Origin: Prostheceraeus crozeri
Lineage: Eukaryota > Platyhelminthes > Polycladida > Euryleptidae
Direction of reading: 5' to 3'
NCBI GenBank assembly: GCA_907163375.1
Contig: CAJQUW010014360.1
Location: 27,432 to 91,431 of the forward strand
DNA: 64,000 bases
The position numbers and the translations under genes are program-made. The notes below the pieces were generated by a model, which saw only the letters and a list, made by a program, of their open reading frames with translations, did not search any database and had not been told where the DNA came from. Positions 1 through 64,000 of the stretch are shown in pieces; the first letter of the stretch is position 1, and each line of letters starts with the position of its first letter.

Positions 1-3000
1 GTTATCTATATGATCAATATACAATTAATAAAACGAATCAATCAAATCGTCAGAAGTGAGAACAAATTGGAGGATGACATTGATTTACGGCTGGCGAGAA
101 CGGAATTCTTTGTCGACACAGATCAATTGTAGGAGAGAAACAACTATCTAGTGAGTGTTGAACGGTTACATCGCAGTGCGTCTCATCTTTGCTGTTTACG
201 TCGGAAATGTCCAGATTTTAACAAGACATTCTGAAAGAAAAATTAAATTACATTCTATCCAAATTCTATCTAATATAACTTAAATCTAATTCTATCTATA
301 TAAACGACAATCAATGATTCACATCCGTCAACGAAATTTAGTTCCTCTTGCATTTGAAAAGAGGAAAGCTGAGAATATTAATTTGGACACATTTGTGACT
401 GATTTTCGTCGAAAACATCCACGCTTCGACCAAATTCACACTGAAGTTATTCAATATCATATTTCAGTGACCAGATAGGCCTATAATTTTCTTTCAAGAG
501 ACGAGGCTGAAGCTGACACATTCACAGTCTACTTCAAATGTAGTGCATTGTACATGTACTGTATACTTAAATGACTATCCGCAGAATTCTATCGATTTCT
601 TCATTATCCTGTACTATAGAAGTGTCAGGATTACTTTGATGTCAGGTTTACAATATTAATTTGCATTTGGAAACAACAATTCATATGAAATATTTGAATT
701 CGAAAATGTCTGTGAAAGAATCATCTTCACCCTCAGTCTCACGATATCCTTCTTTTGTTAAACCGTGTTGAACCCTCTCGATGCAGCACCAATAGAAAAA
801 TGATTGGACTTTATAAATTGATGTTCTCTTTGTGAAGTGATCATGTACAGCAAGATCATATAGTGATTTAATACTGAAACTCATTATCATAGAAAAAGGC
901 TTCATGCAGTCTTAAATCGTCGGATACACATGTACCGTATTATCGCGCTTTTAGGTACATGTGCTTATAAGCGAAAAAAGCTTGTTTTCACTGTGATGCA
1001 GATGTGCATTTTGTTCGCTTATAAGCACATGTGCTAATATCCGGATATAGGCACACCCTAGTCAATGTGATTTTTCGTCTCTCTTTGTAGCCCACATGAT
1101 TAAGAGAACTCCAGGTGCATCAATATAATGAACATTAGCTAATTCAATATTGGCTCTTTCCAATTCGATTCAAAACATGACAAATAGCCAAGATAATTTA
1201 GCTAAAACCAAGTCCAAGCTTTACGATGCAAGGTTCTCATTGTCTTGGATCGGAATTGACACCACATTCTCTCGTTGAATTTTATGTGGGGATTCCTATT
1301 TACTGACACATTTGCCAGATGTCACGAGTTGCTGAAGCACACAGATAAGTCGATATCGTATAGCTCAGCACACAGAAGCTATGAAAATACATGTATATTG
1401 CGGGTTATGTATGACGTAATCGGTATGACTGCAGTAATGTAAACGGTGGTCAAATTATTTACAAAATAGTGCTTTACTGGTAGATCTAGTATTCATCAAT
1501 CTATAACTCAGAAAGTTTCAGGTGGTTATAAGAAAATGGGCTACACATGTCCGATCATATCAGCATCATATTTATGTCTTCATCAGTAGATGCAAAATGA
1601 TTAATATACACCAACTTTTTGCCTAGTTAGTTATACGTACTTCACGAAAATCACAGTGAAAGTGACACTACAATGAAAAATTCAACAAAAAATATTCCAT
1701 TGTGTATATTATCATCTCAATTTCTTAGGCCTCAATCATTACATCAATATTATGCAATGCACTTCACTCATTCTCATAAACTGAACCGTTTGTTTCACTA
1801 ATCCAACATCAATCTTCTAAGAAAACTCGGTAGTAGGCCTCCCGTTGTGTATCAGGCAAGCCAGCATGGATTAATGTCTCGAATTCCTTGACTGATAAAT
1901 TCAATGACATTCATTTGTAGCATGTACTTTTCACATGCATCAATTCAGACTCGTGTAAAAGCTATTAGCTCCATGGCCTCAAAATTACTGTAAAAGCTTG
2001 TGTATTTACCGGAACGCACTACGACAAGGCTTTGCCTTCAAGAATTGCTACATGACTTTTTTGCTAATAAGGGAACATAAGGAGAATTCCTATATAATAC
2101 AGCTATTAGATGAGATTATATAATCTTCAAGTTATGCATTCAATTGTGAACACATGGATGATAGCATGACTCCACCAAAAAAGCGAAAAAAACGAATGCC
2201 ACTCGGTAAAAGCAAAAATTCAGGCATATTTTCGAAAAAGCGAATAAAAGCGAAAAAAAGCGAATGTCTGGGTGGTCTGCAAAATAGCTCTAAATGACTT
2301 TTCTGCACAGAAAATGAACCGCGTCTTTACTTGTGATCATGCAGTGAGGATGTTTCCAAAGAGGTTTAAGCAGTGTTAAGCATCCTTGGCTGTTTCTCTG
2401 TTATAGGTATTACCGGTGCGCGGCCCAACGCCACTAACGAGAGACGCGATTGCCAAGATTGGTATTAATCTAACGTGTATTTGTCATTTTGCTGTAAAAA
2501 ATTACATGATACAACAGAAAAAACAAAATTGAACTATCAAAAAATTTGGTATATAGTTGGTTTAAGCAAATAAAAAGACAGCCTATACTAAGTATGCGAT
2601 GCTATGTAAATTGTAAATAGTCATAATTTTGATGATCGATTGCGCCTGAAGGTTGTCCCTAAAATGCATTCTGTCAATTATTTACAATAAATAGATCAAT
2701 ATTGTAGTTTCTGCCCGGTGAATGGTTCGAAGAGCGCAGGTGACATGGGTGAGCCTTATTATATAGCCTATTCCTTAGTGTAATATTCGCATACTCACTG
2801 AATTGCTAATACTCATCTACAGAGAGGGTGTTTATCGATCAGTCTTCATGCAAATATTTTTCCTTCCTTTTGGATTGATACTACTGCATTAAATTGCTGT
2901 ATATTACCGATGTTATCGTTAAAAAATTTTCAGAGAAACTACTGAATGACAATTCTTGAAACTTAACACATAATATCAGTGACTTACGCTTTATATAATA

Positions 3001-6000
3001 TATGCCAAATCGTACAGCCAAAAAATTAATAATTTATGTCCCATTGCCGTAATAATAACTTTGGAACCTACATTTCCATAGTATGCATTTAATTTTTGAC
3101 AGATGCATCATACTGCTTCAAAACTAACACCTGCTCCTACTAAATCGATAGAGAAAATTGAAATATGTATTCACACTATTATCTAGCAACGGCTGCAAGA
3201 GACTCAGATGGCTACTAATTTTGAATCAGATAGACCTCGGCCCAAAAATTGAAAAAAAACGAGTCGGCCTTGACCGAATAATTGAATCTTCAACGGGACC
3301 AAAGAATCCGGAACTTGGCTAGCGGGTCAAAATATAGAACTAGGTTCGGCGAAAAAACATTGAGTATATGTATTTATACAAATAACTTTTTTACCAGCAT
3401 TTATGATCATTATGAAAATCTAGTCTATGGAAGAATTCAGTTCTGAATTATTGGAATGACAAAAGGAAGTCGTTCGAATTTAGATTAGTAGTTCAATGCA
3501 TAATCTGCATGTAGAGCTAGGTTTATCTGAAGATTTCTAAAAATTCTGTGTTTCGATCAGTCCCTAAATTTGAATGAAAATTTGCAAAAATCCTCAAAAG
3601 TCCATGATTATCGCTCTGCCGTTTCAGTTATCAGTCGATTAATCGGTGCACGCCTATGATGAATGCAATTGGCCGAAGTAGCCCCAACCTACCCGATTGT
3701 GCAGAATTCAATGTCCATCCTGCGATGTTGTCTTGCTGTCTCGACAAGAGCTAATTCTAGGTCAGCGAAATTCGATACACATATAAAATACGCGCCGCAA
3801 CCTAAAGGTGAAGGAAGCCGGGATTTTGAGAGTCATTCCTCCTATACATCGCCGTCTTTTATATAGTATGAAGCTCAGATTCTGTCAAGTCGATACTCCA
3901 AATATTTCTTTAAAGTGTTCAGAACAGCAGATCTGATTGTCTGCAGATTTTGAAAATTTGCATCGAAGGAGTACTGTTCCCTTTTGTTTCTGAAGTGTTT
4001 TGGACTACTGTGATTCATTTGCATTCACCATGCTTTCATCTGAGACGCAAGGTCAAGACTACTATTCCCAATTTCGTCCAACGATCTTTCAACTTTGAAT
4101 ACGTCTGTTAACAGTTGATTCAGTACAAGCAAGCTTTTTAGAAATGTTGTGTCTATAATGTTAACGTGAGACACCAATGCTAGAATTTCGATAAGAATAG
4201 TAACCTAGCCCCCTTTTTGAAGAATCCCCAAAGGAGAGGGGAAGACCCGGGATTTTGGGATTGAAAGCTGTAGTTAATGCGACAAAACTCCACCGAGTAC
4301 CGGTGCCTCAATAATTGACATTCCTCATGTCTACATTTCATTTGATGACTAGCATCAGTCAACACCTTCACTCATGCTTGTAGGAAACCTCAATTAAGGA
4401 GAGGTGTGTGATGCTCCACTCACAGGAGAAATCAGGGACGCGCGTGTAGGCTACATGGGAATAAAAAGGCGAAATCGCCAAAATCACGGTGGGAGGGGAG
4501 CTCGCCATCTCTTGCCTGAAACCCATGGATTGCATCGTCGGGCAAGGTGAATTCGTAGACGTCCACCAAAATGAATACGATTTAACACAGCAGTCAACTC
4601 GTGGAGTTCAGACAATGGTACACAAGAAACTCTAGGCCTCCTGACACTAGGTCCATGCATATACGTGAGGTAAATTTAAGTCTAGAGAAAAGTGTGTAGT
4701 TATCAAGTTGAACATTATTTATAGTATTTTCATGCAGCATCTCCACATCTACACTGATTGTCGGCTACACTATTAAAAGAAACCGATTTATCGCCGCTCT
4801 GACGATTTAACTTTTGAAACAGGTATCAATTGCATTGTTGCTGACATAAAGCTGTTGCACACGAGTGGGGTCGCAGCTCCACCTCTACCAGGTTAAAAAA
4901 CCACAGTAATTGCCGCTATTCCTCAATACAAATAAAGTTCACTCCATCGCTAAAGAATGAGAAGTGGATGACTTGCAATTCCGTACCTGTATGCCTTGCA
5001 TTGGACAGTAACCCGTGGGAAAAGAGTGGTTTAATAACTACAATGATTTCGAAAATGAGAAATTACATCTTGTGTGACTCATGTTTACCGAAATTAATGA
5101 CAGCATTAATGTTGAATGGAATTCCGAAATTCAATAACACTTCCATGCACTCAGAACAACTTTATACTCTGAATGCATCTCTTCCTAACAACTCGGACCT
5201 TTCACTCTTAAAAAAGTTTCTTTATCAGATAGCGCATTACATCTTTTGATGTTGTTTAATGTTTATAATAGGTGCCGTCGTTTCTGAAACATAATGCATG
5301 ACATTTTTATCAAGTAAATATTTCTGAAAGGTTTATTACGCACATCAACTTGTGATCACAAATACCAACAGAACACAACCAAATATTCATTATCTTATTG
5401 AATAGGCACATGTTAGAGTCAAAAAAGACGGAGTCACAATGGGACTCCTGATTGGTCTATTGGCCTGTATAAAATTGATAGTTGCAATAAACCTCCAGCA
5501 CAAATTCTAAATCCGGGCTGGACAGCTGTGATGCATCCTTTTCTTGCCGTCCAGCTTCCATCGGGTTAAAACTTAAGATGCGAACAATTGACTGGTCAAA
5601 CTGTAGCTATGTTGTTAAATGAAGACAAAGGAATGAGATTTAGACAACTTTTCAAATGATTAAAAGAAAAATGATTGATGTGGAAGAGAATCGACTACAG
5701 TTTTGACATACTTTACAAGGAGAGCTCTCTGCTTCTGATGTTCCAAGAGACCGAAATTTAACTAAGCTAATAAAACAATTGCCATCATCAAAATGATTGA
5801 ATAACCAAGTCCTCTTCACAACAGTGACATGCTTTAGTCGGTTTTTTCACTGATCAACTGATCGGAAATGAGAATCAATAATAAACGCTTAATTTCTAAC
5901 AATGTGTTATATTGATCGCACGTTGGTCATATCAAATAGCACCTTCATAAAAAATCTACATCAATCATCATCATCATCAAAAAATCATTATCAAAATCTA

Positions 6001-6147
6001 CCTTCAACATCGCGAATGAATTAGTCCAAATGTATCTGACCCTTTTCTATCATTTCTGGATGACATGCTTCACACGTAGAAGCCGAATGTCAGCGTACTA
6101 TACATGTGCATGCCGTTGTGATTGAAAATTCAGCACCAGCTGCAGAT
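1..6147. other. AT-rich flank, no supported gene
   Basis: No reading frame here has coding character: the longest are under 100 codons, have no recognisable motif, and lie in AT-rich sequence full of stops. Small repeats are present, namely a palindrome at about 951-1041 and an A-rich 'aagcgaa' cluster at about 2170-2280. It is probably intergenic or intronic host DNA. The sequence resumes after the Gypsy element at 39167, because the 4-bp target duplication TCCC joins the two sides. Confidence 0.6.
951..1041. repeat. Small inverted repeat (hairpin, MITE-like)
   Basis: The words 'acatgtgcttataagcg' and 'cgcttataagcacatgt' face each other across about 45 bp, giving arms of roughly 20 bp. It could be a small non-autonomous TIR element or a chance palindrome. 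No target duplication was established. Confidence 0.5.
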
Positions 6148-6151
6148 TCCC
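6148..6151. repeat. Target site duplication TCCC, left side of Gypsy element
   Basis: TCCC lies directly before the TGTAATG start of the left LTR. The same four bases lie directly after the ...ATTACA end of the right LTR at 39163-39166. A 4-bp duplication is in the usual range for Gypsy/Metaviridae integrases. Confidence 0.75.
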
Positions 6152-6226
6152 TGTAATGAACGGATCCTGAGGTAGGTAGCGTGAGGACCCTATTGGCTTA
6201 ATACATGCACTCTAACAATGGTTATA
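6152..6226 (-). repeat. Left LTR, outer fragment (split by the Polinton)
   Basis: These 75 bp match 38680-38754 of the right LTR. The last six bases, GTTATA, are one copy of the Polinton target duplication. On the LTR sense strand the insertion falls within the TATATATAAC stretch, which looks like the LTR TATA box. Confidence 0.85.
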
Positions 6227-6616
6227 AGTAGTGAAAACTGTGCCCTACTTGCCACGGATAGGTACATGGATAGGTACATGTAAAGTTTAGTGTTATCAAT
6301 AGGTACATGGATAGGTACATGTAAAGTTTAGTGTTGTCAATAGGAACATGGATAGGAACATGGATAGGTACATGGATAGGTACATGTATACTTTAGTTAT
6401 CGATAGGCACATGGATAGGTACATGTATAATTCAGTGTTATCAATAGGAACTTGTATGAGATCTGTTTTACTGGATAGGTACATGTGTTTGGTACACTGT
6501 GTTTCGGAACGTTTATGATCGAACTTGTGTGGTTTGGTTCTGAGCACTTGGGTACGTACCGATAGACGTCCGTTGTTTGATTTTGAATGGGTTTGCTCAA
6601 TTGCGACTATTGTGAC
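6227..6616 (+). repeat. Polinton left terminal inverted repeat
   Basis: The reverse complement matches 30727-31116. The outer part contains a minisatellite of a 12-bp word (gataggtacatg) and longer units with 'aaagtttagtgtt'. Translation of this repeat creates spurious frames rich in Tyr-Leu-Ser-Met. Confidence 0.9.
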
Positions 6617-6752
6617 AATTATTTTTAATGTAGCACTATTTAGATGTGAAACTTTACTGTGCAGTTATGATTTAGTTGCTCCCCAATAAGAAAACCAATT
6701 CCAGAACTATGTTTAAAATGAAAAGACAAGAGATTTACAATGTAAGTTTAAT

Positions 6753-7043
6753 TTAAGCGTGAAAAATAAATGAGGGGTGCAAATCACGTCCCTCAGGCGA
6801 CTCCATGATCTTCAAGAAGTCATCACACCACTCATGGAATGTCGGATTTTTACTAAAGTCATGGTCACATTCGTGTACCGGACACTTCACCGGTAGTCCA
6901 TTCCGCCTTTGAAGTGCAGAGACAGTCAAGGTCTTCCATAGGGCCACTTTGCAGCCGCAAGACAGATGCATGGTCATGTCCAACTGACCTCCCATAATGA
7001 CTTGGCTGTCATTTTGAAAATAAAATAGTGGTTTTAAGGACAT
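6753..7043 (-). CDS. Small Cys/His-rich Polinton protein, unknown
   Basis: This 96-residue frame starts at an ATG that follows a TATATAAAG box (7101-7109, minus strand). The sequence downstream of that TATA, GGATGACATTGT, closely resembles the promoter of the minus-strand gene at 29.9 kb. The protein has a CGC pair at about residues 30-32 and a CPVHEC-x-H cluster near residues 55-61, which could bind a zinc ion as a partial RING or treble-clef fold. It is transcribed towards the left terminus and is the outermost left gene. I do not recognise a family; it could be an accessory, host-interaction protein. Confidence 0.55.
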   Translation of the reverse strand: MSLKPLFYFQNDSQVIMGGQLDMTMHLSCGCKVALWKTLTVSALQRRNGLPVKCPVHECDHDFSKNPTFHEWCDDFLKIMESPEGRDLHPSFIFHA

Positions 7044-7100
7044 GCTTCTTGTTATGGAACGTTGAGGATAAGTACTTAACAGTTTGGAACAATGTCATCC

Positions 7101-7109
7101 TTTATATAG
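7101..7109 (-). promoter_or_regulatory. TATATAAAG core promoter of the leftmost gene
   Basis: On the minus strand TATATAAAGG is followed by ATGACATTGTTCC. This shares an extended motif with the promoter at 30070-30078 (TATATAAGG, then AGGACATTGTACC). The spacing to the ATG at 7043 is about 58 bp. Confidence 0.6.
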
Positions 7110-7178
7110 TTATATATATTCTTTAGGGAAGTTCGGTACCTCTCTGATTGGCTGTTAGGATTTCCTTTGTTTAAAAAG

Positions 7179-7186
7179 TATATAAG
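7179..7186 (+). promoter_or_regulatory. TATATAAG core promoter
   Basis: TATATAAG lies about 80 bp before the ATG at 7268. It forms a divergent promoter pair with the minus-strand TATA at 7101-7109; the two are about 70 bp apart. Confidence 0.6.
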
Positions 7187-7267
7187 TCCGAGGTTTGTAC
7201 CAATTCTTATCAAAGGTTCTAATCCTCACGTTTACAAGTTACAATTATTTTAAATCTACAAGTCATA

Positions 7268-7735
7268 ATGGATCGCAAACAGAAAGCCGCAGTTGAGAAC
7301 GGTACTGCTGATCGTACCACTTCGCCAGTGGAACGTACCAGTACACCTCCCCAATCTCCGATGGAGCGATCGACAACACCAAACGAGGAGCCGGTGGTGT
7401 TCACCCAAGCCCCTGCATCGCCCGACTACTCGAGTGATGAGGATAGTGACGTATCAATTGAGACGATGCGTCACATGAATAAGAAGTCCATGCGAACGCC
7501 ACTTTATGGACGGGTCACGGTCAAAGTCAAGAACGCCCCGAAAAAGTATCACACCAAACGGGTGTTCATGAGGATGGAGCCGAACGAGCGGAACCTCACA
7601 ACCACTCTCGAATTTTCGGTCATCGACCTTGACACACCACGTCGCTGTCCCTGTGCGCCCAAGAAGACCAGGATCCATGTGCAAGTGGACTTGAAAAAAC
7701 TTGTACCCTTTCCTTACCTTGATGACATTTAGTGT
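7268..7735 (+). CDS. Polinton accessory protein, disordered N-terminus, unknown
   Basis: The frame has 154 residues and starts at the first ATG after the TATATAAG box. Residues 1-65 are Thr/Ser/Pro-rich with a repeated 'PVERTSTP / PMERSTTP' element and an acidic 'SSDEDSD' run, typical of a disordered, phosphorylated region. Residues 75-154 are basic with alternating hydrophobics (RVTVKVKNAP, RIHVQVDLKK) and a CPC pair, which suggests a small beta-rich domain. GC content is higher than in most neighbouring genes. No family is recognised; promoter strength and terminal position suit an early regulatory gene, but this is inference. Confidence 0.6.
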
Positions 7736-7984
7736 GTTTTTTCTTAATCTCTTTATTTAATATTTATTTGTATATATGAACAGACTTGTTTTATCATTTC
7801 ACAAATCGGTCTTCAATTAAGGTCTGAATGGGAAAGGGGAATAACTATCTACAATTAATGATGTTCAATAACTGAATTGAAACAAAAAAATCAAGTATGA
7901 AGACTTCAACTTGAAATAAATAGGAACATATAACTTTTAAAGAAACAGTTATGTTGTTAATTTTAAAATGCTTGTAGCAGTCCA

Positions 7985-8320
7985 GGATGATATCATACAT
8001 GTGTCATACACGACACCATAAGAATGAGAATGAAAAGACCTTTAGAATGATATAAGGTATGTACCTATTCGATGGGAAAATCCTAGTTGTATGCAACTGT
8101 ATGCAAGCAGACAAATGTTAGATTTTTAAATTCACTAAGTTTTTAGCCCATTCTTTAAAGACATGTAGCTCTCTAGTTATATGTCATACATGTGTCATAC
8201 AATACACCATTAGAATCAGCATGAAAAGAGCATTCGAATGATATATTGTATGTACCCATTTGATGAAAAAATCCTAGTTGTATGCATCTGTATGCAACTT
8301 GAAAAATTCCAAGTTTTTTT
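7985..8320 (+). repeat. Diverged direct repeat, two copies of about 140 bp
   Basis: Both copies contain 'catacatgtgtcataca', a 'gaatgaaaag'-like stretch, and end with 'atcctagttgtatgca'. They differ by many substitutions, so the duplication is not recent. Confidence 0.6.
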
Positions 8321-8505
8321 TACAAAAATGACTAAGTTTACAAATTTTCAAAGTTAAAGTTTTACAACTAAAAATGACCATAATATACAAACCTCTACAC
8401 TTGACCTTGACCTTTGACCTTTGACCTTCATACACTTCATACACGGCGGGGGGGGGCCTCAAAATTTCTCGGGCGCTTCGCGCCCTCGAAATTTTTCGGA
8501 TTATA

Positions 8506-8556
8506 GGGTAAATAAATTTTCGAGTGCGCTTCGCGCACTCGAAAATTTATTTACCC
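8506..8556. repeat. Perfect 51-nt palindrome with GCGC-TTC-GCGC centre
   Basis: Two 24-bp arms are perfectly complementary around a 3-nt loop TTC. An imperfect relative with the same GGGCGC-TTC-GCGCCC core lies just before it at about 8463-8496. The same AT-arm/GC-core design in both suggests a repeat family or structured DNA or RNA rather than chance. Confidence 0.75.
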
Positions 8557-8591
8557 ATGGGTTCCGGGTGCCATAGATACTCTTCTTGCTT

Positions 8592-8716
8592 CCCTAACCC
8601 TAACCTTAACCCTAACCCTAACCCTAACCCTAACCCTAACCCTAACCCTAACCCTAACCCTAACCTTAACCCTAACCCTAACCCTAACCTTAACCCTAAC
8701 CCTTAACCCTAACCTA
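8592..8716 (+). repeat. Interstitial telomere-like array (CCCTAA)n
   Basis: About 20 units of CCCTAA, with occasional CCTTAA variants, run head to tail directly after the palindrome. CCCTAA is the complement of the animal telomere repeat TTAGGG. Its translation gives an Asn-Pro repeat frame that is not a gene. Confidence 0.9.
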
Positions 8717-8740
8717 GTATTTTAATTTGATTATTTGAAT

Positions 8741-8752
8741 TTTGGCGCGAAA
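8741..8752. promoter_or_regulatory. E2F-like site TTTGGCGCGAAA, copy 1
   Basis: The 12-mer fits the E2F/DP consensus TTTSGCGC(S)AAA. It lies in an AT-rich repeat with inverted flanks (GAATTT...AAATTC). A second copy lies 41 bp away. Confidence 0.45.
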
Positions 8753-8793
8753 TTCAAATTTTCGAAAAAATCTTTAAATTTGATTATTCGAAT

Positions 8794-8805
8794 TTTGGCG
8801 CGAAA
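8794..8805. promoter_or_regulatory. E2F-like site TTTGGCGCGAAA, copy 2
   Basis: It is identical to copy 1 and set in a second copy of the same roughly 55-bp AT-rich unit. A degenerate third core 'tttagcgcttaa' follows. Confidence 0.45.
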
Positions 8806-9135
8806 TTTGAATTTTCGAAATTTAGCGCTTAATTCAAATTTTAATGTTCTATTCAAACCACACGTTTTATAACTTCAAATATGAATCATTATATGACTAT
8901 TAATAATAACATGTATATCAAATAATACATCAGTCCATCAGTTCATATTACTTTGAATTCACTCTACTGTTTACATGTAGAAATCTTTCAACACATATGA
9001 TGGCACTTCCATTTCTAAGGTTAAAAATAAACCAGCTGTTCCAATTCTTGTTTGAGTTATCAATTTTGTTTAACCGTACCAATTCCAAGATGTGATGTCA
9101 TAAGGTCTTTGTTCATAGTTGCTTTGTCAATTTCA

Positions 9136-9144
9136 TATATAAAG
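9136..9144 (+). promoter_or_regulatory. TATATAAAG core promoter of the spliced gene
   Basis: TATATAAAG is followed about 100 bp later by a splice donor AA|GTGAGT at 9247/9248. The next good acceptor, CCTCCACAG at 9886, sits 2 nt before an ATG. This predicts a non-coding first exon (about 9165-9247) and a 639-bp first intron. Confidence 0.5.
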
Positions 9145-9888
9145 AAGTTGCACACAACGAATTTTCACTCATTTTCAAATTATTTAGTGTCCATAACAGA
9201 CGTCGTTCTTCGTTCCTCCGTTCTCCGGTTCTTATTACAATTCTGAAGTGAGTTTCATTGTCATGTTGTGCTACTTTATAGGATATTCGGGAGTAGGAAC
9301 TTTATTAAGTTTTTATAACCAAATAGCTTTAAATATAGAAGCTTGGGTTTTTAGGATAGGAACACTTTATGTTATATTATTAACCATGTTTTTTTTTAAT
9401 TTTTCATCCTATATTAAGTCCCTGAGCGAGAGACATGAATATATCAGTTTAAATGTAAGTGTATTTGAATCAACAAGATTTTCACAGTTTGTTTATAAAT
9501 AAAAGATACCTAAATAAAGCCTTCATCCATTTTAAATATTCAGTCTGTCATCTGCTAACAGATGTATAAAATTCAAACTTGTTTAATTAAACAAATTGAG
9601 GATTGGTTGAAATTTTCGAAATTTCACTTTCATTTCATCAAATTAATTTCGAAATTAAATAATTTCAAGACAGCTACTTGTAAATTTCAACTCTTTCTAT
9701 GAGCAAACCGTTTTCGAATGAAAATTAAACTTTCGACTTTCGGTTTCAATTTCAACTTCAGATTTCAAATCTTTCTAAGATTTATTCAATATCAAGTTAG
9801 TACTTCATAATGTTTTGTTGGTGATATATAAATGAGTTCTCATTTAATAAGAGATAAAATTATAATCAAATTTTTTTCCTCCACAGAG

Positions 9889-11914
9889 ATGGTCCGACAA
9901 GAGAGTCTTGCACGACAGCGCCTAATTTTTCATTTCTGTGAAACGTGCAAAATACCCGTTCGACATGCTAATAAGAGCGGCCACAAGAACTGTATCTTCA
10001 AAAGTGAATGCACGTATCTGTACTGCCTAACCTGCAAGTCATATAAACGGAGTACTGAAAAGGTTAATACCGAAGCCTCTAAGGCATTCATTGAGAAACA
10101 TACACCATGTGCTCAACAAAATGGGAGGAAGGGAATCAACCTCACCTCAAAGGCTGAAAAGAGGAGGTTGGAGCGGTTATTTCAAAAGGAGAGGCCGATG
10201 GAAGGTGTCCTTTCACAGGTTGATGAGCCTACAGCAATAAAGAAACCTATCAAGTCCCGAGCCCCAAAGAAAGCCCCCAAGTCACGACAGTTCATCGATG
10301 ACACCTTAAGCGATTTTGAGGTGAGTTCTGCCAATCATACATAAAACCTTCAAAGGATAGCTTCTTAAATCCGAATAAATTAATTATTGGTCCATTATAC
10401 ATAAAAACATATATCGTTTAATCATTTCAGGATAATGATGAGATGCCTCCTCCTAAGAAGACCAAGGTCTTAATTCAGAAAAAGATCGTCACTAAAAATG
10501 TGAGAATACATTTACTCCATTAATTATTCTATCATGTAAAAAGTATTTCAACATTGTCACAACATTTCAGAGTGAGTTGCCTCAACAGAATTGTATCAGT
10601 TTTGAAGAGGAGAAAGCGGCTGAATGCTTGAGAAATGTAAGTATTAAAGTTATTCATTAGCTCTTTATGCGAAATTGAATATGTTCTTTTCTTCAGTTGT
10701 TTACAGGTGTGAACAGTATACCCCGTTTGCCTACACCGGAGAAGATGTGTCTTCCTAGTCCCGTAAGTGTCATTGTTTAGTTATTTGTCAATAATATTTC
10801 TCAATGCATGAAGTATTTCCAAGAACATGTATGCTTCTCAATGAGTTGCGAACATGTTATATTATTTTTCTCTGCAGGTTGCGCGATCGCTGTCCCTCAG
10901 GAAGCATCGAAGTTTCCTTTCGACGCCAGCGACCAGTACATCGGTGGAAGAGAATGAGGAAAAGCCGCATCCTATTCGGGAGTCCTCATCAGAGGACGAT
11001 GAAACCTCATCAGCGACTTCATCTGATGAGGAAACGTCGTCAGCGACTTCTTCCCCGACATCTTCTTCCGATGAGGATGATGATCCTGTTACAAATGTAA
11101 GTATCAAAGTTGGTCAACTGCATGAGTACAGAATTTTCTATTAAAATATGTTTTTTGTTTGTAATAGATTGATTTATCTTTTAGAATGACTCGTTGCCCC
11201 GTGAGACGGAGGTTGGAACCGATCAGAAGGTCACAATCCAGCCGGAGGTAAGAGAAATTCACTTTTGTATCTCATCAACGGTAAAATGCTAAATAGATGA
11301 TAAACAATTGTTTCTTTCGATTACAGGACTCCGCGATGTGTGCATCTCAGGAGGAAGTCTCGTTCAGCCACATCCGGGCTTCTCCGAGCTGGAGTGTGCG
11401 CCTTCCATTATCGCCGATGATGACACTGGCTCCTTCCTCTTCGATCCCAGCCGCAGCTCCTTCCTCTCCGATCCCAGCCGCAGCTCCTTCCTGTCCGATC
11501 CCAGCCGTAGATCCTTCCCCTCACGCTGCTGCGCCCGCACCTCCAGCTGCTCTCCCTGTCCGGCAGTATGATGTGGATCTCGACGCGACAGCAGAGGTAC
11601 AAGACGTTGAGGTGCAACTCCGTCGTTGCCAAGAGCGCCTAAAGGAGGCTGAGGCCCGCGAGGCTAAGTTGGAGGAGGACAATAGAGGTTTGATTGAGTC
11701 TCTAAGAAATATTACTCAATCAAACCTCCTGTTGGCCTCCCAAGTTACCACCAGCCAACAGCATAACAAAGAAACGCTTGTGCACCTGGAATGCTCCCAA
11801 AATGGCATCAGAAGAGTGCGCCTTACGAGGATGGACGATTTGGGTGGCTGTAGTGACAGCTGCAGTCACCTAAAACTCTACCATAGTGGTATTGTTAAAT
11901 GTGTCAGACTGTAA
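9889..11914 (+). CDS. Spliced Polinton gene: seven coding exons, all phase 0, about 500 residues
   Basis: The predicted coding exons are 9889-10320, 10431-10499, 10571-10636, 10697-10762, 10878-11096, 11185-11247 and 11327-11914. Every intron has GT(A/G)AG-type donors and TTNCAG- or TTTAG-type acceptors, and every exon is a multiple of three (144, 23, 22, 22, 73, 21 and 195 codons plus stop). Exon 1 encodes a Cys/His-rich region (CETC...H...C...C...YCLTC) that may bind zinc, then a Lys-rich stretch. The middle exons encode acidic and Ser-rich disordered sequence (SSSEDDE, SSSDEDDD). The last exon has a Pro/Ala-rich part and a leucine-zipper-like coiled coil from about residue 405 (ERLKEAEAREAKLEED). 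No family is recognised. A nuclear regulatory or DNA-binding role would fit but is inference. Confidence 0.7.
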
Positions 11915-12029
11915 CTTTATTACTTTAACTTTTATTTTCTTCTTTTTTTTGAAAAAAATAATTGTTGAAATTATATGTGTTTTGTCTTTACAACAGATCG
12001 GAACATACGGTATTGGCTGGTGATGACGC

Positions 12030-12060
12030 TGACGTCATTAGCTGGTAGATGTATATAAGG
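12030..12060 (+). promoter_or_regulatory. CRE (TGACGTCA) plus TATATAAGG promoter of the polymerase gene
   Basis: A perfect CREB/ATF palindrome TGACGTCA at 12030-12037 lies 15 bp before TATATAAGG at 12052-12060. The ATG of the zinc-finger/polymerase frame is 31 bp further on. Confidence 0.6.
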
Positions 12061-12090
12061 GCTTGCTAATTTCAATCCTCATCAATAATC

Positions 12091-12384
12091 ATGGTTGTCT
12101 GTACCAAGTGTGGAAAAGTGTTCACTCTCATAGGCAATTTGCAACGACATGAAAAATTTTGTAAGTTAGGAAAAACGTATCAATGTAGCAAGTGTCCATA
12201 TAAGACGAATAGGATGGATAATCTTAAGAGGCATAAACTTGTATGCAATAATAAACCGAATGATAGCATAACAGAGTCAAATTCAAATAATCAAAATAGA
12301 TCTACTTCTAAGCCAACAACCAGCGCTTCAACTAACATACAAAACTTTATGCAATACTGCCTCTCGGTGTGGCAAAACGTATAA
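12091..12384 (+). pseudogene. C2H2 zinc-finger N-terminus of the polymerase gene, out of frame with it
   Basis: This 97-codon frame encodes two C2H2 fingers (CTKCGKVF...H...C and CSKCPYKT...H...C) and a Ser/Asn linker. Near its end, around 12356-12366, the frame changes. Beyond that point the polymerase frame shows the second half of another finger (C-G-K-T-Y...H...H). The gap between the would-be Cys codons is one base too long, so a single-base indel probably separates one continuous finger+polymerase gene. It could be a real mutation, an assembly error, or two genuine genes. The CRE/TATA promoter lies before this frame and none lies before 12410. Confidence 0.65.
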
Positions 12385-12409
12385 CTCTATAAGTAGATTT
12401 CGACAGCAT

Positions 12410-15400
12410 ATGAATGTACATAACACAAATAGTGAGATGAATATGCATAATAACTATGGAACTGTTAGTCTCAGTGAAAGCGCACTCAATGGCCATGCAC
12501 GTGTGTATGATATCACGCCAACAACACCTACTGTGGACATAACATCATTTTTAGAAAGCATGCGTTCCATGTTAGGGAATTTAGTGTCTGACTTACTAAG
12601 GAGCTATCAATTGCGCGGTCGTCTGATTGCACAAATTCGTTATGTCCGTTCTAATCCTCAAGAAGAAGAAACTTTTCTCGCACACTTTACCTCATCATCC
12701 TCAAACTATATTTATGACTATGATGCTTGGTTTCAGGATCATCTAAATAGTCTAATAAATCATATTGAAGCCTTCACAAAAAAGGGTAGCAATTGGATTA
12801 TAGATGATGTACAAAATATAGAGTTCAATGTAATAACAAGTCCAATACTGTCAGGTGGACAATCATTTCCTCTACCAAAGAAGTTAAAAAACTCTAAAGC
12901 TGTCACTAATGTTAATTCAAATGCAAATGATTGCTTCCTATATGCAGTTTTATCAATATTGCATTATAATGAAGTACCTTATTCAAGGAATGAAGTAAAA
13001 TCATATAGTAAGTGGGCATCTGAGCTAAATATGGAAGGCATTTCCACACCAGTATCAATCAAAGATATTCCAAAATTTGAGAAAAATAATGATATTAAAA
13101 TTAACATTCACTTTTATGAAAATGGACTCAAAGGTGTTCGTTACAATAGTAACTTTACTGGTAGGCAAACGGTTAATATTTTGCTAATTCTAAACAATGG
13201 AGCAGCACACTATTGTGGAATTCCAAAGCTGTCAAGATTGTATAGGAGAACTTTAAAAAGACATAAATACTTCTGCGAAAGATGCACTCAGTCATTCACA
13301 TATAAGACAACACTAGAACGACATTTCCAGTTTTGCATTCGAGGAAAAGCACAAATAGAAAAAATGCCGACAGATCTAAAAGTACTAACAAGTAGCATGG
13401 AATATCAACTAAGTCCTCCTTTAGTAATTTATGCAGATATAGAGTGCTACATTGATAATAAAATACATAAACCTGCGGCCATTGGAGCTTATCATGTCTG
13501 GCATAATGCCCTTCAATCAAAATTTGAAAACAAGTATTACCTCTTTGAAGGTGAAAATTGCATTATTGGTTTCTTGCACCACTTAGAAACTGTAGCCCAA
13601 GACTTATATGACAACCAATGTGCAACAACTAGGCAGCCAATGACACTGTCAGCGGATGAAAAAGCACGCCATGAGAATGCAGAATGTTGCAACAAATGTA
13701 AATCAAAATTCAGCGATGAAGTCATAAAAGTTCGTGATCATGATCATATCACCGGACGATATAGGCAAACATTATGTAGGAAATGCAATCTCCGGTTAAG
13801 ACTTAACAGACGGGAGCTCCCCATATTTTTCCACAATTTTAAAAATTATGATAGCCACATCGTTTGCTATAAAGCGATTGGAAGAATGAAGTCTTGGAAA
13901 TTAGATGTTGTAGCAGCAACTGCTGAAAAATATATAACTTTATCCGCCAGTGTCCCTGTAAATGAATACAAAGGGAAGACAGTATACTTTAAACTAAAAT
14001 TCTTAGACTCATATCAATTTCTAAGTGCATCCTTGAGTGAATTAGCCAAGGGCTTGCAAACGTATGAGCATGTAGAGACATTAAGGGTAGAATTTCCACA
14101 ATTAAGTGATAATGTTTTATATCAGAAGGGAGTGTTTCCATATTCATACTTCAAAAACTTAAACACGTTGACGGAAGACTGTCTACCACCACAATTTGAA
14201 TTCTATAATTATCTTACTCGTGAGCACTGTTCCGATAGTGAATATGAACACGCTAACAAGGCGTGGATTGAATTTAATTGTAGCACATTTGGTGATTACA
14301 TGCTGGCATATCTGAAGTTAGATGTTTTATTGTTGGCAGACATATTTGAAGTGTTTAGAGCATTGAGTCAACGTGAGGATGAAGTCGACCCTGTACATTT
14401 TGTCAGTCTCCCACATCTTAGCTTTACCTCAGCACTAAATTTCTCTTCCAATGATCCCCCACACTACATACAAGATGAAAATATGTACAATCTATTTGAA
14501 CGAGGAATTAGAGGGGGTATGACTTTCACCAACATTCACCGAGCGCGTGCACGCATTGAAGAATTAGGAAATAATATACATGAAAGTCGACATTTGACCT
14601 ACTTAGATGTTAATAACCTTTACGGTTCTTCACTCAGTAGGAATCTACCCCACTCAAATTTCAAATGGTTGAATGAAAGTGAATTAGATAATTTTTTAAA
14701 TGAAGAAAATGTTCAAAATATAGATGATGATGGTGAAATCGGCTACATTTTTGATTTAGATTTAGAGTATCCTGCAGCCATTCATGATGACACTGCCGAT
14801 TTCCCATTAGCTCCAGAAATGCAGATGATTGAAAAGAGAATGTTTTCACACTATATGAAAAATCTATATGAAAAAGTAAGACCAAATACACATTTTTCTT
14901 CTATCAAGAAACTTCTGCTCCATCAATTTGATAGGGAAAATTATGTAGTCCACTATTCAATTTTAAAATTTTACTTGAGCATGGGCATGAGAATCAAGAA
15001 GATTCATAGTGGCATAAAATTCACACAAAAGCCTTGGTTAAAAACATACATTGATATGAACTCTCAAAAGAGGGCTCAATCAAACACTGACTTCGAAAAG
15101 TCATTCTACAAATTGAAAAATAATTCTTTATATGGTAAAACAATGGAAAATGTAAGGAGAAGGAAAAAATTTAAACTAGTCAACAATGAGAAACAACTAC
15201 TGAAATTGTCAAATCATCCTCTCTATGTTCAACACAAAATATTTGATGAAGATCTGGTTGGTATGGAAATGTACAAACCTTCAATAGTTTTAAATAAATT
15301 AATATATGTTGGTCAAGCAGTACTTGACTATAGTAAGTTGGAAATGTATCAATTATATTACAATGATCTAAAAGGATGTCCACTGATAAATAGAACGCGA

Positions 15401-15949
15401 CTTTGTGGAGGTGATACCGATAGTTTCTTCCTATGTTTATACACATCACCATCTGTCCGTCTGGAAGATATACTTCTATACTTCGGTGAAAAGTTTGACT
15501 CTTCAAACTATGACAGTCATCACCGACTATACTCAACTACAAACAAAGCTAGATTAGGTTGTTTTAAGGATGAGTGTGCTGGAAAGTTGCTTGAGGAAAT
15601 GATCCTACTAAAACCGAAAATGTATTCCATGAAATATCTAGACTCTACGAATCATAGCATCAAACGTGCAAAAGGAATTCAGAGAGCAGCAGTTAAAAAA
15701 TTGAAACATGATGACTATAGGAGTGTCTATTATAGTGAGAATGATACAACTGAAGATATGACAATTATAAATTCAAAAAATCACATAGTTAGCACAAAAT
15801 CATTTAGGAAGCGAGGTCTTTCACTTTGGGAGGATAAGCGCTGTTGGCTGGATAAAAATTTATCATTACCATATGGACACTATAGCCTAGGTCTTCCCCC
15901 ACCGTCGAAGAGAAGGAGATGCCTTCCTGTCACAGGTGATGTAGAATAA
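12410..15949 (+). CDS. polB: Protein-primed family B DNA polymerase of Polinton (DNA_pol_B_2)
   Basis: The frame has 1179 residues and replicates the element from its ends using a protein primer. From the N-terminus: a papain/OTU-like region at about residues 170-270 (NDCFLYA ... HYCGI), a Cys/His finger at about 288-310, then the exonuclease with Exo I YADIEC (D343, E345), Exo II HNFKNYDSH and Exo III YLKLDV. Inserted in the exonuclease is an endonuclease-VII-like zinc/HNH module (CCNKC, VRDHDHITGRYR, CRKCN, residues 424-460). Polymerase motif A is YLDVNNLYGSSL (about 731-742), motif B KNNSLYGKT (about 903-911), motif C GGDTDSFF (D1002, D1004), followed by KPKMYSMK. All catalytic residues are present. 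The ATG at 12410 is simply the first in this frame; the natural start is probably 12091 (see the zinc-finger entry). AATAAA follows the stop. Confidence 0.95.
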   Translation: MNVHNTNSEMNMHNNYGTVSLSESALNGHARVYDITPTTPTVDITSFLESMRSMLGNLVSDLLRSYQLRGRLIAQIRYVRSNPQEEETFLAHFTSSSSNYIYDYDAWFQDHLNSLINHIEAFTKKGSNWIIDDVQNIEFNVITSPILSGGQSFPLPKKLKNSKAVTNVNSNANDCFLYAVLSILHYNEVPYSRNEVKSYSKWASELNMEGISTPVSIKDIPKFEKNNDIKINIHFYENGLKGVRYNSNFTGRQTVNILLILNNGAAHYCGIPKLSRLYRRTLKRHKYFCERCTQSFTYKTTLERHFQFCIRGKAQIEKMPTDLKVLTSSMEYQLSPPLVIYADIECYIDNKIHKPAAIGAYHVWHNALQSKFENKYYLFEGENCIIGFLHHLETVAQDLYDNQCATTRQPMTLSADEKARHENAECCNKCKSKFSDEVIKVRDHDHITGRYRQTLCRKCNLRLRLNRRELPIFFHNFKNYDSHIVCYKAIGRMKSWKLDVVAATAEKYITLSASVPVNEYKGKTVYFKLKFLDSYQFLSASLSELAKGLQTYEHVETLRVEFPQLSDNVLYQKGVFPYSYFKNLNTLTEDCLPPQFEFYNYLTREHCSDSEYEHANKAWIEFNCSTFGDYMLAYLKLDVLLLADIFEVFRALSQREDEVDPVHFVSLPHLSFTSALNFSSNDPPHYIQDENMYNLFERGIRGGMTFTNIHRARARIEELGNNIHESRHLTYLDVNNLYGSSLSRNLPHSNFKWLNESELDNFLNEENVQNIDDDGEIGYIFDLDLEYPAAIHDDTADFPLAPEMQMIEKRMFSHYMKNLYEKVRPNTHFSSIKKLLLHQFDRENYVVHYSILKFYLSMGMRIKKIHSGIKFTQKPWLKTYIDMNSQKRAQSNTDFEKSFYKLKNNSLYGKTMENVRRRKKFKLVNNEKQLLKLSNHPLYVQHKIFDEDLVGMEMYKPSIVLNKLIYVGQAVLDYSKLEMYQLYYNDLKGCPLINRTRLCGGDTDSFFLCLYTSPSVRLEDILLYFGEKFDSSNYDSHHRLYSTTNKARLGCFKDECAGKLLEEMILLKPKMYSMKYLDSTNHSIKRAKGIQRAAVKKLKHDDYRSVYYSENDTTEDMTIINSKNHIVSTKSFRKRGLSLWEDKRCWLDKNLSLPYGHYSLGLPPPSKRRRCLPVTGDVE

Positions 15950-15996
15950 GTCTAAATAAAAACAATATAATATTCCACTTGTAATAGATCTTGCGA

Positions 15997-16167
15997 TTGC
16001 TGCATCTTCCGACATGTAGCAACACTTACTAATACATAAGTAGTCTTACTAAAATTGAAATTTCTACATCTTTCCGATATGTAGAAATGATTACTAATAA
16101 ATAGGTAGTCCTAATGTGAATGAATATGTGAAGAATTTGTACTCAACATCATTCCGATATGTTGAGC
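15997..16167 (+). ncRNA. Three tandem stem-loops with covarying stems and a conserved TTCCGAY loop
   Basis: Hairpin 1 is at 15997-16022 (9-bp stem with one G-T pair, loop CTTCCGAC). Hairpin 2 is at 16061-16087 (9-bp perfect stem, loop CTTTCCGAT). Hairpin 3 is at 16142-16166 (8-bp stem, loop CATTCCGAT). The stems differ at several positions, yet each change is matched on the other side, while the loop core TTCCGA is kept. Units 1 and 2 are also followed by a shared 'ttactaata.ata.gtagtc' segment. They lie between polB and the next gene, so they could act in the polB 3' UTR or the next leader. Confidence 0.65.
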
Positions 16168-16228
16168 TAATAAAATAACAAACTTTAGGCAAACATTAAA
16201 CTTAAATTTGAAACATAGCTTTCGGAAC

Positions 16229-16789
16229 ATGCCTCATTACATTAGAACATGGAAACTTAGTGACGTTCAAAACGTTCACATAACAAATTCTAAAAGAATA
16301 GCATTTCGTCATTCAATAGCAAATAGTGATCGAAAACATCGTGGCGTTTGCATTAGTATTGACTCATTGCCTTCACTGAAAGACTTTGCGGATCTCATTG
16401 ACAACCATAAGACTCGGATCAAGATTCCTCTCGATGACAAGGTATGGATAAAGTGTGATTCATCAGTCAAACTATACGTCTGTTCACCAAAACGTGAAGA
16501 TGTTGAATATCGATTTTTTCGTTTCAGTGACGTCACATGGGAAACCTTTACAAGGGAGATACTACCACAGATAACGTCATTCATTAAAGATGGAGGACAT
16601 CAAACGGTTGGAAGTTGTAAATCGGATGTTAACTACAAAAGCAAAGTCAAAACTCAATCTACAAGAGATCGAGAGGAATATACCCAACCGAAAACAATGG
16701 TTACTGATAAAACGCAAATTGAAGCCGACAACAAGCTTACATCTTGGAAGACCCTCAATGTTAACATGGAGGATTCAGAGGAAGGATAG
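16229..16789 (+). CDS. Unknown Polinton protein overlapping the TBP-like gene
   Basis: I take the first ATG, giving 186 residues. The N-terminal 120 residues look globular (VCISIDSLPSLKDFADLID, VWIKCDSSVKLYVC, YRFFRFSDVTWETF). The last 60 are polar and low in structure and coincide with the 200-nt overlap with the next gene in another frame, where the other frame seems to carry the constraint. Family not recognised. Its position directly before the TBP-like gene suggests a shared transcript and perhaps a shared role. Confidence 0.6.
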   Translation: MPHYIRTWKLSDVQNVHITNSKRIAFRHSIANSDRKHRGVCISIDSLPSLKDFADLIDNHKTRIKIPLDDKVWIKCDSSVKLYVCSPKREDVEYRFFRFSDVTWETFTREILPQITSFIKDGGHQTVGSCKSDVNYKSKVKTQSTRDREEYTQPKTMVTDKTQIEADNKLTSWKTLNVNMEDSEEG

Positions 16790-17159
16790 ATCTCTCACTA
16801 TCCTATTCTTTCCAAATGGAACAATCCAATGTATTGGAAGGGTCATGGAGGGTGATCTCTCATATTTACACTTAACTTTGGAACATTTACTTGGTGATTC
16901 ATTATCTGATTGGAAAGTGAAGACAATGACCGTGTTATGTGAATTACACTATCACTATGATTTCCGTAAAGTTACATCATCACATAATCTAACTTATGAA
17001 GTGGAGCAGCTTCCAGCAGCTCAATTGACTAACTGGCATCCATATCATGTTCATGTGTTCCATAATGGAAAGATTGTGATAACCGGCATTAAAGACATAA
17101 GTGATGTGCCTCCCATCATATGTGATTTGAAAAAATGTTTCATGAAAACCAAATTGTAG
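16590..17159 (+). CDS. TATA-binding-protein-like (TBP fold) protein
   Basis: The 189-residue protein shows two TBP-type repeats. Repeat 1 has a 'KLNLQEIERNIPN' helix (compare LDL-x-x-IA in TBP), then a strand 'MLTWRIQRK' and 'TILFFPNGTIQCIG' (compare the R-I-x-x-P ... IF-S-G-K-x-x-x-T-G signature). Repeat 2 has 'WKVKTMTVLCEL', a 'LTYEVEQLP...WHPYHVHVFHNG' stretch, then 'KIVITGIKD', and a closing helix 'VPPIICDLKKCF'. TBP bends DNA at TATA boxes and nucleates transcription. Similarity is remote and judged by eye; the repeat order and spacing fit well. The start ATG at 16590 lies inside the previous gene. It is the last plus-strand gene before the convergent structural block. Other proteins with the same fold (DNA-glycosylase N-domains) are less likely, because the S-G-K-type turns match TBP. 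Confidence 0.72.
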   Translation: MEDIKRLEVVNRMLTTKAKSKLNLQEIERNIPNRKQWLLIKRKLKPTTSLHLGRPSMLTWRIQRKDRSLTILFFPNGTIQCIGRVMEGDLSYLHLTLEHLLGDSLSDWKVKTMTVLCELHYHYDFRKVTSSHNLTYEVEQLPAAQLTNWHPYHVHVFHNGKIVITGIKDISDVPPIICDLKKCFMKTKL

Positions 17160-17308
17160 ATTTTGTATATATGTGGATAGATAATGAAATGTGAACATGT
17201 TTTTTGTATATATGTGAATAGATAATGAAATATGAGCATGTTTTTGTTTTCCTTATAAACCCTTGTTTTGGAAAAAAAGAGAGCAAGTTAATGATACAAC
17301 ATAAAACT
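17160..17308. other. Convergent 3' intergenic region with a 44-bp direct repeat
   Basis: Two copies of 'tgtatatatgtg.atagata' plus 'atgaaat.tga.catg' lie side by side between the convergent gene blocks. The reverse complement of 'actttatttc' just left of the protease stop (about 17306-17315) supplies an AATAAA for the minus-strand transcripts. Confidence 0.6.
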
Positions 17309-17773
17309 TTATTTCAAAACTGTTTCAACATATTTAGTAAGAATTACATCATTTTTATCACAGTTTTTTGAAAATAGTTCTAAAGCACTTTTACAGTTAT
17401 TTTTCAATGGTCTCTCGTTGACAAAATAGAGTACATAGCCACCGCACATTAGAGATGTATTACTTTGAAGTGGGAACGATGTCACTTTCCTAACAGTCCA
17501 GGAAAACCTGTTCATCCATAATGCGATATCATGTAAACGAGGTTGATTAAGAGAGTCAAAATATTCGGCAACTTTATAACGATTGATGTATACAGCAATC
17601 CAATGTTTTCCGGGAAGATTGTTGGTATCCGTATTGATGATAAGCGAACAAGGATAGAAAGGAATTGAATCAGGTAAATTATCTCTAGAAAAGACATTGA
17701 GAAATATTGTCTTGGAGTAGGGATGAGCTTTCCTCATTTTCCTCAAGATTTCTATGTTGCTTAAGTTACTCAT
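17309..17773 (-). CDS. Adenain-like cysteine protease (capsid maturation)
   Basis: This 154-residue protein has the adenain/Ulp1-type order of catalytic residues: His57 in KHWIAVY, Asp73 in EYFDSL, Gln103 in FPLQS and Cys110 in MCGGYVLYF. Length is short for the family but the core is complete. In adenoviruses and Polintons this enzyme cleaves capsid precursor proteins. The ATG overlaps the stop of the upstream capsid gene (ATGA at 17770-17773), so the two are tightly linked. Candidate substrates in the element are the two small basic Gly-Gly proteins. Confidence 0.9.
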   Translation of the reverse strand: MSNLSNIEILRKMRKAHPYSKTIFLNVFSRDNLPDSIPFYPCSLIINTDTNNLPGKHWIAVYINRYKVAEYFDSLNQPRLHDIALWMNRFSWTVRKVTSFPLQSNTSLMCGGYVLYFVNERPLKNNCKSALELFSKNCDKNDVILTKYVETVLK

Positions 17774-19053
17774 CTCTGATAGCTGACAGTCACGTCTCTC
17801 ATTCTTGTTATCTCAACTTTGCTATCATAGATAGCATAAATGAGACAAGTAATTGTTTTCTTCAAAGGTGACTCAAATGATACCTCCAGTCGTAGATTTC
17901 CAGGCTTTGTAACTCCTACGCTTTCACCACCTAGATCTGCATCTGCTGTGAGGTTGTACATAATGAAGAAGTAGCCATTCTTGTACATATCCATTGTAAT
18001 TCCATTTGAATCGTCTGTATTAAACATGTTGAGGGCGGTGAAAATAGAACCATATTCACGTGCGAATTTACCATCTTTGAAATTAGGCTCATATGCTTTG
18101 CAAGATACAAATTTCCCATCCTGATAGAGTGCTAGTTTGCTAACATTAAAGTGTTGGAAATTGAATGGATTCTTTTCAAAAGCACCAATGAATGCCTCAT
18201 TTTCCACAAATGTGATATACACCGCCTTTGGCATTGCAGTGGGAAAAAGATTTGGGTAGGCATGTGAGGATGATCCCGCACCAATTGTGAAGTTTGTCAA
18301 CACACTGTGATTAACTGGATATATTGCATTGTTTTTCCTCAATCCTGTCGCATGCTCGTTGATGACTGACGGGTTCATTGTTACTCGCCTTACATTGAGC
18401 ACGGCATTACTTATGTTGACTTGATAGTTTGTAGCTCCAAAAGCCATTAACGCGAACTCAGGATTTGCACGAATAAATTTTATTTGCATTTTAACCTGTG
18501 ATAGCAGATATCTAGATTGACGAAGGAAATCAAGATAGACGGGTCCTTTCAAGTATAATTCCTTTGAATCCGCTGTTAAATCCATTCGTCTTTTCAACCC
18601 TGTATTTGAGACATCATCAAATTTCCCTTGCTGATCATCATACCACCCAGAAACTTGCAAGTGTGACTGTTTAGCTTGCTTTTGAAATTGAGTCATTGTA
18701 TGTATATATGCTCCATATGGATATGCTCGATCCCCTCCTTCAATCTGTTTGTCATTCAATATTAGATACACATCTGAGAACAGACTGGCAATAGGAAGAT
18801 TTGCTAACCCCACTTTATCCTTGGATGAATCGATATTTGTACCATCAGTCTTCTTAATTTGTATACACAACTCTAAATCAATGGATTGGCAGTCAATATA
18901 ATCTTGAGGATTGGCAGGTATATCAAACTGAATAGGCTGCTGGTTACCATCGATGTTTGTTGTGGGGACTATGTCTACAATTGTTGAGGAGATGATGTCT
19001 GTCTGATGAGGGGGAGAATCGAAGAAACACAAAGCCGAATTGATACTCTGCAT
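17770..19053 (-). CDS. Candidate Polinton major capsid protein (F54H12.2-like family)
   Basis: The protein has 427 residues and starts at an ATG. It contains the pattern typical of this family: a 'YIDCQSIDLELCIQIKKTDG' segment, then 'LPIASLFSDVYLILNDKQIEG', 'AYPYGAYIHTMTQF' and 'SQVKMQIKFIRANPEFALM'. These alternate strands and short loops as in a jelly roll. Homologues are scattered through invertebrate genomes and were proposed to be double-jelly-roll capsid proteins. It sits between the 121-residue basic protein and the protease in a compact late block. The assignment of major rather than minor capsid comes from family memory and needs structure prediction. Confidence 0.75.
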   Translation of the reverse strand: MQSINSALCFFDSPPHQTDIISSTIVDIVPTTNIDGNQQPIQFDIPANPQDYIDCQSIDLELCIQIKKTDGTNIDSSKDKVGLANLPIASLFSDVYLILNDKQIEGGDRAYPYGAYIHTMTQFQKQAKQSHLQVSGWYDDQQGKFDDVSNTGLKRRMDLTADSKELYLKGPVYLDFLRQSRYLLSQVKMQIKFIRANPEFALMAFGATNYQVNISNAVLNVRRVTMNPSVINEHATGLRKNNAIYPVNHSVLTNFTIGAGSSSHAYPNLFPTAMPKAVYITFVENEAFIGAFEKNPFNFQHFNVSKLALYQDGKFVSCKAYEPNFKDGKFAREYGSIFTALNMFNTDDSNGITMDMYKNGYFFIMYNLTADADLGGESVGVTKPGNLRLEVSFESPLKKTITCLIYAIYDSKVEITRMRDVTVSYQR

Positions 19054-19181
19054 CGTATTAGCTCTACAAATATGTTGTCTTCCTTCGTTTTGACTTGTTT
19101 CTAGTAGCTGTGGAATTTCGTTTGCGCTTTCTTGTTTTCACTCGACGTCTAGATTTAGAACGTGCTGCTCTAGTCGGCTTT

Positions 19182-19547
19182 TTACTTTTTTCTGCGTCTT
19201 TGCTTAGTAACTCGGCCTGATCCAACTTGTCTTGACTTCCTACGCTTCTTCCGAACTGTACGTCTCGTCTTTGTTAAATCATCTAATGCGTCTATGGCAG
19301 ATTGCTGCGCGCGCATTTTCATAGATTCACCGATATCCTCACCTTGAAGCGCATCAGCTGCAACATTTGCACCAAAATCTAAAGCCCTGCTTCCAACACG
19401 CTTCATGATTGGTACTCCATACTTTTTGAGTGTTGGAAGAACCATACGTCTTAGTGCACCAAATATGCCTCCTCCAACTTGTCGTCTACCTCCAACAAAC
19501 ACGGGATAACCGCTCTGATATGATGGTCTACTGTAAATGCCTGTCAT
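19182..19547 (-). CDS. Small basic virion-type protein with Gly-Gly motifs
   Basis: This 121-residue protein starts at an ATG. It opens with Tyr/Gly-rich sequence holding FVGG and QVGGG (residues 17-28), then a hydrophobic-amphipathic segment (IFGALRRMVLPTLKKYG), and ends in a very basic tail (RRTVRKKRRKSR ... KQRRRKK). Basic core and membrane-lytic proteins of adenoviruses (pVI, pVII, pX) have this build and are cut at Gly-Gly or Gly-X sites by adenain. It lies between the two capsid genes. A DNA-condensing or membrane-active virion role is inferred. Confidence 0.6.
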   Translation of the reverse strand: MTGIYSRPSYQSGYPVFVGGRRQVGGGIFGALRRMVLPTLKKYGVPIMKRVGSRALDFGANVAADALQGEDIGESMKMRAQQSAIDALDDLTKTRRTVRKKRRKSRQVGSGRVTKQRRRKK

Positions 19548-19590
19548 TATGACTATTGAATAACTATGGAAGTCACAATAGCGTAAAGCC

Positions 19591-21168
19591 TTATTCTCGT
19601 GACCTAATATGTAGGGTCAAAACAGTAACACCACCACAGAACGGTACTACTTCTCCTGCATCATCATGAATTGATATGTCAATTCTATTGATGAAATTTC
19701 GGCTGATTGGTAGATACATTGTGTTAAAAAATTCTCGATTGATTAGTTGCTTCCTTACGGATGAGAGAGGAAATGTGCGCAGAAGTGGGGCCTCAATGTC
19801 GCCAACCCTTGTATATTCAATAATGTTACAATAGACGTATAAGTTACTTATATCACGCTCTAGTGATGGGGCTGTATCGCCTATTGATGTACCTTCATAA
19901 ATAGTTGATTTTGAGAATCCCAATGTGGTCGTTAACACGCTATCCAGCTTGATAAGAGAGTTCTTCCCTACCTTTAGAATCATGCGTTTCTTATGTGGGT
20001 CATAAGAAAAGTGATATTCATCTGCATCAAGGTAATCTACACCAAACTCATTTAACTTTGTACACAATTCAGATGGCGTTTTCAAGCTTTCAATGTTCAA
20101 ATTAACTCTTTTTACAAGTTCACTGGAAGTAGACAATTCATCACCCGATATGTCTTCGCTGTATACGTGGATATCCCATGAAGCATTTGTTGATGCTTTG
20201 AGTTTAGAAGAGGACAATTGAACCTTGAATGTATCATTTAATTCTGTCAACCAAGGTGCGCTTTCAAGGCCCTTAAACATCCCAATCATTTCAGATCCAA
20301 ATTCAATAACAGCGGACTCAGACTTTTCCAATGGTGTCTTTTTAGTAAAAACAATAAATTCTGCCTCCGTTTCAACAGTAAATAAAGTTACTTTCTCTTT
20401 CTTATATTCACAAGTCATTAACGTTTCTGGCACTGATCCTTGAAACTTTCTTGCAAAGTCTTCAACACTTCTAATGACCTCAAATTTATTTTTTACTCGG
20501 ATGCTCCTTTTTTGTAATGCATACAATGGCACAATTCTACATTTAAAATCAGTGACTTTCCTCTCCGAATTCCACCCACGTCCATTGTACCAATACCTTG
20601 ATGAGAAAGTTGTTCTGGAATACCCAAAAGTATGACTCAAATCCTTACCTAATACAAGAAGAACATGCTTCCCTTCCTTCATCAATTTTGTTGACCCCTT
20701 TATGACTGGTTTGTAGAATTTATTCAAAGTCAGCTTGAAGAGATCATTTATTCGTTCAAACATTCTACCGATTTCCTTTTCTGTATCTTGCAAGCTCATT
20801 GTGGGAACCTTAGAATCAAAAGTTGACGTTGCAAATGCCTTTTGAATTTTAATCATGTTTTGAACAGATGGTAAAGATGTTGAAAAAGGATGTAAAGTTA
20901 GATGATGAAAAGCCCATGTACCATGTAGACTATTTTGAAATATGCGAAAGCAATCATCCTTCTCTCGCACTTCTTTATGTAATTCAAAATAGTTGTTCTT
21001 TAGCAAACTGATATCGTTGTAATAAGTAATTTCAGTTAGAGCAACTTCATGGGGTCCATGCAGAGTAATTGGATTAGCGAATTCAACAGAGTATAGAGAT
21101 GGTTTGTTACTTGGGAATATCTTGGGGTTGCTATTGCTTGGAAGAATGATATTGAAGTTAGTAGACAT
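19591..21168 (-). CDS. Candidate Polinton minor capsid (penton-type) protein
   Basis: I take the first ATG (21168), giving 525 residues. The N-terminus 'FNIILPSNSNPKIFPSNKPS' followed by 'FANPITLHGPHEVALTEITY' is a hallmark of a capsid-associated family next to the MCP in many invertebrate Polintons. The rest is beta-rich and ends with 'INRIDISIHDDAGEVVPFCG', a pattern I also associate with virion proteins anchored in the shell. It is the second largest structural gene and lies between the basic 121-residue gene and the integrase. Confidence 0.65.
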   Translation of the reverse strand: MSTNFNIILPSNSNPKIFPSNKPSLYSVEFANPITLHGPHEVALTEITYYNDISLLKNNYFELHKEVREKDDCFRIFQNSLHGTWAFHHLTLHPFSTSLPSVQNMIKIQKAFATSTFDSKVPTMSLQDTEKEIGRMFERINDLFKLTLNKFYKPVIKGSTKLMKEGKHVLLVLGKDLSHTFGYSRTTFSSRYWYNGRGWNSERKVTDFKCRIVPLYALQKRSIRVKNKFEVIRSVEDFARKFQGSVPETLMTCEYKKEKVTLFTVETEAEFIVFTKKTPLEKSESAVIEFGSEMIGMFKGLESAPWLTELNDTFKVQLSSSKLKASTNASWDIHVYSEDISGDELSTSSELVKRVNLNIESLKTPSELCTKLNEFGVDYLDADEYHFSYDPHKKRMILKVGKNSLIKLDSVLTTTLGFSKSTIYEGTSIGDTAPSLERDISNLYVYCNIIEYTRVGDIEAPLLRTFPLSSVRKQLINREFFNTMYLPISRNFINRIDISIHDDAGEVVPFCGGVTVLTLHIRSRE

Positions 21169-21208
21169 GTTAAAGTCATATATGGAAGAAGTCACATGCT
21201 ATATTAGC

Positions 21209-22297
21209 TTAAAAGTTACGAGTGTCTCCCATCTCCACATTTTGTAGATCCTGATGCGTTATCCAGCTATTGAATGAATCAGGATATCCTTTCCATTTAA
21301 CTAGATATTTCCTTTCATTGCCATGACCTTTCCTCCTAATTATTTTATCAATCATATACACCTCTTCACTTCTGTCTACTACTTGCAATTCATAAGAGTA
21401 AAATTTTCCTTCAATTGGATTGCCATGGTAATCTATTAATTTATACATGGTGGGTCTAAATTTTGTATTTACTTCATCCACAAAAAACTCTTCTTCAGTC
21501 CAATTAGGTAGATACCCCTTCTCAAATGTAGACTTAACCTTTGAAATCCGAACTCTATCACCAACATTAATTTTCTTTTCATTGGAAATGTTTTTCGCTT
21601 TCTTATCATACAATCGAAGCCATACATCCATCGCATTATCTGGGGTAACATCAACTGGTTTCATCTTAATGATTCGATGGTAGCTTTCATTGTAATTCTT
21701 AACAAATTTCTGCAGCTCACCTACCCAAACATGTGTATTTTTTGCAGTGAAATAGCGCCATATTTTTGTCTTCAGTGTGCGATTGAACCTCTCAACCATG
21801 GCAGCTTTATAAGCACTTTTGACACTAAACAATTCCACATTATGACTTTTAAGGAGACTTCGAACATGAGAGTTTTCGAATTCCTTCCCTTGATCGGTCT
21901 GTATTCTTTGCGGAACACGCCCCTCATCGAAAATGCTCTGAAAAGCCGCTTCAACTTCTGGTCCTCGTTTAGATTTCAGCGCACGTGCCCAAGCATAGCG
22001 AGATAAAATATCTATTACGGTTAAGATGTATTTATAGCCATCATTGTACTGTGATATCTGTTGCATGTCAGCCAAGTCCGCTTGCCATTGACTATCTATA
22101 TTGTTAACAACATATTTTCTTGTTGGAAACCGCTTTCTCGCATTTTTGTGAAGAGTGTAAGTCGGTTGACTCCTCAACCACTTCTTGACTTTCTCTATTC
22201 CCACACCTGCTGCACGAGCTAGAACCTCCGGACGACTGAAACTTGCGGGATGATTTAAGTCGTAATAAATCTTTCTGAGTTTCACTGCTGTACTCAT
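21209..22297 (-). CDS. int: Retroviral-type integrase with C-terminal chromodomain
   Basis: From the ATG at 22297 the protein has 362 residues. An N-terminal helical region (YYDLNHPASFSRPEVLARAAG) precedes the DDE core: Asp74 in WQADLADM, Asp135 in TDQGKEF and Glu169 in MVERFNRTLK. The C-terminal third has an SH3-like part (VGDRVRISK ... WTEEEFFVDEV) and a chromodomain (YLVKWKGYPDSFNSWI). This enzyme joins the element ends to target DNA and makes the 6-bp duplication seen here. An open extension upstream of 22297 uses only a TTG and is not needed. An overlapping 108-codon frame (22104-22430) is Ser/Cys-rich and was not accepted. Confidence 0.93.
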   Translation of the reverse strand: MSTAVKLRKIYYDLNHPASFSRPEVLARAAGVGIEKVKKWLRSQPTYTLHKNARKRFPTRKYVVNNIDSQWQADLADMQQISQYNDGYKYILTVIDILSRYAWARALKSKRGPEVEAAFQSIFDEGRVPQRIQTDQGKEFENSHVRSLLKSHNVELFSVKSAYKAAMVERFNRTLKTKIWRYFTAKNTHVWVGELQKFVKNYNESYHRIIKMKPVDVTPDNAMDVWLRLYDKKAKNISNEKKINVGDRVRISKVKSTFEKGYLPNWTEEEFFVDEVNTKFRPTMYKLIDYHGNPIEGKFYSYELQVVDRSEEVYMIDKIIRRKGHGNERKYLVKWKGYPDSFNSWITHQDLQNVEMGDTRNF

Positions 22298-22464
22298 CGT
22301 CTTTGTTCTGATTTGCACGCGTATTACTCGCACAGCAACTGCTAACACAATTGATATCAACCTCTATGCCCTCTTCTCCTTTGCCTTCGAGCGCAGATTT
22401 CAAACAACAGCAAAATTTTTGTAACGACATAATATGAGAGAGGCAAGGCTTAATTCATATTTGC

Positions 22465-23145
22465 TTAATATTTACTATACTCCTTCGCAACACGCATTGA
22501 GCGCCTAGTAGCTCTTTTTGGTTGCAGATCATCGGGATCTGCAAGCTCTCGCTTGACCGCCATCGTGGGTGTTTTACTCTTTGATCCATCTTGTAAGTGA
22601 TCCTTATCCAATTCATTCACAGTCGGTCCTCCAATAATATTGTGAGGTACATTTTGATCAGATAAAATTTTCTGAAAATATGTCCACCCTTGTGGTGCAC
22701 CTAGTTTTCGCCTTACATCTCTGACAGCATATTGTAGAAGGTCATCTATGTGACTATTTCTAATAACATCACCAGTTGTTTCATCTATTATCTCCCCTCT
22801 CTCATTGAACTTCACATGTGGATCAATGAAGTCAAAAAATCGCTCAGCGCGCACACGATATGGTCGAGGTGTTGACAAGGTTATAAATCGTCGCAACTTG
22901 TCACGAATCTGTCGCCTCTCGTCAATGTTTTCAGCTGCTAACTGCATTCGTCGATAGGGATCCTTAATCTTCTGAATTTCCATATCCTTTTGTGTTAGTT
23001 CCTTAAGTTGATTCGTAATAGGTTGATCTATATTTTTGACTTCCTGTGCACTTTGTAATGTAGTCAATTGTACATACTCCTCTTGAGGAATGACTACCAT
23101 CTTTGAATACGACATGTTTGAAAATAATAAGGCAACAAAGTACAT
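22465..23145 (-). CDS. Conserved Polinton protein of unknown function
   Basis: The frame has 226 residues, or 216 from the ATG at 23115, which I prefer because the first ten residues are hydrophobic and atypical. It begins 'VVIPQEEYVQL', has a charged coiled-coil region, and then 'SHIDDLLQYAVRDVRRKLGAPQGWTYF ... NVPHNIIGG', a pattern I associate with the gene beside the packaging ATPase in other Polintons. The C-terminus is basic (KRATRRSMRVAKEY). Its 5' end overlaps the ATPase stop by about 20-50 nt. Packaging accessory or scaffold is a guess. Confidence 0.6.
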   Translation of the reverse strand: MYFVALLFSNMSYSKMVVIPQEEYVQLTTLQSAQEVKNIDQPITNQLKELTQKDMEIQKIKDPYRRMQLAAENIDERRQIRDKLRRFITLSTPRPYRVRAERFFDFIDPHVKFNERGEIIDETTGDVIRNSHIDDLLQYAVRDVRRKLGAPQGWTYFQKILSDQNVPHNIIGGPTVNELDKDHLQDGSKSKTPTMAVKRELADPDDLQPKRATRRSMRVAKEYSKY

Positions 23146-23789
23146 TGCTTAAAACTAACTGTGAACCGAGAAACTGTCATTGGTTCAGCGGAATTAGGTA
23201 TGATATTTGTTCGAAATCGAAGTCGTTCCGGACATTCCTGGGTTAGATCAATAAATAGATAACCATGTGGTTTCTTTGTTACATCTTCATATATTTTTGA
23301 AAGTACTTTAGGTTGTTGAGGTAATATCTGTCTACTGAGATGATGTATCTGACTGCTATCTCTTGGATTTTTAAATATTGCCAAATAATGTGTATTCAAA
23401 CTTCTAGTTCTTTGCTCTTTCCCTCCATCGAAGATGTTTTGGGTGATGTAGATAATAAAAGCTTCCCTATGATGTGCAGTTTGAATGAACATTTCAGTTA
23501 CATCCTTTGAAGATTTGCTTTCTCGTAATAGATCATCTAATACTAGTAAGTCACCTGCTTTGATATCCTCAGTTGATGGCAACCCTTGCTTCACCTCATA
23601 ACCTTTCTGGCGAAGTGCAGAATGTAGTTGTGGTTGAAATATTCCATAATACCATTTGACTCTCTTAATTTCCTTGTTAAACATTTCATTTCTATATTGT
23701 AGCAATTCAGTTACAAATGTAGTTTTACCGGACTGACTTGGTCCAGCGACACACATTGTGCGATCAGTGAATAGACGAAAATCTGTCAT
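23094..23789 (-). CDS. FtsK/HerA-type genome-packaging ATPase
   Basis: This 231-residue protein has Walker A GPSQSGKTT (residues 16-24) and Walker B LLVLDDLL (about 79-86), then a sensor-like 'FIIYITQNIFDGG' strand. Order and size fit the A32/packaging ATPases of Polintons, adintoviruses and related viruses, which pump DNA into capsids. ATG start at 23789. Its 3' end overlaps the next gene. Confidence 0.92.
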   Translation of the reverse strand: MTDFRLFTDRTMCVAGPSQSGKTTFVTELLQYRNEMFNKEIKRVKWYYGIFQPQLHSALRQKGYEVKQGLPSTEDIKAGDLLVLDDLLRESKSSKDVTEMFIQTAHHREAFIIYITQNIFDGGKEQRTRSLNTHYLAIFKNPRDSSQIHHLSRQILPQQPKVLSKIYEDVTKKPHGYLFIDLTQECPERLRFRTNIIPNSAEPMTVSRFTVSFKQCTLLPYYFQTCRIQRW

Positions 23790-23955
23790 CTTATAATTCC
23801 ATTAACATTAAACTCATCATCCCGCTAATTTTGCTTAGAACAACAAAACAGACACATGTTCCAGATCAAGCTTATTTACATTCAGAATAGAAACTTTCAA
23901 GTTACATTTACAAATTAAAACATTTACAAATTAAAACATTTGTGTTTCCTCATCA
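23790..23955. other. Polinton intergenic segment with the displaced 3' tail of the LINE-split gene
   Basis: In the frame that crosses the LINE insertion, a stop codon lies at 23931-23933, so the last eight codons of the gene at 28730 are stranded here. The rest has no gene. Confidence 0.6.
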
Positions 23956-23962
23956 CAATTAG
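23956..23962. repeat. Target site duplication CAATTAG (LINE 3' side)
   Basis: CAATTAG occurs here directly before the tail repeats and again at 28021-28027 at the LINE 5' end. Confidence 0.65.
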
Positions 23963-24079
23963 TAGTAGTAGTAGTAGTAGTAATTTGTTTATTCAAGAAT
24001 TGGAAATCAAACTTTACAAGGGAAAGGTACGTAGTACTTTAGAAATGAGAGTTATTACATGTAAAGACAGCGAGTAAAG

Positions 24080-26653
24080 TTAAAGTGAGTCGTTGTACCA
24101 TTTTGTGAGTAAGGGAACAAAAGAATTCGCGCGTCTTTCAGATCTGATTTGGCATTGCATGAGATGGTGAGAATGCTTCAAGGTATCAGGGAAAAGATGG
24201 TTGATAAAGTTATCGCCTTGTTTGATATTCTGGAAGGTTTTCATTGCTTTTGTAAATCTTCTGCTTGCGATGGTCGGAAAGTTGCGGCAATCACACTGTT
24301 GGCCACAAATCATCCTGTGAGCTCTTTTATTTATTCTTTCGCATTTTTGGCTATTTTTCCTATTTAGCCCAGTGAAAATTTCGCTGTTGTATTCAAGAAG
24401 ACTGCGTATACAACACTGATACACCTGGATGAGTTCGTGTTTTGGCAGAAGTGGTCTGAGCTGTCGTATGATGAAAAGTCGGCTGCTGGCTCTCTTGCAT
24501 ATGTCGTTAATATGATCGTCCCATTTAAGATTTTGCTGAATAGTGACTCCGAGAAATCGAATGGATGAACAGCCGTGCGGAAATGGAGATGCTGTTGGTG
24601 GATTCTTTTTGCCGAACGTTATAACCTTAGTTTTCTCTGAGTTGAGCTCTAAGCCATGAGAGGAACACCAAGAGTTCAAGTGTTTCAGTTCCGATTGAAA
24701 CATCTCGTAGCAATCGTCTGAGCTGGTGAAAGGACAAAGAACTAGAACGTCGTCTGCGAATTTCAGAACAAGCGAATTGTGGTGGTGTGCAGTAATCGAA
24801 CCAATGTGCGCGGCGAACAAGTAGGGTCCGAGCACCGAACCTTGTGGGACGCCGGACGAAACAATTGATACAGTACTTAGATGCTTACTTTTCAAGACTA
24901 CACGCTGCCTTCGATCTTCAAAGTAATTACACAGCCATCTGATACATCGACTAGGTATAGACGAGTTAACCAGAGTCTGAAACAGTGCATGATGACTTAA
25001 TTTGTCGAACGCTTTCTTCATATCATAGGATATGGCCAAAACACCATCGACGTGGCCTTTTTCCATCTCTTTGGTGACATAATCATGGAGCTCAATGTGC
25101 GCGTAGACACTCGAACATTGTGGACGAAATCCGTATTGATTAAGTCCATACAACATTAGAAGGTCTTCTTTGATTGAGGACACGACGTACTTCTCCAGAA
25201 TTTTTGAAATGATGGGAAGAAGGGTGATTGGTCTAAAGTCGCTAACACGCTTGGCTTTTGGTTTGGGGATTGGAACGACGTGACCAACTTTCCATTGAAC
25301 TGGAACAATGCCATTCTCAATTGAGAGAGCACAAAGATGTGAAATGGGACCCGCAAGAGCTTGTGAGCATTGGCGAAGTATAGTTGGAGATATGTTGTCG
25401 CTTCCGGGACTCTTTGTTTTGATACATCGCAGATATTGTTCCGTCTGTACAATATCAATGTCAACCAACCAACTTCTACCATCGTCGAGAATCGAGCTAG
25501 CGATATTTGTCCAGTCTGGAGCTTCAGAATACACGCTGGTAAAGTATCTATTGAAGTTTTCAGCCGCCTGTTCCGGAGTTTCAAATTCGTTAATTATCCG
25601 AGAGAGCACCCCTGTCGATCTAGTATTAAGTATAGAGCTGGCGACATTCCAAAAGTTACCCTTTGACGACTTTATCTTATCGACCCAGTTCCTTTTGGCT
25701 TTCAAAATTTCGGTTTTGATTTTGCTTTTATAGTAATAGTACAAGTCGAAGTTGTTAGTTCTGAACGCTGCAAATCGCTGATTGAATAGCAGTTTGAGCT
25801 TGCCAGTAACCCACGGTTTGTCAGATGCTGTAATTTCTACATACGAGTAAGGAATCTGATCGTGATAATAGTTGAACACATCGTAGAAGTAATTGCATTT
25901 ATCTTGGAATGAGTCGTTGGATAAATACATGTGGTTCCAAGGATGCTGAACAAGTCTTGTGAATAACATGTCAATATTGCTTCTGCGATAGTCGACGACT
26001 TTGCGTATCTCCTTTATGTGTGTAGCATGCTCGGGTTGAAGTAAAACGTTCAGATGATCAGCGTTACCAAAATTTGGAGTCGTGATGGGGGACTTATAGG
26101 AGTAAAGAAGGCTAGTGTCCAGGAATATCTTGTCAAGAGTAGCAGTCTTTCGAGTTGGTGCTTTAACAACCTGAGTCAATCCCAAGGTTGCACAAAGATC
26201 GTCACATGGAAGTTGATTTAAGTCCCCAGCGATGATTACCTTTACATCAGAGTCGCACACTTGATCTAGTGCGTAGTCAATGTTATCAAGAATATAAGCA
26301 ATGACTTGCTGATACACTGCACTGGCTAAATTAGGTGGGACGTATAACAGAAGGAACAGAATTTTTTGTAAGGAAAGTTTTATCCACAGACACTCAATTT
26401 CGCGAGGACATGGAGGCATAGTGATAAGGCTAACGCTACGAATGTCTTCTTTGATGTAAAGGCAAACTCCACCACCTCTTCGTCCGTCACAGCGATCATG
26501 CCTATAAGGGGAACAATAGTATGGCAAATCAATCTGAGAACTCGAAACGTTTTCATTCAACCAGGTTTCACAGACTGCAATGAGATCTGGTTTAGCAGTC
26601 TTGGAGAAAACTGAAAGCTCGTCTATTTTAGGACGAAGCGATTGAGCGTTCAT
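24080..26653 (-). CDS. LINE ORF2: APE-type endonuclease plus reverse transcriptase
   Basis: From the first ATG (26653) the protein has 857 residues. The frame is open a further 17 codons and begins with TTG at 26704, overlapping the ORF1 stop as TTGA. The endonuclease shows 'MNAQSLRPKIDEL', 'CETWLNE' and 'AGDLNQLP'. The reverse transcriptase has 'FRPITLLPIISKILEK', 'SGVPQGSVLGPYLF' and the catalytic 'LKFADDVLVL'. There is no RNase H; the C-terminus has the usual Cys/His-poor CR1-like end. Host-genome target-primed reverse transcription is the known role. How ORF2 is started (reinitiation at the overlap or at 26653) is open. Confidence 0.93.
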   Translation of the reverse strand: MNAQSLRPKIDELSVFSKTAKPDLIAVCETWLNENVSSSQIDLPYYCSPYRHDRCDGRRGGGVCLYIKEDIRSVSLITMPPCPREIECLWIKLSLQKILFLLLYVPPNLASAVYQQVIAYILDNIDYALDQVCDSDVKVIIAGDLNQLPCDDLCATLGLTQVVKAPTRKTATLDKIFLDTSLLYSYKSPITTPNFGNADHLNVLLQPEHATHIKEIRKVVDYRRSNIDMLFTRLVQHPWNHMYLSNDSFQDKCNYFYDVFNYYHDQIPYSYVEITASDKPWVTGKLKLLFNQRFAAFRTNNFDLYYYYKSKIKTEILKAKRNWVDKIKSSKGNFWNVASSILNTRSTGVLSRIINEFETPEQAAENFNRYFTSVYSEAPDWTNIASSILDDGRSWLVDIDIVQTEQYLRCIKTKSPGSDNISPTILRQCSQALAGPISHLCALSIENGIVPVQWKVGHVVPIPKPKAKRVSDFRPITLLPIISKILEKYVVSSIKEDLLMLYGLNQYGFRPQCSSVYAHIELHDYVTKEMEKGHVDGVLAISYDMKKAFDKLSHHALFQTLVNSSIPSRCIRWLCNYFEDRRQRVVLKSKHLSTVSIVSSGVPQGSVLGPYLFAAHIGSITAHHHNSLVLKFADDVLVLCPFTSSDDCYEMFQSELKHLNSWCSSHGLELNSEKTKVITFGKKNPPTASPFPHGCSSIRFLGVTIQQNLKWDDHINDICKRASSRLFIIRQLRPLLPKHELIQVYQCCIRSLLEYNSEIFTGLNRKNSQKCERINKRAHRMICGQQCDCRNFPTIASRRFTKAMKTFQNIKQGDNFINHLFPDTLKHSHHLMQCQIRSERRANSFVPLLTKWYNDSL

Positions 26654-26700
26654 TAGAAGTAAACTTGGAACTGCTGGAACAAAGGAAGGAGATTGTAAAA

Positions 26701-27414
26701 TCAAACGTGAAAATTTTGTTGTTGGCCTCGATTGACAATACGATTTCGATAAATAATCACGTCCTCTTTGTCATCTCTTCTTCTTCGTAATTCTTCACGC
26801 AAATGTCTGTTCGTCTCCTGTTCAAGTCTGGTTCGGTCTGGGTTTATGTAAACTTGTCGATACTCTTGCGAACGTCTGAGATGTTTTGAGTTTTTGAGAA
26901 CTTCGAACTTTGTAGATACGTTCTTACATGTGACACGTAGCAATCTGGGTTTACCACCCTGAACTTTGCCGATACGTCGTATATCAATGAAATCTGTGTC
27001 GTCTACATCGAGGGCTGAACAAATATTTTGCCAATTCTCAGTGTCCTTTTCCTTTCGCTCCTGAAGTGTCCCCAGCGTCTCGTGGACTCCTGAGATAACA
27101 AGATTCGCACGTCTGTGAAGTCTTTCTTCGATTTCATTTGTGATGCTGTTAGTTATCGTGACGCTATTGGCTCTTACTAGGGTCAACTCATTTTCAATGC
27201 TTGCATTTCTTTCTAAAAGAGTTCTGTTATCTTTTTCCAGTGTCTCAACTTTATTTCCCAGTACGTTCAGTTCATTTCTCAATCCTTCCAACTCTCGTCT
27301 GAAGGATTGGATAATTTCAGATTTGGATTTCTCGATCAGCTCCTTTATGTCACTCAGAGTGACGCTGTGAGCGGAGTTTGATCTAGTGTTTCTAACAGCA
27401 GGTGTGCCAGGCAT
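26701..27414 (-). CDS. LINE ORF1: coiled-coil RNA-binding protein
   Basis: This 237-residue protein starts at an ATG. Residues 18-75 form a coiled coil (IKELIEKSKSEIIQSF ... LRNELNVLGNKVETLE). The rest has an RRM-like domain (RRANLVISGV, GKPRLLRVTC, YRQVYINPDRT), typical of L1/CR1-type ORF1 nucleic-acid chaperones that package the element RNA. It ends at 26701, overlapping the ORF2 frame. Confidence 0.85.
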   Translation of the reverse strand: MPGTPAVRNTRSNSAHSVTLSDIKELIEKSKSEIIQSFRRELEGLRNELNVLGNKVETLEKDNRTLLERNASIENELTLVRANSVTITNSITNEIEERLHRRANLVISGVHETLGTLQERKEKDTENWQNICSALDVDDTDFIDIRRIGKVQGGKPRLLRVTCKNVSTKFEVLKNSKHLRRSQEYRQVYINPDRTRLEQETNRHLREELRRRRDDKEDVIIYRNRIVNRGQQQNFHV

Positions 27415-28020
27415 GAGTAGGACGATGAAAAGTCAGTAAAAATGATGAACGCTGGTGGCCTTGAACCCGGGTCAGTGAATCTTTATGCAGCGCCTCTTAC
27501 CACCAGACTGTCACAACATTGACCCCAAAGTGCTCTGTGCACTATCTGGCTCGTAGAGGAGTCACAGGTCAACGAGAGCGTGGGCTCTGTTGTTGTTCGA
27601 TTAGAAGCGTCGACAGGCGCACTGCAAACCTCGCTCAACAACAGTGTCACAGCACACAAGATACTCGGATCAGTGACGTTGCTATGCACGACGACCGCTG
27701 GATGTTCGCTGACCGACGCTTGGTTGTGACGACTGCAGGAAGAACGATCTATGCGAATGGCTGAGCCAATCAAAATGCAGCGAACTTGAGAAATCAAGCG
27801 AAGTGGAGCTGTTTGTAGAGCACGAACAAAGTGACGAGCAAGGACGCGGCAAACATGAAAAGATAGAGCAGAACACAGTGAGTCGATCAATGTAAAGACC
27901 GCGACGATGCGTAGGGAAAATCCAGAGTTATAGGCAATCAAAAGCAGGATGCAGGAGCGACAGAATTCTACGACCACACCATCAGACGACCACACGTGGA
28001 TAATGGATCCTAATTGACAC

Positions 28021-28730
28021 CAATTAGGATTATAGAAAATTTTCAAGTCAGCATCTTGGCGCTTCAACTTCAATTTAGGATTCCCATCTTTAGATTTCCG
28101 ACCTCGCTTTTTGCTCTCTTCCTTCCCATCACTTGAAGCAGTCTTATCAATGTTAATTAAACATTTATCAATTGGTAGTGGTTCATAGACTAGTTGAAGA
28201 ACCTTCATTTGTAAAGATGCGACTTTACCAGTCGAACCATGTGAGCCAATATAAAGTCCGGTAACGTGAACTAAGCCCATATAGCGGCCCCGTTTGAGAT
28301 CCTCACATTCCATCGCGTTTGTAAAGAGATCGAATGCTTGAAAATGATCAGATAGTTTTAAAAACAGTGTATCGAATTCCGGCAATTCCTTATAACCAAC
28401 TCCTTCCTCTAATGCCTTTCTCCAATGAGTGGGAGCACTTTCAGGCAGCTCAACACATTCTTTCGCGAAAGAGTCAATAGTTTTAAGAATCACCTGTTGC
28501 CATTTTGGAAAAGTCACTCGCATTTGTCTCATATTGCTATACCCTGATGTAGACATACCATTACTGTGGAAGAATGGAACTTGAAGATAAAAGCCATCAT
28601 CACCATAATTCAAGGTTTGAAAGTAGAACGTATTTCCAATCCCTTGCACCTTTCGTGTCGGACGAAGCTTCAAGAGATCTTGCTCAAAAGCGTCACCTTC
28701 CTCTCTGATTGTATACATTTTCTGAGTCAT
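28021..28730 (-). pseudogene. Polinton protein split by the LINE near its 3' end; possible ssDNA-binding protein
   Basis: The gene starts at an ATG 85 bp after a TATATAAGG box. About 236 residues lie before the LINE junction; only eight codons and a stop are stranded beyond the LINE at 23931-23955. An apparent 415-codon frame is a read-through into LINE 5' sequence. The middle part 'RGRYMGLVHVTGLYIGSHG' plus 'SLQMKVLQLVYEP' looks like closing strands of an OB-like fold. A Lys/Arg-rich linker follows, and the displaced tail is acidic and ends in Phe, as in many single-strand DNA-binding proteins. The SSB idea is inference only. The present allele probably makes a chimeric C-terminus. Confidence 0.6.
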
Positions 28731-28814
28731 GTTTCAACAAGTACTAATTCGGAGCTTTCAACCAGCGCAAATGAATTGTCACTTGAAAGTGGTAAAATAT
28801 CATTAAAGCGTCTT

Positions 28815-28823
28815 CCTTATATA
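28815..28823 (-). promoter_or_regulatory. TATATAAGG core promoter of the LINE-split gene
   Basis: On the minus strand TATATAAGGAAGAC precedes the ATG at 28730. The core and the following GGA-N-GAC match the promoters at 7101-7109 and 30070-30078. Confidence 0.6.
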
Positions 28824-28881
28824 CACCTATATATGACTCATCAATCAAAGTGATGACGTGTCACTTTATGATTCGCTAACC

Positions 28882-29274
28882 TTATATTAACATTGCAGCA
28901 GTTGCTGCAATCCTTCCAAGCGGACTATTGATTACACCATTAATACTGTTTCCAATATCATTTAACATACTTAGAAACCCACCACCACCGCGCTGAATTA
29001 AGTTTCGCCTTTTCTTATCACTACTCCTTGGATTTGAAAACTTTTTTATGCTATTCAAAGAGCCAGCATTCAACAGAGGCTTGTAAATAGGTAGACATTT
29101 GTGTATTGCAAAAGCTAAATCACGAATGAAATCATCACTTGAATTTTGAATCAATTTACACTTCTTCTTATTATCATGTATCCTGTTTAACTTTCGCAAC
29201 GCCTTTTTAAACTGACTTGAAGGTTTGAAGGACCGTTTCGATTGACGAGAAGATGCCTTCCGTTTTACAGACAT
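28882..29274 (-). CDS. Small basic protein with Gly-rich site and hydrophobic C-terminus
   Basis: The protein has 130 residues from an ATG. It has a basic N-terminus (KRKASSRQSKRSFK), a central helix-rich part, then 'LIQRGGGGFLSMLNDIG' and a hydrophobic end (RIAATAAMLI). The order basic region, Gly-Gly, amphipathic/hydrophobic segment fits a protease-processed virion protein, parallel to the gene at 19182-19547. Small proteins with an RGGG-FL motif are common in invertebrate Polintons. Cleavage at this site is inferred. Confidence 0.55.
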   Translation of the reverse strand: MSVKRKASSRQSKRSFKPSSQFKKALRKLNRIHDNKKKCKLIQNSSDDFIRDLAFAIHKCLPIYKPLLNAGSLNSIKKFSNPRSSDKKRRNLIQRGGGGFLSMLNDIGNSINGVINSPLGRIAATAAMLI

Positions 29275-29400
29275 TTTTATTCTAATATGGAAATAGATAA
29301 TACAATTACAATTTTTGCTTAGTACTTACAACATTATATACAAAAGTTTACAAGCATTCACAGAGTTTGTTGCTGGTACGTATAAAATTACATAAAACAC

Positions 29401-29895
29401 TTAGCAAGTTGTAGAGGGAAACTGATATACACTCACATCGGCTAGAGTCTCATTTGTAGCAGTTATGAGCTGCTCAATGTCTTTCATTAGATGTTTTGAA
29501 ATAGGACAGCACATACAGCAAGGCTTTAAATGGAAAGTCTTTAAAATATTGGCATAGTATGCCCGCAAACTGATCACCTCAGAATGTCCTTGAGCAGCCA
29601 CATTGATGCTTACTGATGGCGGTCCACTGAACAAGTCCAGTTTGCACTTCTCACCCTTCTCATCATAGTAGCTGGAGGTGATAATGTCATGGAGACATGT
29701 GTTGAGTTTCCGTTGGATACTGCTGCACCAACAGCGAGAGTATTCCGGTACAATCTCCGTTTGAGATAGTGGGCGAAATACTTCGTTGAGCCAGAATCTT
29801 GCAACTCGTGTAAGAGCGTTGTTCACGACTCTCATTAGCATTCTCTGCACCACAACGTCCTCTCCGCAGCGGAAATACTTCACTATTTCCTCCAT
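29401..29895 (-). CDS. Unknown Cys-containing Polinton protein, 5' end uncertain
   Basis: From the first ATG (29895) there are 164 residues; the frame is open to 29934. Upstream, a 30-codon frame starts with an ATG near 30019 and ends just as this frame opens. A TTTTTT run separates them, so a single-base indel may split one longer gene. The protein is helical in its first half (ALTRVARFWLNEVF) and has a CCMCCP cluster near residue 140. No family is recognised. A TATATAAGG promoter lies at 30070-30078. Confidence 0.5.
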   Translation of the reverse strand: MEEIVKYFRCGEDVVVQRMLMRVVNNALTRVARFWLNEVFRPLSQTEIVPEYSRCWCSSIQRKLNTCLHDIITSSYYDEKGEKCKLDLFSGPPSVSINVAAQGHSEVISLRAYYANILKTFHLKPCCMCCPISKHLMKDIEQLITATNETLADVSVYQFPSTTC

Positions 29896-30069
29896 CAGAT
29901 CCACCAAATCCGCTTTATAGCCAGTTATATTCACGGCAGAAAAAATATATTGCCCGTGAAGAGTTGACTTCGGTAAATTATTGAAATGGGAATGTTGGTA
30001 GTGAACGACATGCTGATTGACATTGTATTAGCCTCAAATTATGCTTGAAATAGAACGGTACAATGTCCT

Positions 30070-30078
30070 CCTTATATA
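30070..30078 (-). promoter_or_regulatory. TATATAAGG core promoter
   Basis: On the minus strand TATATAAGGAGG is followed by ACATTGTACC, nearly identical to the promoter of the leftmost gene (7101-7109) at the other end of the element. Confidence 0.65.
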
Positions 30079-30133
30079 GAAAAGTCACACAAAGACACAA
30101 TAGTGACCAATCACAGACCTGCATGATGACTCA

Positions 30134-30631
30134 TCATGAACGATATACAGTGACTGTTGAAGATATTTCTTCATCGCAAAGGGGACAAGATGAAGTTTCA
30201 AAGGGTACATAACATGTAGAACACATAACGCTATGAGAACATGGCAAAAAGAGAAGTGATCGTTCCTGTTTAAAACATTTAACGCAGTTCCGTTCACATA
30301 ATAATTTAAATGTCTCTTGTTCTAATTTCCTTCTGAAGTCACTTTTATTGGGAGAACTTTTTATTAAAACACTGTCAGATGTCTCCTTCTTTCCATATCG
30401 TTCCAATTTGATCCTCCTAATTTCACTATCATTGCAGTGTAGCATGGAGAAATCCTCTATCCACCTACGATCCAAATTGTGATTCATAGCATGCTCATCT
30501 AGATCCATTAGTCGATCAACTAAATCACCAGCGTTGATATTTTCACTGAGATTTGTTACAGTTTCTATGGCTTTGAACGAATATCCAAGGTCTCTTGCGA
30601 CAACCCACGACGTTGGGATACTAGTCATCAT
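30134..30631 (-). CDS. IAP-like UBA + RING E3 ligase without BIR domains
   Basis: From the ATG at 30631 the protein has 165 residues. Residues 8-45 resemble the UBA domain of inhibitor-of-apoptosis proteins (VARDLGYSFKAIETV ... AGDLVDRLMDLD). The C-terminal 50 residues are a C3HC4 RING (CVKC ... LPCSH ... CSTC ... CPLC) that ends 'ISSTVTVYRS', like the terminal extension needed for IAP RING dimerisation. BIR domains are absent. In IAPs, UBA binds ubiquitin chains and RING transfers ubiquitin, regulating apoptosis and NF-kB signalling. It is the rightmost gene, a usual place for accessory genes. Capture from a host IAP gene is likely. Confidence 0.8.
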   Translation of the reverse strand: MMTSIPTSWVVARDLGYSFKAIETVTNLSENINAGDLVDRLMDLDEHAMNHNLDRRWIEDFSMLHCNDSEIRRIKLERYGKKETSDSVLIKSSPNKSDFRRKLEQETFKLLCERNCVKCFKQERSLLFLPCSHSVMCSTCYVPFETSSCPLCDEEISSTVTVYRS

Positions 30632-30726
30632 TATGTATGTTATCAAAAACTATCTCATATTTATAGCATAGTTTGTCTACGTAAAAGGAAAATCAATGTG
30701 TCATCTTGATTACAATGGTTGCAATA

Positions 30727-31116
30727 GTCACAATAGTCGCAATTGAGCAAACCCATTCAAAATCAAACAACGGACGTCTATCGGTACGTACCCAAGTGCT
30801 CAGAACCAAACCACACAAGTTCGATCATAGACGTTCCGAAACACAGTGTACCAAACACATGTACCTATCCAGTAAAACAGATCTCATACAAGTTCCTATT
30901 GATAACACTGAATTATACATGTACCTATCCATGTGCCTATCGATAACTAAAGTATACATGTACCTATCCATGTACCTATCCATGTTCCTATCCATGTTCC
31001 TATTGACAACACTAAACTTTACATGTACCTATCCATGTACCTATTGATAACACTAAACTTTACATGTACCTATCCATGTACCTATCCGTGGCAAGTAGGG
31101 CACAGTTTTCACTACT
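30727..31116 (-). repeat. Polinton right terminal inverted repeat
   Basis: The reverse complement equals 6227-6616 with about one difference. It is followed by GTTATA (31117-31122). Confidence 0.9.
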
Positions 31117-31344
31117 GTTATATATATTTAGCTCTGTTTAACACAAATTAGTAAGTCTCAAGGGTTGCTCGGCGGCAATCGTTTACTCACCAGGAAAGCG
31201 CTGTCCCACGAAGCGACGAAATGAATGAGCCGTAGACTTATGTACAAGCAAGAATAAGACTGTCCAATTAGGGAATATATGGTTAGCTAACTAGGTTGCA
31301 CGGAATATTTACAAAAGAGAGCTTTCCTTAATTATCTATCACAA
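31117..31344 (-). repeat. Left LTR, middle fragment
   Basis: It matches the right LTR from the GTTATA word near 38749 to 'atctatcacaa', with one substitution seen (ccg versus cag near 31242). The first six bases are the second copy of the Polinton target duplication. Confidence 0.85.
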
Positions 31345-32138
31345 TGGGAGTCGGAGCAAACTCGATCTTTTGTGTTTCCTGCAAATTGTGGTGTCACAAA
31401 AAGTGCTCCCGATTGCGATCATTTCAAGGAATAACAGGCTTCCGATGTCCGAAGTGCGCGGATGTTCCCAACTCGCCTGAGGATGATTCACTTAATGTGA
31501 ATGGGATCGTCCTACAAGAGGTCCAAGATTTTTGTTACCTCGGAGATGTCGTGGACTCAGAGGCAAGCGCAGAAGGAGCGGTTCGGACTCGCATCGCGGC
31601 TTCATGGACGAAATGGAGAGAATTGGCCAGTCTTCTTACCAACAAAGGCATCCCATTGAAGTGTAGAGTCCATGTGTATGAGATGTGTGTAAGATCAGTT
31701 CTCATCTACGGCGCAGAAACGTGGCCCCTCAGCCTAAGGCTGGTTGAACTTCTGAGAAGTACTGACAGACGAATGCTGAGGTATATGGCAAAGGTCAGGT
31801 TGAAAGACAAAGTTACTAGCGAAGAAGTAGCGAGACGCTGTGGTTTGCCCGAACTTCCAGTCCGCCTGCGGCAAAGACGTCTGCGCTGGTTTGGCCACGT
31901 AAGAAGAGCCAATAGTGACGTCCTTAATGAAGTCTACAACTTGTCAGTCGATGGTTGCCGTCCACCTGGTAGACCTAAGAAGACTTGGCAAGCCTGTATC
32001 CATGAAGATCTGGAGTCTCTGGAGGTGTCGGAAGACATTGCTCTAGATCGTTCGAGATGGAAACGGGTCATCGCATCTACGTCCAGCCCCGGAACCGGGA
32101 AGAAGAGACGCAAAACGAGGAAGAAGAAGAAGAAGAAT
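31345..32138 (+). mobile_element. 5'-truncated LINE fragment in the Gypsy LTR
   Basis: The right LTR lacks this stretch, so it inserted after the Gypsy element. The plus-strand frame 31344-32153 encodes a zinc-binding piece (FCVSC ... CHKKC ... CPKC) and then the C-terminal region of a LINE reverse-transcriptase protein: 'FCYLGDVVDSEASAEGAV', 'VRSVLIYGAETWPLSL', 'RRLRWFGHVRRA', 'GRPKKTW'. No catalytic RT motif remains. The end is an (AAG)n tail. Target-primed integration with 5' truncation explains the structure. The clade is probably RTE-like or a relative. Confidence 0.8.
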
Positions 32139-32323
32139 GGAAATGAGAACTGATACAAAGAGCAAAGGGACAGTAAGCAATTTTGTAGGGGAAATAACTC
32201 AACTATTCTCTCACGAGATAATACGTCTTTATCAAACACCAAGGTCAATAGAAACTGAACGGGAATTTATTTCCCGACCGGAAACGGAATTTGGTTTCTT
32301 TCAACAACTGTCCGTATATTACA
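32139..32323 (-). repeat. Left LTR, inner fragment
   Basis: It matches 38978-39162 with two substitutions seen. It ends ATTACA and is followed by a C-run which, on the minus strand, is a polypurine tract (32324-32342). Confidence 0.85.
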
Positions 32324-32342
32324 CTACCCCCCCCCCTCTTTT
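32324..32342 (-). promoter_or_regulatory. Polypurine tract of the Gypsy element
   Basis: On the minus strand the stretch reads A4-G-A-G10-type purines directly before the 3' LTR. This is the expected primer site for plus-strand DNA synthesis. Confidence 0.75.
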
Positions 32343-33714
32343 ACACACGGCCGTCCCGGTCGTGGAAGACTTTCTCGAAGTTCTGGGAGAGGATAGGAGC
32401 CAAAATAGCGGTGTATACGTTTCTAATGGACGCGAATTGCGGCATCAGGGAACGGACGTGGCTGAGAGACCCAAAATGAGGGGCGTCTGATTCTATGATA
32501 GCGCGATCCAATGGTATGCCTCGCGCCAATCCGAAGAGAGGATGCTGCGATGGACGTTCGCGCAGGGAAGCAGATGAGATACCTAAATACATGCGTGGGA
32601 ATCTTCTAGAGAATTCCAAGATGACCCAGGAAGGGGCGACAGTGGAATGGAGATATAATTTCAAAGTCCGTCGAGTTGAAGAGTTTGTCGCCGTGGTGAG
32701 GATTTCGAAGACACGTTGGTGCACGTCCGTTTCGTTTACTGTGGCCTCTCGAATGTGGAGAATGAGCGGCTTCGCCGCATCTCTCGCAATGACGAATTGG
32801 TCCAGGAGTGCCTGTTCTTGGAGATGCCAAGGCACCGCACAACGAGCGTCCAAACCGGCTTCGCCGATGGCTGTTACTCCCGGGTTTTGAGCGAGCTGAG
32901 TTACTGAATCCCGTACAGCCGGCCACTGATCCGCCCGCGAGGGGTGAATGCCTACCGAGCGTAGGATCAGGCATGAAACAGGGAAAAAAGAGTAAATTGT
33001 CCTGTCGCGATCGTGGTAGGCGGAGATCTCCTCGGGATAGCAGATATTATCCACACACACCGGGGGAAGGAATTGGGCGCGGCTACGAATGATCCGGTAG
33101 CTATGGCCTTTTCGGCGTTGGTGTTGTATCCATTTACCAAGATGCAGGTGACCATCCTGCCCGCGCCAATTGGTTCGTGTTCCTTGGGACGTGGTGGGCT
33201 CCACACGCCTCCTCGTATTTGGCTGTTCGGGCCAGCGGATTGGCGAAATTGCTCGAGATCGTTTCCTGGAGGCTCCGCCTCCGGGACTGATCTCACGGGC
33301 TTCCGCTAAGTTGATGGACGGGAGAGAAACCTGAGAAGACGCGGACGGTTGAGTTGAGGATTGAGGAGGGCTGGGCGGTTCAGTTGACGCTTGAGGGTCG
33401 CCCTCAGGATGGTCGATGATCGAAATCTCCGGCTCTCTGCCAATCTCGGAGGAAAGGTCAGTGGCGCGCGGGACGCGATGCCTCCAGGCGATGTCTCGTA
33501 GGAAACGGTGACGCTGGACTCGCCGCATAACCCTCTCCCATTGGCGCCGCCAGTGAGGGTGAGTTCTGACGAAACGCTCGCCCGGGGAGCGCAGTTTCCG
33601 CTGCGCGCGAGATCGTTTATTGGTTTTCTTCTTTTTCTGTTCATGGGCGGCCTGCTCGGCCCAAAACTTGAATTTGAGTGGCCACTGTGAATAAGCGAGG
33701 GAGTCGATTTTCAT
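32341..33714 (-). CDS. Third ORF of the Gypsy element: TatD/TATDN2-like hydrolase domain
   Basis: This 457-residue frame starts at an ATG 18 nt after the pol stop, in the position where env lies in other elements. Residues 1-70 are very basic (KKKKTNKRSRAQRKLR). Residues 90-190 are Pro/Ser-rich. Residues about 230-457 resemble TatD metal-dependent hydrolases: SVGIHPS, TAIGEAGLD, 'KPLILHIREA', 'LYLHSTV', 'YLGISSASL' and IESDAPHF, with a closing helix 'LAPILSQNFEKVF'. The Glu, two His and Asp ligands of the family are there. The N-terminal HxHxD strand is not recognisable (the aligned place reads VDNICYP), so metal binding may be altered. It is not an envelope protein: no signal peptide or membrane anchor. 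The frame is uninterrupted while gag-pol is broken. Confidence 0.75.
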   Translation of the reverse strand: MKIDSLAYSQWPLKFKFWAEQAAHEQKKKKTNKRSRAQRKLRSPGERFVRTHPHWRRQWERVMRRVQRHRFLRDIAWRHRVPRATDLSSEIGREPEISIIDHPEGDPQASTEPPSPPQSSTQPSASSQVSLPSINLAEAREISPGGGASRKRSRAISPIRWPEQPNTRRRVEPTTSQGTRTNWRGQDGHLHLGKWIQHQRRKGHSYRIIRSRAQFLPPVCVDNICYPEEISAYHDRDRTIYSFFPVSCLILRSVGIHPSRADQWPAVRDSVTQLAQNPGVTAIGEAGLDARCAVPWHLQEQALLDQFVIARDAAKPLILHIREATVNETDVHQRVFEILTTATNSSTRRTLKLYLHSTVAPSWVILEFSRRFPRMYLGISSASLRERPSQHPLFGLARGIPLDRAIIESDAPHFGSLSHVRSLMPQFASIRNVYTAILAPILSQNFEKVFHDRDGRV

Positions 33715-33732
33715 GTCAAAAGCAGCCAGAGA

Positions 33733-36045
33733 TCAAGCCGTTAAGACATCTGGGAACGGGAGTCTCAGGTATTCTGCGATGAATATGGCGTCACGCAGGC
33801 CTTTGTGGATAGTCTCTTCCTCAATATGGGACGGCTCCGCCGTGCCCAATAGGATGGCCTCGGTAAGACGAGCTGCCATAACCTGGGGAGGAAAAGGGAA
33901 AGCTGTCAAGGTGGCAATAGTGGCCACAGTTTCCTCTCTAATCACAGGTGGGGGTTCAACTATTGCCAGGGAAGGTTGGGTGGGTAGATCAGATTCAGGC
34001 TCAGTGACACGTAACGGCTTAAGACGATTGGAATGGACGGTAGTGTTTTTGCGAGGATTATCGCGTAGCCGTATCTGGTATGTGCTCTGCCCCAATTCTC
34101 GGACTACTTCCCAGGGACCGGTGTAGGGGCGTATCAACTTTTTGCATTTGCCGGGGGGAACAACGGTATTATGGAGAAAAACGAGGTCGCCTGAGTTGTA
34201 CCTGTGCGGCCCCGCCACACGTTTATCATACTGGATTTTCTGAGCAGTATGTTTTTCATCAGCGATAACTTCGATGGTGTCCCAAGTCTTTCGCATTGTA
34301 CTTAGGAACTTATCCATGTAGGCAGTTACCTCTTCGCTGCCGCCTTCAGACGGCCCAAGTTCGAAATCTAGGGGAAGTCTTAATTCACGGCCATACAGGG
34401 CAGCTGCTGGAGATATGCCAGTCGAGGCATGTTTAGCCGAACGATAGGCCCATAAGCACCATTGTAGTGTCTCATCCCAATTCTCTCGTTCATACTCGGT
34501 GTGGGCCAGTAAACATTGTCGAAGCGTTCTGTGGAATCGTTCAACTCCGCCATTACCCTGAGGATGGAATGGAGTTGTGCGCGATTTTGATATGCCCAGT
34601 ATCTTGCATAACTCAGAAAAAATTTCCGAACAGAAATTACTGCCTTGATCACTATGAATGACGTCCGGACATCCGTGTCGGCAGATCCAATGTTTCACTA
34701 GGGCATCGGCGATCGTGGTGGCCTCTTGATTGGTGAGGGCAACCGCTTCAGTCCATTTGGTAAAAAGATCAATCATAGTGAGAATATACTTGTTACCCCG
34801 TGGGGTAATGGCAATTGGGCCTACGATATCGATCGCGACCATTTTCATCGGCTGGCCTACATATATCGGTTGAAGAGGGGCTCGAGGGTGTTGGTGAGGA
34901 GGTTTGATAGCTGCACACACTTCGCAAGAATCCAAGTAGGCCTGAACGTCCATACGCATGTCTGGCCACCAAAATCGGTCCTTAATTCTGTCATAGGTCT
35001 TCGACCTACCAAAATGAGCGGATCCCCGACCAGTATGCAGCTCATGCATAAATAGAGACCTCAATTCTGTCGGGGGAATCATCAGCCGCGGCAAGCCTAC
35101 AGGACAGAGATATAAAATGCCGTTGTCGAGCGCGAGCCTGTCCCACTGTTGAACGATTGTTTTGACTTGATGGTGGCGCTGCTGTAATTGTCTGGGAGAA
35201 GGCTTTGAACTTCGGTTATTAATCCAAGCCACAATCTGTGCCAAGTCAGGGTCCTTTCTGGTGGCCTGGATTATTTCTTGGCGACGACTACCGGGTTCCC
35301 AGACAGCGTTAATTTCAGGTAAGTCCTCTGGGATAGGAGGTGTGATATCAGTGATATTGTATCTGGACATCGTGTCAGCATTGGTGTGCTGTTTGCCGGG
35401 CCGATATACACACTCAAAGTCATATTCTTCGAGAATCTGTAGCCAACGGGCTACAATTCCTTGTGGCTCTTTGAAATTACGCAACCAGGTGAGGGCCTGA
35501 TGGTCCGTGCGGGCAATGAAACGCTTGCCTAACAGGTATGGTCGAAACTCCTTTAGGAAGGTTACCAATGCTAACATTTCGCGCTTAGTAGCTTCATAGT
35601 TCCTCTGTTGTTTATTCATGATTTTACTGGCGTAAGCCACAGGTTTCTCATCGCCATTTTCTTGGATTTGAGACAAGGTCGCGCCAACCGCGTAATTGCT
35701 GGCATCCGTGTCAAGGATGAATGTCCCTGCAGAATCATCGAATCTCGGCATCGCCAAAATCGGGGCAGTGACTAGTTTCTCTTTCAAACATGTGAAAGCT
35801 TCTTCACATTCGGGGGTCCAGCTAAACGGTTTATTCTTACTGGTGAGAGCATGTAAGGGGGCTGCAAATTGGGCAAATCCTTGGACAAACCGCCGGCAGT
35901 ACGACCTAAAAATTCTCTGACTTCTTTCACATTGGTGGGAGCAGCCCAATTCCGGACCGTGAGAATCTTGGCTGGATCGGTGTGCACACCGTCTCGGGAG
36001 ATGGTGTGACCTAGATACATCACTCGAGATAATCCCCATTGGCAT
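33733..36045 (-). pseudogene. pol: Gypsy pol: RNase H and integrase
   Basis: The frame holds RNase H (FILDTDASNYAVGA, 'YEATKREMLALV', 'ARTDHQALTWL') and integrase with its HHCC finger (H...H...CEVCAAIK), the DDE core (VAIDIVGPI, IHSDQGSNF, 'GGVERFHRTL') and a C-terminal GPF/Y-type module (YTGPWEVV). The first 30 codons are out-of-frame residue; the true junction with the RT frame is an indel near 35900. The integrase itself looks intact. There is no chromodomain. Confidence 0.85.
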
Positions 36046-36245
36046 TTCTCTGGATTTACCTGCAGACCGGCTCGTGCGAATCTAGATAAAATTGTGTCGA
36101 TATCTTTGACATGTTGATCCCAAGATTGACTGAATACAATAGTGTCGTCTAAATAGACAAAACAGATTTTTCCTTCAAAGTCTTTTAGGACAGAATCCAT
36201 TGCGCGTTGAAAACTGGCTGGTGCCGAAAGAAGACCAAAGGGCAT
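35784..36245 (-). pseudogene. pol: Gypsy pol: palm and thumb of reverse transcriptase
   Basis: The frame contains 'MPFGLLSAPASFQRAMD' and the catalytic 'FVYLDDTIVF' (YLDD), then the thumb 'GLQVNPEKCQW' and 'YLGHTISRDGV'. It loses frame near 35900, where the RNase H frame takes over. Confidence 0.85.
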
Positions 36246-36303
36246 TGTATTGAATTCGAACAGTCCCTCGGGACAAGTGAAAGCTGTTTTGGGCCTGTCC
36301 TCC

Positions 36304-37161
36304 TCACGGACAGGTATTTGCCAAAATCCAGACTTTAAGTCTATGACAGAAAAATTTTGCTCCTGCCATACTATCGATGGCGTCAGTTATGAAAGGCAAA
36401 GGGTAAGCGTCACGTTCCGTGACTTCGTTTAACTTCCGATAGTCGATACAGATACGAGAACCACCAGACTTTTTTTCTACAACCACAATTGGACTACTCC
36501 ACGGGCTATTACTGGGCGAGATGACACCATCCTGCAGCATTTGATTAATCTGACGTTTGACCTCATCTCTTTTGTGGAAAGGCAAGCGTCGGCATCTCTG
36601 TTTAATAGGGACTGCATCACTCGTACGAATGGTATGCTCGGCTACTTGGGCGGGAAGCAGCGGCTTGCCTTCTTTCATGAAAATGTCATCGAATTTTCTG
36701 AGAAGCAACGATAAGTCATTTTGTTGGTCATCGGACAAGGAAGGAGGTTCTCGCGTGACCTGATTTATGTAAGAAATAGGAATAGTTTGGACTTTTGTAA
36801 TAGGGTTCCAAATGCCGAGAGAGACATGAGCTTTGAGTAGTTTTTCTGTATCTGATTTGTTGGCAATAGACAAGGGCATTGACCCATTACGGCATAACCC
36901 TAGAGCAGGGGACACTCTGATGCCTTCTTCACCAAGTTTCCTGCTTGGTTCCACTACTCCTTGACAGTACTCATTGTCACAGCCATTGCTCCTTAATTTC
37001 GAATCTACCCATACCGCTGTATTGGGTTTCAAAAGTATATCTCTCGATAGAGTGACTCTAGAACACTCAGGCGACTTATGTTTATAATTCATGATGATGG
37101 CGGTCTGGGAATCTTTAAACTCAATTTGGCCATATTCCTCATCTATATGGACCTTGTTCAA
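36304..37161 (-). pseudogene. pol: Gypsy pol: fingers of reverse transcriptase
   Basis: The frame includes 'SNSPWSSPIVVVEKKSGGSR', 'ICIDYRKLNEVT' and the first catalytic region up to 'DSMAGAKFF'. At about 36345-36355 a short deletion next to a T-run shifts the frame. The start is not a real ATG context; it should continue from the protease frame across a one-base shift near 37165. Confidence 0.8.
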
Positions 37162-37163
37162 TC

Positions 37164-37577
37164 TTAGGGAGCCCCTCCAAGCAACATATCTGAGGAAGTC
37201 ATATTCGGCGAAATATACGCATTCACGACCAATTCTTGGTCATCAATTTCAACCTCGACACAAGTTTTCCCGATAATAGTAAGGGCTTCGCCCTCTACTC
37301 CCGCCATGGCAACAACTTCTCTGTCAATGGGGTGGTCCGGGGTAAGGATTCGGGGGTGAATAAGGGTAAAATCGGCGCCCGTGTCAACAATAGCAGTATG
37401 GCATTCGCCTGTAGGAGCACAGAATGGAATCCTATTTGGGGTAGCAGGATCGTCCTTGAAAACCCCAAGAGCCACGGCACCCAGGGGCACTGGTTTTGGT
37501 GCCGCGGTTAGTTTAAAGGTTGAGTTTTCTCTGGGCAGTTGACGGCCAGATGTCCTGGCTTTTGGCACCTGAAGCAA
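37164..37577 (-). pseudogene. pr: Gypsy aspartic protease
   Basis: The motif 'AIVDTGADFTLIHPRIL' holds the catalytic DTGA of retroviral-type aspartic proteases. The C-terminal flap region ends 'MLLGGAP' at a frame break. It overlaps the nucleocapsid frame. Confidence 0.85.
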
Positions 37578-38452
37578 GTGCGAGTGTCCTTGGGCGATAA
37601 AGGCTTCGAGGTTGAAGTCACTTGTACGGCTCGGTTTCGTATAAAACAGTCAGCTTCTACATGACCGCTCCGCCCGCAAAAGGAACACATTTTCCTTGGG
37701 CTCGGAGAGTAGGAAGCCTTGGGGGTAATAAGATCTGGTTTTGGAAAAACGGCCAGGTGTCGCAGAGGGCTGTGGCTCTGACACACGGTGCAGTTCTTTG
37801 TTTACCCTTTCTGTTCGTTCTATCTCATCGAGATAATTCTCGAGTTGGGTTGGCGGATGTCTAGCATAAGCTAACCGATTAGCTGTGTCTTGATCTCTTG
37901 TCAGCATGGTATTCAACACATGGAGCTGCTGGGCTTCCCTATCTTTTTCAGGGTGCAAAACTCGAGTCATCCGAAGGAGATCATCTGCGTAATCTCGGAC
38001 CGATTCTCTAGGAAGTCGTAATCTTTTCTCAAACTCGGCGTACAGCTGTGTAGGGTGCATAGTTTCGCCGAACCGGCTGCGGAGTAGGGCAAAGATTTCA
38101 TCAAAAGACAAGGACGGATCCAAATCCGCCAAATATTCAGCAACTTTGCCCTTCGTTTTGAACGTAAGCATTAATTTTTTTGTGTCATCGCTGTAAGTGG
38201 TTCTGGCAATCAACCAGAACTTATGGGCCCAAACTTTAAAATGTTTTGAGTTCCCGTCAAAATCCTCAAGTAGCCGCAAGGCTTTAGGGAAAAATGGTTC
38301 GTCATGTTCTGGAAACATCTCTGGACCGGCTGGACAGGCGGGTCTAAACCTTTGTCTGAGCTTCACAGGCGATGGGGCTTTTTGTTTTGGGGGGATACCT
38401 GTTTTGGAGATGAATCCCCAGGAAAAATATTCGCTTCTAGCTCTGACGCCAT
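37508..38452 (-). pseudogene. gag: Gypsy gag with two CCHC zinc knuckles, split by frameshifts
   Basis: The natural start is probably the ATG at 38452-38450. The reading frame changes near 38385-38400 (C6 and A-runs) and again near 37725 (C5 run). The capsid part (37.79-38.37 kb) has the retrotransposon-gag pattern 'WAHKFWLIARTTYSDDTKKL' and 'LRLPRESVRDYADDLLRM'. The nucleocapsid part (37508-37786) has CSFCGRSGHVEADC and CFRCQKPGHLAVNC knuckles. Breaks at homopolymers hint at sequencing errors as an alternative to true decay. Confidence 0.8.
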
Positions 38453-38661
38453 TTCAGACAGAGGCAATTTGCGGGGGCGCAAGTTATACGGATGAGCCAC
38501 TCTGATCTCGAAACCCACCCAACTATCACCGATATAGTTGAGACTGATTTCTCTGCCTTATGGCTCCGCCAAGGCAGGTTAATAAGTTACGATTAGTAAT
38601 GTAATGCCGCCGAGCTGGATTAGTAACGTGAGTTCTTTTATTGAGAAAAATATATTCCCAA

Positions 38662-38677
38662 CCTGTCACTGCCACCA
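38662..38677 (-). promoter_or_regulatory. Primer binding site of the Gypsy element
   Basis: On the minus strand TGGTGGCAGTGACAGG begins 2 nt after the 5' LTR. TGG is the complement of the tRNA 3' CCA. Which tRNA primes was not determined. Confidence 0.6.
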
Positions 38678-38679
38678 GT

Positions 38680-39162
38680 TGTAATGAACGGATCCTGAGG
38701 TAGGTAGCGTGAGGACCCTATTGGCTTAATACATGCACTCTAACAATGGTTATATATATTTAGCTCTGTTTAACACAAATTAGTAAGTCTCAAGGGTTGC
38801 TCGGCGGCAATCGTTTACTCACCAGGAAAGCGCTGTCCCACGAAGCGACGAAATGAATGAGCAGTAGACTTATGTACAAGCAAGAATAAGACTGTCCAAT
38901 TAGGGAATATATGGTTAGCTAACTAGGTTGCACGGAATATTTACAAAAGAGAGCTTTCCTTAATTATCTATCACAAGGGAAATGAGAACTGATACAAAGA
39001 GCAAAGGGACAATAAGCAATTTTGTAGGGGAAATAACTCAACTATTCTCTCACGAGATAATACGTCTTTATCAAACACCAAGGTCAATAGAAACTGAACG
39101 GGAATTTATTTCCCGACCGGAAACGGAATTTGGTTTCTTTAAACAACTGTCCGTATATTACA
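38680..39162 (-). repeat. Right LTR (5' LTR), intact 483 bp
   Basis: It begins TGTAATG and ends ATTACA. It has an AT-rich TATATATAAC stretch on the minus strand (about 38750-38762) as a likely TATA box. It shows the uninterrupted sequence of both sites that are filled in the left LTR. Confidence 0.9.
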
Positions 39163-41109
39163 TCCCTAATTTTGAAAATTTCATCATTTATGTTCAATCA
39201 ATTTGTTTAGGATGTTTAAACAATTCTTCGCACAGTCTATTCAAACGATGTTATTCTCAAAATGTGAGAGATTGATCATACCAATCGTTCAAAACAGAGC
39301 ATAAAGTTGCTTGATTAAGTCGATTTTATATTCTTTCTTGCGAATTCATGCACCATGTTTTCCATAGCGCTATTTAGAGACAAATATCCTGATGTGTTTC
39401 TTGTAAATCAGAGCTTTGCTGCACAATTCAATTATCTTGATGTTGACATTCATTACTGCGAACATCCTCTAATAGCAATGGGAAAGTTCTGTTACTGCCT
39501 ATTTTTCCTATAAAACATTTGAAAGAAACAACCCGTATCATGCCCTTAGCTAACCCTGATGTGTGAAATGCCCTGAGGCAGCCCTGAGCTAACCCTAGCC
39601 CTTAGCCAACCCGAAGCTACCCCTGATTCAAAAAAAGCTGTAATTGCTAAAAAATACAGCTTTTAAGCGATTTTCTGGAGAAATCATGCAGCGATCAGTG
39701 CTTCCAACCAGAAAAGATAAAAAGTATGGTTGCCCAAAAATACCCCTGATACCCTCAAGGGCCCCTTACCGGACCCTGAGAAGATTTAGCAGCGGGCCAC
39801 AATCAATTTACAGGTCATTTATTTTGTCTTTTCAAGTTGCCGATTAAACTTTTACCGTTATCATCTTACAAAATATTTTGTGATTTGGTTTACTTCATAT
39901 TTAGTGACTTGACTCTATTTCCTACATTCGTAGCTGAAAACCAGGGCTTTGAATGTCATCTCGTGATAGTTTGATGCATTCTGACCACAAAATGTGTTTG
40001 GATTAATATTACCAAATGCCAGAGCTTACAGATGAGATGTCTATACTCCTTTCATTGCCTAAGTTTAAATGAATTAATTCTGTATTAGTTATACACGTAT
40101 TTTCACGAAATTATATGATTTACATTTTGAAACTTCATGAAATCACAAAAAATAAAAGAAAAATGATATTTGTTGTCAATAAAACGATAGCGTCATCTGA
40201 TATCAATTAATTTGTTGCGAATTTCTTCACTCTTGAATTCTATCCGAGTCAGATTGCTTCCTCACGCCTCAGATAATTCATCAGAGGCTTGCATATTCCG
40301 AATGTTTTGTAATCCTGGAATATTATGTGGTAAATGACATCGATCGCCAGTCGCGGGTATAATTTAATTATTATTGCTGAGACTACTGTTATAAATACGT
40401 ACGTGTACACAATTCTTAATGTTTATGGACTAGTGCATGCAATATGTTATGATTATGCGTGCATCCATTTGTCGAAAATCTATTTTCTATTTCCTCCAAA
40501 GTGCCACATGAGTGTAATTTGAACCAGTCGGATGTGGATTAATTGTGCCATGTTAAGTCCTCATGCAAATTGAGTGCAAATCCATGTATCTATGAATTGT
40601 CCCATCATCTTTTTAAAACTCTGTTTCATTATCTAAGAAAAAGACTTTCTGAAATTCTCTGTAAATGTTTTAATGATGTGAATTGTTTTTTTTTGAAATA
40701 TACTATGAATGTTAACGAATTGTGCCATTCGAAAGATGTTTTGCAAACTTATGTTTTTTGCTTATAAAACAAAATCTTTATTGTGTATTTCAGAGAAAGA
40801 ATCGCTGCACGGAATCGCTGTCCTACAACAATCAAAACTGAAAATATGAATGGATTTAACCAAATTGATTCATCGAGTCCGTCCATAAAGTCAAGTAGCG
40901 GACTGATGTGTTCAAGTTTTCTGTTATTAGATGGAGGCTGAAGACATGGTAAGTCATTTAATTTTTTCATCAATGTCTGTTTCAACTGCGACACAGTCCA
41001 TGATGCTGTCAATTTTAGAACTCGCATCTAAGACTTCTGTTATTGTTACACAGACGTGAGCGGCGAACATTTTATGTTATCGAACTTGAATTGCTTCCAA
41101 TAATTTATC

Positions 41110-41283
41110 AAAAATGTATCCCTGTAACATTCTAACAAAGTTTCATGGAAACGTTTTGAAACGTTTTTTTGAAACGTTCCGTTACGTAAACATAATGTGC
41201 AAGCGTTACGTATCGGAGACGTTTCCTGAAACGTATATGGAACGTTTCCGAAACGTAACGTTACGTCAGATTGTTGATGGGGC
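41110..41283. repeat. Foldback/MITE-like repeat rich in GAAACGTTTC words, copy 1
   Basis: Dense 'gaaacgtt' and 'aacgtaacg' words on both strands make this a foldback. It ends 'ttgttgatgggg', close to the end of copy 2 ('atgttgttgggg'). Its left end 'ccctgtaacatt' is a degenerate complement of the same end. Confidence 0.5.
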
Positions 41284-42159
41284 ATATTCACGAAGGCCAT
41301 GATAATGAACAGCGGGGCTGTTTGAAATATTGGTGTTTCGCTATTTTGTATTGATGATACAAATATATTGTCAATAGACCTTTTTCCGCACATGAAGGAA
41401 TTAGTAATAACTTTTACAGTTAAATCCGCGGTAATTTCCTTAATAAAGCCTATCATACCTATAGGCCTACATTCAAGTTGTTTTTTTAAGATTGCATATA
41501 AGAGTACACGTAATAGTTAATTTTGTTGACAATGTTAAATCATTCTATTTTTCTATTAATACAATTAATATTATATTAATAAATTATTTGTTATTATTAA
41601 TAAATATAATATCTATCAATGTTACAATTAATAAATATTGATAATATTAATTTTCTATTTTTCGCATTATTTTCTAGAAATGAATTATGAACAAAATAAC
41701 TGCGAATTCAAAACCGCAGTGCCTCGAGATATTACCGATCCAGCCTTGGTATCTTTTTTGTTCACGACTTTTGTTTCAATACTTCCATTTGATTGAGTTT
41801 CTCTGTAGAAATTTTGTATTTGATGAATAATACTCAGTTTTTTAATTATACTTGAAGTATATCAATGATGTTTTTTTACTTGACTCTATTTTTGAGACTG
41901 GTTATATCAATGAATGAAAACGGGGACTTTGGATGCTCTATAAGCTGTAAAGTTATACAACGGTACTCAACGTTTTCCTAAATGTTTCTTACGGTAAAAA
42001 ACGCATAGAGTTCTGCTTGAATAGCATTATGTATCAAATAGAAGTAGAAACCCTTGCTATATTGAAGAATGTCCTAACATATAATAGAGAAAGGCATTTC
42101 ATTTCTATTTAAAAGGTGAAAAGTGTTCAGTGTGATTTAATGAAAAGTCACATGTAACT

Positions 42160-42390
42160 TAATAAAACGTAACGAAACGCTGAAATAGTGTTGCGTATAG
42201 AGTTACTGAAACGTAACGAAACGTCAAAATAGCGTGACGTTGAGACTTTCTGAAACGTTACCGTGCAACTTGCTGAAACGTTCCGTCACGTAATAATAAC
42301 GGACAAACGGACGTTACGAAACGTTCAATTGAGACATTCGTGAAACGTTTTTTCTGTTACGTTACGAAACGTCACAATGTTGTTGGGGTG
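42160..42390. repeat. Foldback/MITE-like repeat rich in GAAACGT words, copy 2
   Basis: It has the same word composition and the same terminal sequence as the copy at 41.1 kb, about 0.9 kb away. Boundaries are approximate. Confidence 0.5.
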
Positions 42391-44146
42391 TAATGCGTTC
42401 ACCTCACATTGTGACCCATGAATATAAAGTCTTATCTTACTGAAAGCATAGCCACACACTAGGTGACATGCCACGCTCAATTACGCGCAAACTGTGAGTA
42501 ATTACACATTACCCTAAACATCTGTGGCTATGCGTGACATTGCTGCAACATCTGTCGGCAGTCCTGTTATTTAGACTTTGCGTCTCATGTGTCTGCATGC
42601 ATCAGAGGCTTGACCAAGGTCACAGGACCTCAATTCCATGCTCAGGGAAGACAGAACATGTTTAGCTGTTCATCCACGATTCAAGCGGCAACGAAGACAA
42701 CCGTAGACGACGCGTAAACTATACACGCTCGCCTGCGCGTATTCATAAACATTCCCCATGTTTTAACAGCATCTGATCAAGTGATTTCTGACTCTTAGTG
42801 AAGCGCGTATGTACCCGCGTATAAGAATAGGATGTCTTTATATCCACGGATGTTTGGGGTGTTCCGTAATTACGCGTGGCAATGTCACTTAGTACAACGC
42901 TCTAAAATTCTAGATGAACCGCAAAGGGGACGTTATTTACAATATCTAGTGAGCTTAACTGCAAACCTTGTTAAAATTTGTGGCGATAATTTCTACGAGG
43001 ACTAGCTTCTTAGAAAGAGAAACAATGGAGCAACTCGGACACCAATGATTTCTATAATTCTAAGCGAACAGACACTATAGTCAGAACAAATTGAATAAGC
43101 GTTAAAAAACTGCGTTTGGCACACCCAAAATAGGAACATCACCATTATAAGGCCCTACACATTCAACACGTTACACACTGAATCCAGTCGGGTCCACAGG
43201 ACCTCCTGAATTTGCTGGGTATTCATGAATACCACTGAGCAGTACGTGATGAGTCATGCCATTGCTATAGCATCTTAGAAATATCCTCTCGTATTGGAAT
43301 AGTTTGAACGTGTTAAACTAGACTATATTTTACTACACACGCTGACGTCAACAATTCGAAGAATTCTGGTCATCTGAATTTGGGTACAAACACTGCTGTC
43401 TTATGAATAAACTGCTGATTTTTTCAAACATTTCTAATGCTGGATCCAGAACCCTGGACAGATTAATTAACAAGAAACCGCAACACTCGATCGATCATTA
43501 TGAAAAATTGTAAAAATATAATTTTCATTTACTTTCGAAGTTTTGAGAACTGAATTAGTAGCAATTGAGAATTGAATGTTTTCGAATACTGATAAACAGT
43601 TCCTTCGTACCAACTAATTCCCTCTACTGATTAATGTAATTTCAATTTAACGAATGTGTTTTGACTCCGACAGAAGTATTTTACAATTTGTATCTGGCGA
43701 TTAAAGATAAATAATGACATAGGTGTTCGAACTACCCCCATCTTCCGGTATTATGTCAAGAACGTGTCAACTTGTGAAAATCAGTGACATAGCTGCGGTT
43801 CCTCTTAATGATAATGCGAGTAAATAGACGAATAAGAGTACTTGCAAAGCCACAAATAAATTCAATGATGTTTGAATAGCCCTGAATAACATAGGATGCT
43901 ACAGCTTAAACAATGCCTGAAGGATTAAAAAATTGAGAAGTTCTTCTGTCATTTAAGTGATTCTTGCAAATGTACAATCCAAAATTGATGAATTATAGAT
44001 CTTCAGTCACGGAAAATATTTCTGAAAAGCAATGTCCCTGATGTGATAATTCATCGGCTGATGCTAGCTGTACTTCAGGTAACATTGATAATGGTACAGA
44101 ATTTGATACACAGCGCTGTTCACACGGATATCATCACGTCTGAAAT

Positions 44147-44425
<279 letters not shown>

Positions 44426-44699
44426 TTATGACTTGAAACATGAAAGAACGACATCCTAGTCACCTAAAAAAATTGCAAATATAAGAATGAATATACGGCT
44501 TGTATATTCTTTTCACGTTTGGAGCTAGCAAATATTTCCAAATTGTGAAAAATTGATATATCTCTCAAGATGGTCATTCAGTGAAGACTGAAGACTAAAA
44601 TAGATGACAAAAAATCACTACTGATTAATTCTATCATCTTGACTTTTCTCAAAGACAAATTCGCTATTGCAATACAAGAGATAATAGCGCTGTTTGTTT

Positions 44700-45107
44700 A
44701 GGGGAAATGTTGTTCGATATCTATAAATATTTCATTACGGGCAAAACAATCCAATCTTTCACTACCATACAGACCGCACAATCAGGGCGGACTGATATCG
44801 CAAGCGTCATGCAAAATGAATATAATTCAACATAAGCTGTAAACCAGTGGAAATGTGGAGAACGGTAGGTGAAATTCACAATATTGACAGAGTCACTATA
44901 CACGACCGTGAAAAACAGAAAAGTTCGAAGGAAATTATATACAGATATCGGTATAAAAAGGAAATAGTGGATTATTTGGATTATAGGATTTAACTTGACG
45001 CTTACGATTCCAGTCCGCCCTGACGATGCAATCTGCATGGTTGCGAAATATAGATTTGCTTTGCCTGTAATGAAATATTTGTTGATGTCGAAGAACATCC
45101 CCAAAAT
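44700..45107. repeat. Foldback element of about 400 bp with diverged arms
   Basis: The left arm 'ggggaaatgttgttcga' ... 'aaatatttcattac' ... 'cagggcggact' is mirrored on the right as 'agtccgccctg' ... 'gtaatgaaatattt' ... 'cgaagaacatcccc'. Arms are at least 110 bp at about 75-80 percent identity by eye. It could be a MITE or a long-hairpin RNA source. Confidence 0.65.
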
Positions 45108-48100
45108 ACATCATCCGACGTCCTACGATGCGCTCCATATTTCGTCCTAACTATAGCATCTGTCACTGATTTCATTCAATGCAGACATTTTTAGTTCATC
45201 CATATTCATCCGCGGTAGGGTTACCACACTAGAAAGACAAAAATACAGACCAAAAGCACAAACATAAAGCCTTCGCATGCGAAAGCATTTCGATAAATTG
45301 AAGAGAGGAGCGGCCCGTTGATCAAAGTTGTGCCGAAAAGTTCAGCATTGGAAAGTTCATCCAACTCATGTACGTAGCTCATGTTCCATCAGAGCTGTCT
45401 CACGAATTCTGCTTAAATGCATGCGCTTGACCGGGGAGAGCGTGTCTGAACCGCAGACACAACTGCCCTATCACAGCTTGCAATCAAAATACATACTATG
45501 TTTTCATTCATGTGAGATTGGGGCAAGAAGGTGCAACTGCCAAGAAGGCATCACTCGTGCAAATGGAAAACATGCTGATTTACTGAGTCGGCAGTAGTAA
45601 GAAAACGGCGAACACTCGACCGTAACGGACATAATTCAATTATCGTGGCACCTCTCTCGTTGCCTAATTAGACTGGCAAAAAAGCATTACGAGTATAGGG
45701 ACAATACCGGTTTTTTGCAAACTGCTCTGAATGGGTTTCACGCGAATCACGATCCCGCGGTTTTTCTTTTCACAAATAACGCGAGAAATAATGTGGTGCA
45801 TAAATGATTAGTTGTCGTTCAAGTCAGAAATATAAAAATCGTTGACAAGTTTTGAGTGAAAACAGGGGTCTAATTGCATTTTTGCAGTTATCTCCAGTGT
45901 TTTGCGAGGGCACGATTTGTATTTGGTTCAGGCATTTGAATTATCTACCTAGTTATCATTTGGAACGTTTGTGGTGGATTTTACTTGTGTTAATTACGTG
46001 CGAGAATTATTTTTGACACAAGGTTTTCTCGGAGTTATGATTTAGTTGTTTAATAAAGCCACGTGCTTTGCTACAATGGGTAATGTCATAGGGTTATTGC
46101 TGAAAATTTAATTAAAGTTTGATGATTAGATGATGTAGTCAGTTTAAGGCAGTAGCTATTACACCGGCTGGGCCGATATAACTTCGGTTTTTGCTATTGC
46201 ACCGGCTGAGCTTTTACAACACTACACCATGTCTGTTGTTCCACCTCGTATTTCCCAGCTGTTAAAGACTCCAAGTGACTTAATGTAGCAAGAAATATGT
46301 ACAGTGATGTGACCTGATTCTATCTTGTCTCGCCTTCAGCCTTAGAGGAATTTTGTGAACCCATTCGTGGGAAGCATATTTCATATAGTTTTGAACTACT
46401 CCAAAACACTAAAAGAGACCCTGTTTGTGATCAATTCTTATTTTTTTCTAGAATCTTATTCTGTGGTTGATATTTTTGTGTACAATTTGGTGTAGATGTT
46501 TTCTACTTTTCACTTGTGATGCGATCTCAGTCGCTGTGATACTCACGAGAACGAAATTGGACCGACTCAGCCGTTGTAGCAGCCATCACTGCCTTTCATT
46601 TCTTGTCTTTTCAATGTTGCTTTCTTGACTTGATTCCAATTATATGTGGGCCTTAATTTTTGTGTTAAATGTTTTAGCAAATTATTTTCTATTTCAACAA
46701 ATAATCATTCAAGTAAATACTTGAGAGGCAGTATAGGCGACATGTACATCGACAGGCTACATACAAGTTGAGCATATTACAGTTCCTGTAGATGGTGATA
46801 GTTCTTCATGATGTAGCCCACTTGTCTTCCGAAAAGTGAATCTTGTCAATTAATGATGCGGACTTTAGACCTCTATATAGCCTAGTCAACCACTTAACAG
46901 ACAAGATTTGCATCCTCAGTTCACATGTTTCTATGCTATTTCTAAGCACACAGTTGGTTCTTGAAATCCTATCGAGCATTTACTCATTTGTAAAATACTG
47001 TAATTGATCTTTTTTTATCATTTCAATTTCATTCCAAATTCTTCAGAAATTTGTCAAATGTAAAGAACATAGATCTACTGAGCACGATTTTCTACAAGTC
47101 AGGATTCCGGTATTATTCTCATCTCTCCTACTGTTAGTTTCTTCTACAATTTCGCTTTGACTGTGTACACCCTCCGACGTATCACCTTCGCTCCTCTCGA
47201 ATGCATTTCACTAGTCAACCGAGAAATTCAATTTTAGGTTTTTGGATCTGCCATTCAGGCAAATACCTCGATGCCAAAACTTCTTGTACCCGCAGATAAT
47301 CAAGGAGTTGGGCACTCATGCCAACACTACACTAGTTTAGCCGAATTCTAGGATTCATGGAAAAATGTCACTCACCTATATATTTTTCGGTGGCAAATTC
47401 TCGAAAGTTACGATAACCGATAAAAATCAGTCAAAAATCACTTAACTGTAATTCTAGACAGCACCTCTACGGTAGTTGTGGTGATAAGTGCGTGAAGCTG
47501 CTTGTTTATTAACAATTAGAAGGTAAATTTTTACAAATTTGATGCAATCTTGGACGGAAAATAAGTGAAGCCACCCTGTCATTCGTCCATGTTTGAACGG
47601 GATGAGATGGCCTACTAAAATTGCCCAGTTGGTGTTATATTTGCATGAAGTACTCCCTGATTATTTAGAACTGATTATCTTTTCAATTGCTATTTCACTG
47701 CATTAAGACATCTCAGATGCCTGCCATATGAGTAGGCCTAAGTAGCAGTTCTTACTCTAGTAAGATAACTGTACCCAGGGTGGCAGCCGAGTGCGGGAAT
47801 TTTGTTGTGTCCCGGAAATCACTCTAAAATTTTAGTGAAATAGCCAATTAGGTGGCTCTTAAATAAATGCCATTTTGTGACTACTTACCACTAAGTTCAA
47901 TGAGCAGAATTTCTTGGATTTCAACAGTTATTAATATGGCTGTTTTTAAGCCCACTATTTCTATTAAATTAAAGTCAGTGTTGCCGATTTGCGTGAATTT
48001 CACGCTTTGCGTGAATTTGAAGATTTTTGCGTGAAATGCGTGATTTCAATGAATCTTGCGTGAATTTTTTAGAGATCGAAAATCTTGTTAAGAATTACAT

Positions 48101-48370
48101 GTACATGTATATAATGATAAATCGGATTAATATTTTGATACTAGTTATAAATTATATTGTAATAAGTAATACATATATTTTACCATTGTGATTATTTTCC
48201 TCTCTAGTGACACTCTTAAAAAGGAATATACAAGGTGATATCGAGTAATGTGACGTATTCTATCCACAAGTGATGCCTGCAAAAATTCTAGTCTGAAGCT
48301 GCTGACATTTGAAGTCTTTATTTTTCGATAGACTGTATCCTAATATCTATGTATTTGGACATTTTACAAT
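45108..48370. other. AT-rich host sequence, no supported gene
   Basis: No frame with coding character was seen. A short cluster of 'gcgtgaattt' words lies at about 48000-48070, and a near repeat 'gctattacaccggctg' / 'gctattgcaccggctg' at about 46150-46210. Confidence 0.55.
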
Positions 48371-48611
48371 ATGAAAACTGAATTAAAAACATTGTGGATA
48401 ATTACGACTTTCTCGTTCTTGTTAATTGTTCCTCGTTACAATTGTTTGATACATCGTTTCGCATCGAGTGGAGGCAGCAAATTTCCGCCATGTTCCTCTA
48501 AAGCATCATTTCATCTACGTTTTACCCTACGAAACGAAATCTTTCTAAATTTTACGGACTTTTGCTACCTCAAGTCAGCTTCAACAGAGTTCCTCGACCC
48601 CTATCATGGTA
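48371..48611 (+). CDS. Possible first coding exon of a secreted protein
   Basis: From an ATG the frame encodes a signal-peptide-like segment (TLWIITTFSFLLIVPRYNC) and about 60 more residues. It reaches a strong splice donor (ATG|GTAAGT near 48609). No second exon was identified before the inverted duplication. It could be chance; family not recognised. Confidence 0.3.
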
Positions 48612-49780
48612 AGTAAGTTGATTTGTTTTTTGTTAACGAATGAAGTGAATTACATTTTGTAATGTTTATCCTGCCTGCCATGTACGAGTTTATATTATTG
48701 GCGAAGTAAATTCTTATTTCATTCATTCAATGAGATACAGGACAATAAAGCACGAAATACTTGAGATAATAAGATAAACCTAAGTTACCAGGGTAAAGAA
48801 AGAGCAAAAACGGTCTCCATCTGGAGTCTGTACGCAAAGGTCAGGTTTCGACTTAGAATGTGAAGAGCCTCTAACACACCAAGATGAAGCTTATGCATCT
48901 TCCTCTCTTGAGCACTGAGAATCCAGGCGAGAGAGTACAGCCACGTCGTGGATGATTGGCGATGCTGCTTGATGGCTTCCTGCCATTGGTGTCACCTCTC
49001 CTGAGCCAAGCTGGAGTATACTCGCTGATTCTGACAGTCTCTCAGTTCGGCTGATGTATCTTTATTTTATCTTCAGTATTTCGAGCATTATTGTCTGGTG
49101 TCTCATTACGTATCAGTCATGCCATACTACATAATTTGATTGTCTGCTGACCGTTATGTACATGTGTTCACCCCTTACTTGTCATTCCGGAGTACATTCC
49201 GTAGCGAGCCGGCGAAGTATATCGGTGCTATGAAACCTTTTGCGATATTCTACATTAATGATATCGGCTTTGTTGATAACATGGGCGAGAGGGCTGTTTC
49301 ATTAACAGCAATGACCCAAAAGTAGTCATTGTATTGAATCAAAATGATAGGCAGAAACGGAAACAAATGTAATACAATTCTACACCTTATCCCATATCAT
49401 TGGGTTTATGGGAAGATATTAAACATGTTGAGGTACTACAATGAGTATTGTGTAAGTACATAGTACAATGTACCATACCTGTTTTTCTGAATATTGATTT
49501 CGCTTGTATGCTATAATCATTTCATCCATAGATGGATTATACATCATTTTGCCCATTTTCAAATACTGGTAGTGCATTAGTCCTGCCTTATCAATCAACG
49601 ATGTGAAAATTGTATATAGTTAGCTCCAGACTTTAAGAAGCTGTCATCGACATACACAATATTACGACCTATATCGACGACTAAATCAGGGTCAGTCAGA
49701 AATAATCCGCGCATATTGTAATCGGTGAATAGTAACATTCCGTTTGCGTAGGGCATAAAGAATTGTGAGTAGTAAGCACA
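48612..49780. other. Flank before the inverted duplication, nothing supported
   Basis: The sequence is moderately GC-rich around 48840-49060 but has no convincing frame or known repeat. Confidence 0.5.
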
Positions 49781-49787
49781 TTCCAGA

Positions 49788-49893
49788 CGCAAGCGCAAAA
49801 TGTGAAATGCTGAGTCATCAGGCGGACGCAAGCGCAAAATGTGAAAGGCTGAGTCATCAGGCGGCCGCAAGCGCAAAATGTGAAATGCGGACT
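49788..49893 (+). repeat. Tandem 38-bp repeat, nearly three copies
   Basis: The unit contains 'gcaagcgcaaaatgtgaaa' and 'gctgagtcatcaggcgg'. It lies just before the duplicated block that opens the inverted duplication. Confidence 0.8.
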
Positions 49894-49965
49894 GCGTCCC
49901 CCTCTGGCAGGCAGTGTGAGGGAGATGGCCAAGGATATGTTGGGAGGAATGGGTCCGTGAGGAGA

Positions 49966-50395
49966 AAACCGCCCCCCCCCAACGACTCAACTGACCAAAT
50001 TGGTCGAAAAGACCAAAGTTGTTCAGAATCATGTGAAACAAACTTCTATCAAGGTTTCAGGTTGAAATTCGTCCAAAAAATTTTTTCGAAAATTTTCACT
50101 ACGGTGGTCTCGACACTTAGGATTTTTTCATGAAAAAAAAATTTTTTTCAAAATGTTGGAATTGAGCTCCGAGACCCATCCCATCGTGTTTGTCGTCAAA
50201 AGTTGGGTCGGTGAAGTTTCGGTGAAAAAACCGCCCCCCCCCCCCAACGACTCAACTGACCAAATTGGTCGAAAAGACCAAAGTTGTTCAGAATCATGTG
50301 AAACAAACTTCTATCAAGGTTTCAGGTTGAAATTCATTCAAAAAATTTTTTCGAAAATTTTCACTACGGTGGTCTCGACACTTAGGATTTTTTCA
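49966..50395 (+). repeat. Direct duplication of about 170 bp, 257 bp apart
   Basis: Both copies begin with a C-run and 'aacgactcaactgacc', continue through 'gttgttcagaatcatgtg' and end 'gacacttaggattttttca'. The second copy merges into the left arm of the inverted duplication. Confidence 0.85.
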
Positions 50396-50772
50396 AGTCC
50401 AAATGTGAAATGTCGCTTTTTTTGCCAACTTTGACGATGAATTGTGGAGGATTGGAAGTGAAGGAAGAGCTCGGGTTTCTTTTAGCGGCAAGACCGCACT
50501 TTGTTCTCTAGGATCTCCTCTTTTCAGATGCGTGACAGGCTCCATTTCCAAATGAGAGCCTGTTAAAAATCGAGTTTTTGTGCATTTTCCAAGATTTTGG
50601 AACTTTTTGAAAAAACGACTGAGTTTTTTCATCTCGGCTTCTGGTCATCGTAGAGGGTCGAGGGATGTCTTATATGAAAGTGGAGAGCGAGAAAACGTGA
50701 CACTCAAAATTTGGAGTCAATCGGAGCACTAGAACCGGAGATAGACGGGTTTAAAGTTTTTGGATGATGGGT

Positions 50773-50808
50773 GTTACGTCATCAGCTGATCGCCACACAC
50801 TATATAAG
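50773..50808 (+). promoter_or_regulatory. CRE-like TTACGTCA plus TATATAAGC promoter in the left arm
   Basis: TTACGTCATCAG at about 50774 and TATATAAGC at 50801-50808 form a compact promoter facing inward. The mirrored copy is at about 63520-63560. The same CRE+TATA design occurs before the Polinton polymerase. Downstream to about 51500 no good frame is seen, so a leader or non-coding RNA is possible. Confidence 0.5.
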
Positions 50809-51849
50809 CGGGAACCGAGAGAGACTTGTCATTAAGACGAGAGCGATTGTCAGAGGTAGGTCGTCTCTCTGAGCTCCGATGATAGCTTCGGACATACCAA
50901 ATTCCGGGTTTCTGTAAGAAACCGACTTAGAAAATTTCATTGCTGAACTCAGCTAAGGCGTCAGACTTAGAGGTTCGCCAGGAGATGGTCTTCGTCTCCA
51001 GGCCATAAAAGACTCCAAAACTTTAAAGGCTTGTAACTTTGCTTCTACAAGTCCGTTTGACTTGATTCAAAAAAAGTTCGGTTGCTATTGACCTGCTCTA
51101 AGTGATAAACTACTTATAAAATGTCGTAAGTAGTGCTGAAAAGTTGAAAAATTTAAATTCACTAGTTTTGGAGGTTTTCTGGGGTTTTCGACCCTGCTGA
51201 AGTCAACTAGATGATTTTTAATGATGTCTGAGCCAGTCTTCTCATGTTACAAGCGGCTTTTCACTGAAAGCGAGCAAGACACGGAGAGTTTTGCTGTAAT
51301 ATTCCACTGACAGGGTGTTCCTTCGGGACGGCGGACGATGCCGTAGTGATAAGTGTGGCAAGGGAGTGTGTCATAGTTTAGACCGTAACCGCTGGGACAA
51401 CTCATGTCTCATGTTGGGCATTTGACACAGTTCTCAACGTAGCACTTTGAACGCCAATCGGTTGAGTCTTAGCTATCTTGTCATGGGTGGCCTCTAAACA
51501 TCTCCATTGCAAAACGCTGGTGAATCAAGCTCTCTACGGCTTGCTATCAAGCTGATCAAAGTCTGTCAACCTCTTACCAACTCCACCGGTTTTCATGTCT
51601 GGCGATCAAGTCATGGACGGTGCACGATTTTCGGTGTGATACTTCCTGTGGGTGATTTCGAGACAGCGGTGAAGTCCGTAGCGATGAGTACTGCACGGGA
51701 CGTGGGCAATGGTAATCCTTGTGAAACCTCTCTGCGTCATGTTTGCAATTTTTCGTCTCCGTGATAGAGACAAGCAGAACTGATGAATGGAATGAAGGGA
51801 GGACATTCATGCGCCACACGCAACACATCACAGACTTCTCTCTTTGCTA

Positions 51850-52320
51850 GTGAACAAGCTCTTGTCAGTGTCGTCAGAAACTTTATCATATTGTACAAAA
51901 GTTTTATTGCAACACAGGTTGATGTATAGTTAGAAAGTTTGATCATCAACGTTTCATTCGTAAGTCTAGTCAGAAACTGTATCATGGTTTGTAAAAGCAA
52001 AGTTAGTGTAGTCAACTAGTTCTTTACCGCGACACCCGTTTGAGAAAGTAAAGTTTGATCATGACGTTTATTCGTGAGTGTCATCAGAAAGTGCATCATG
52101 GTTTGAAAAAGCAAAGTTAGTGTAGTCAGAAACTTTATCATGTTGTATAAAGGTTTTACTGCTACACAGGTTGATGTATAGTTAGAAAGTTTGATCATTG
52201 AAGTTGTATTCGTAAGTCTAATCAGAAAGTGTATCATGTTGTACAAAGGTTTTACTGCAACACAGGTTGATGTATAGTTAGAAAATTTGATCATGGCGTT
52301 TTATGAAACACAAGTGTTAT
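51850..52320 (-). repeat. In-frame tandem repeats of about 96-99 bp
   Basis: On the minus strand the units share 'gatcaaactttctaacta', 'acatcaacctgtgttgc' and 'tttgtacaacatgata'. Translation gives repeating MIKLSNYTSTCVAVKPLYN blocks of about 32 residues in frames of 92 codons each. Whether this is a protein or a satellite is unclear. The mirrored copy is at about 62020-62480. Confidence 0.7.
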
Positions 52321-52429
52321 GAAATGTAGGCGTTAGTGTAGTCAAATAATATTACCGCGACACACGTTTGTGAAAATAATGTTTGATCATTGACGTTGTA
52401 TGACTGACCGAACTCATCACAGCACTAGA

Positions 52430-52640
52430 AAGTTTTATCGAAAAGGTTTTACTGCACAGTGTAGATTGTCTTGTAACTTACTTTCACAGCACTAGAAAGT
52501 TTTATCGAAAAGGTTTTACTGCACAGTGTAGATTGTCTTGTAACTTACTTTCACAGCGTTAGAAAGTTTTATCGAAAAGGTTTTACTGCACAGTGTAGAT
52601 TGTCTTGTAACTTACTTTCACAGTGTTAGAAAGTTTTATT
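52430..52640 (+). repeat. 66-bp tandem repeat, three units
   Basis: The unit contains 'agaaagttttatcgaaaagg', 'ttttactgcacagtgtag' and 'attgtcttgtaacttac'. The mirrored place (61775-61910) has two units, a length marker separating the arms. Confidence 0.9.
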
Positions 52641-53104
52641 GGTGACAGTTGGCAAATGTTTCCCTATTAGAAAATTCAAACTCCATGACTGTTAGATTCG
52701 CTTCATCAGGTTTACTAAAAGCAGTTTTCTACTGCAATGAGAGTTTAGAATGTTATATGAAAACAGTGTTCACCACAGCACTAGAATGTTTTTATCCTTA
52801 GTTGAGATCCGGACTGCAGTGTGTAAAATGTTTTATGTGACAGTCTTTTCACAAACGGTGAAGTGTAAATACAGAGTGAATCCATCTGTTAGGTGGTCAT
52901 TAACTTTGGATGTGAAGTAAAGCGAATCTGTGTACAGAATGAATTGAATATTAGACAACGCCTGCAAGTTTTTGACGACTTGAGTGGTTGACATCAAATC
53001 TAAGTTTAACATGTTGGATATAAAAGTGAGATGGATAGGAATAAGTGTTGAATGTTTTATAAAACCAGATGTTGTCACACACGTTGAGTGTAATTCCATG
53101 ACAT

Positions 53105-53240
53105 TGAATCGCGTGGGTTGTAAAGTTCATAATCCAAGGCTAGGCTCCTCTACGGTTGGATTTAGGGTTTTATATTACATGCGTTAACCGTTCGTGTAGA
53201 ATATGTGAAGCACATGTTCGCATAAATGCAAATGTTGAAA
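53105..53240 (-). promoter_or_regulatory. Repeated transcription-unit start, family member A (left arm)
   Basis: On the minus strand the order is a 'gcgaacatgtgcttcacat' box, 'taatataaaaccctaaatc', 'caaccgtagagg', then an ATG region near 53125. The mirrored copy at 61175-61285 keeps ATGATGGACTTT, whereas this copy has lost the first ATG by substitutions. Confidence 0.5.
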
Positions 53241-53984
53241 AAAGTTTTGTAAGAAGTCTTTCACAGGTTGTTGTGAAACTTAGCGAACGTTGAAAAAAGT
53301 TTTATGAAATGTTTCTGCAGTCACACTCGTTAGCGTACCAGCTTTACTAAGTGTGTTGTTTGCCTTTATCAAATTGAATGTGTGTGTGTTTTGTAAATAA
53401 AGACAGACAGCGTGTTTGCACTCTGCATCGACAGCATACAAGTATAGACATAACAACTTGTTGTTAGTCGAATGCATATGAGATAGGAAACATTATGTGT
53501 GAGATAAAAATCAATCTGCTAGATGAAGTGAAACACAAAAGTGTCACAACTAGTTTACGGGAAATAAAGGAGAACTGTGACAACGTTTACACTCATCATA
53601 GACAGATGAACATACAAATCTGACATTCAAATGAAAGTCGTAAACATGAACTGCGGTGTAAGAAACTTTATGTCAACAACTTTATGTTGGTAAAACTTTC
53701 ATAGATTGCAGGCGTGTTGAAAGCTGATATAAAGACCTGTAGAAACGCATAAGTCTTAGTTCAACGACTCGACCCTTGAACTCACACAATGAACACGTCT
53801 GTGTAGAAAACTCATTGGTAGGAAACAGTATTTTCTGTGCGAATGCAGACGATGTAAACATGACATTTAACATGGCTTGCAATAGTCAACATGCTGCCAA
53901 TCAAAATGTTTATCATAAAACCTATCAGTGAAAAACCCCTCCTGTGCCCACAAAGAATCATAAGTGCTCTCTGACGCCTGTCTG

Positions 53985-54115
53985 TCGCACTAGCCCCTCA
54001 GCAGATAGAGTAGAACACAAAGATGAATGACAGCGCAGCCGGTGGGCGATCGTCTGTCGCGCTAGCCCCTCAGCAGATGGAGTAGAACACAAAGATGTAC
54101 GCGCTCTCTCTCTGG
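53985..54115. repeat. Direct repeat of about 75-90 bp, two copies
   Basis: Both copies contain 'gtctgtcgc.ctagcccctc', then 'agcagat', then 'gagtagaacacaaagatg'. The mirrored copies are at about 60285-60415. Confidence 0.75.
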
Positions 54116-54351
54116 CGCCCGTCTGTCACATGAAACAGAGAGCTATCGCATCTGTCCCAGGATGTAGGAACGTGTCGTAGCACCTGGCTGATTCCCACAC
54201 AGCTCATTGCTATCGCACCGGAAGGGAGATTCACGCGATAAATGCATCTAAGTTTGTTGAGTGGTTGAGGATGGCAGTCAATGAAAATATGACTTCCCTT
54301 TTCGTCCACCAACCATAAGCTTAGAGCGATTTGATTGCGCGAACCAGACAT
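54070..54351 (-). CDS. Unknown 93-residue protein, left-arm copy
   Basis: It starts at an ATG and diverges from the acidic gene across a 60-bp promoter region with TATA-like words on both strands. The protein has alternating hydrophobics (ALSLWLVDEKGSHIFIDC, 'AIAMSCVGISQVL') suggesting a small beta/alpha domain. The right-arm copy (60046-60327) differs by Leu to Ile in 'RVNLPSG'. Family not recognised. Confidence 0.45.
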   Translation of the reverse strand: MSGSRNQIALSLWLVDEKGSHIFIDCHPQPLNKLRCIYRVNLPSGAIAMSCVGISQVLRHVPTSWDRCDSSLFHVTDGRQRESAYIFVFYSIC

Positions 54352-54410
54352 TTCAAAGGCTGTATCATTCTCATATAAAGCAGAGTCTCGTGCATTTTAC
54401 TATCATAATC

Positions 54411-54914
54411 ATGTCCGAGAAGCCAACTGCTCAAGTTACCCCATATAGGATTACTTATATGGGTGAAACGTTTCTCTCCGATGAGAGTGAGGATATAGTA
54501 TTTCATTTTATGAAATACTATTCCTTGTTCGATGAATCGAACGTCATACCTCCACCCGAATCCTCGATGATGGATCTGCAGGAATCTCCGAGTGAGAGCG
54601 AGACGGTGGGGAGCGAGGCCGAGATGGCAACCAGCGAGAGCGAGACGGTCGAAAGTGATAACATGGAAAGAGAGGAGATGATGTGGAGTGAGGACTCGGA
54701 AAGTGATAACATAGAAAGTGAGGAAGTGGAAGCGAGTGAAGATGTCATTGTGATATCGGATGATGAAGTAAGAGTTTTACACATGCATGCGAATGGCTGT
54801 CATCTCAACTCGTTCATGTTTTCTTTCAGTGATGGAGTGAGTGATGGGCGTTCTTTAGTTCATAAAATCATCATGCGCACATACAGCACACTGTTTCACC
54901 ACATTTCCTCGTGA
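54411..54914 (+). CDS. Acidic protein with SUMO-interaction-like motif, left-arm copy
   Basis: A CATATAAAG box at 54372-54380 precedes the ATG at 54411. The N-terminal 45 residues look folded (RITYMGETFLSDE, 'DIVFHFMKYYSLF'). The next 65 are Ser/Glu repeats (SESETV). Then 'DVIVISDDE' is a textbook SIM: four hydrophobics followed by acidic residues. A donor GAA|GTAAGA at 54768 and an acceptor TTCTTTCAG at 54829 predict a 62-nt intron; splicing would end the protein at a stop right after ISDDE (119 residues), non-splicing gives 167. Nuclear, SUMO-linked regulation is inferred. Confidence 0.55.
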   Translation: MSEKPTAQVTPYRITYMGETFLSDESEDIVFHFMKYYSLFDESNVIPPPESSMMDLQESPSESETVGSEAEMATSESETVESDNMEREEMMWSEDSESDNIESEEVEASEDVIVISDDEVRVLHMHANGCHLNSFMFSFSDGVSDGRSLVHKIIMRTYSTLFHHISS

Positions 54915-55159
54915 ATGCATCATGAGTTCTTATAAGAACTTCCTTCTAATGCAGCTAAAGCGGTCCCAAGCCCGCCACATATCTACGGATATGGAATGCA
55001 GAGGGGAAGAAAATTGATGAATGAAATGAAATGGGAGGACACTCTTGCACCACATGCAGCCACAAACACATTTCTATCTTCATTAAGATGACATTCAATC
55101 ACTTGAATTCTAATGTGACCTAATCCTTAGATCTCAGTACAGTCAACTCTCTAACGTAC

Positions 55160-55660
55160 TTATTAAACCCATTATCTCTAACTTTACAAACACTGAAAGG
55201 ATTCTAACATGATTTCAAACTTAACAAACATCAAATTTATTTCTAACGTTACAAACAGTGAAATGCTTGTGACACTATTTTATACTTTACCTATCTTGCA
55301 AACACTGAAATGATTCTGATATTATTCCTAACTTTACATTCATCAACTTTATTTCTAACTTTACAAACGTCAACTTTATTTTTAACGTTGCAAACAGTGA
55401 AGTGATTATAACTTCATTTACATTTCACCTATCTTACAAACACTGAAAGGATTCTAACATGATTTCAAACTTTACAAACATCAACTTTATTTTTAACGTT
55501 GCAAACAGTGAAGTGAATCTGACTTCATTTATATTTCACCTATCTTACAAACAGCGGCATGGTGATAACTTTATTTCTAACTTTACAATCATCAACTTTA
55601 TTTCTAACTTTACAAACAGTAAAATGGTTGTACCTTTATTTCCTTAGTCAATCCACTCTT
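55160..55660 (+). repeat. Irregular tandem repeats (ctttacaaacatcaacttta)
   Basis: Many units of 'aacgttgcaaacagtga', 'tttcacctatcttacaaac' and 'tttatttctaactttac' alternate over about 480 bp. The mirrored array is at about 58740-59240. Confidence 0.8.
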
Positions 55661-55824
55661 TTGAAACGACAAGAAAACGACACAGCATGTACATGATACG
55701 TTATTGAAACCCACACAGCTTTTTTGTTACACTTACAATTCATTTCATTTCTTCTATCCTATACACTCAAAACCTGCAACAACATTTAATCTATTACACC
55801 TGAAATCTATTGACATGTGATACA

Positions 55825-56019
55825 TTACATTAAATCTTCGATATCAAATACTATCATGAAACAACTAGCAGTACCTGACTCTAAACATGCACTGATTCCC
55901 ACATGTATGACATTAGTAATTTTTCTATCATGTGTGACTACATGCTCATCAATATGAAAGGCTTGCAGTGACTTAACTCTTAATGTGTCCATGTCAAGCT
56001 TTTGGAAATAACTTTTCAT
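55825..56019 (-). CDS. Small unknown frame, left-arm copy
   Basis: There are 64 residues from the first ATG: 'KLDMDTLRVKSLQAF', 'VVTHDRKITNVIHVGI', 'CFMIVFDIEDLM'. It is preserved without change in the right arm (58378-58572). Coding character is modest; it may be part of a spliced gene. Confidence 0.3.
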   Translation of the reverse strand: MKSYFQKLDMDTLRVKSLQAFHIDEHVVTHDRKITNVIHVGISACLESGTASCFMIVFDIEDLM

Positions 56020-56785
56020 GTACAGTTGACATACAATCAATTTCAACGGATGCTCCAGTCATAGCATGTTATTCCTGCTTTCGCACTCATGGTGTCATGC
56101 TGCATCAACAAGTTGCTTCTATCTAACTTTTACATGAATAAACCAAATGCCCTGATGCTATATGATACTGTCTGGATATGCTATTGTTGTTTCTTTTAAC
56201 TATGTCACTGATTCAAACAGTTAATCACACTACCTATTCATTAAACTTTGCAATCTCAATCTTTGCTTTCATCGAATATGAACCTCTAATTTACATACAA
56301 CAACTATGATATGTGTTCTATCTTATACACTCAACCAGTAGAGACATTCATTCTGTTACATCTATGAACATGATGTGATAAAATTCACATCATCTCAAAA
56401 CCCTTTAACAGCGCTTGTCTTCAAACATATGCTGAATCCCACACAGCTTGTTTGTTACACTACCAATTCATTTCAATGTGGGCTAATCTTGCATCACTCA
56501 TTTCATGTAACACAACTCTTCACTTTAATTATTCCCAGAATGTTACTGCAGTGGTCTCAACACAATCCCTACCATGTATTCTAACACTTTCCTCATCAAC
56601 TCTTTACACACTTATGATTCCAATCACTAAGATACATACAACTCTTCTATTGAACATGTATCAATCACCTTTCAGCTGACCACATCAAATGTAAAGTGTA
56701 TAACATAATGAGCATGCAACTATCTCTCATCAACGATATGAAATCTGTCTTTTCACCATGAGAATTAAGTCTTGCCTTCAAAGTC

Positions 56786-56945
56786 ATTTTATAAAGCGAA
56801 CATATGCATCACGTATTCTATACTAAAAGAGATCGTTCATTTGTATTATCCAAATGACTAAGTCCCTAAATCCAACGGTAGGTAACCCTACCCCTTAGAT
56901 GATGGACTTTAGCAATTTAGCTGTGTCATTCACCAATGGCTAAGT
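56786..56945 (+). promoter_or_regulatory. Repeated transcription-unit start, family member B (left arm)
   Basis: The order 'gcgaacatatgcatcacgta', 'ccctaaatccaacggtag', then ATGATGGACTTT at 56899 parallels member A. The frame after the ATG stops after about 14 codons. A third related box, 'tatataaaacgctaaatc' with 'tccaaccgtgg', lies at about 56994-57030. The mirrored copy of B is at 57475-57610. Confidence 0.5.
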
Positions 56946-57177
56946 TAGTAAATGCATGTATGCACTCTACAACAACAGTTATCATTGATGTATGTTATAT
57001 AAAACGCTAAATCTCTAAGTCCAACCGTGGCTGTCATTGCCTGCATTACTATACAACATGTTGCTCTGATGATTCTTCCACCACCCTTACTCTTTCCATT
57101 TGAGGGGTAGTGAAGAAATAAATTCATGACTTCAGGTCAAAAGCTCTCTCTACACACGTTCATATTTTACATCATGT

Positions 57178-57219
57178 AAAAGATCCTTGCTACTTATCAT
57201 AGGGGCCTTAAAACTTTAA
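57178..57219. other. 42-bp spacer at the centre of the inverted duplication
   Basis: This is the only stretch with no mirrored partner. It reads from 'aaaagatccttgctac' to 'ccttaaaactttaa'. Such a short unpaired centre is typical of palindromic amplification, foldback elements or a fold-back assembly joint. Confidence 0.9.
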
Positions 57220-58377
57220 ACATGATGTAAAATATAAACGTGTGTAGAGAGAGCTTTTGACCTGAAGTCATGAATTTATTTCTTCACTACCCCTCAAATG
57301 GAAAGAGTAAGGGTGGTGGAAGAATCATCAGAGCAACATGTTGTATAGTAATGCAGGCAATGACAGCCACGGTTGGACTTAGAGATTTAGCGTTTTATAT
57401 AACATACATCAATGATAACTGTTGTTGTAGAGTGCATACATGCATTTACTAACTTAGCCATTGGTGAATGACACAGCTAAATTGCTAAAGTCCATCATCT
57501 AAGGGGTAGGGTTACCTACCGTTGGATTTAGGGACTTAGTCATTTGGATAATACAAATGAACGATCTCTTTTAGTATAGAATACGTGATGCATATGTTCG
57601 CTTTATAAAATGACTTTGAAGGCAAGACTTAATTCTCATGGTGAAAAGACAGATTTCATATCGTTGATGAGAGATAGTTGCATGCTCATTATGTTATACA
57701 CTTTACATTTGATGTGGTCAGCTGAAAGGTGATTGATACATGTTCAATAGAAGAGTTGTATGTATCTTAGTGATTGGAATCATAAGTGTGTAAAGAGTTG
57801 ATGAGGAAAGTGTTAGAATACATGGTAGGGATTGTGTTGAGACCACTGCAGTAACATTCTGGGAATAATTAAAGTGAAGAGTTGTGTTACATGAAATGAG
57901 TGATGCAAGATTAGCCCACATTGAAATGAATTGGTAGTGTAACAAACAAGCTGTGTGGGATTCAGCATATGTTTGAAGACAAGCGCTGTTAAAGGGTTTT
58001 GAGATGATGTGAATTTTATCACATCATGTTCATGGATGTAACAGAATGAATGTCTCTACTGGTTGAGTGTATAAGATAGAACACATATCATAGTTGTTGT
58101 ATGTAAATTAGAGGTTCATATTCGATGAAAGCAAAGATTGAGATTGCAAAGTTTAATGAATAGGTAGTGTGATTAACTGTTTGAATCAGTGACACAGTTA
58201 AAAGAAACAACAATAGCATATCCAGACAGTATCATATAGCATCAGGGCATTTGGTTTATTCATGTAAAAGTTAGATAGAAGCAACTTGTTGATGCAGCAT
58301 GACACCATGAGTGCGAAAGCAGGAATAACATGCTATGACTGGAGCATCCGTTGAAATTGATTGTATGTCAACTGTAC

Positions 58378-58572
58378 ATGAAAAGTTATTTCCAAAAGCT
58401 TGACATGGACACATTAAGAGTTAAGTCACTGCAAGCCTTTCATATTGATGAGCATGTAGTCACACATGATAGAAAAATTACTAATGTCATACATGTGGGA
58501 ATCAGTGCATGTTTAGAGTCAGGTACTGCTAGTTGTTTCATGATAGTATTTGATATCGAAGATTTAATGTAA
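58378..58572 (+). CDS. Small unknown frame, right-arm copy
   Basis: It is identical in protein sequence to the left-arm frame 55825-56019. Confidence 0.3.
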   Translation: MKSYFQKLDMDTLRVKSLQAFHIDEHVVTHDRKITNVIHVGISACLESGTASCFMIVFDIEDLM

Positions 58573-59482
58573 TGTATCACATGTCAATAGATTTCAGGTG
58601 TAATAGATTAAATGTTGTTGCAGGTTTTGAGTGTATAGGATAGAAGAAATGAAATGAATTGTAAGTGTAACAAAAAAGCTGTGTGGGTTTCAATAACGTA
58701 TCATGTACATGCTGTGTCGTTTTCTTGTCGTTTCAAAAGAGTGGATTGACTAAGGAAATAAAGGTACAACCATTTTACTGTTTGTAAAGTTAGAAATAAA
58801 GTTGATGATTGTAAAGTTAGAAATAAAGTTATCACCATGCCGCTGTTTGTAAGATAGGTGAAATATAAATGAAGTCAGATTCACTTCACTGTTTGCAACG
58901 TTAAAAATAAAGTTGATGTTTGTAAAGTTTGAAATCATGTTAGAATCCTTTCAGTGTTTGTAAGATAGGTGAAATGTAAATGAAGTTATAATCACTTCAC
59001 TGTTTGCAACGTTAAAAATAAAGTTGACGTTTGTAAAGTTAGAAATAAAGTTGATGAATGTAAAGTTAGGAATAATATCAGAATCATTTCAGTGTTTGCA
59101 AGATAGGTAAAGTATAAAATAGTGTCACAAGCATTTCACTGTTTGTAACGTTAGAAATAAATTTGATGTTTGTTAAGTTTGAAATCATGTTAGAATCCTT
59201 TCAGTGTTTGTAAAGTTAGAGATAATGGGTTTAATAAGTACGTTAGAGAGTTGACTGTACTGAGATCTAAGGATTAGGTCACATTAGAATTCAAGTGATT
59301 GAATGTCATCTTAATGAAGATAGAAATGTGTTTGTGGCTGCATGTGGTGCAAGAGTGTCCTCCCATTTCATTTCATTCATCAATTTTCTTCCCCTCTGCA
59401 TTCCATATCCGTAGATATGTGGCGGGCTTGGGACCGCTTTAGCTGCATTAGAAGGAAGTTCTTATAAGAACTCATGATGCAT

Positions 59483-59986
59483 TCACGAGGAAATGTGGTG
59501 AAACAGTGTGCTGTATGTGCGCATGATGATTTTATGAACTAAAGAACGCCCATCACTCACTCCATCACTGAAAGAAAACATGAACGAGTTGAGATGACAG
59601 CCATTCGCATGCATGTGTAAAACTCTTACTTCATCATCCGATATCACAATGACATCTTCACTCGCTTCCACTTCCTCACTTTCTATGTTATCACTTTCCG
59701 AGTCCTCACTCCACATCATCTCCTCTCTTTCCATGTTATCACTTTCGACCGTCTCGCTCTCGCTGGTTGCCATCTCGGCCTCGCTCCCCACCGTCTCGCT
59801 CTCACTCGGAGATTCCTGCAGATCCATCATCGAGGATTCGGGTGGAGGTATGACGTTCGATTCATCGAACAAGGAATAGTATTTCATAAAATGAAATACT
59901 ATATCCTCACTCTCATCGGAGAGAAACGTTTCACCCATATAAGTAATCCTATATGGGGTAACTTGAGCAGTTGGCTTCTCGGACAT
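59483..59986 (-). CDS. Acidic protein with SUMO-interaction-like motif, right-arm copy
   Basis: Identical in protein to the left-arm copy (54411-54914), with the same CATATAAAG box, predicted 62-nt intron and SIM. Confidence 0.55.
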   Translation of the reverse strand: MSEKPTAQVTPYRITYMGETFLSDESEDIVFHFMKYYSLFDESNVIPPPESSMMDLQESPSESETVGSEAEMATSESETVESDNMEREEMMWSEDSESDNIESEEVEASEDVIVISDDEVRVLHMHANGCHLNSFMFSFSDGVSDGRSLVHKIIMRTYSTLFHHISS

Positions 59987-60045
59987 GATTATGATAGTAA
60001 AATGCACGAGACTCTGCTTTATATGAGAATGATACAGCCTTTGAA

Positions 60046-60327
60046 ATGTCTGGTTCGCGCAATCAAATCGCTCTAAGCTTATGGTTGGTGGACGAAAAGG
60101 GAAGTCATATTTTCATTGACTGCCATCCTCAACCACTCAACAAACTTAGATGCATTTATCGCGTGAATATCCCTTCCGGTGCGATAGCAATGAGCTGTGT
60201 GGGAATCAGCCAGGTGCTACGACACGTTCCTACATCCTGGGACAGATGCGATAGCTCTCTGTTTCATGTGACAGACGGGCGCCAGAGAGAGAGCGCGTAC
60301 ATCTTTGTGTTCTACTCCATCTGCTGA
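60046..60327 (+). CDS. Unknown 93-residue protein, right-arm copy
   Basis: Same as 54070-54351 except one Leu-to-Ile change. Divergent from the acidic gene as in the left arm. Confidence 0.45.
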   Translation: MSGSRNQIALSLWLVDEKGSHIFIDCHPQPLNKLRCIYRVNIPSGAIAMSCVGISQVLRHVPTSWDRCDSSLFHVTDGRQRESAYIFVFYSIC

Positions 60328-61174
60328 GGGGCTAGCGCGACAGACGATCGCCCACCGGCTGCGCTGTCATTCATCTTTGTGTTCTACTCTATCTGCTGAG
60401 GGGCTAGTGCGACAGACAGGCGTCAGAGAGCACTTATGATTCTTTGTGGGCACAGGAGGGGTTTTTTCACTGATAGGTTTTATGATAAACATTTTGATTG
60501 GCAGCATGTTGACTATTGCAAGCCATGTTAAATGTCATGTTTACATCGTCTGCATTCGCACAGAAAATACTGTTTCCTACCAATGAGTTTTCTACACAGA
60601 CGTGTTCATTGTGTGAGTTCAAGGGTCGAGTCGTTGAACTAAGACTTATGCGTTTCTACAGGTCTTTATATCAGCTTTCAACACGCCTGCAATCTATGAA
60701 AGTTTTACCAACATAAAGTTGTTGACATAAAGTTTCTTACACCGCAGTTCATGTTTACGACTTTCATTTGAATGTCAGATTTGTATGTTCATCTGTCTAT
60801 GATGAGTGTAAACGTTGTCACAGTTCTCCTTTATTTCCCGTAAACTAGTTGTGACACTTTTGTGTTTCACTTCATCTAGCAGGTTGATTTTTATCTCACA
60901 CATAATGTTTCCTATCTCATATGCATTCGACTAACAACAAGTTGTTATGTCTATACTTGTATGCTGTCGATGCAGTGTGCAAACACGCTGTCTGTCTTTA
61001 TTTACAAAACACACACACATTCAATTTAATAAAGGCAAACAACACATTTAGTAAAGCTGGTACGCTAACGAGTGTGACTGCAGAAACATTTCATAAAACT
61101 TTTTTCAACGTTCGCTAAGTTTCACAACAACCTGTGAAAGACTTCTTACAAAACTTATTTCAACATTTGCATTT

Positions 61175-61447
61175 ATGCGAACATGTGCTTCACATATTCT
61201 ACACGAACGGTTAACGCATGTAATATAAAACCCTAAATCCAACCGTAGAGGAGCCTAGCCTTGTATGATGGACTTTACAACCCACGCGATTCAATGTTAT
61301 GGAATTACACTCAACGTGTGTGACAACATCTGGTTTTATAAAACATTCAACACTTATTCCTATCCATCTCACTTTTATATCCAACATGTTAAACTTAGAT
61401 TTGATGTCAACCACTCAAGTCGTCAAAAACTTGCAGGCGTTGTCTAA
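61175..61447 (+). CDS. Family member A transcription unit, right-arm copy with MMDF start
   Basis: The box 'taatataaaaccctaaatc' plus 'caaccgtagagg' is followed by ATGATGGACTTT at 61265 and a 60-codon frame. Another frame (61299-61565, 88 codons) overlaps. The matching left-arm place lost the first ATG. Protein function unknown and coding status unproven. Confidence 0.35.
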
Positions 61448-62019
61448 TATTCAATTCATTCTGTACACAGATTCGCTTTACTTCACATCCAAAGTTAATG
61501 ACCACCTAACAGATGGATTCACTCTGTATTTACACTTCACCGTTTGTGAAAAGACTGTCACATAAAACATTTTACACACTGCAGTCCGGATCTCAACTAA
61601 GGATAAAAACATTCTAGTGCTGTGGTGAACACTGTTTTCATATAACATTCTAAACTCTCATTGCAGTAGAAAACTGCTTTTAGTAAACCTGATGAAGCGA
61701 ATCTAACAGTCATGGAGTTTGAATTTTCTAATAGGGAAACATTTGCCAACTGTCACCAATAAAACTTTCTAACACTGTGAAAGTAAGTTACAAGACAATC
61801 TACACTGTGCAGTAAAACCTTTTCGATAAAACTTTCTAGTGCTGTGAAAGTAAGTTACAAGACAATCTACACTGTGCAGTAAAACCTTTTCGATAAAACT
61901 TTCTAGTGCTGTGATGAGTTCGGTCAGTCATACAACGTCAATGATCAAACATTATTTTCACAAACGTGTGTCGCGGTAATATTATTTGACTACACTAACG
62001 CCTACATTTCATAACACTT

Positions 62020-62480
62020 GTGTTTCATAAAACGCCATGATCAAATTTTCTAACTATACATCAACCTGTGTTGCAGTAAAACCTTTGTACAACATGATAC
62101 ACTTTCTGATTAGACTTACGAATACAACTTCAATGATCAAACTTTCTAACTATACATCAACCTGTGTAGCAGTAAAACCTTTATACAACATGATAAAGTT
62201 TCTGACTACACTAACTTTGCTTTTTCAAACCATGATGCACTTTCTGATGACACTCACGAATAAACGTCATGATCAAACTTTACTTTCTCAAACGGGTGTC
62301 GCGGTAAAGAACTAGTTGACTACACTAACTTTGCTTTTACAAACCATGATACAGTTTCTGACTAGACTTACGAATAAAACGTTGATGATCAAACTTTCTA
62401 ACTATACATCAACCTGTGTTGCAATAAAACTTTTGTACAATATGATAAAGTTTCTGACGACACTGACAAGAGCTTGTTCA
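62020..62480 (+). repeat. In-frame tandem repeats, right-arm copy
   Basis: Mirror of 51850-52320, with the same 32-residue translated unit in frames 62037-62315 and 62316-62594. Confidence 0.7.
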
Positions 62481-63519
62481 CTAGCAAAGAGAGAAGTCTG
62501 TGATGTGTTGCGTGTGGCGCATGAATGTCCTCCCTTCATTCCATTCATCAGTTCTGCTTGTCTCTATCACGGAGACAAAAAATTGCAAACATGACGCAGA
62601 GAGGTTTCACAAGGATTACCATTGCCCACGTCCCGTGCAGTACTCATCGCTACGGACTTCACCGCTGTCTCGAAATCACCCACAGGAAGTATCACACCGA
62701 AAATCGTGCACCGTCCATGACTTGATCGCCAGACATGAAAACCGGTGGAGTTGGTAAGAGGTTGACAGACTTTGATCAGCTTGATAGCAAGCCGTAGAGA
62801 GCTTGATTCACCAGCGTTTTGCAATGGAGATGTTTAGAGGCCACCCATGACAAGATAGCTAAGACTCAACCGATTGGCGTTCAAAGTGCTACGTTGAGAA
62901 CTGTGTCAAATGCCCAACATGAGACATGAGTTGTCCCAGCGGTTACGGTCTAAACTATGACACACTCCCTTGCCACACTTATCACTACGGCATCGTCCGC
63001 CGTCCCGAAGGAACACCCTGTCAGTGGAATATTACAGCAAAACTCTCCGTGTCTTGCTCGCTTTCAGTGAAAAGCCGCTTGTAACATGAGACGACTGGCT
63101 CAGACATCATTAAAAATCATCTAGTTGACTTCCGCAGGGTCGAAAACCCCAGAAAACCTCCAAAACGAGTGAATTTAAATTTTTCAACTTTTTAGCACTA
63201 CTTACGACATTTTATAAGTAGTCTATCACTTATAGCAGGTCAATAGCAACCGAACCTTTTTTGAATCAAGTCAAACGGACTTGTAGAAGCAAAGTTACAA
63301 GCCTTTAAAGTTTTGGAGTCTTTTGTGGCCTGGAGACGAAGACCATCTCCTGGCGAACCTCTAAGTCTGACGCCTTAGCTGAGTTCAGCAATGAAATTTT
63401 CTAAGTCGGTTTCTTACAGAAACCCGGAATTTGGAATGTCCGAAGCTATCATCGGAGCTCAGAGAGACGACCTACCTCTGACAATCGCTCTCGTCTTAAT
63501 GACAAGTCTCTCTCGGTTC

Positions 63520-63565
63520 CCGCTTATATAGTGTGTGGCGATCAGCTGATGACGTAACACCCATC
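63520..63565 (-). promoter_or_regulatory. CRE-like plus TATATAAGC promoter, right-arm copy
   Basis: Mirror of 50773-50808; both promoters point towards the centre of the duplication. Confidence 0.5.
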
Positions 63566-64000
63566 ATCCAAAACTTTAAACCCGTCTATCTCCGGTTCTA
63601 GTGCTCCGATTGACTCCAAATTTTGAGTGTCACGTTTTCTCGCTCTCCATTTTCATATAAGACATCCCTCGACCCTCTACGATGACCAGAAGCCGAGATG
63701 AAAAAACTCTGTCGTTTTTTCAAAAAGTTCCAAAATCTTGGAAAATGCACAAAAACTCGATTTTTAACAGGCTCTCATTTCGAAACGGAGCCTGTCACGC
63801 ATCTGAAAAGAGGAGATCCTAGAGAACAAAGTGCGGTCTTGCCGCTAAAAGAAACCCGAGCTCTTCATTCACTTCCAATCCTCCACAATTCATCGTCAAA
63901 GTTGGCAAAAAAAAAGCGACATTTCACATTTGGACTTGAAAAAATCCTAAGTGTCGAGACCACCGTACTGAAAATTTTCGAAAAAATTTTTTGAATGAAT

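Follow-up and report, generated by a model that had tools for sequence, protein, structure and literature searches.

Polintons are thought to lie near the roots of many eukaryotic DNA viruses, and the locus described here raises the question of whether such an element carries a TBP of its own and, if so, which of its genes that protein would serve. The window, a 64,000-nt stretch of the Prostheceraeus crozeri genome, contains at 16590..17159 an ORF that a preliminary description had proposed to encode a Polinton-borne TBP-like factor. The ORF proved to be a single open frame of 189 aa with an ATG start, and its placement inside a Polinton was borne out, since inverted repeats and a target duplication bound the element around it.

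The element starts with AGTAGT, ends with ACTACT and is flanked on both sides by GTTATA. Its inverted repeats, at 6212-6620 and 30723-31131, extend over 409 nt with 98% identity and, as reported, overrun the element ends by 15 nt. It thus has the terminal inverted repeats, AGT-type ends, 6-bp target duplication and rve-type integrase (over the Pfam cut-off) by which Polintons/Mavericks are recognized. The genes are laid out in two converging modules, with the zinc finger, polB, PUR-like and TBP-like genes on the + strand and the virion genes, integrase and ATPase on the - strand:

6227..31116, no strand assigned: whole Polinton, 24,890 bp, an apparent nested non-LTR retroelement included
12091..12384, + strand: C2H2 zinc-finger ORF (zf-C2H2 E 1.9e-9), with TATATAAGG 39 nt 5' of its ATG
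12410..15949, + strand: family B DNA polymerase (polB) ORF, 1179 aa, with DVNNLYG, NSLYGK and GGDTDS in its translation
15997..16166, + strand: in the gap from polB to the PUR-like ORF, three small palindromes/hairpins whose loop is TTCCGAY
16229..16789, + strand: PUR-like ORF, 186 aa
16590..17159, + strand: TBP-like gene, 189 aa
17309..17773, - strand: cysteine protease ORF that runs towards the TBP gene (Peptidase_C48 match weak, E 0.033, below cut-off)
17770..19053, - strand: putative major capsid protein, named from its position beside the protease, with no Pfam match
19182-19547 and 19591-21195, - strand: two further virion-side ORFs
21209..22360, - strand: integrase with chromodomain (Pfam rve E 3.6e-13, Chromo E 2.6e-9)
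23094..23789, - strand: P-loop ATPase ORF (AAA_14 E 1.1e-4, below the Pfam cut-off)

Above the Pfam cut-off the polB ORF matched Endonuclease_7 alone, and we take DVNNLYG, NSLYGK and GGDTDS to be family B polymerase motifs. Two other families each have a version of the putative capsid protein at 43% identity, and no RNA polymerase was found among the element ORFs scanned with Pfam. Candidates for the further genes expected of a Polinton (protein-primed polB, FtsK-type ATPase, Ulp1-type protease and capsid) were recognised by motifs for polB, by matches under the Pfam cut-off for protease and ATPase, and by position for the capsid. Reading of the translations, with no profiling, pointed to an apparent two-ORF non-LTR retroelement (24080-26704 and 26701-27414) nested in the Polinton; a TAG microsatellite lies just past it (24080-27414), and the insertion seems to split an ORF at 27483-28730. 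By eye, the arm ORF at 30134-30646 has a C-terminal Cys/His pattern resembling a RING finger. The motif TTCCGAYATGT occurred three times in the window, always within 15997..16166, where the three hairpins gave RNA folding z values of -3.6, -2.8 and -3.1. Changes in their arms are paired and the TTCCGAY loop is invariant, and they are a possible operator or RNA structure.

The 189-aa protein matched the Pfam TBP model (PF00352) at E 2.2e-12, scoring 47.1 bits where the curated threshold is 22.9, and 70 of the 71 members of its family alignment, A3, matched the same model at E ≤ 0.001. The A3 profile aligned along nearly its full length with human TBP (E 2.2e-25; 1nvp_A, profile 6-170 of 173 to chain 7-178), and M. 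jannaschii TBP was matched at E 6.9e-30, indicating that both TBP repeats are present. The paired repeats that the preliminary description had read in the window protein were thereby recovered across its homologues, and the fold that it expected was also predicted: AlphaFold2 with A3 gave a TBP fold with a pLDDT of 93.3 and a pTM of 0.85 (pLDDT 88.6-93.3 across five models), and in a Foldseek search of the PDB every hit from rank 1 to rank 44 was a TBP chain or a fusion containing TBP, with E values between 1.4e-10 and 5e-8, and the next row was at E 2e-3. With a profile score above the cut-off and two direct repeats forming a saddle, the product of 16590..17159 is, by sequence, repeats and predicted fold, a member of the TBP superfamily, although we do not file it as a canonical TBP. 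Many close relatives start at an internal Met (MLTWR, MTILFF), which we infer to be an artefact of gene calling, where programs shun overlapping ORFs and so skip the part shared with the PUR-like frame. A real short form was considered for these truncated relatives and set aside. Among the close relatives P0001, P0021, P0022 and P0026 are nearly full length, as are several distant relatives. Searches of viral contigs (where other element genes were also sought), genome contigs and phages found no relatives.

In cellular TBP, the yeast residues N69, F116, F190 and F207 contact DNA and the stirrup Y185-P191 contacts TFIIB. We take A3 columns N11, F74, F141, F157 and Y136-P142 to be their counterparts, as placed via the A3 profile alignment to human TBP. 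N11 was present in 43/43 rows having a residue there, and F74, F141 and F157 in 70, 69 and 70 of the 71 rows, respectively; in the stirrup the counts, again out of 71, were 70 for Y136, 69 for E137, 65 for E139, 66 for L140, 69 for F141 and 70 for P142. These positions (N11, F74, F141, F157 and Y136-E137-x-E139-L140-F141-P142) are among the most conserved columns of A3. Judged by aligned position, the family is shown to retain residues that contact DNA and TFIIB in cellular TBP, and it appears suited to bending DNA and holding TFIIB. The TFIIB-contact stirrup of a canonical TBP is present, and its two pairs of intercalating Phe are incomplete: three of the four are kept, and of the 52 rows with a residue at the equivalent of yeast F99, 46 have Pro. 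At the counterpart of yeast N159, 70 rows divide into 40 with N, 20 with T and 10 with S, the window's close relatives having T/S. Because the F99 equivalent is mostly Pro and the N159 equivalent is variable, the protein may have a changed base preference or none. The window copy differs from 29/29 other compared copies at two adjacent stirrup residues and, being atypical there, may be an impaired or weaker copy.

The TBP ORF is overlapped by the PUR-like ORF over 200 nt in a different frame. The PUR-like model comprises two beta4-alpha repeats over residues 1-120 and a low-confidence stretch over residues 127-186, and four of the five models were poor. The PurA profile had no match in 8/8 PUR-like members at E ≤ 1, so the protein is named PUR-like and is not counted as a PUR member. 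PUR-fold proteins bind single strands, and the PUR-like protein is probably single-strand-binding. Its homology to other families was weak (hhalign probability 3.2%, E 0.014; tblastn E 3e-4 to locus L042). The TBP frame was +1 relative to the PUR frame in five of the six loci with a value (the window, L046, and L045, L036 and L038, the last three being of one family); it was +2 in L043, which is apparently interrupted, and three of nine loci gave no frame value. In view of the low-confidence PUR tail and the presence of only three invariant columns after residue 122, we do not claim dual coding of the overlap. The PUR tails of L045 and L046 share PFSF..AV..LR, with SIE near the end, despite the constraint of the TBP frame. 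At L042, positions 1150-2025 form one 292-aa frame running from a PUR-like start into TBP, and a 292-aa frame occurred in 6/150 scored Pfam-TBP rows; a natural PUR-TBP fusion was set aside at L042, where, set against L046, the second PUR repeat falls in a different frame.

A copy search of the 2.05-Gb assembly gave 10,617 candidates, and the best 150, which were scored, were all 99-100% identical and without stops; open copies therefore number 150 or more, in a sample that ranking by protein match tilts towards intact ones. In 30/30 near-identical copies read, among which is that of the window, the TBP gene was flanked within the same 3.4-3.6 kb by polB, PUR, protease and capsid ORFs, and the 29 near-identical copies compared had identical TBP-like proteins. 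The pN/pS between copies was 0.22-0.57 in seven pairs, values resting on few changes. A Pfam TBP search of the genome, with the best 150 of 10,984 candidates scored, returned the host TBP (contig C9306, two exon matches 15 kb apart, best 123.7 bits), a TRF2-like host locus whose name was assigned from sequence (L032, two rows on contig C3829), and 146 non-host rows of 43-52 bits, eight of them with a stop inside the matched stretch. Among the non-host rows, eight loci (L036, L037, L040, L042, L043, L044, L045 and L046) were tested by tblastn with 18 element proteins, and in all eight the TBP-like frame adjoined protease and capsid and/or polB, a stop interrupting it in L036 and L040. In the TRF2-like control L032 (3.2 kb), none of the 18 element proteins matched at E ≤ 1e-3. 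The eight loci represent at least four families (L040; L043/L044/L037; L045/L036; L046/L042), with TBP identities of 36-56% in the listed pairs and 25-34% to the window's TBP. The genome has several Polinton families with the TBP-like gene; copies and families were sampled through their TBP, and Polintons without it are invisible to this sample.

To the TBP gene the preliminary description had joined a set of shared TATATAAGG promoters, of which three exact sites occur in the window, all inside the element, against 0.34 expected (0/100 shuffles reached three):

12052..12060, + strand: TATATAAGG
28815..28823, - strand: TATATAAGG
30070..30078, - strand: TATATAAGG

Each sits 5' of a correctly oriented ORF, at -39, -93 and -144. 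When one mismatch was allowed, 16 sites were found against 14.6 expected, a chance-level result that 35/100 shuffles reached. The broader pattern TATA[AT]A[AGT] lay within 160 nt upstream of 8/8 arm and zinc-finger ORFs versus 0/9 polB, PUR, virion, integrase and ATPase ORFs (Fisher 4e-5; 6/8 versus 0/9, 0.002, when restricted to -25 to -150), in a grouping that was made post hoc and with several start codons guessed (GTG, TTG); single shuffled regions carry this box in 15-41%, and the core-gene upstream regions are mostly coding. Near the polB start there is a CTATAAG, which falls outside the pattern, and TATT[AT]A was present in 2/17 upstream regions, at -110 and -112. GCTAATA and TAAGC[TA]A recur upstream with no excess over chance shown, and no motif common to the core-gene upstream regions was found. 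The split argues that TATA boxes serve the arm genes and that the core genes use something else. Consensus TATA boxes are already read by host TBP, and the viral TBP may therefore serve the other, TATA-less class. Perfect TGACGTCA (CRE-type) palindromes were observed at 16528-16535, upstream of the TBP start, and at 12030-12037, upstream of the zinc-finger ORF, with a third outside the element at 43343.

We consider it fairly probable that the diverged Polinton-encoded TBP is the element's own start-site selector and recruits host TFIIB and RNA polymerase II. Its gene and that of the adjacent PUR-like protein overlap and close the polymerase module; the TBP would clamp the minor groove of element promoters and would recruit host TFIIB and RNA polymerase II. 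On the reading that we prefer, its targets would be the TATA-less core genes for virion and replication functions at a late stage, and host TBP would read the TATA-box arm genes. A late/core role of the viral TBP is favoured by analogy with the TATT late promoters of beta- and gamma-herpesviruses.

The link drawn by the preliminary description, that the TBP binds the TATATAAGG boxes and so drives a self-contained transcription programme, fared less well. The three exact sites stand, unequalled in 100 shuffles and each 5' of an ORF on the right strand, and three of the four intercalating Phe and one Asn are kept; however, the boxes are the ordinary consensus of host TBP, one-mismatch sites occur at chance, and polB, virion and integrase ORFs are without boxes (0/9 core ORFs have one). 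We regard it as unlikely that the TBP drives these sites. We also think it improbable that the protein is a decoy or repressor, competing for DNA or TFIIB and damping host or early element transcription with no initiation itself. Its retained stirrup and one lost DNA-contact Phe would suit such a role, and TBP paralogues acting by partner sequestration exist, but the remaining DNA-contact residues are strongly conserved and would be unnecessary for pure TFIIB titration.

The position of the PUR-like and TBP-like genes, directly 3' of polB on the same strand, together with the single-strand binding typical of PUR-fold proteins, would accord with a replication role in which both proteins bind origin or terminal DNA and the TBP fold is merely a DNA-bending clamp. 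Against this stands the conservation of YExELFP, the stirrup known for contacting TFIIB, and we give the replication reading a low probability. A functionless captured host TBP fragment or hitch-hiking gene appears very improbable: host TBP genes do exist in the same genome and a stop lies inside 8/146 non-host rows, but position and contact residues are kept across families at 25-34% identity, open copies number 150 or more (in a sample ranked by match), and the host TBP is far more canonical (123.7 bits versus 43-52), with exons 15 kb apart. Carriage of a TBP gene suggests that the element helps choose its own promoters and does not rely only on the host. A TBP that the element itself encodes and that retains the TFIIB stirrup makes Polinton gene control in the host nucleus testable: one class of promoters should be specific to the element, and there should be a switch from genes read by the host to genes read by the element.

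The Polinton protein resembles cellular eukaryotic and archaeal TBP (PF00352) in its two repeats, saddle fold, three of four intercalating Phe and TFIIB stirrup, and differs from it in being 16-20% identical over structural alignments, in the mostly Pro equivalent of F99, in its bare core and in being encoded by a mobile element. TRF2/TBPL1 is likewise a diverged TBP paralogue, with a TRF2-like locus (L032) in the same genome, but it is a host gene, and 0/18 element proteins matched in its 3.2-kb locus. Among viruses, EBV BcRF1 and MHV-68 ORF24 are viral TBPs that act on TATT boxes at non-canonical late promoters; in beta- and gamma-herpesviruses the early genes use TATA, and the viral TBP binds the TATT box of the late genes (PMC4893493). 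The likeness lies in a virus-encoded TBP-like factor and two promoter classes per genome (PMC4893493); unlike the Polinton, with TATT[AT]A in 2/17 upstream regions, the herpesviruses use a multi-subunit viral complex on TATT. Giant-virus TBPs are also comparable, eight BFVD rows at E ≤ 0.001 being named TBP or TFIID, and TBP is reported in 59% of mirusvirus genomes (PMC10132985); these viruses are very large (a mirusvirus contig of 431.5 kb) versus the 25-kb Polinton.

In the open-access literature passages searched, adintoviruses and virophages included, we found no report of a Polinton or Maverick TBP, in agreement with the earlier remark that no established Polinton core gene is of this kind; the TBPs mentioned in those passages are of mirusviruses and mirusvirus-like insertions. 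Vertebrate Mavericks share the end motifs and converging modules of the present element (PMC8097293). There, pm and pz are conserved genes of unexplained function at the end of the polymerase module, pz closing it and facing the protease-ended module, with pm just before (PMC8097293). The PUR-like and TBP-like ORFs likewise end the polymerase module, a likeness of gene order, whereas atp belongs to the polymerase module in vertebrate Mavericks and the ATPase ORF of the window is on the other strand. It is conceivable, though rather doubtful, that the PUR-like and TBP-like genes are a core module of animal Polintons, that pm and pz are the same pair, and that Polintons specify their own promoters with a TFIIB-recruiting TBP predating or paralleling those of herpes-, mirus- and giant viruses; against it, four of the five PUR models were poor and the ATPase gene is in a different module from that of vertebrate Mavericks. 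The Polinton TBP/PUR-like pair may also account for the two conserved Maverick genes that have no assigned function. A word search of the main text of PMC8097293 returned neither TBP nor TATA. With the unexplained pz and pm in a similar place, the Polinton TBP gene may have been seen earlier but gone unrecognised.
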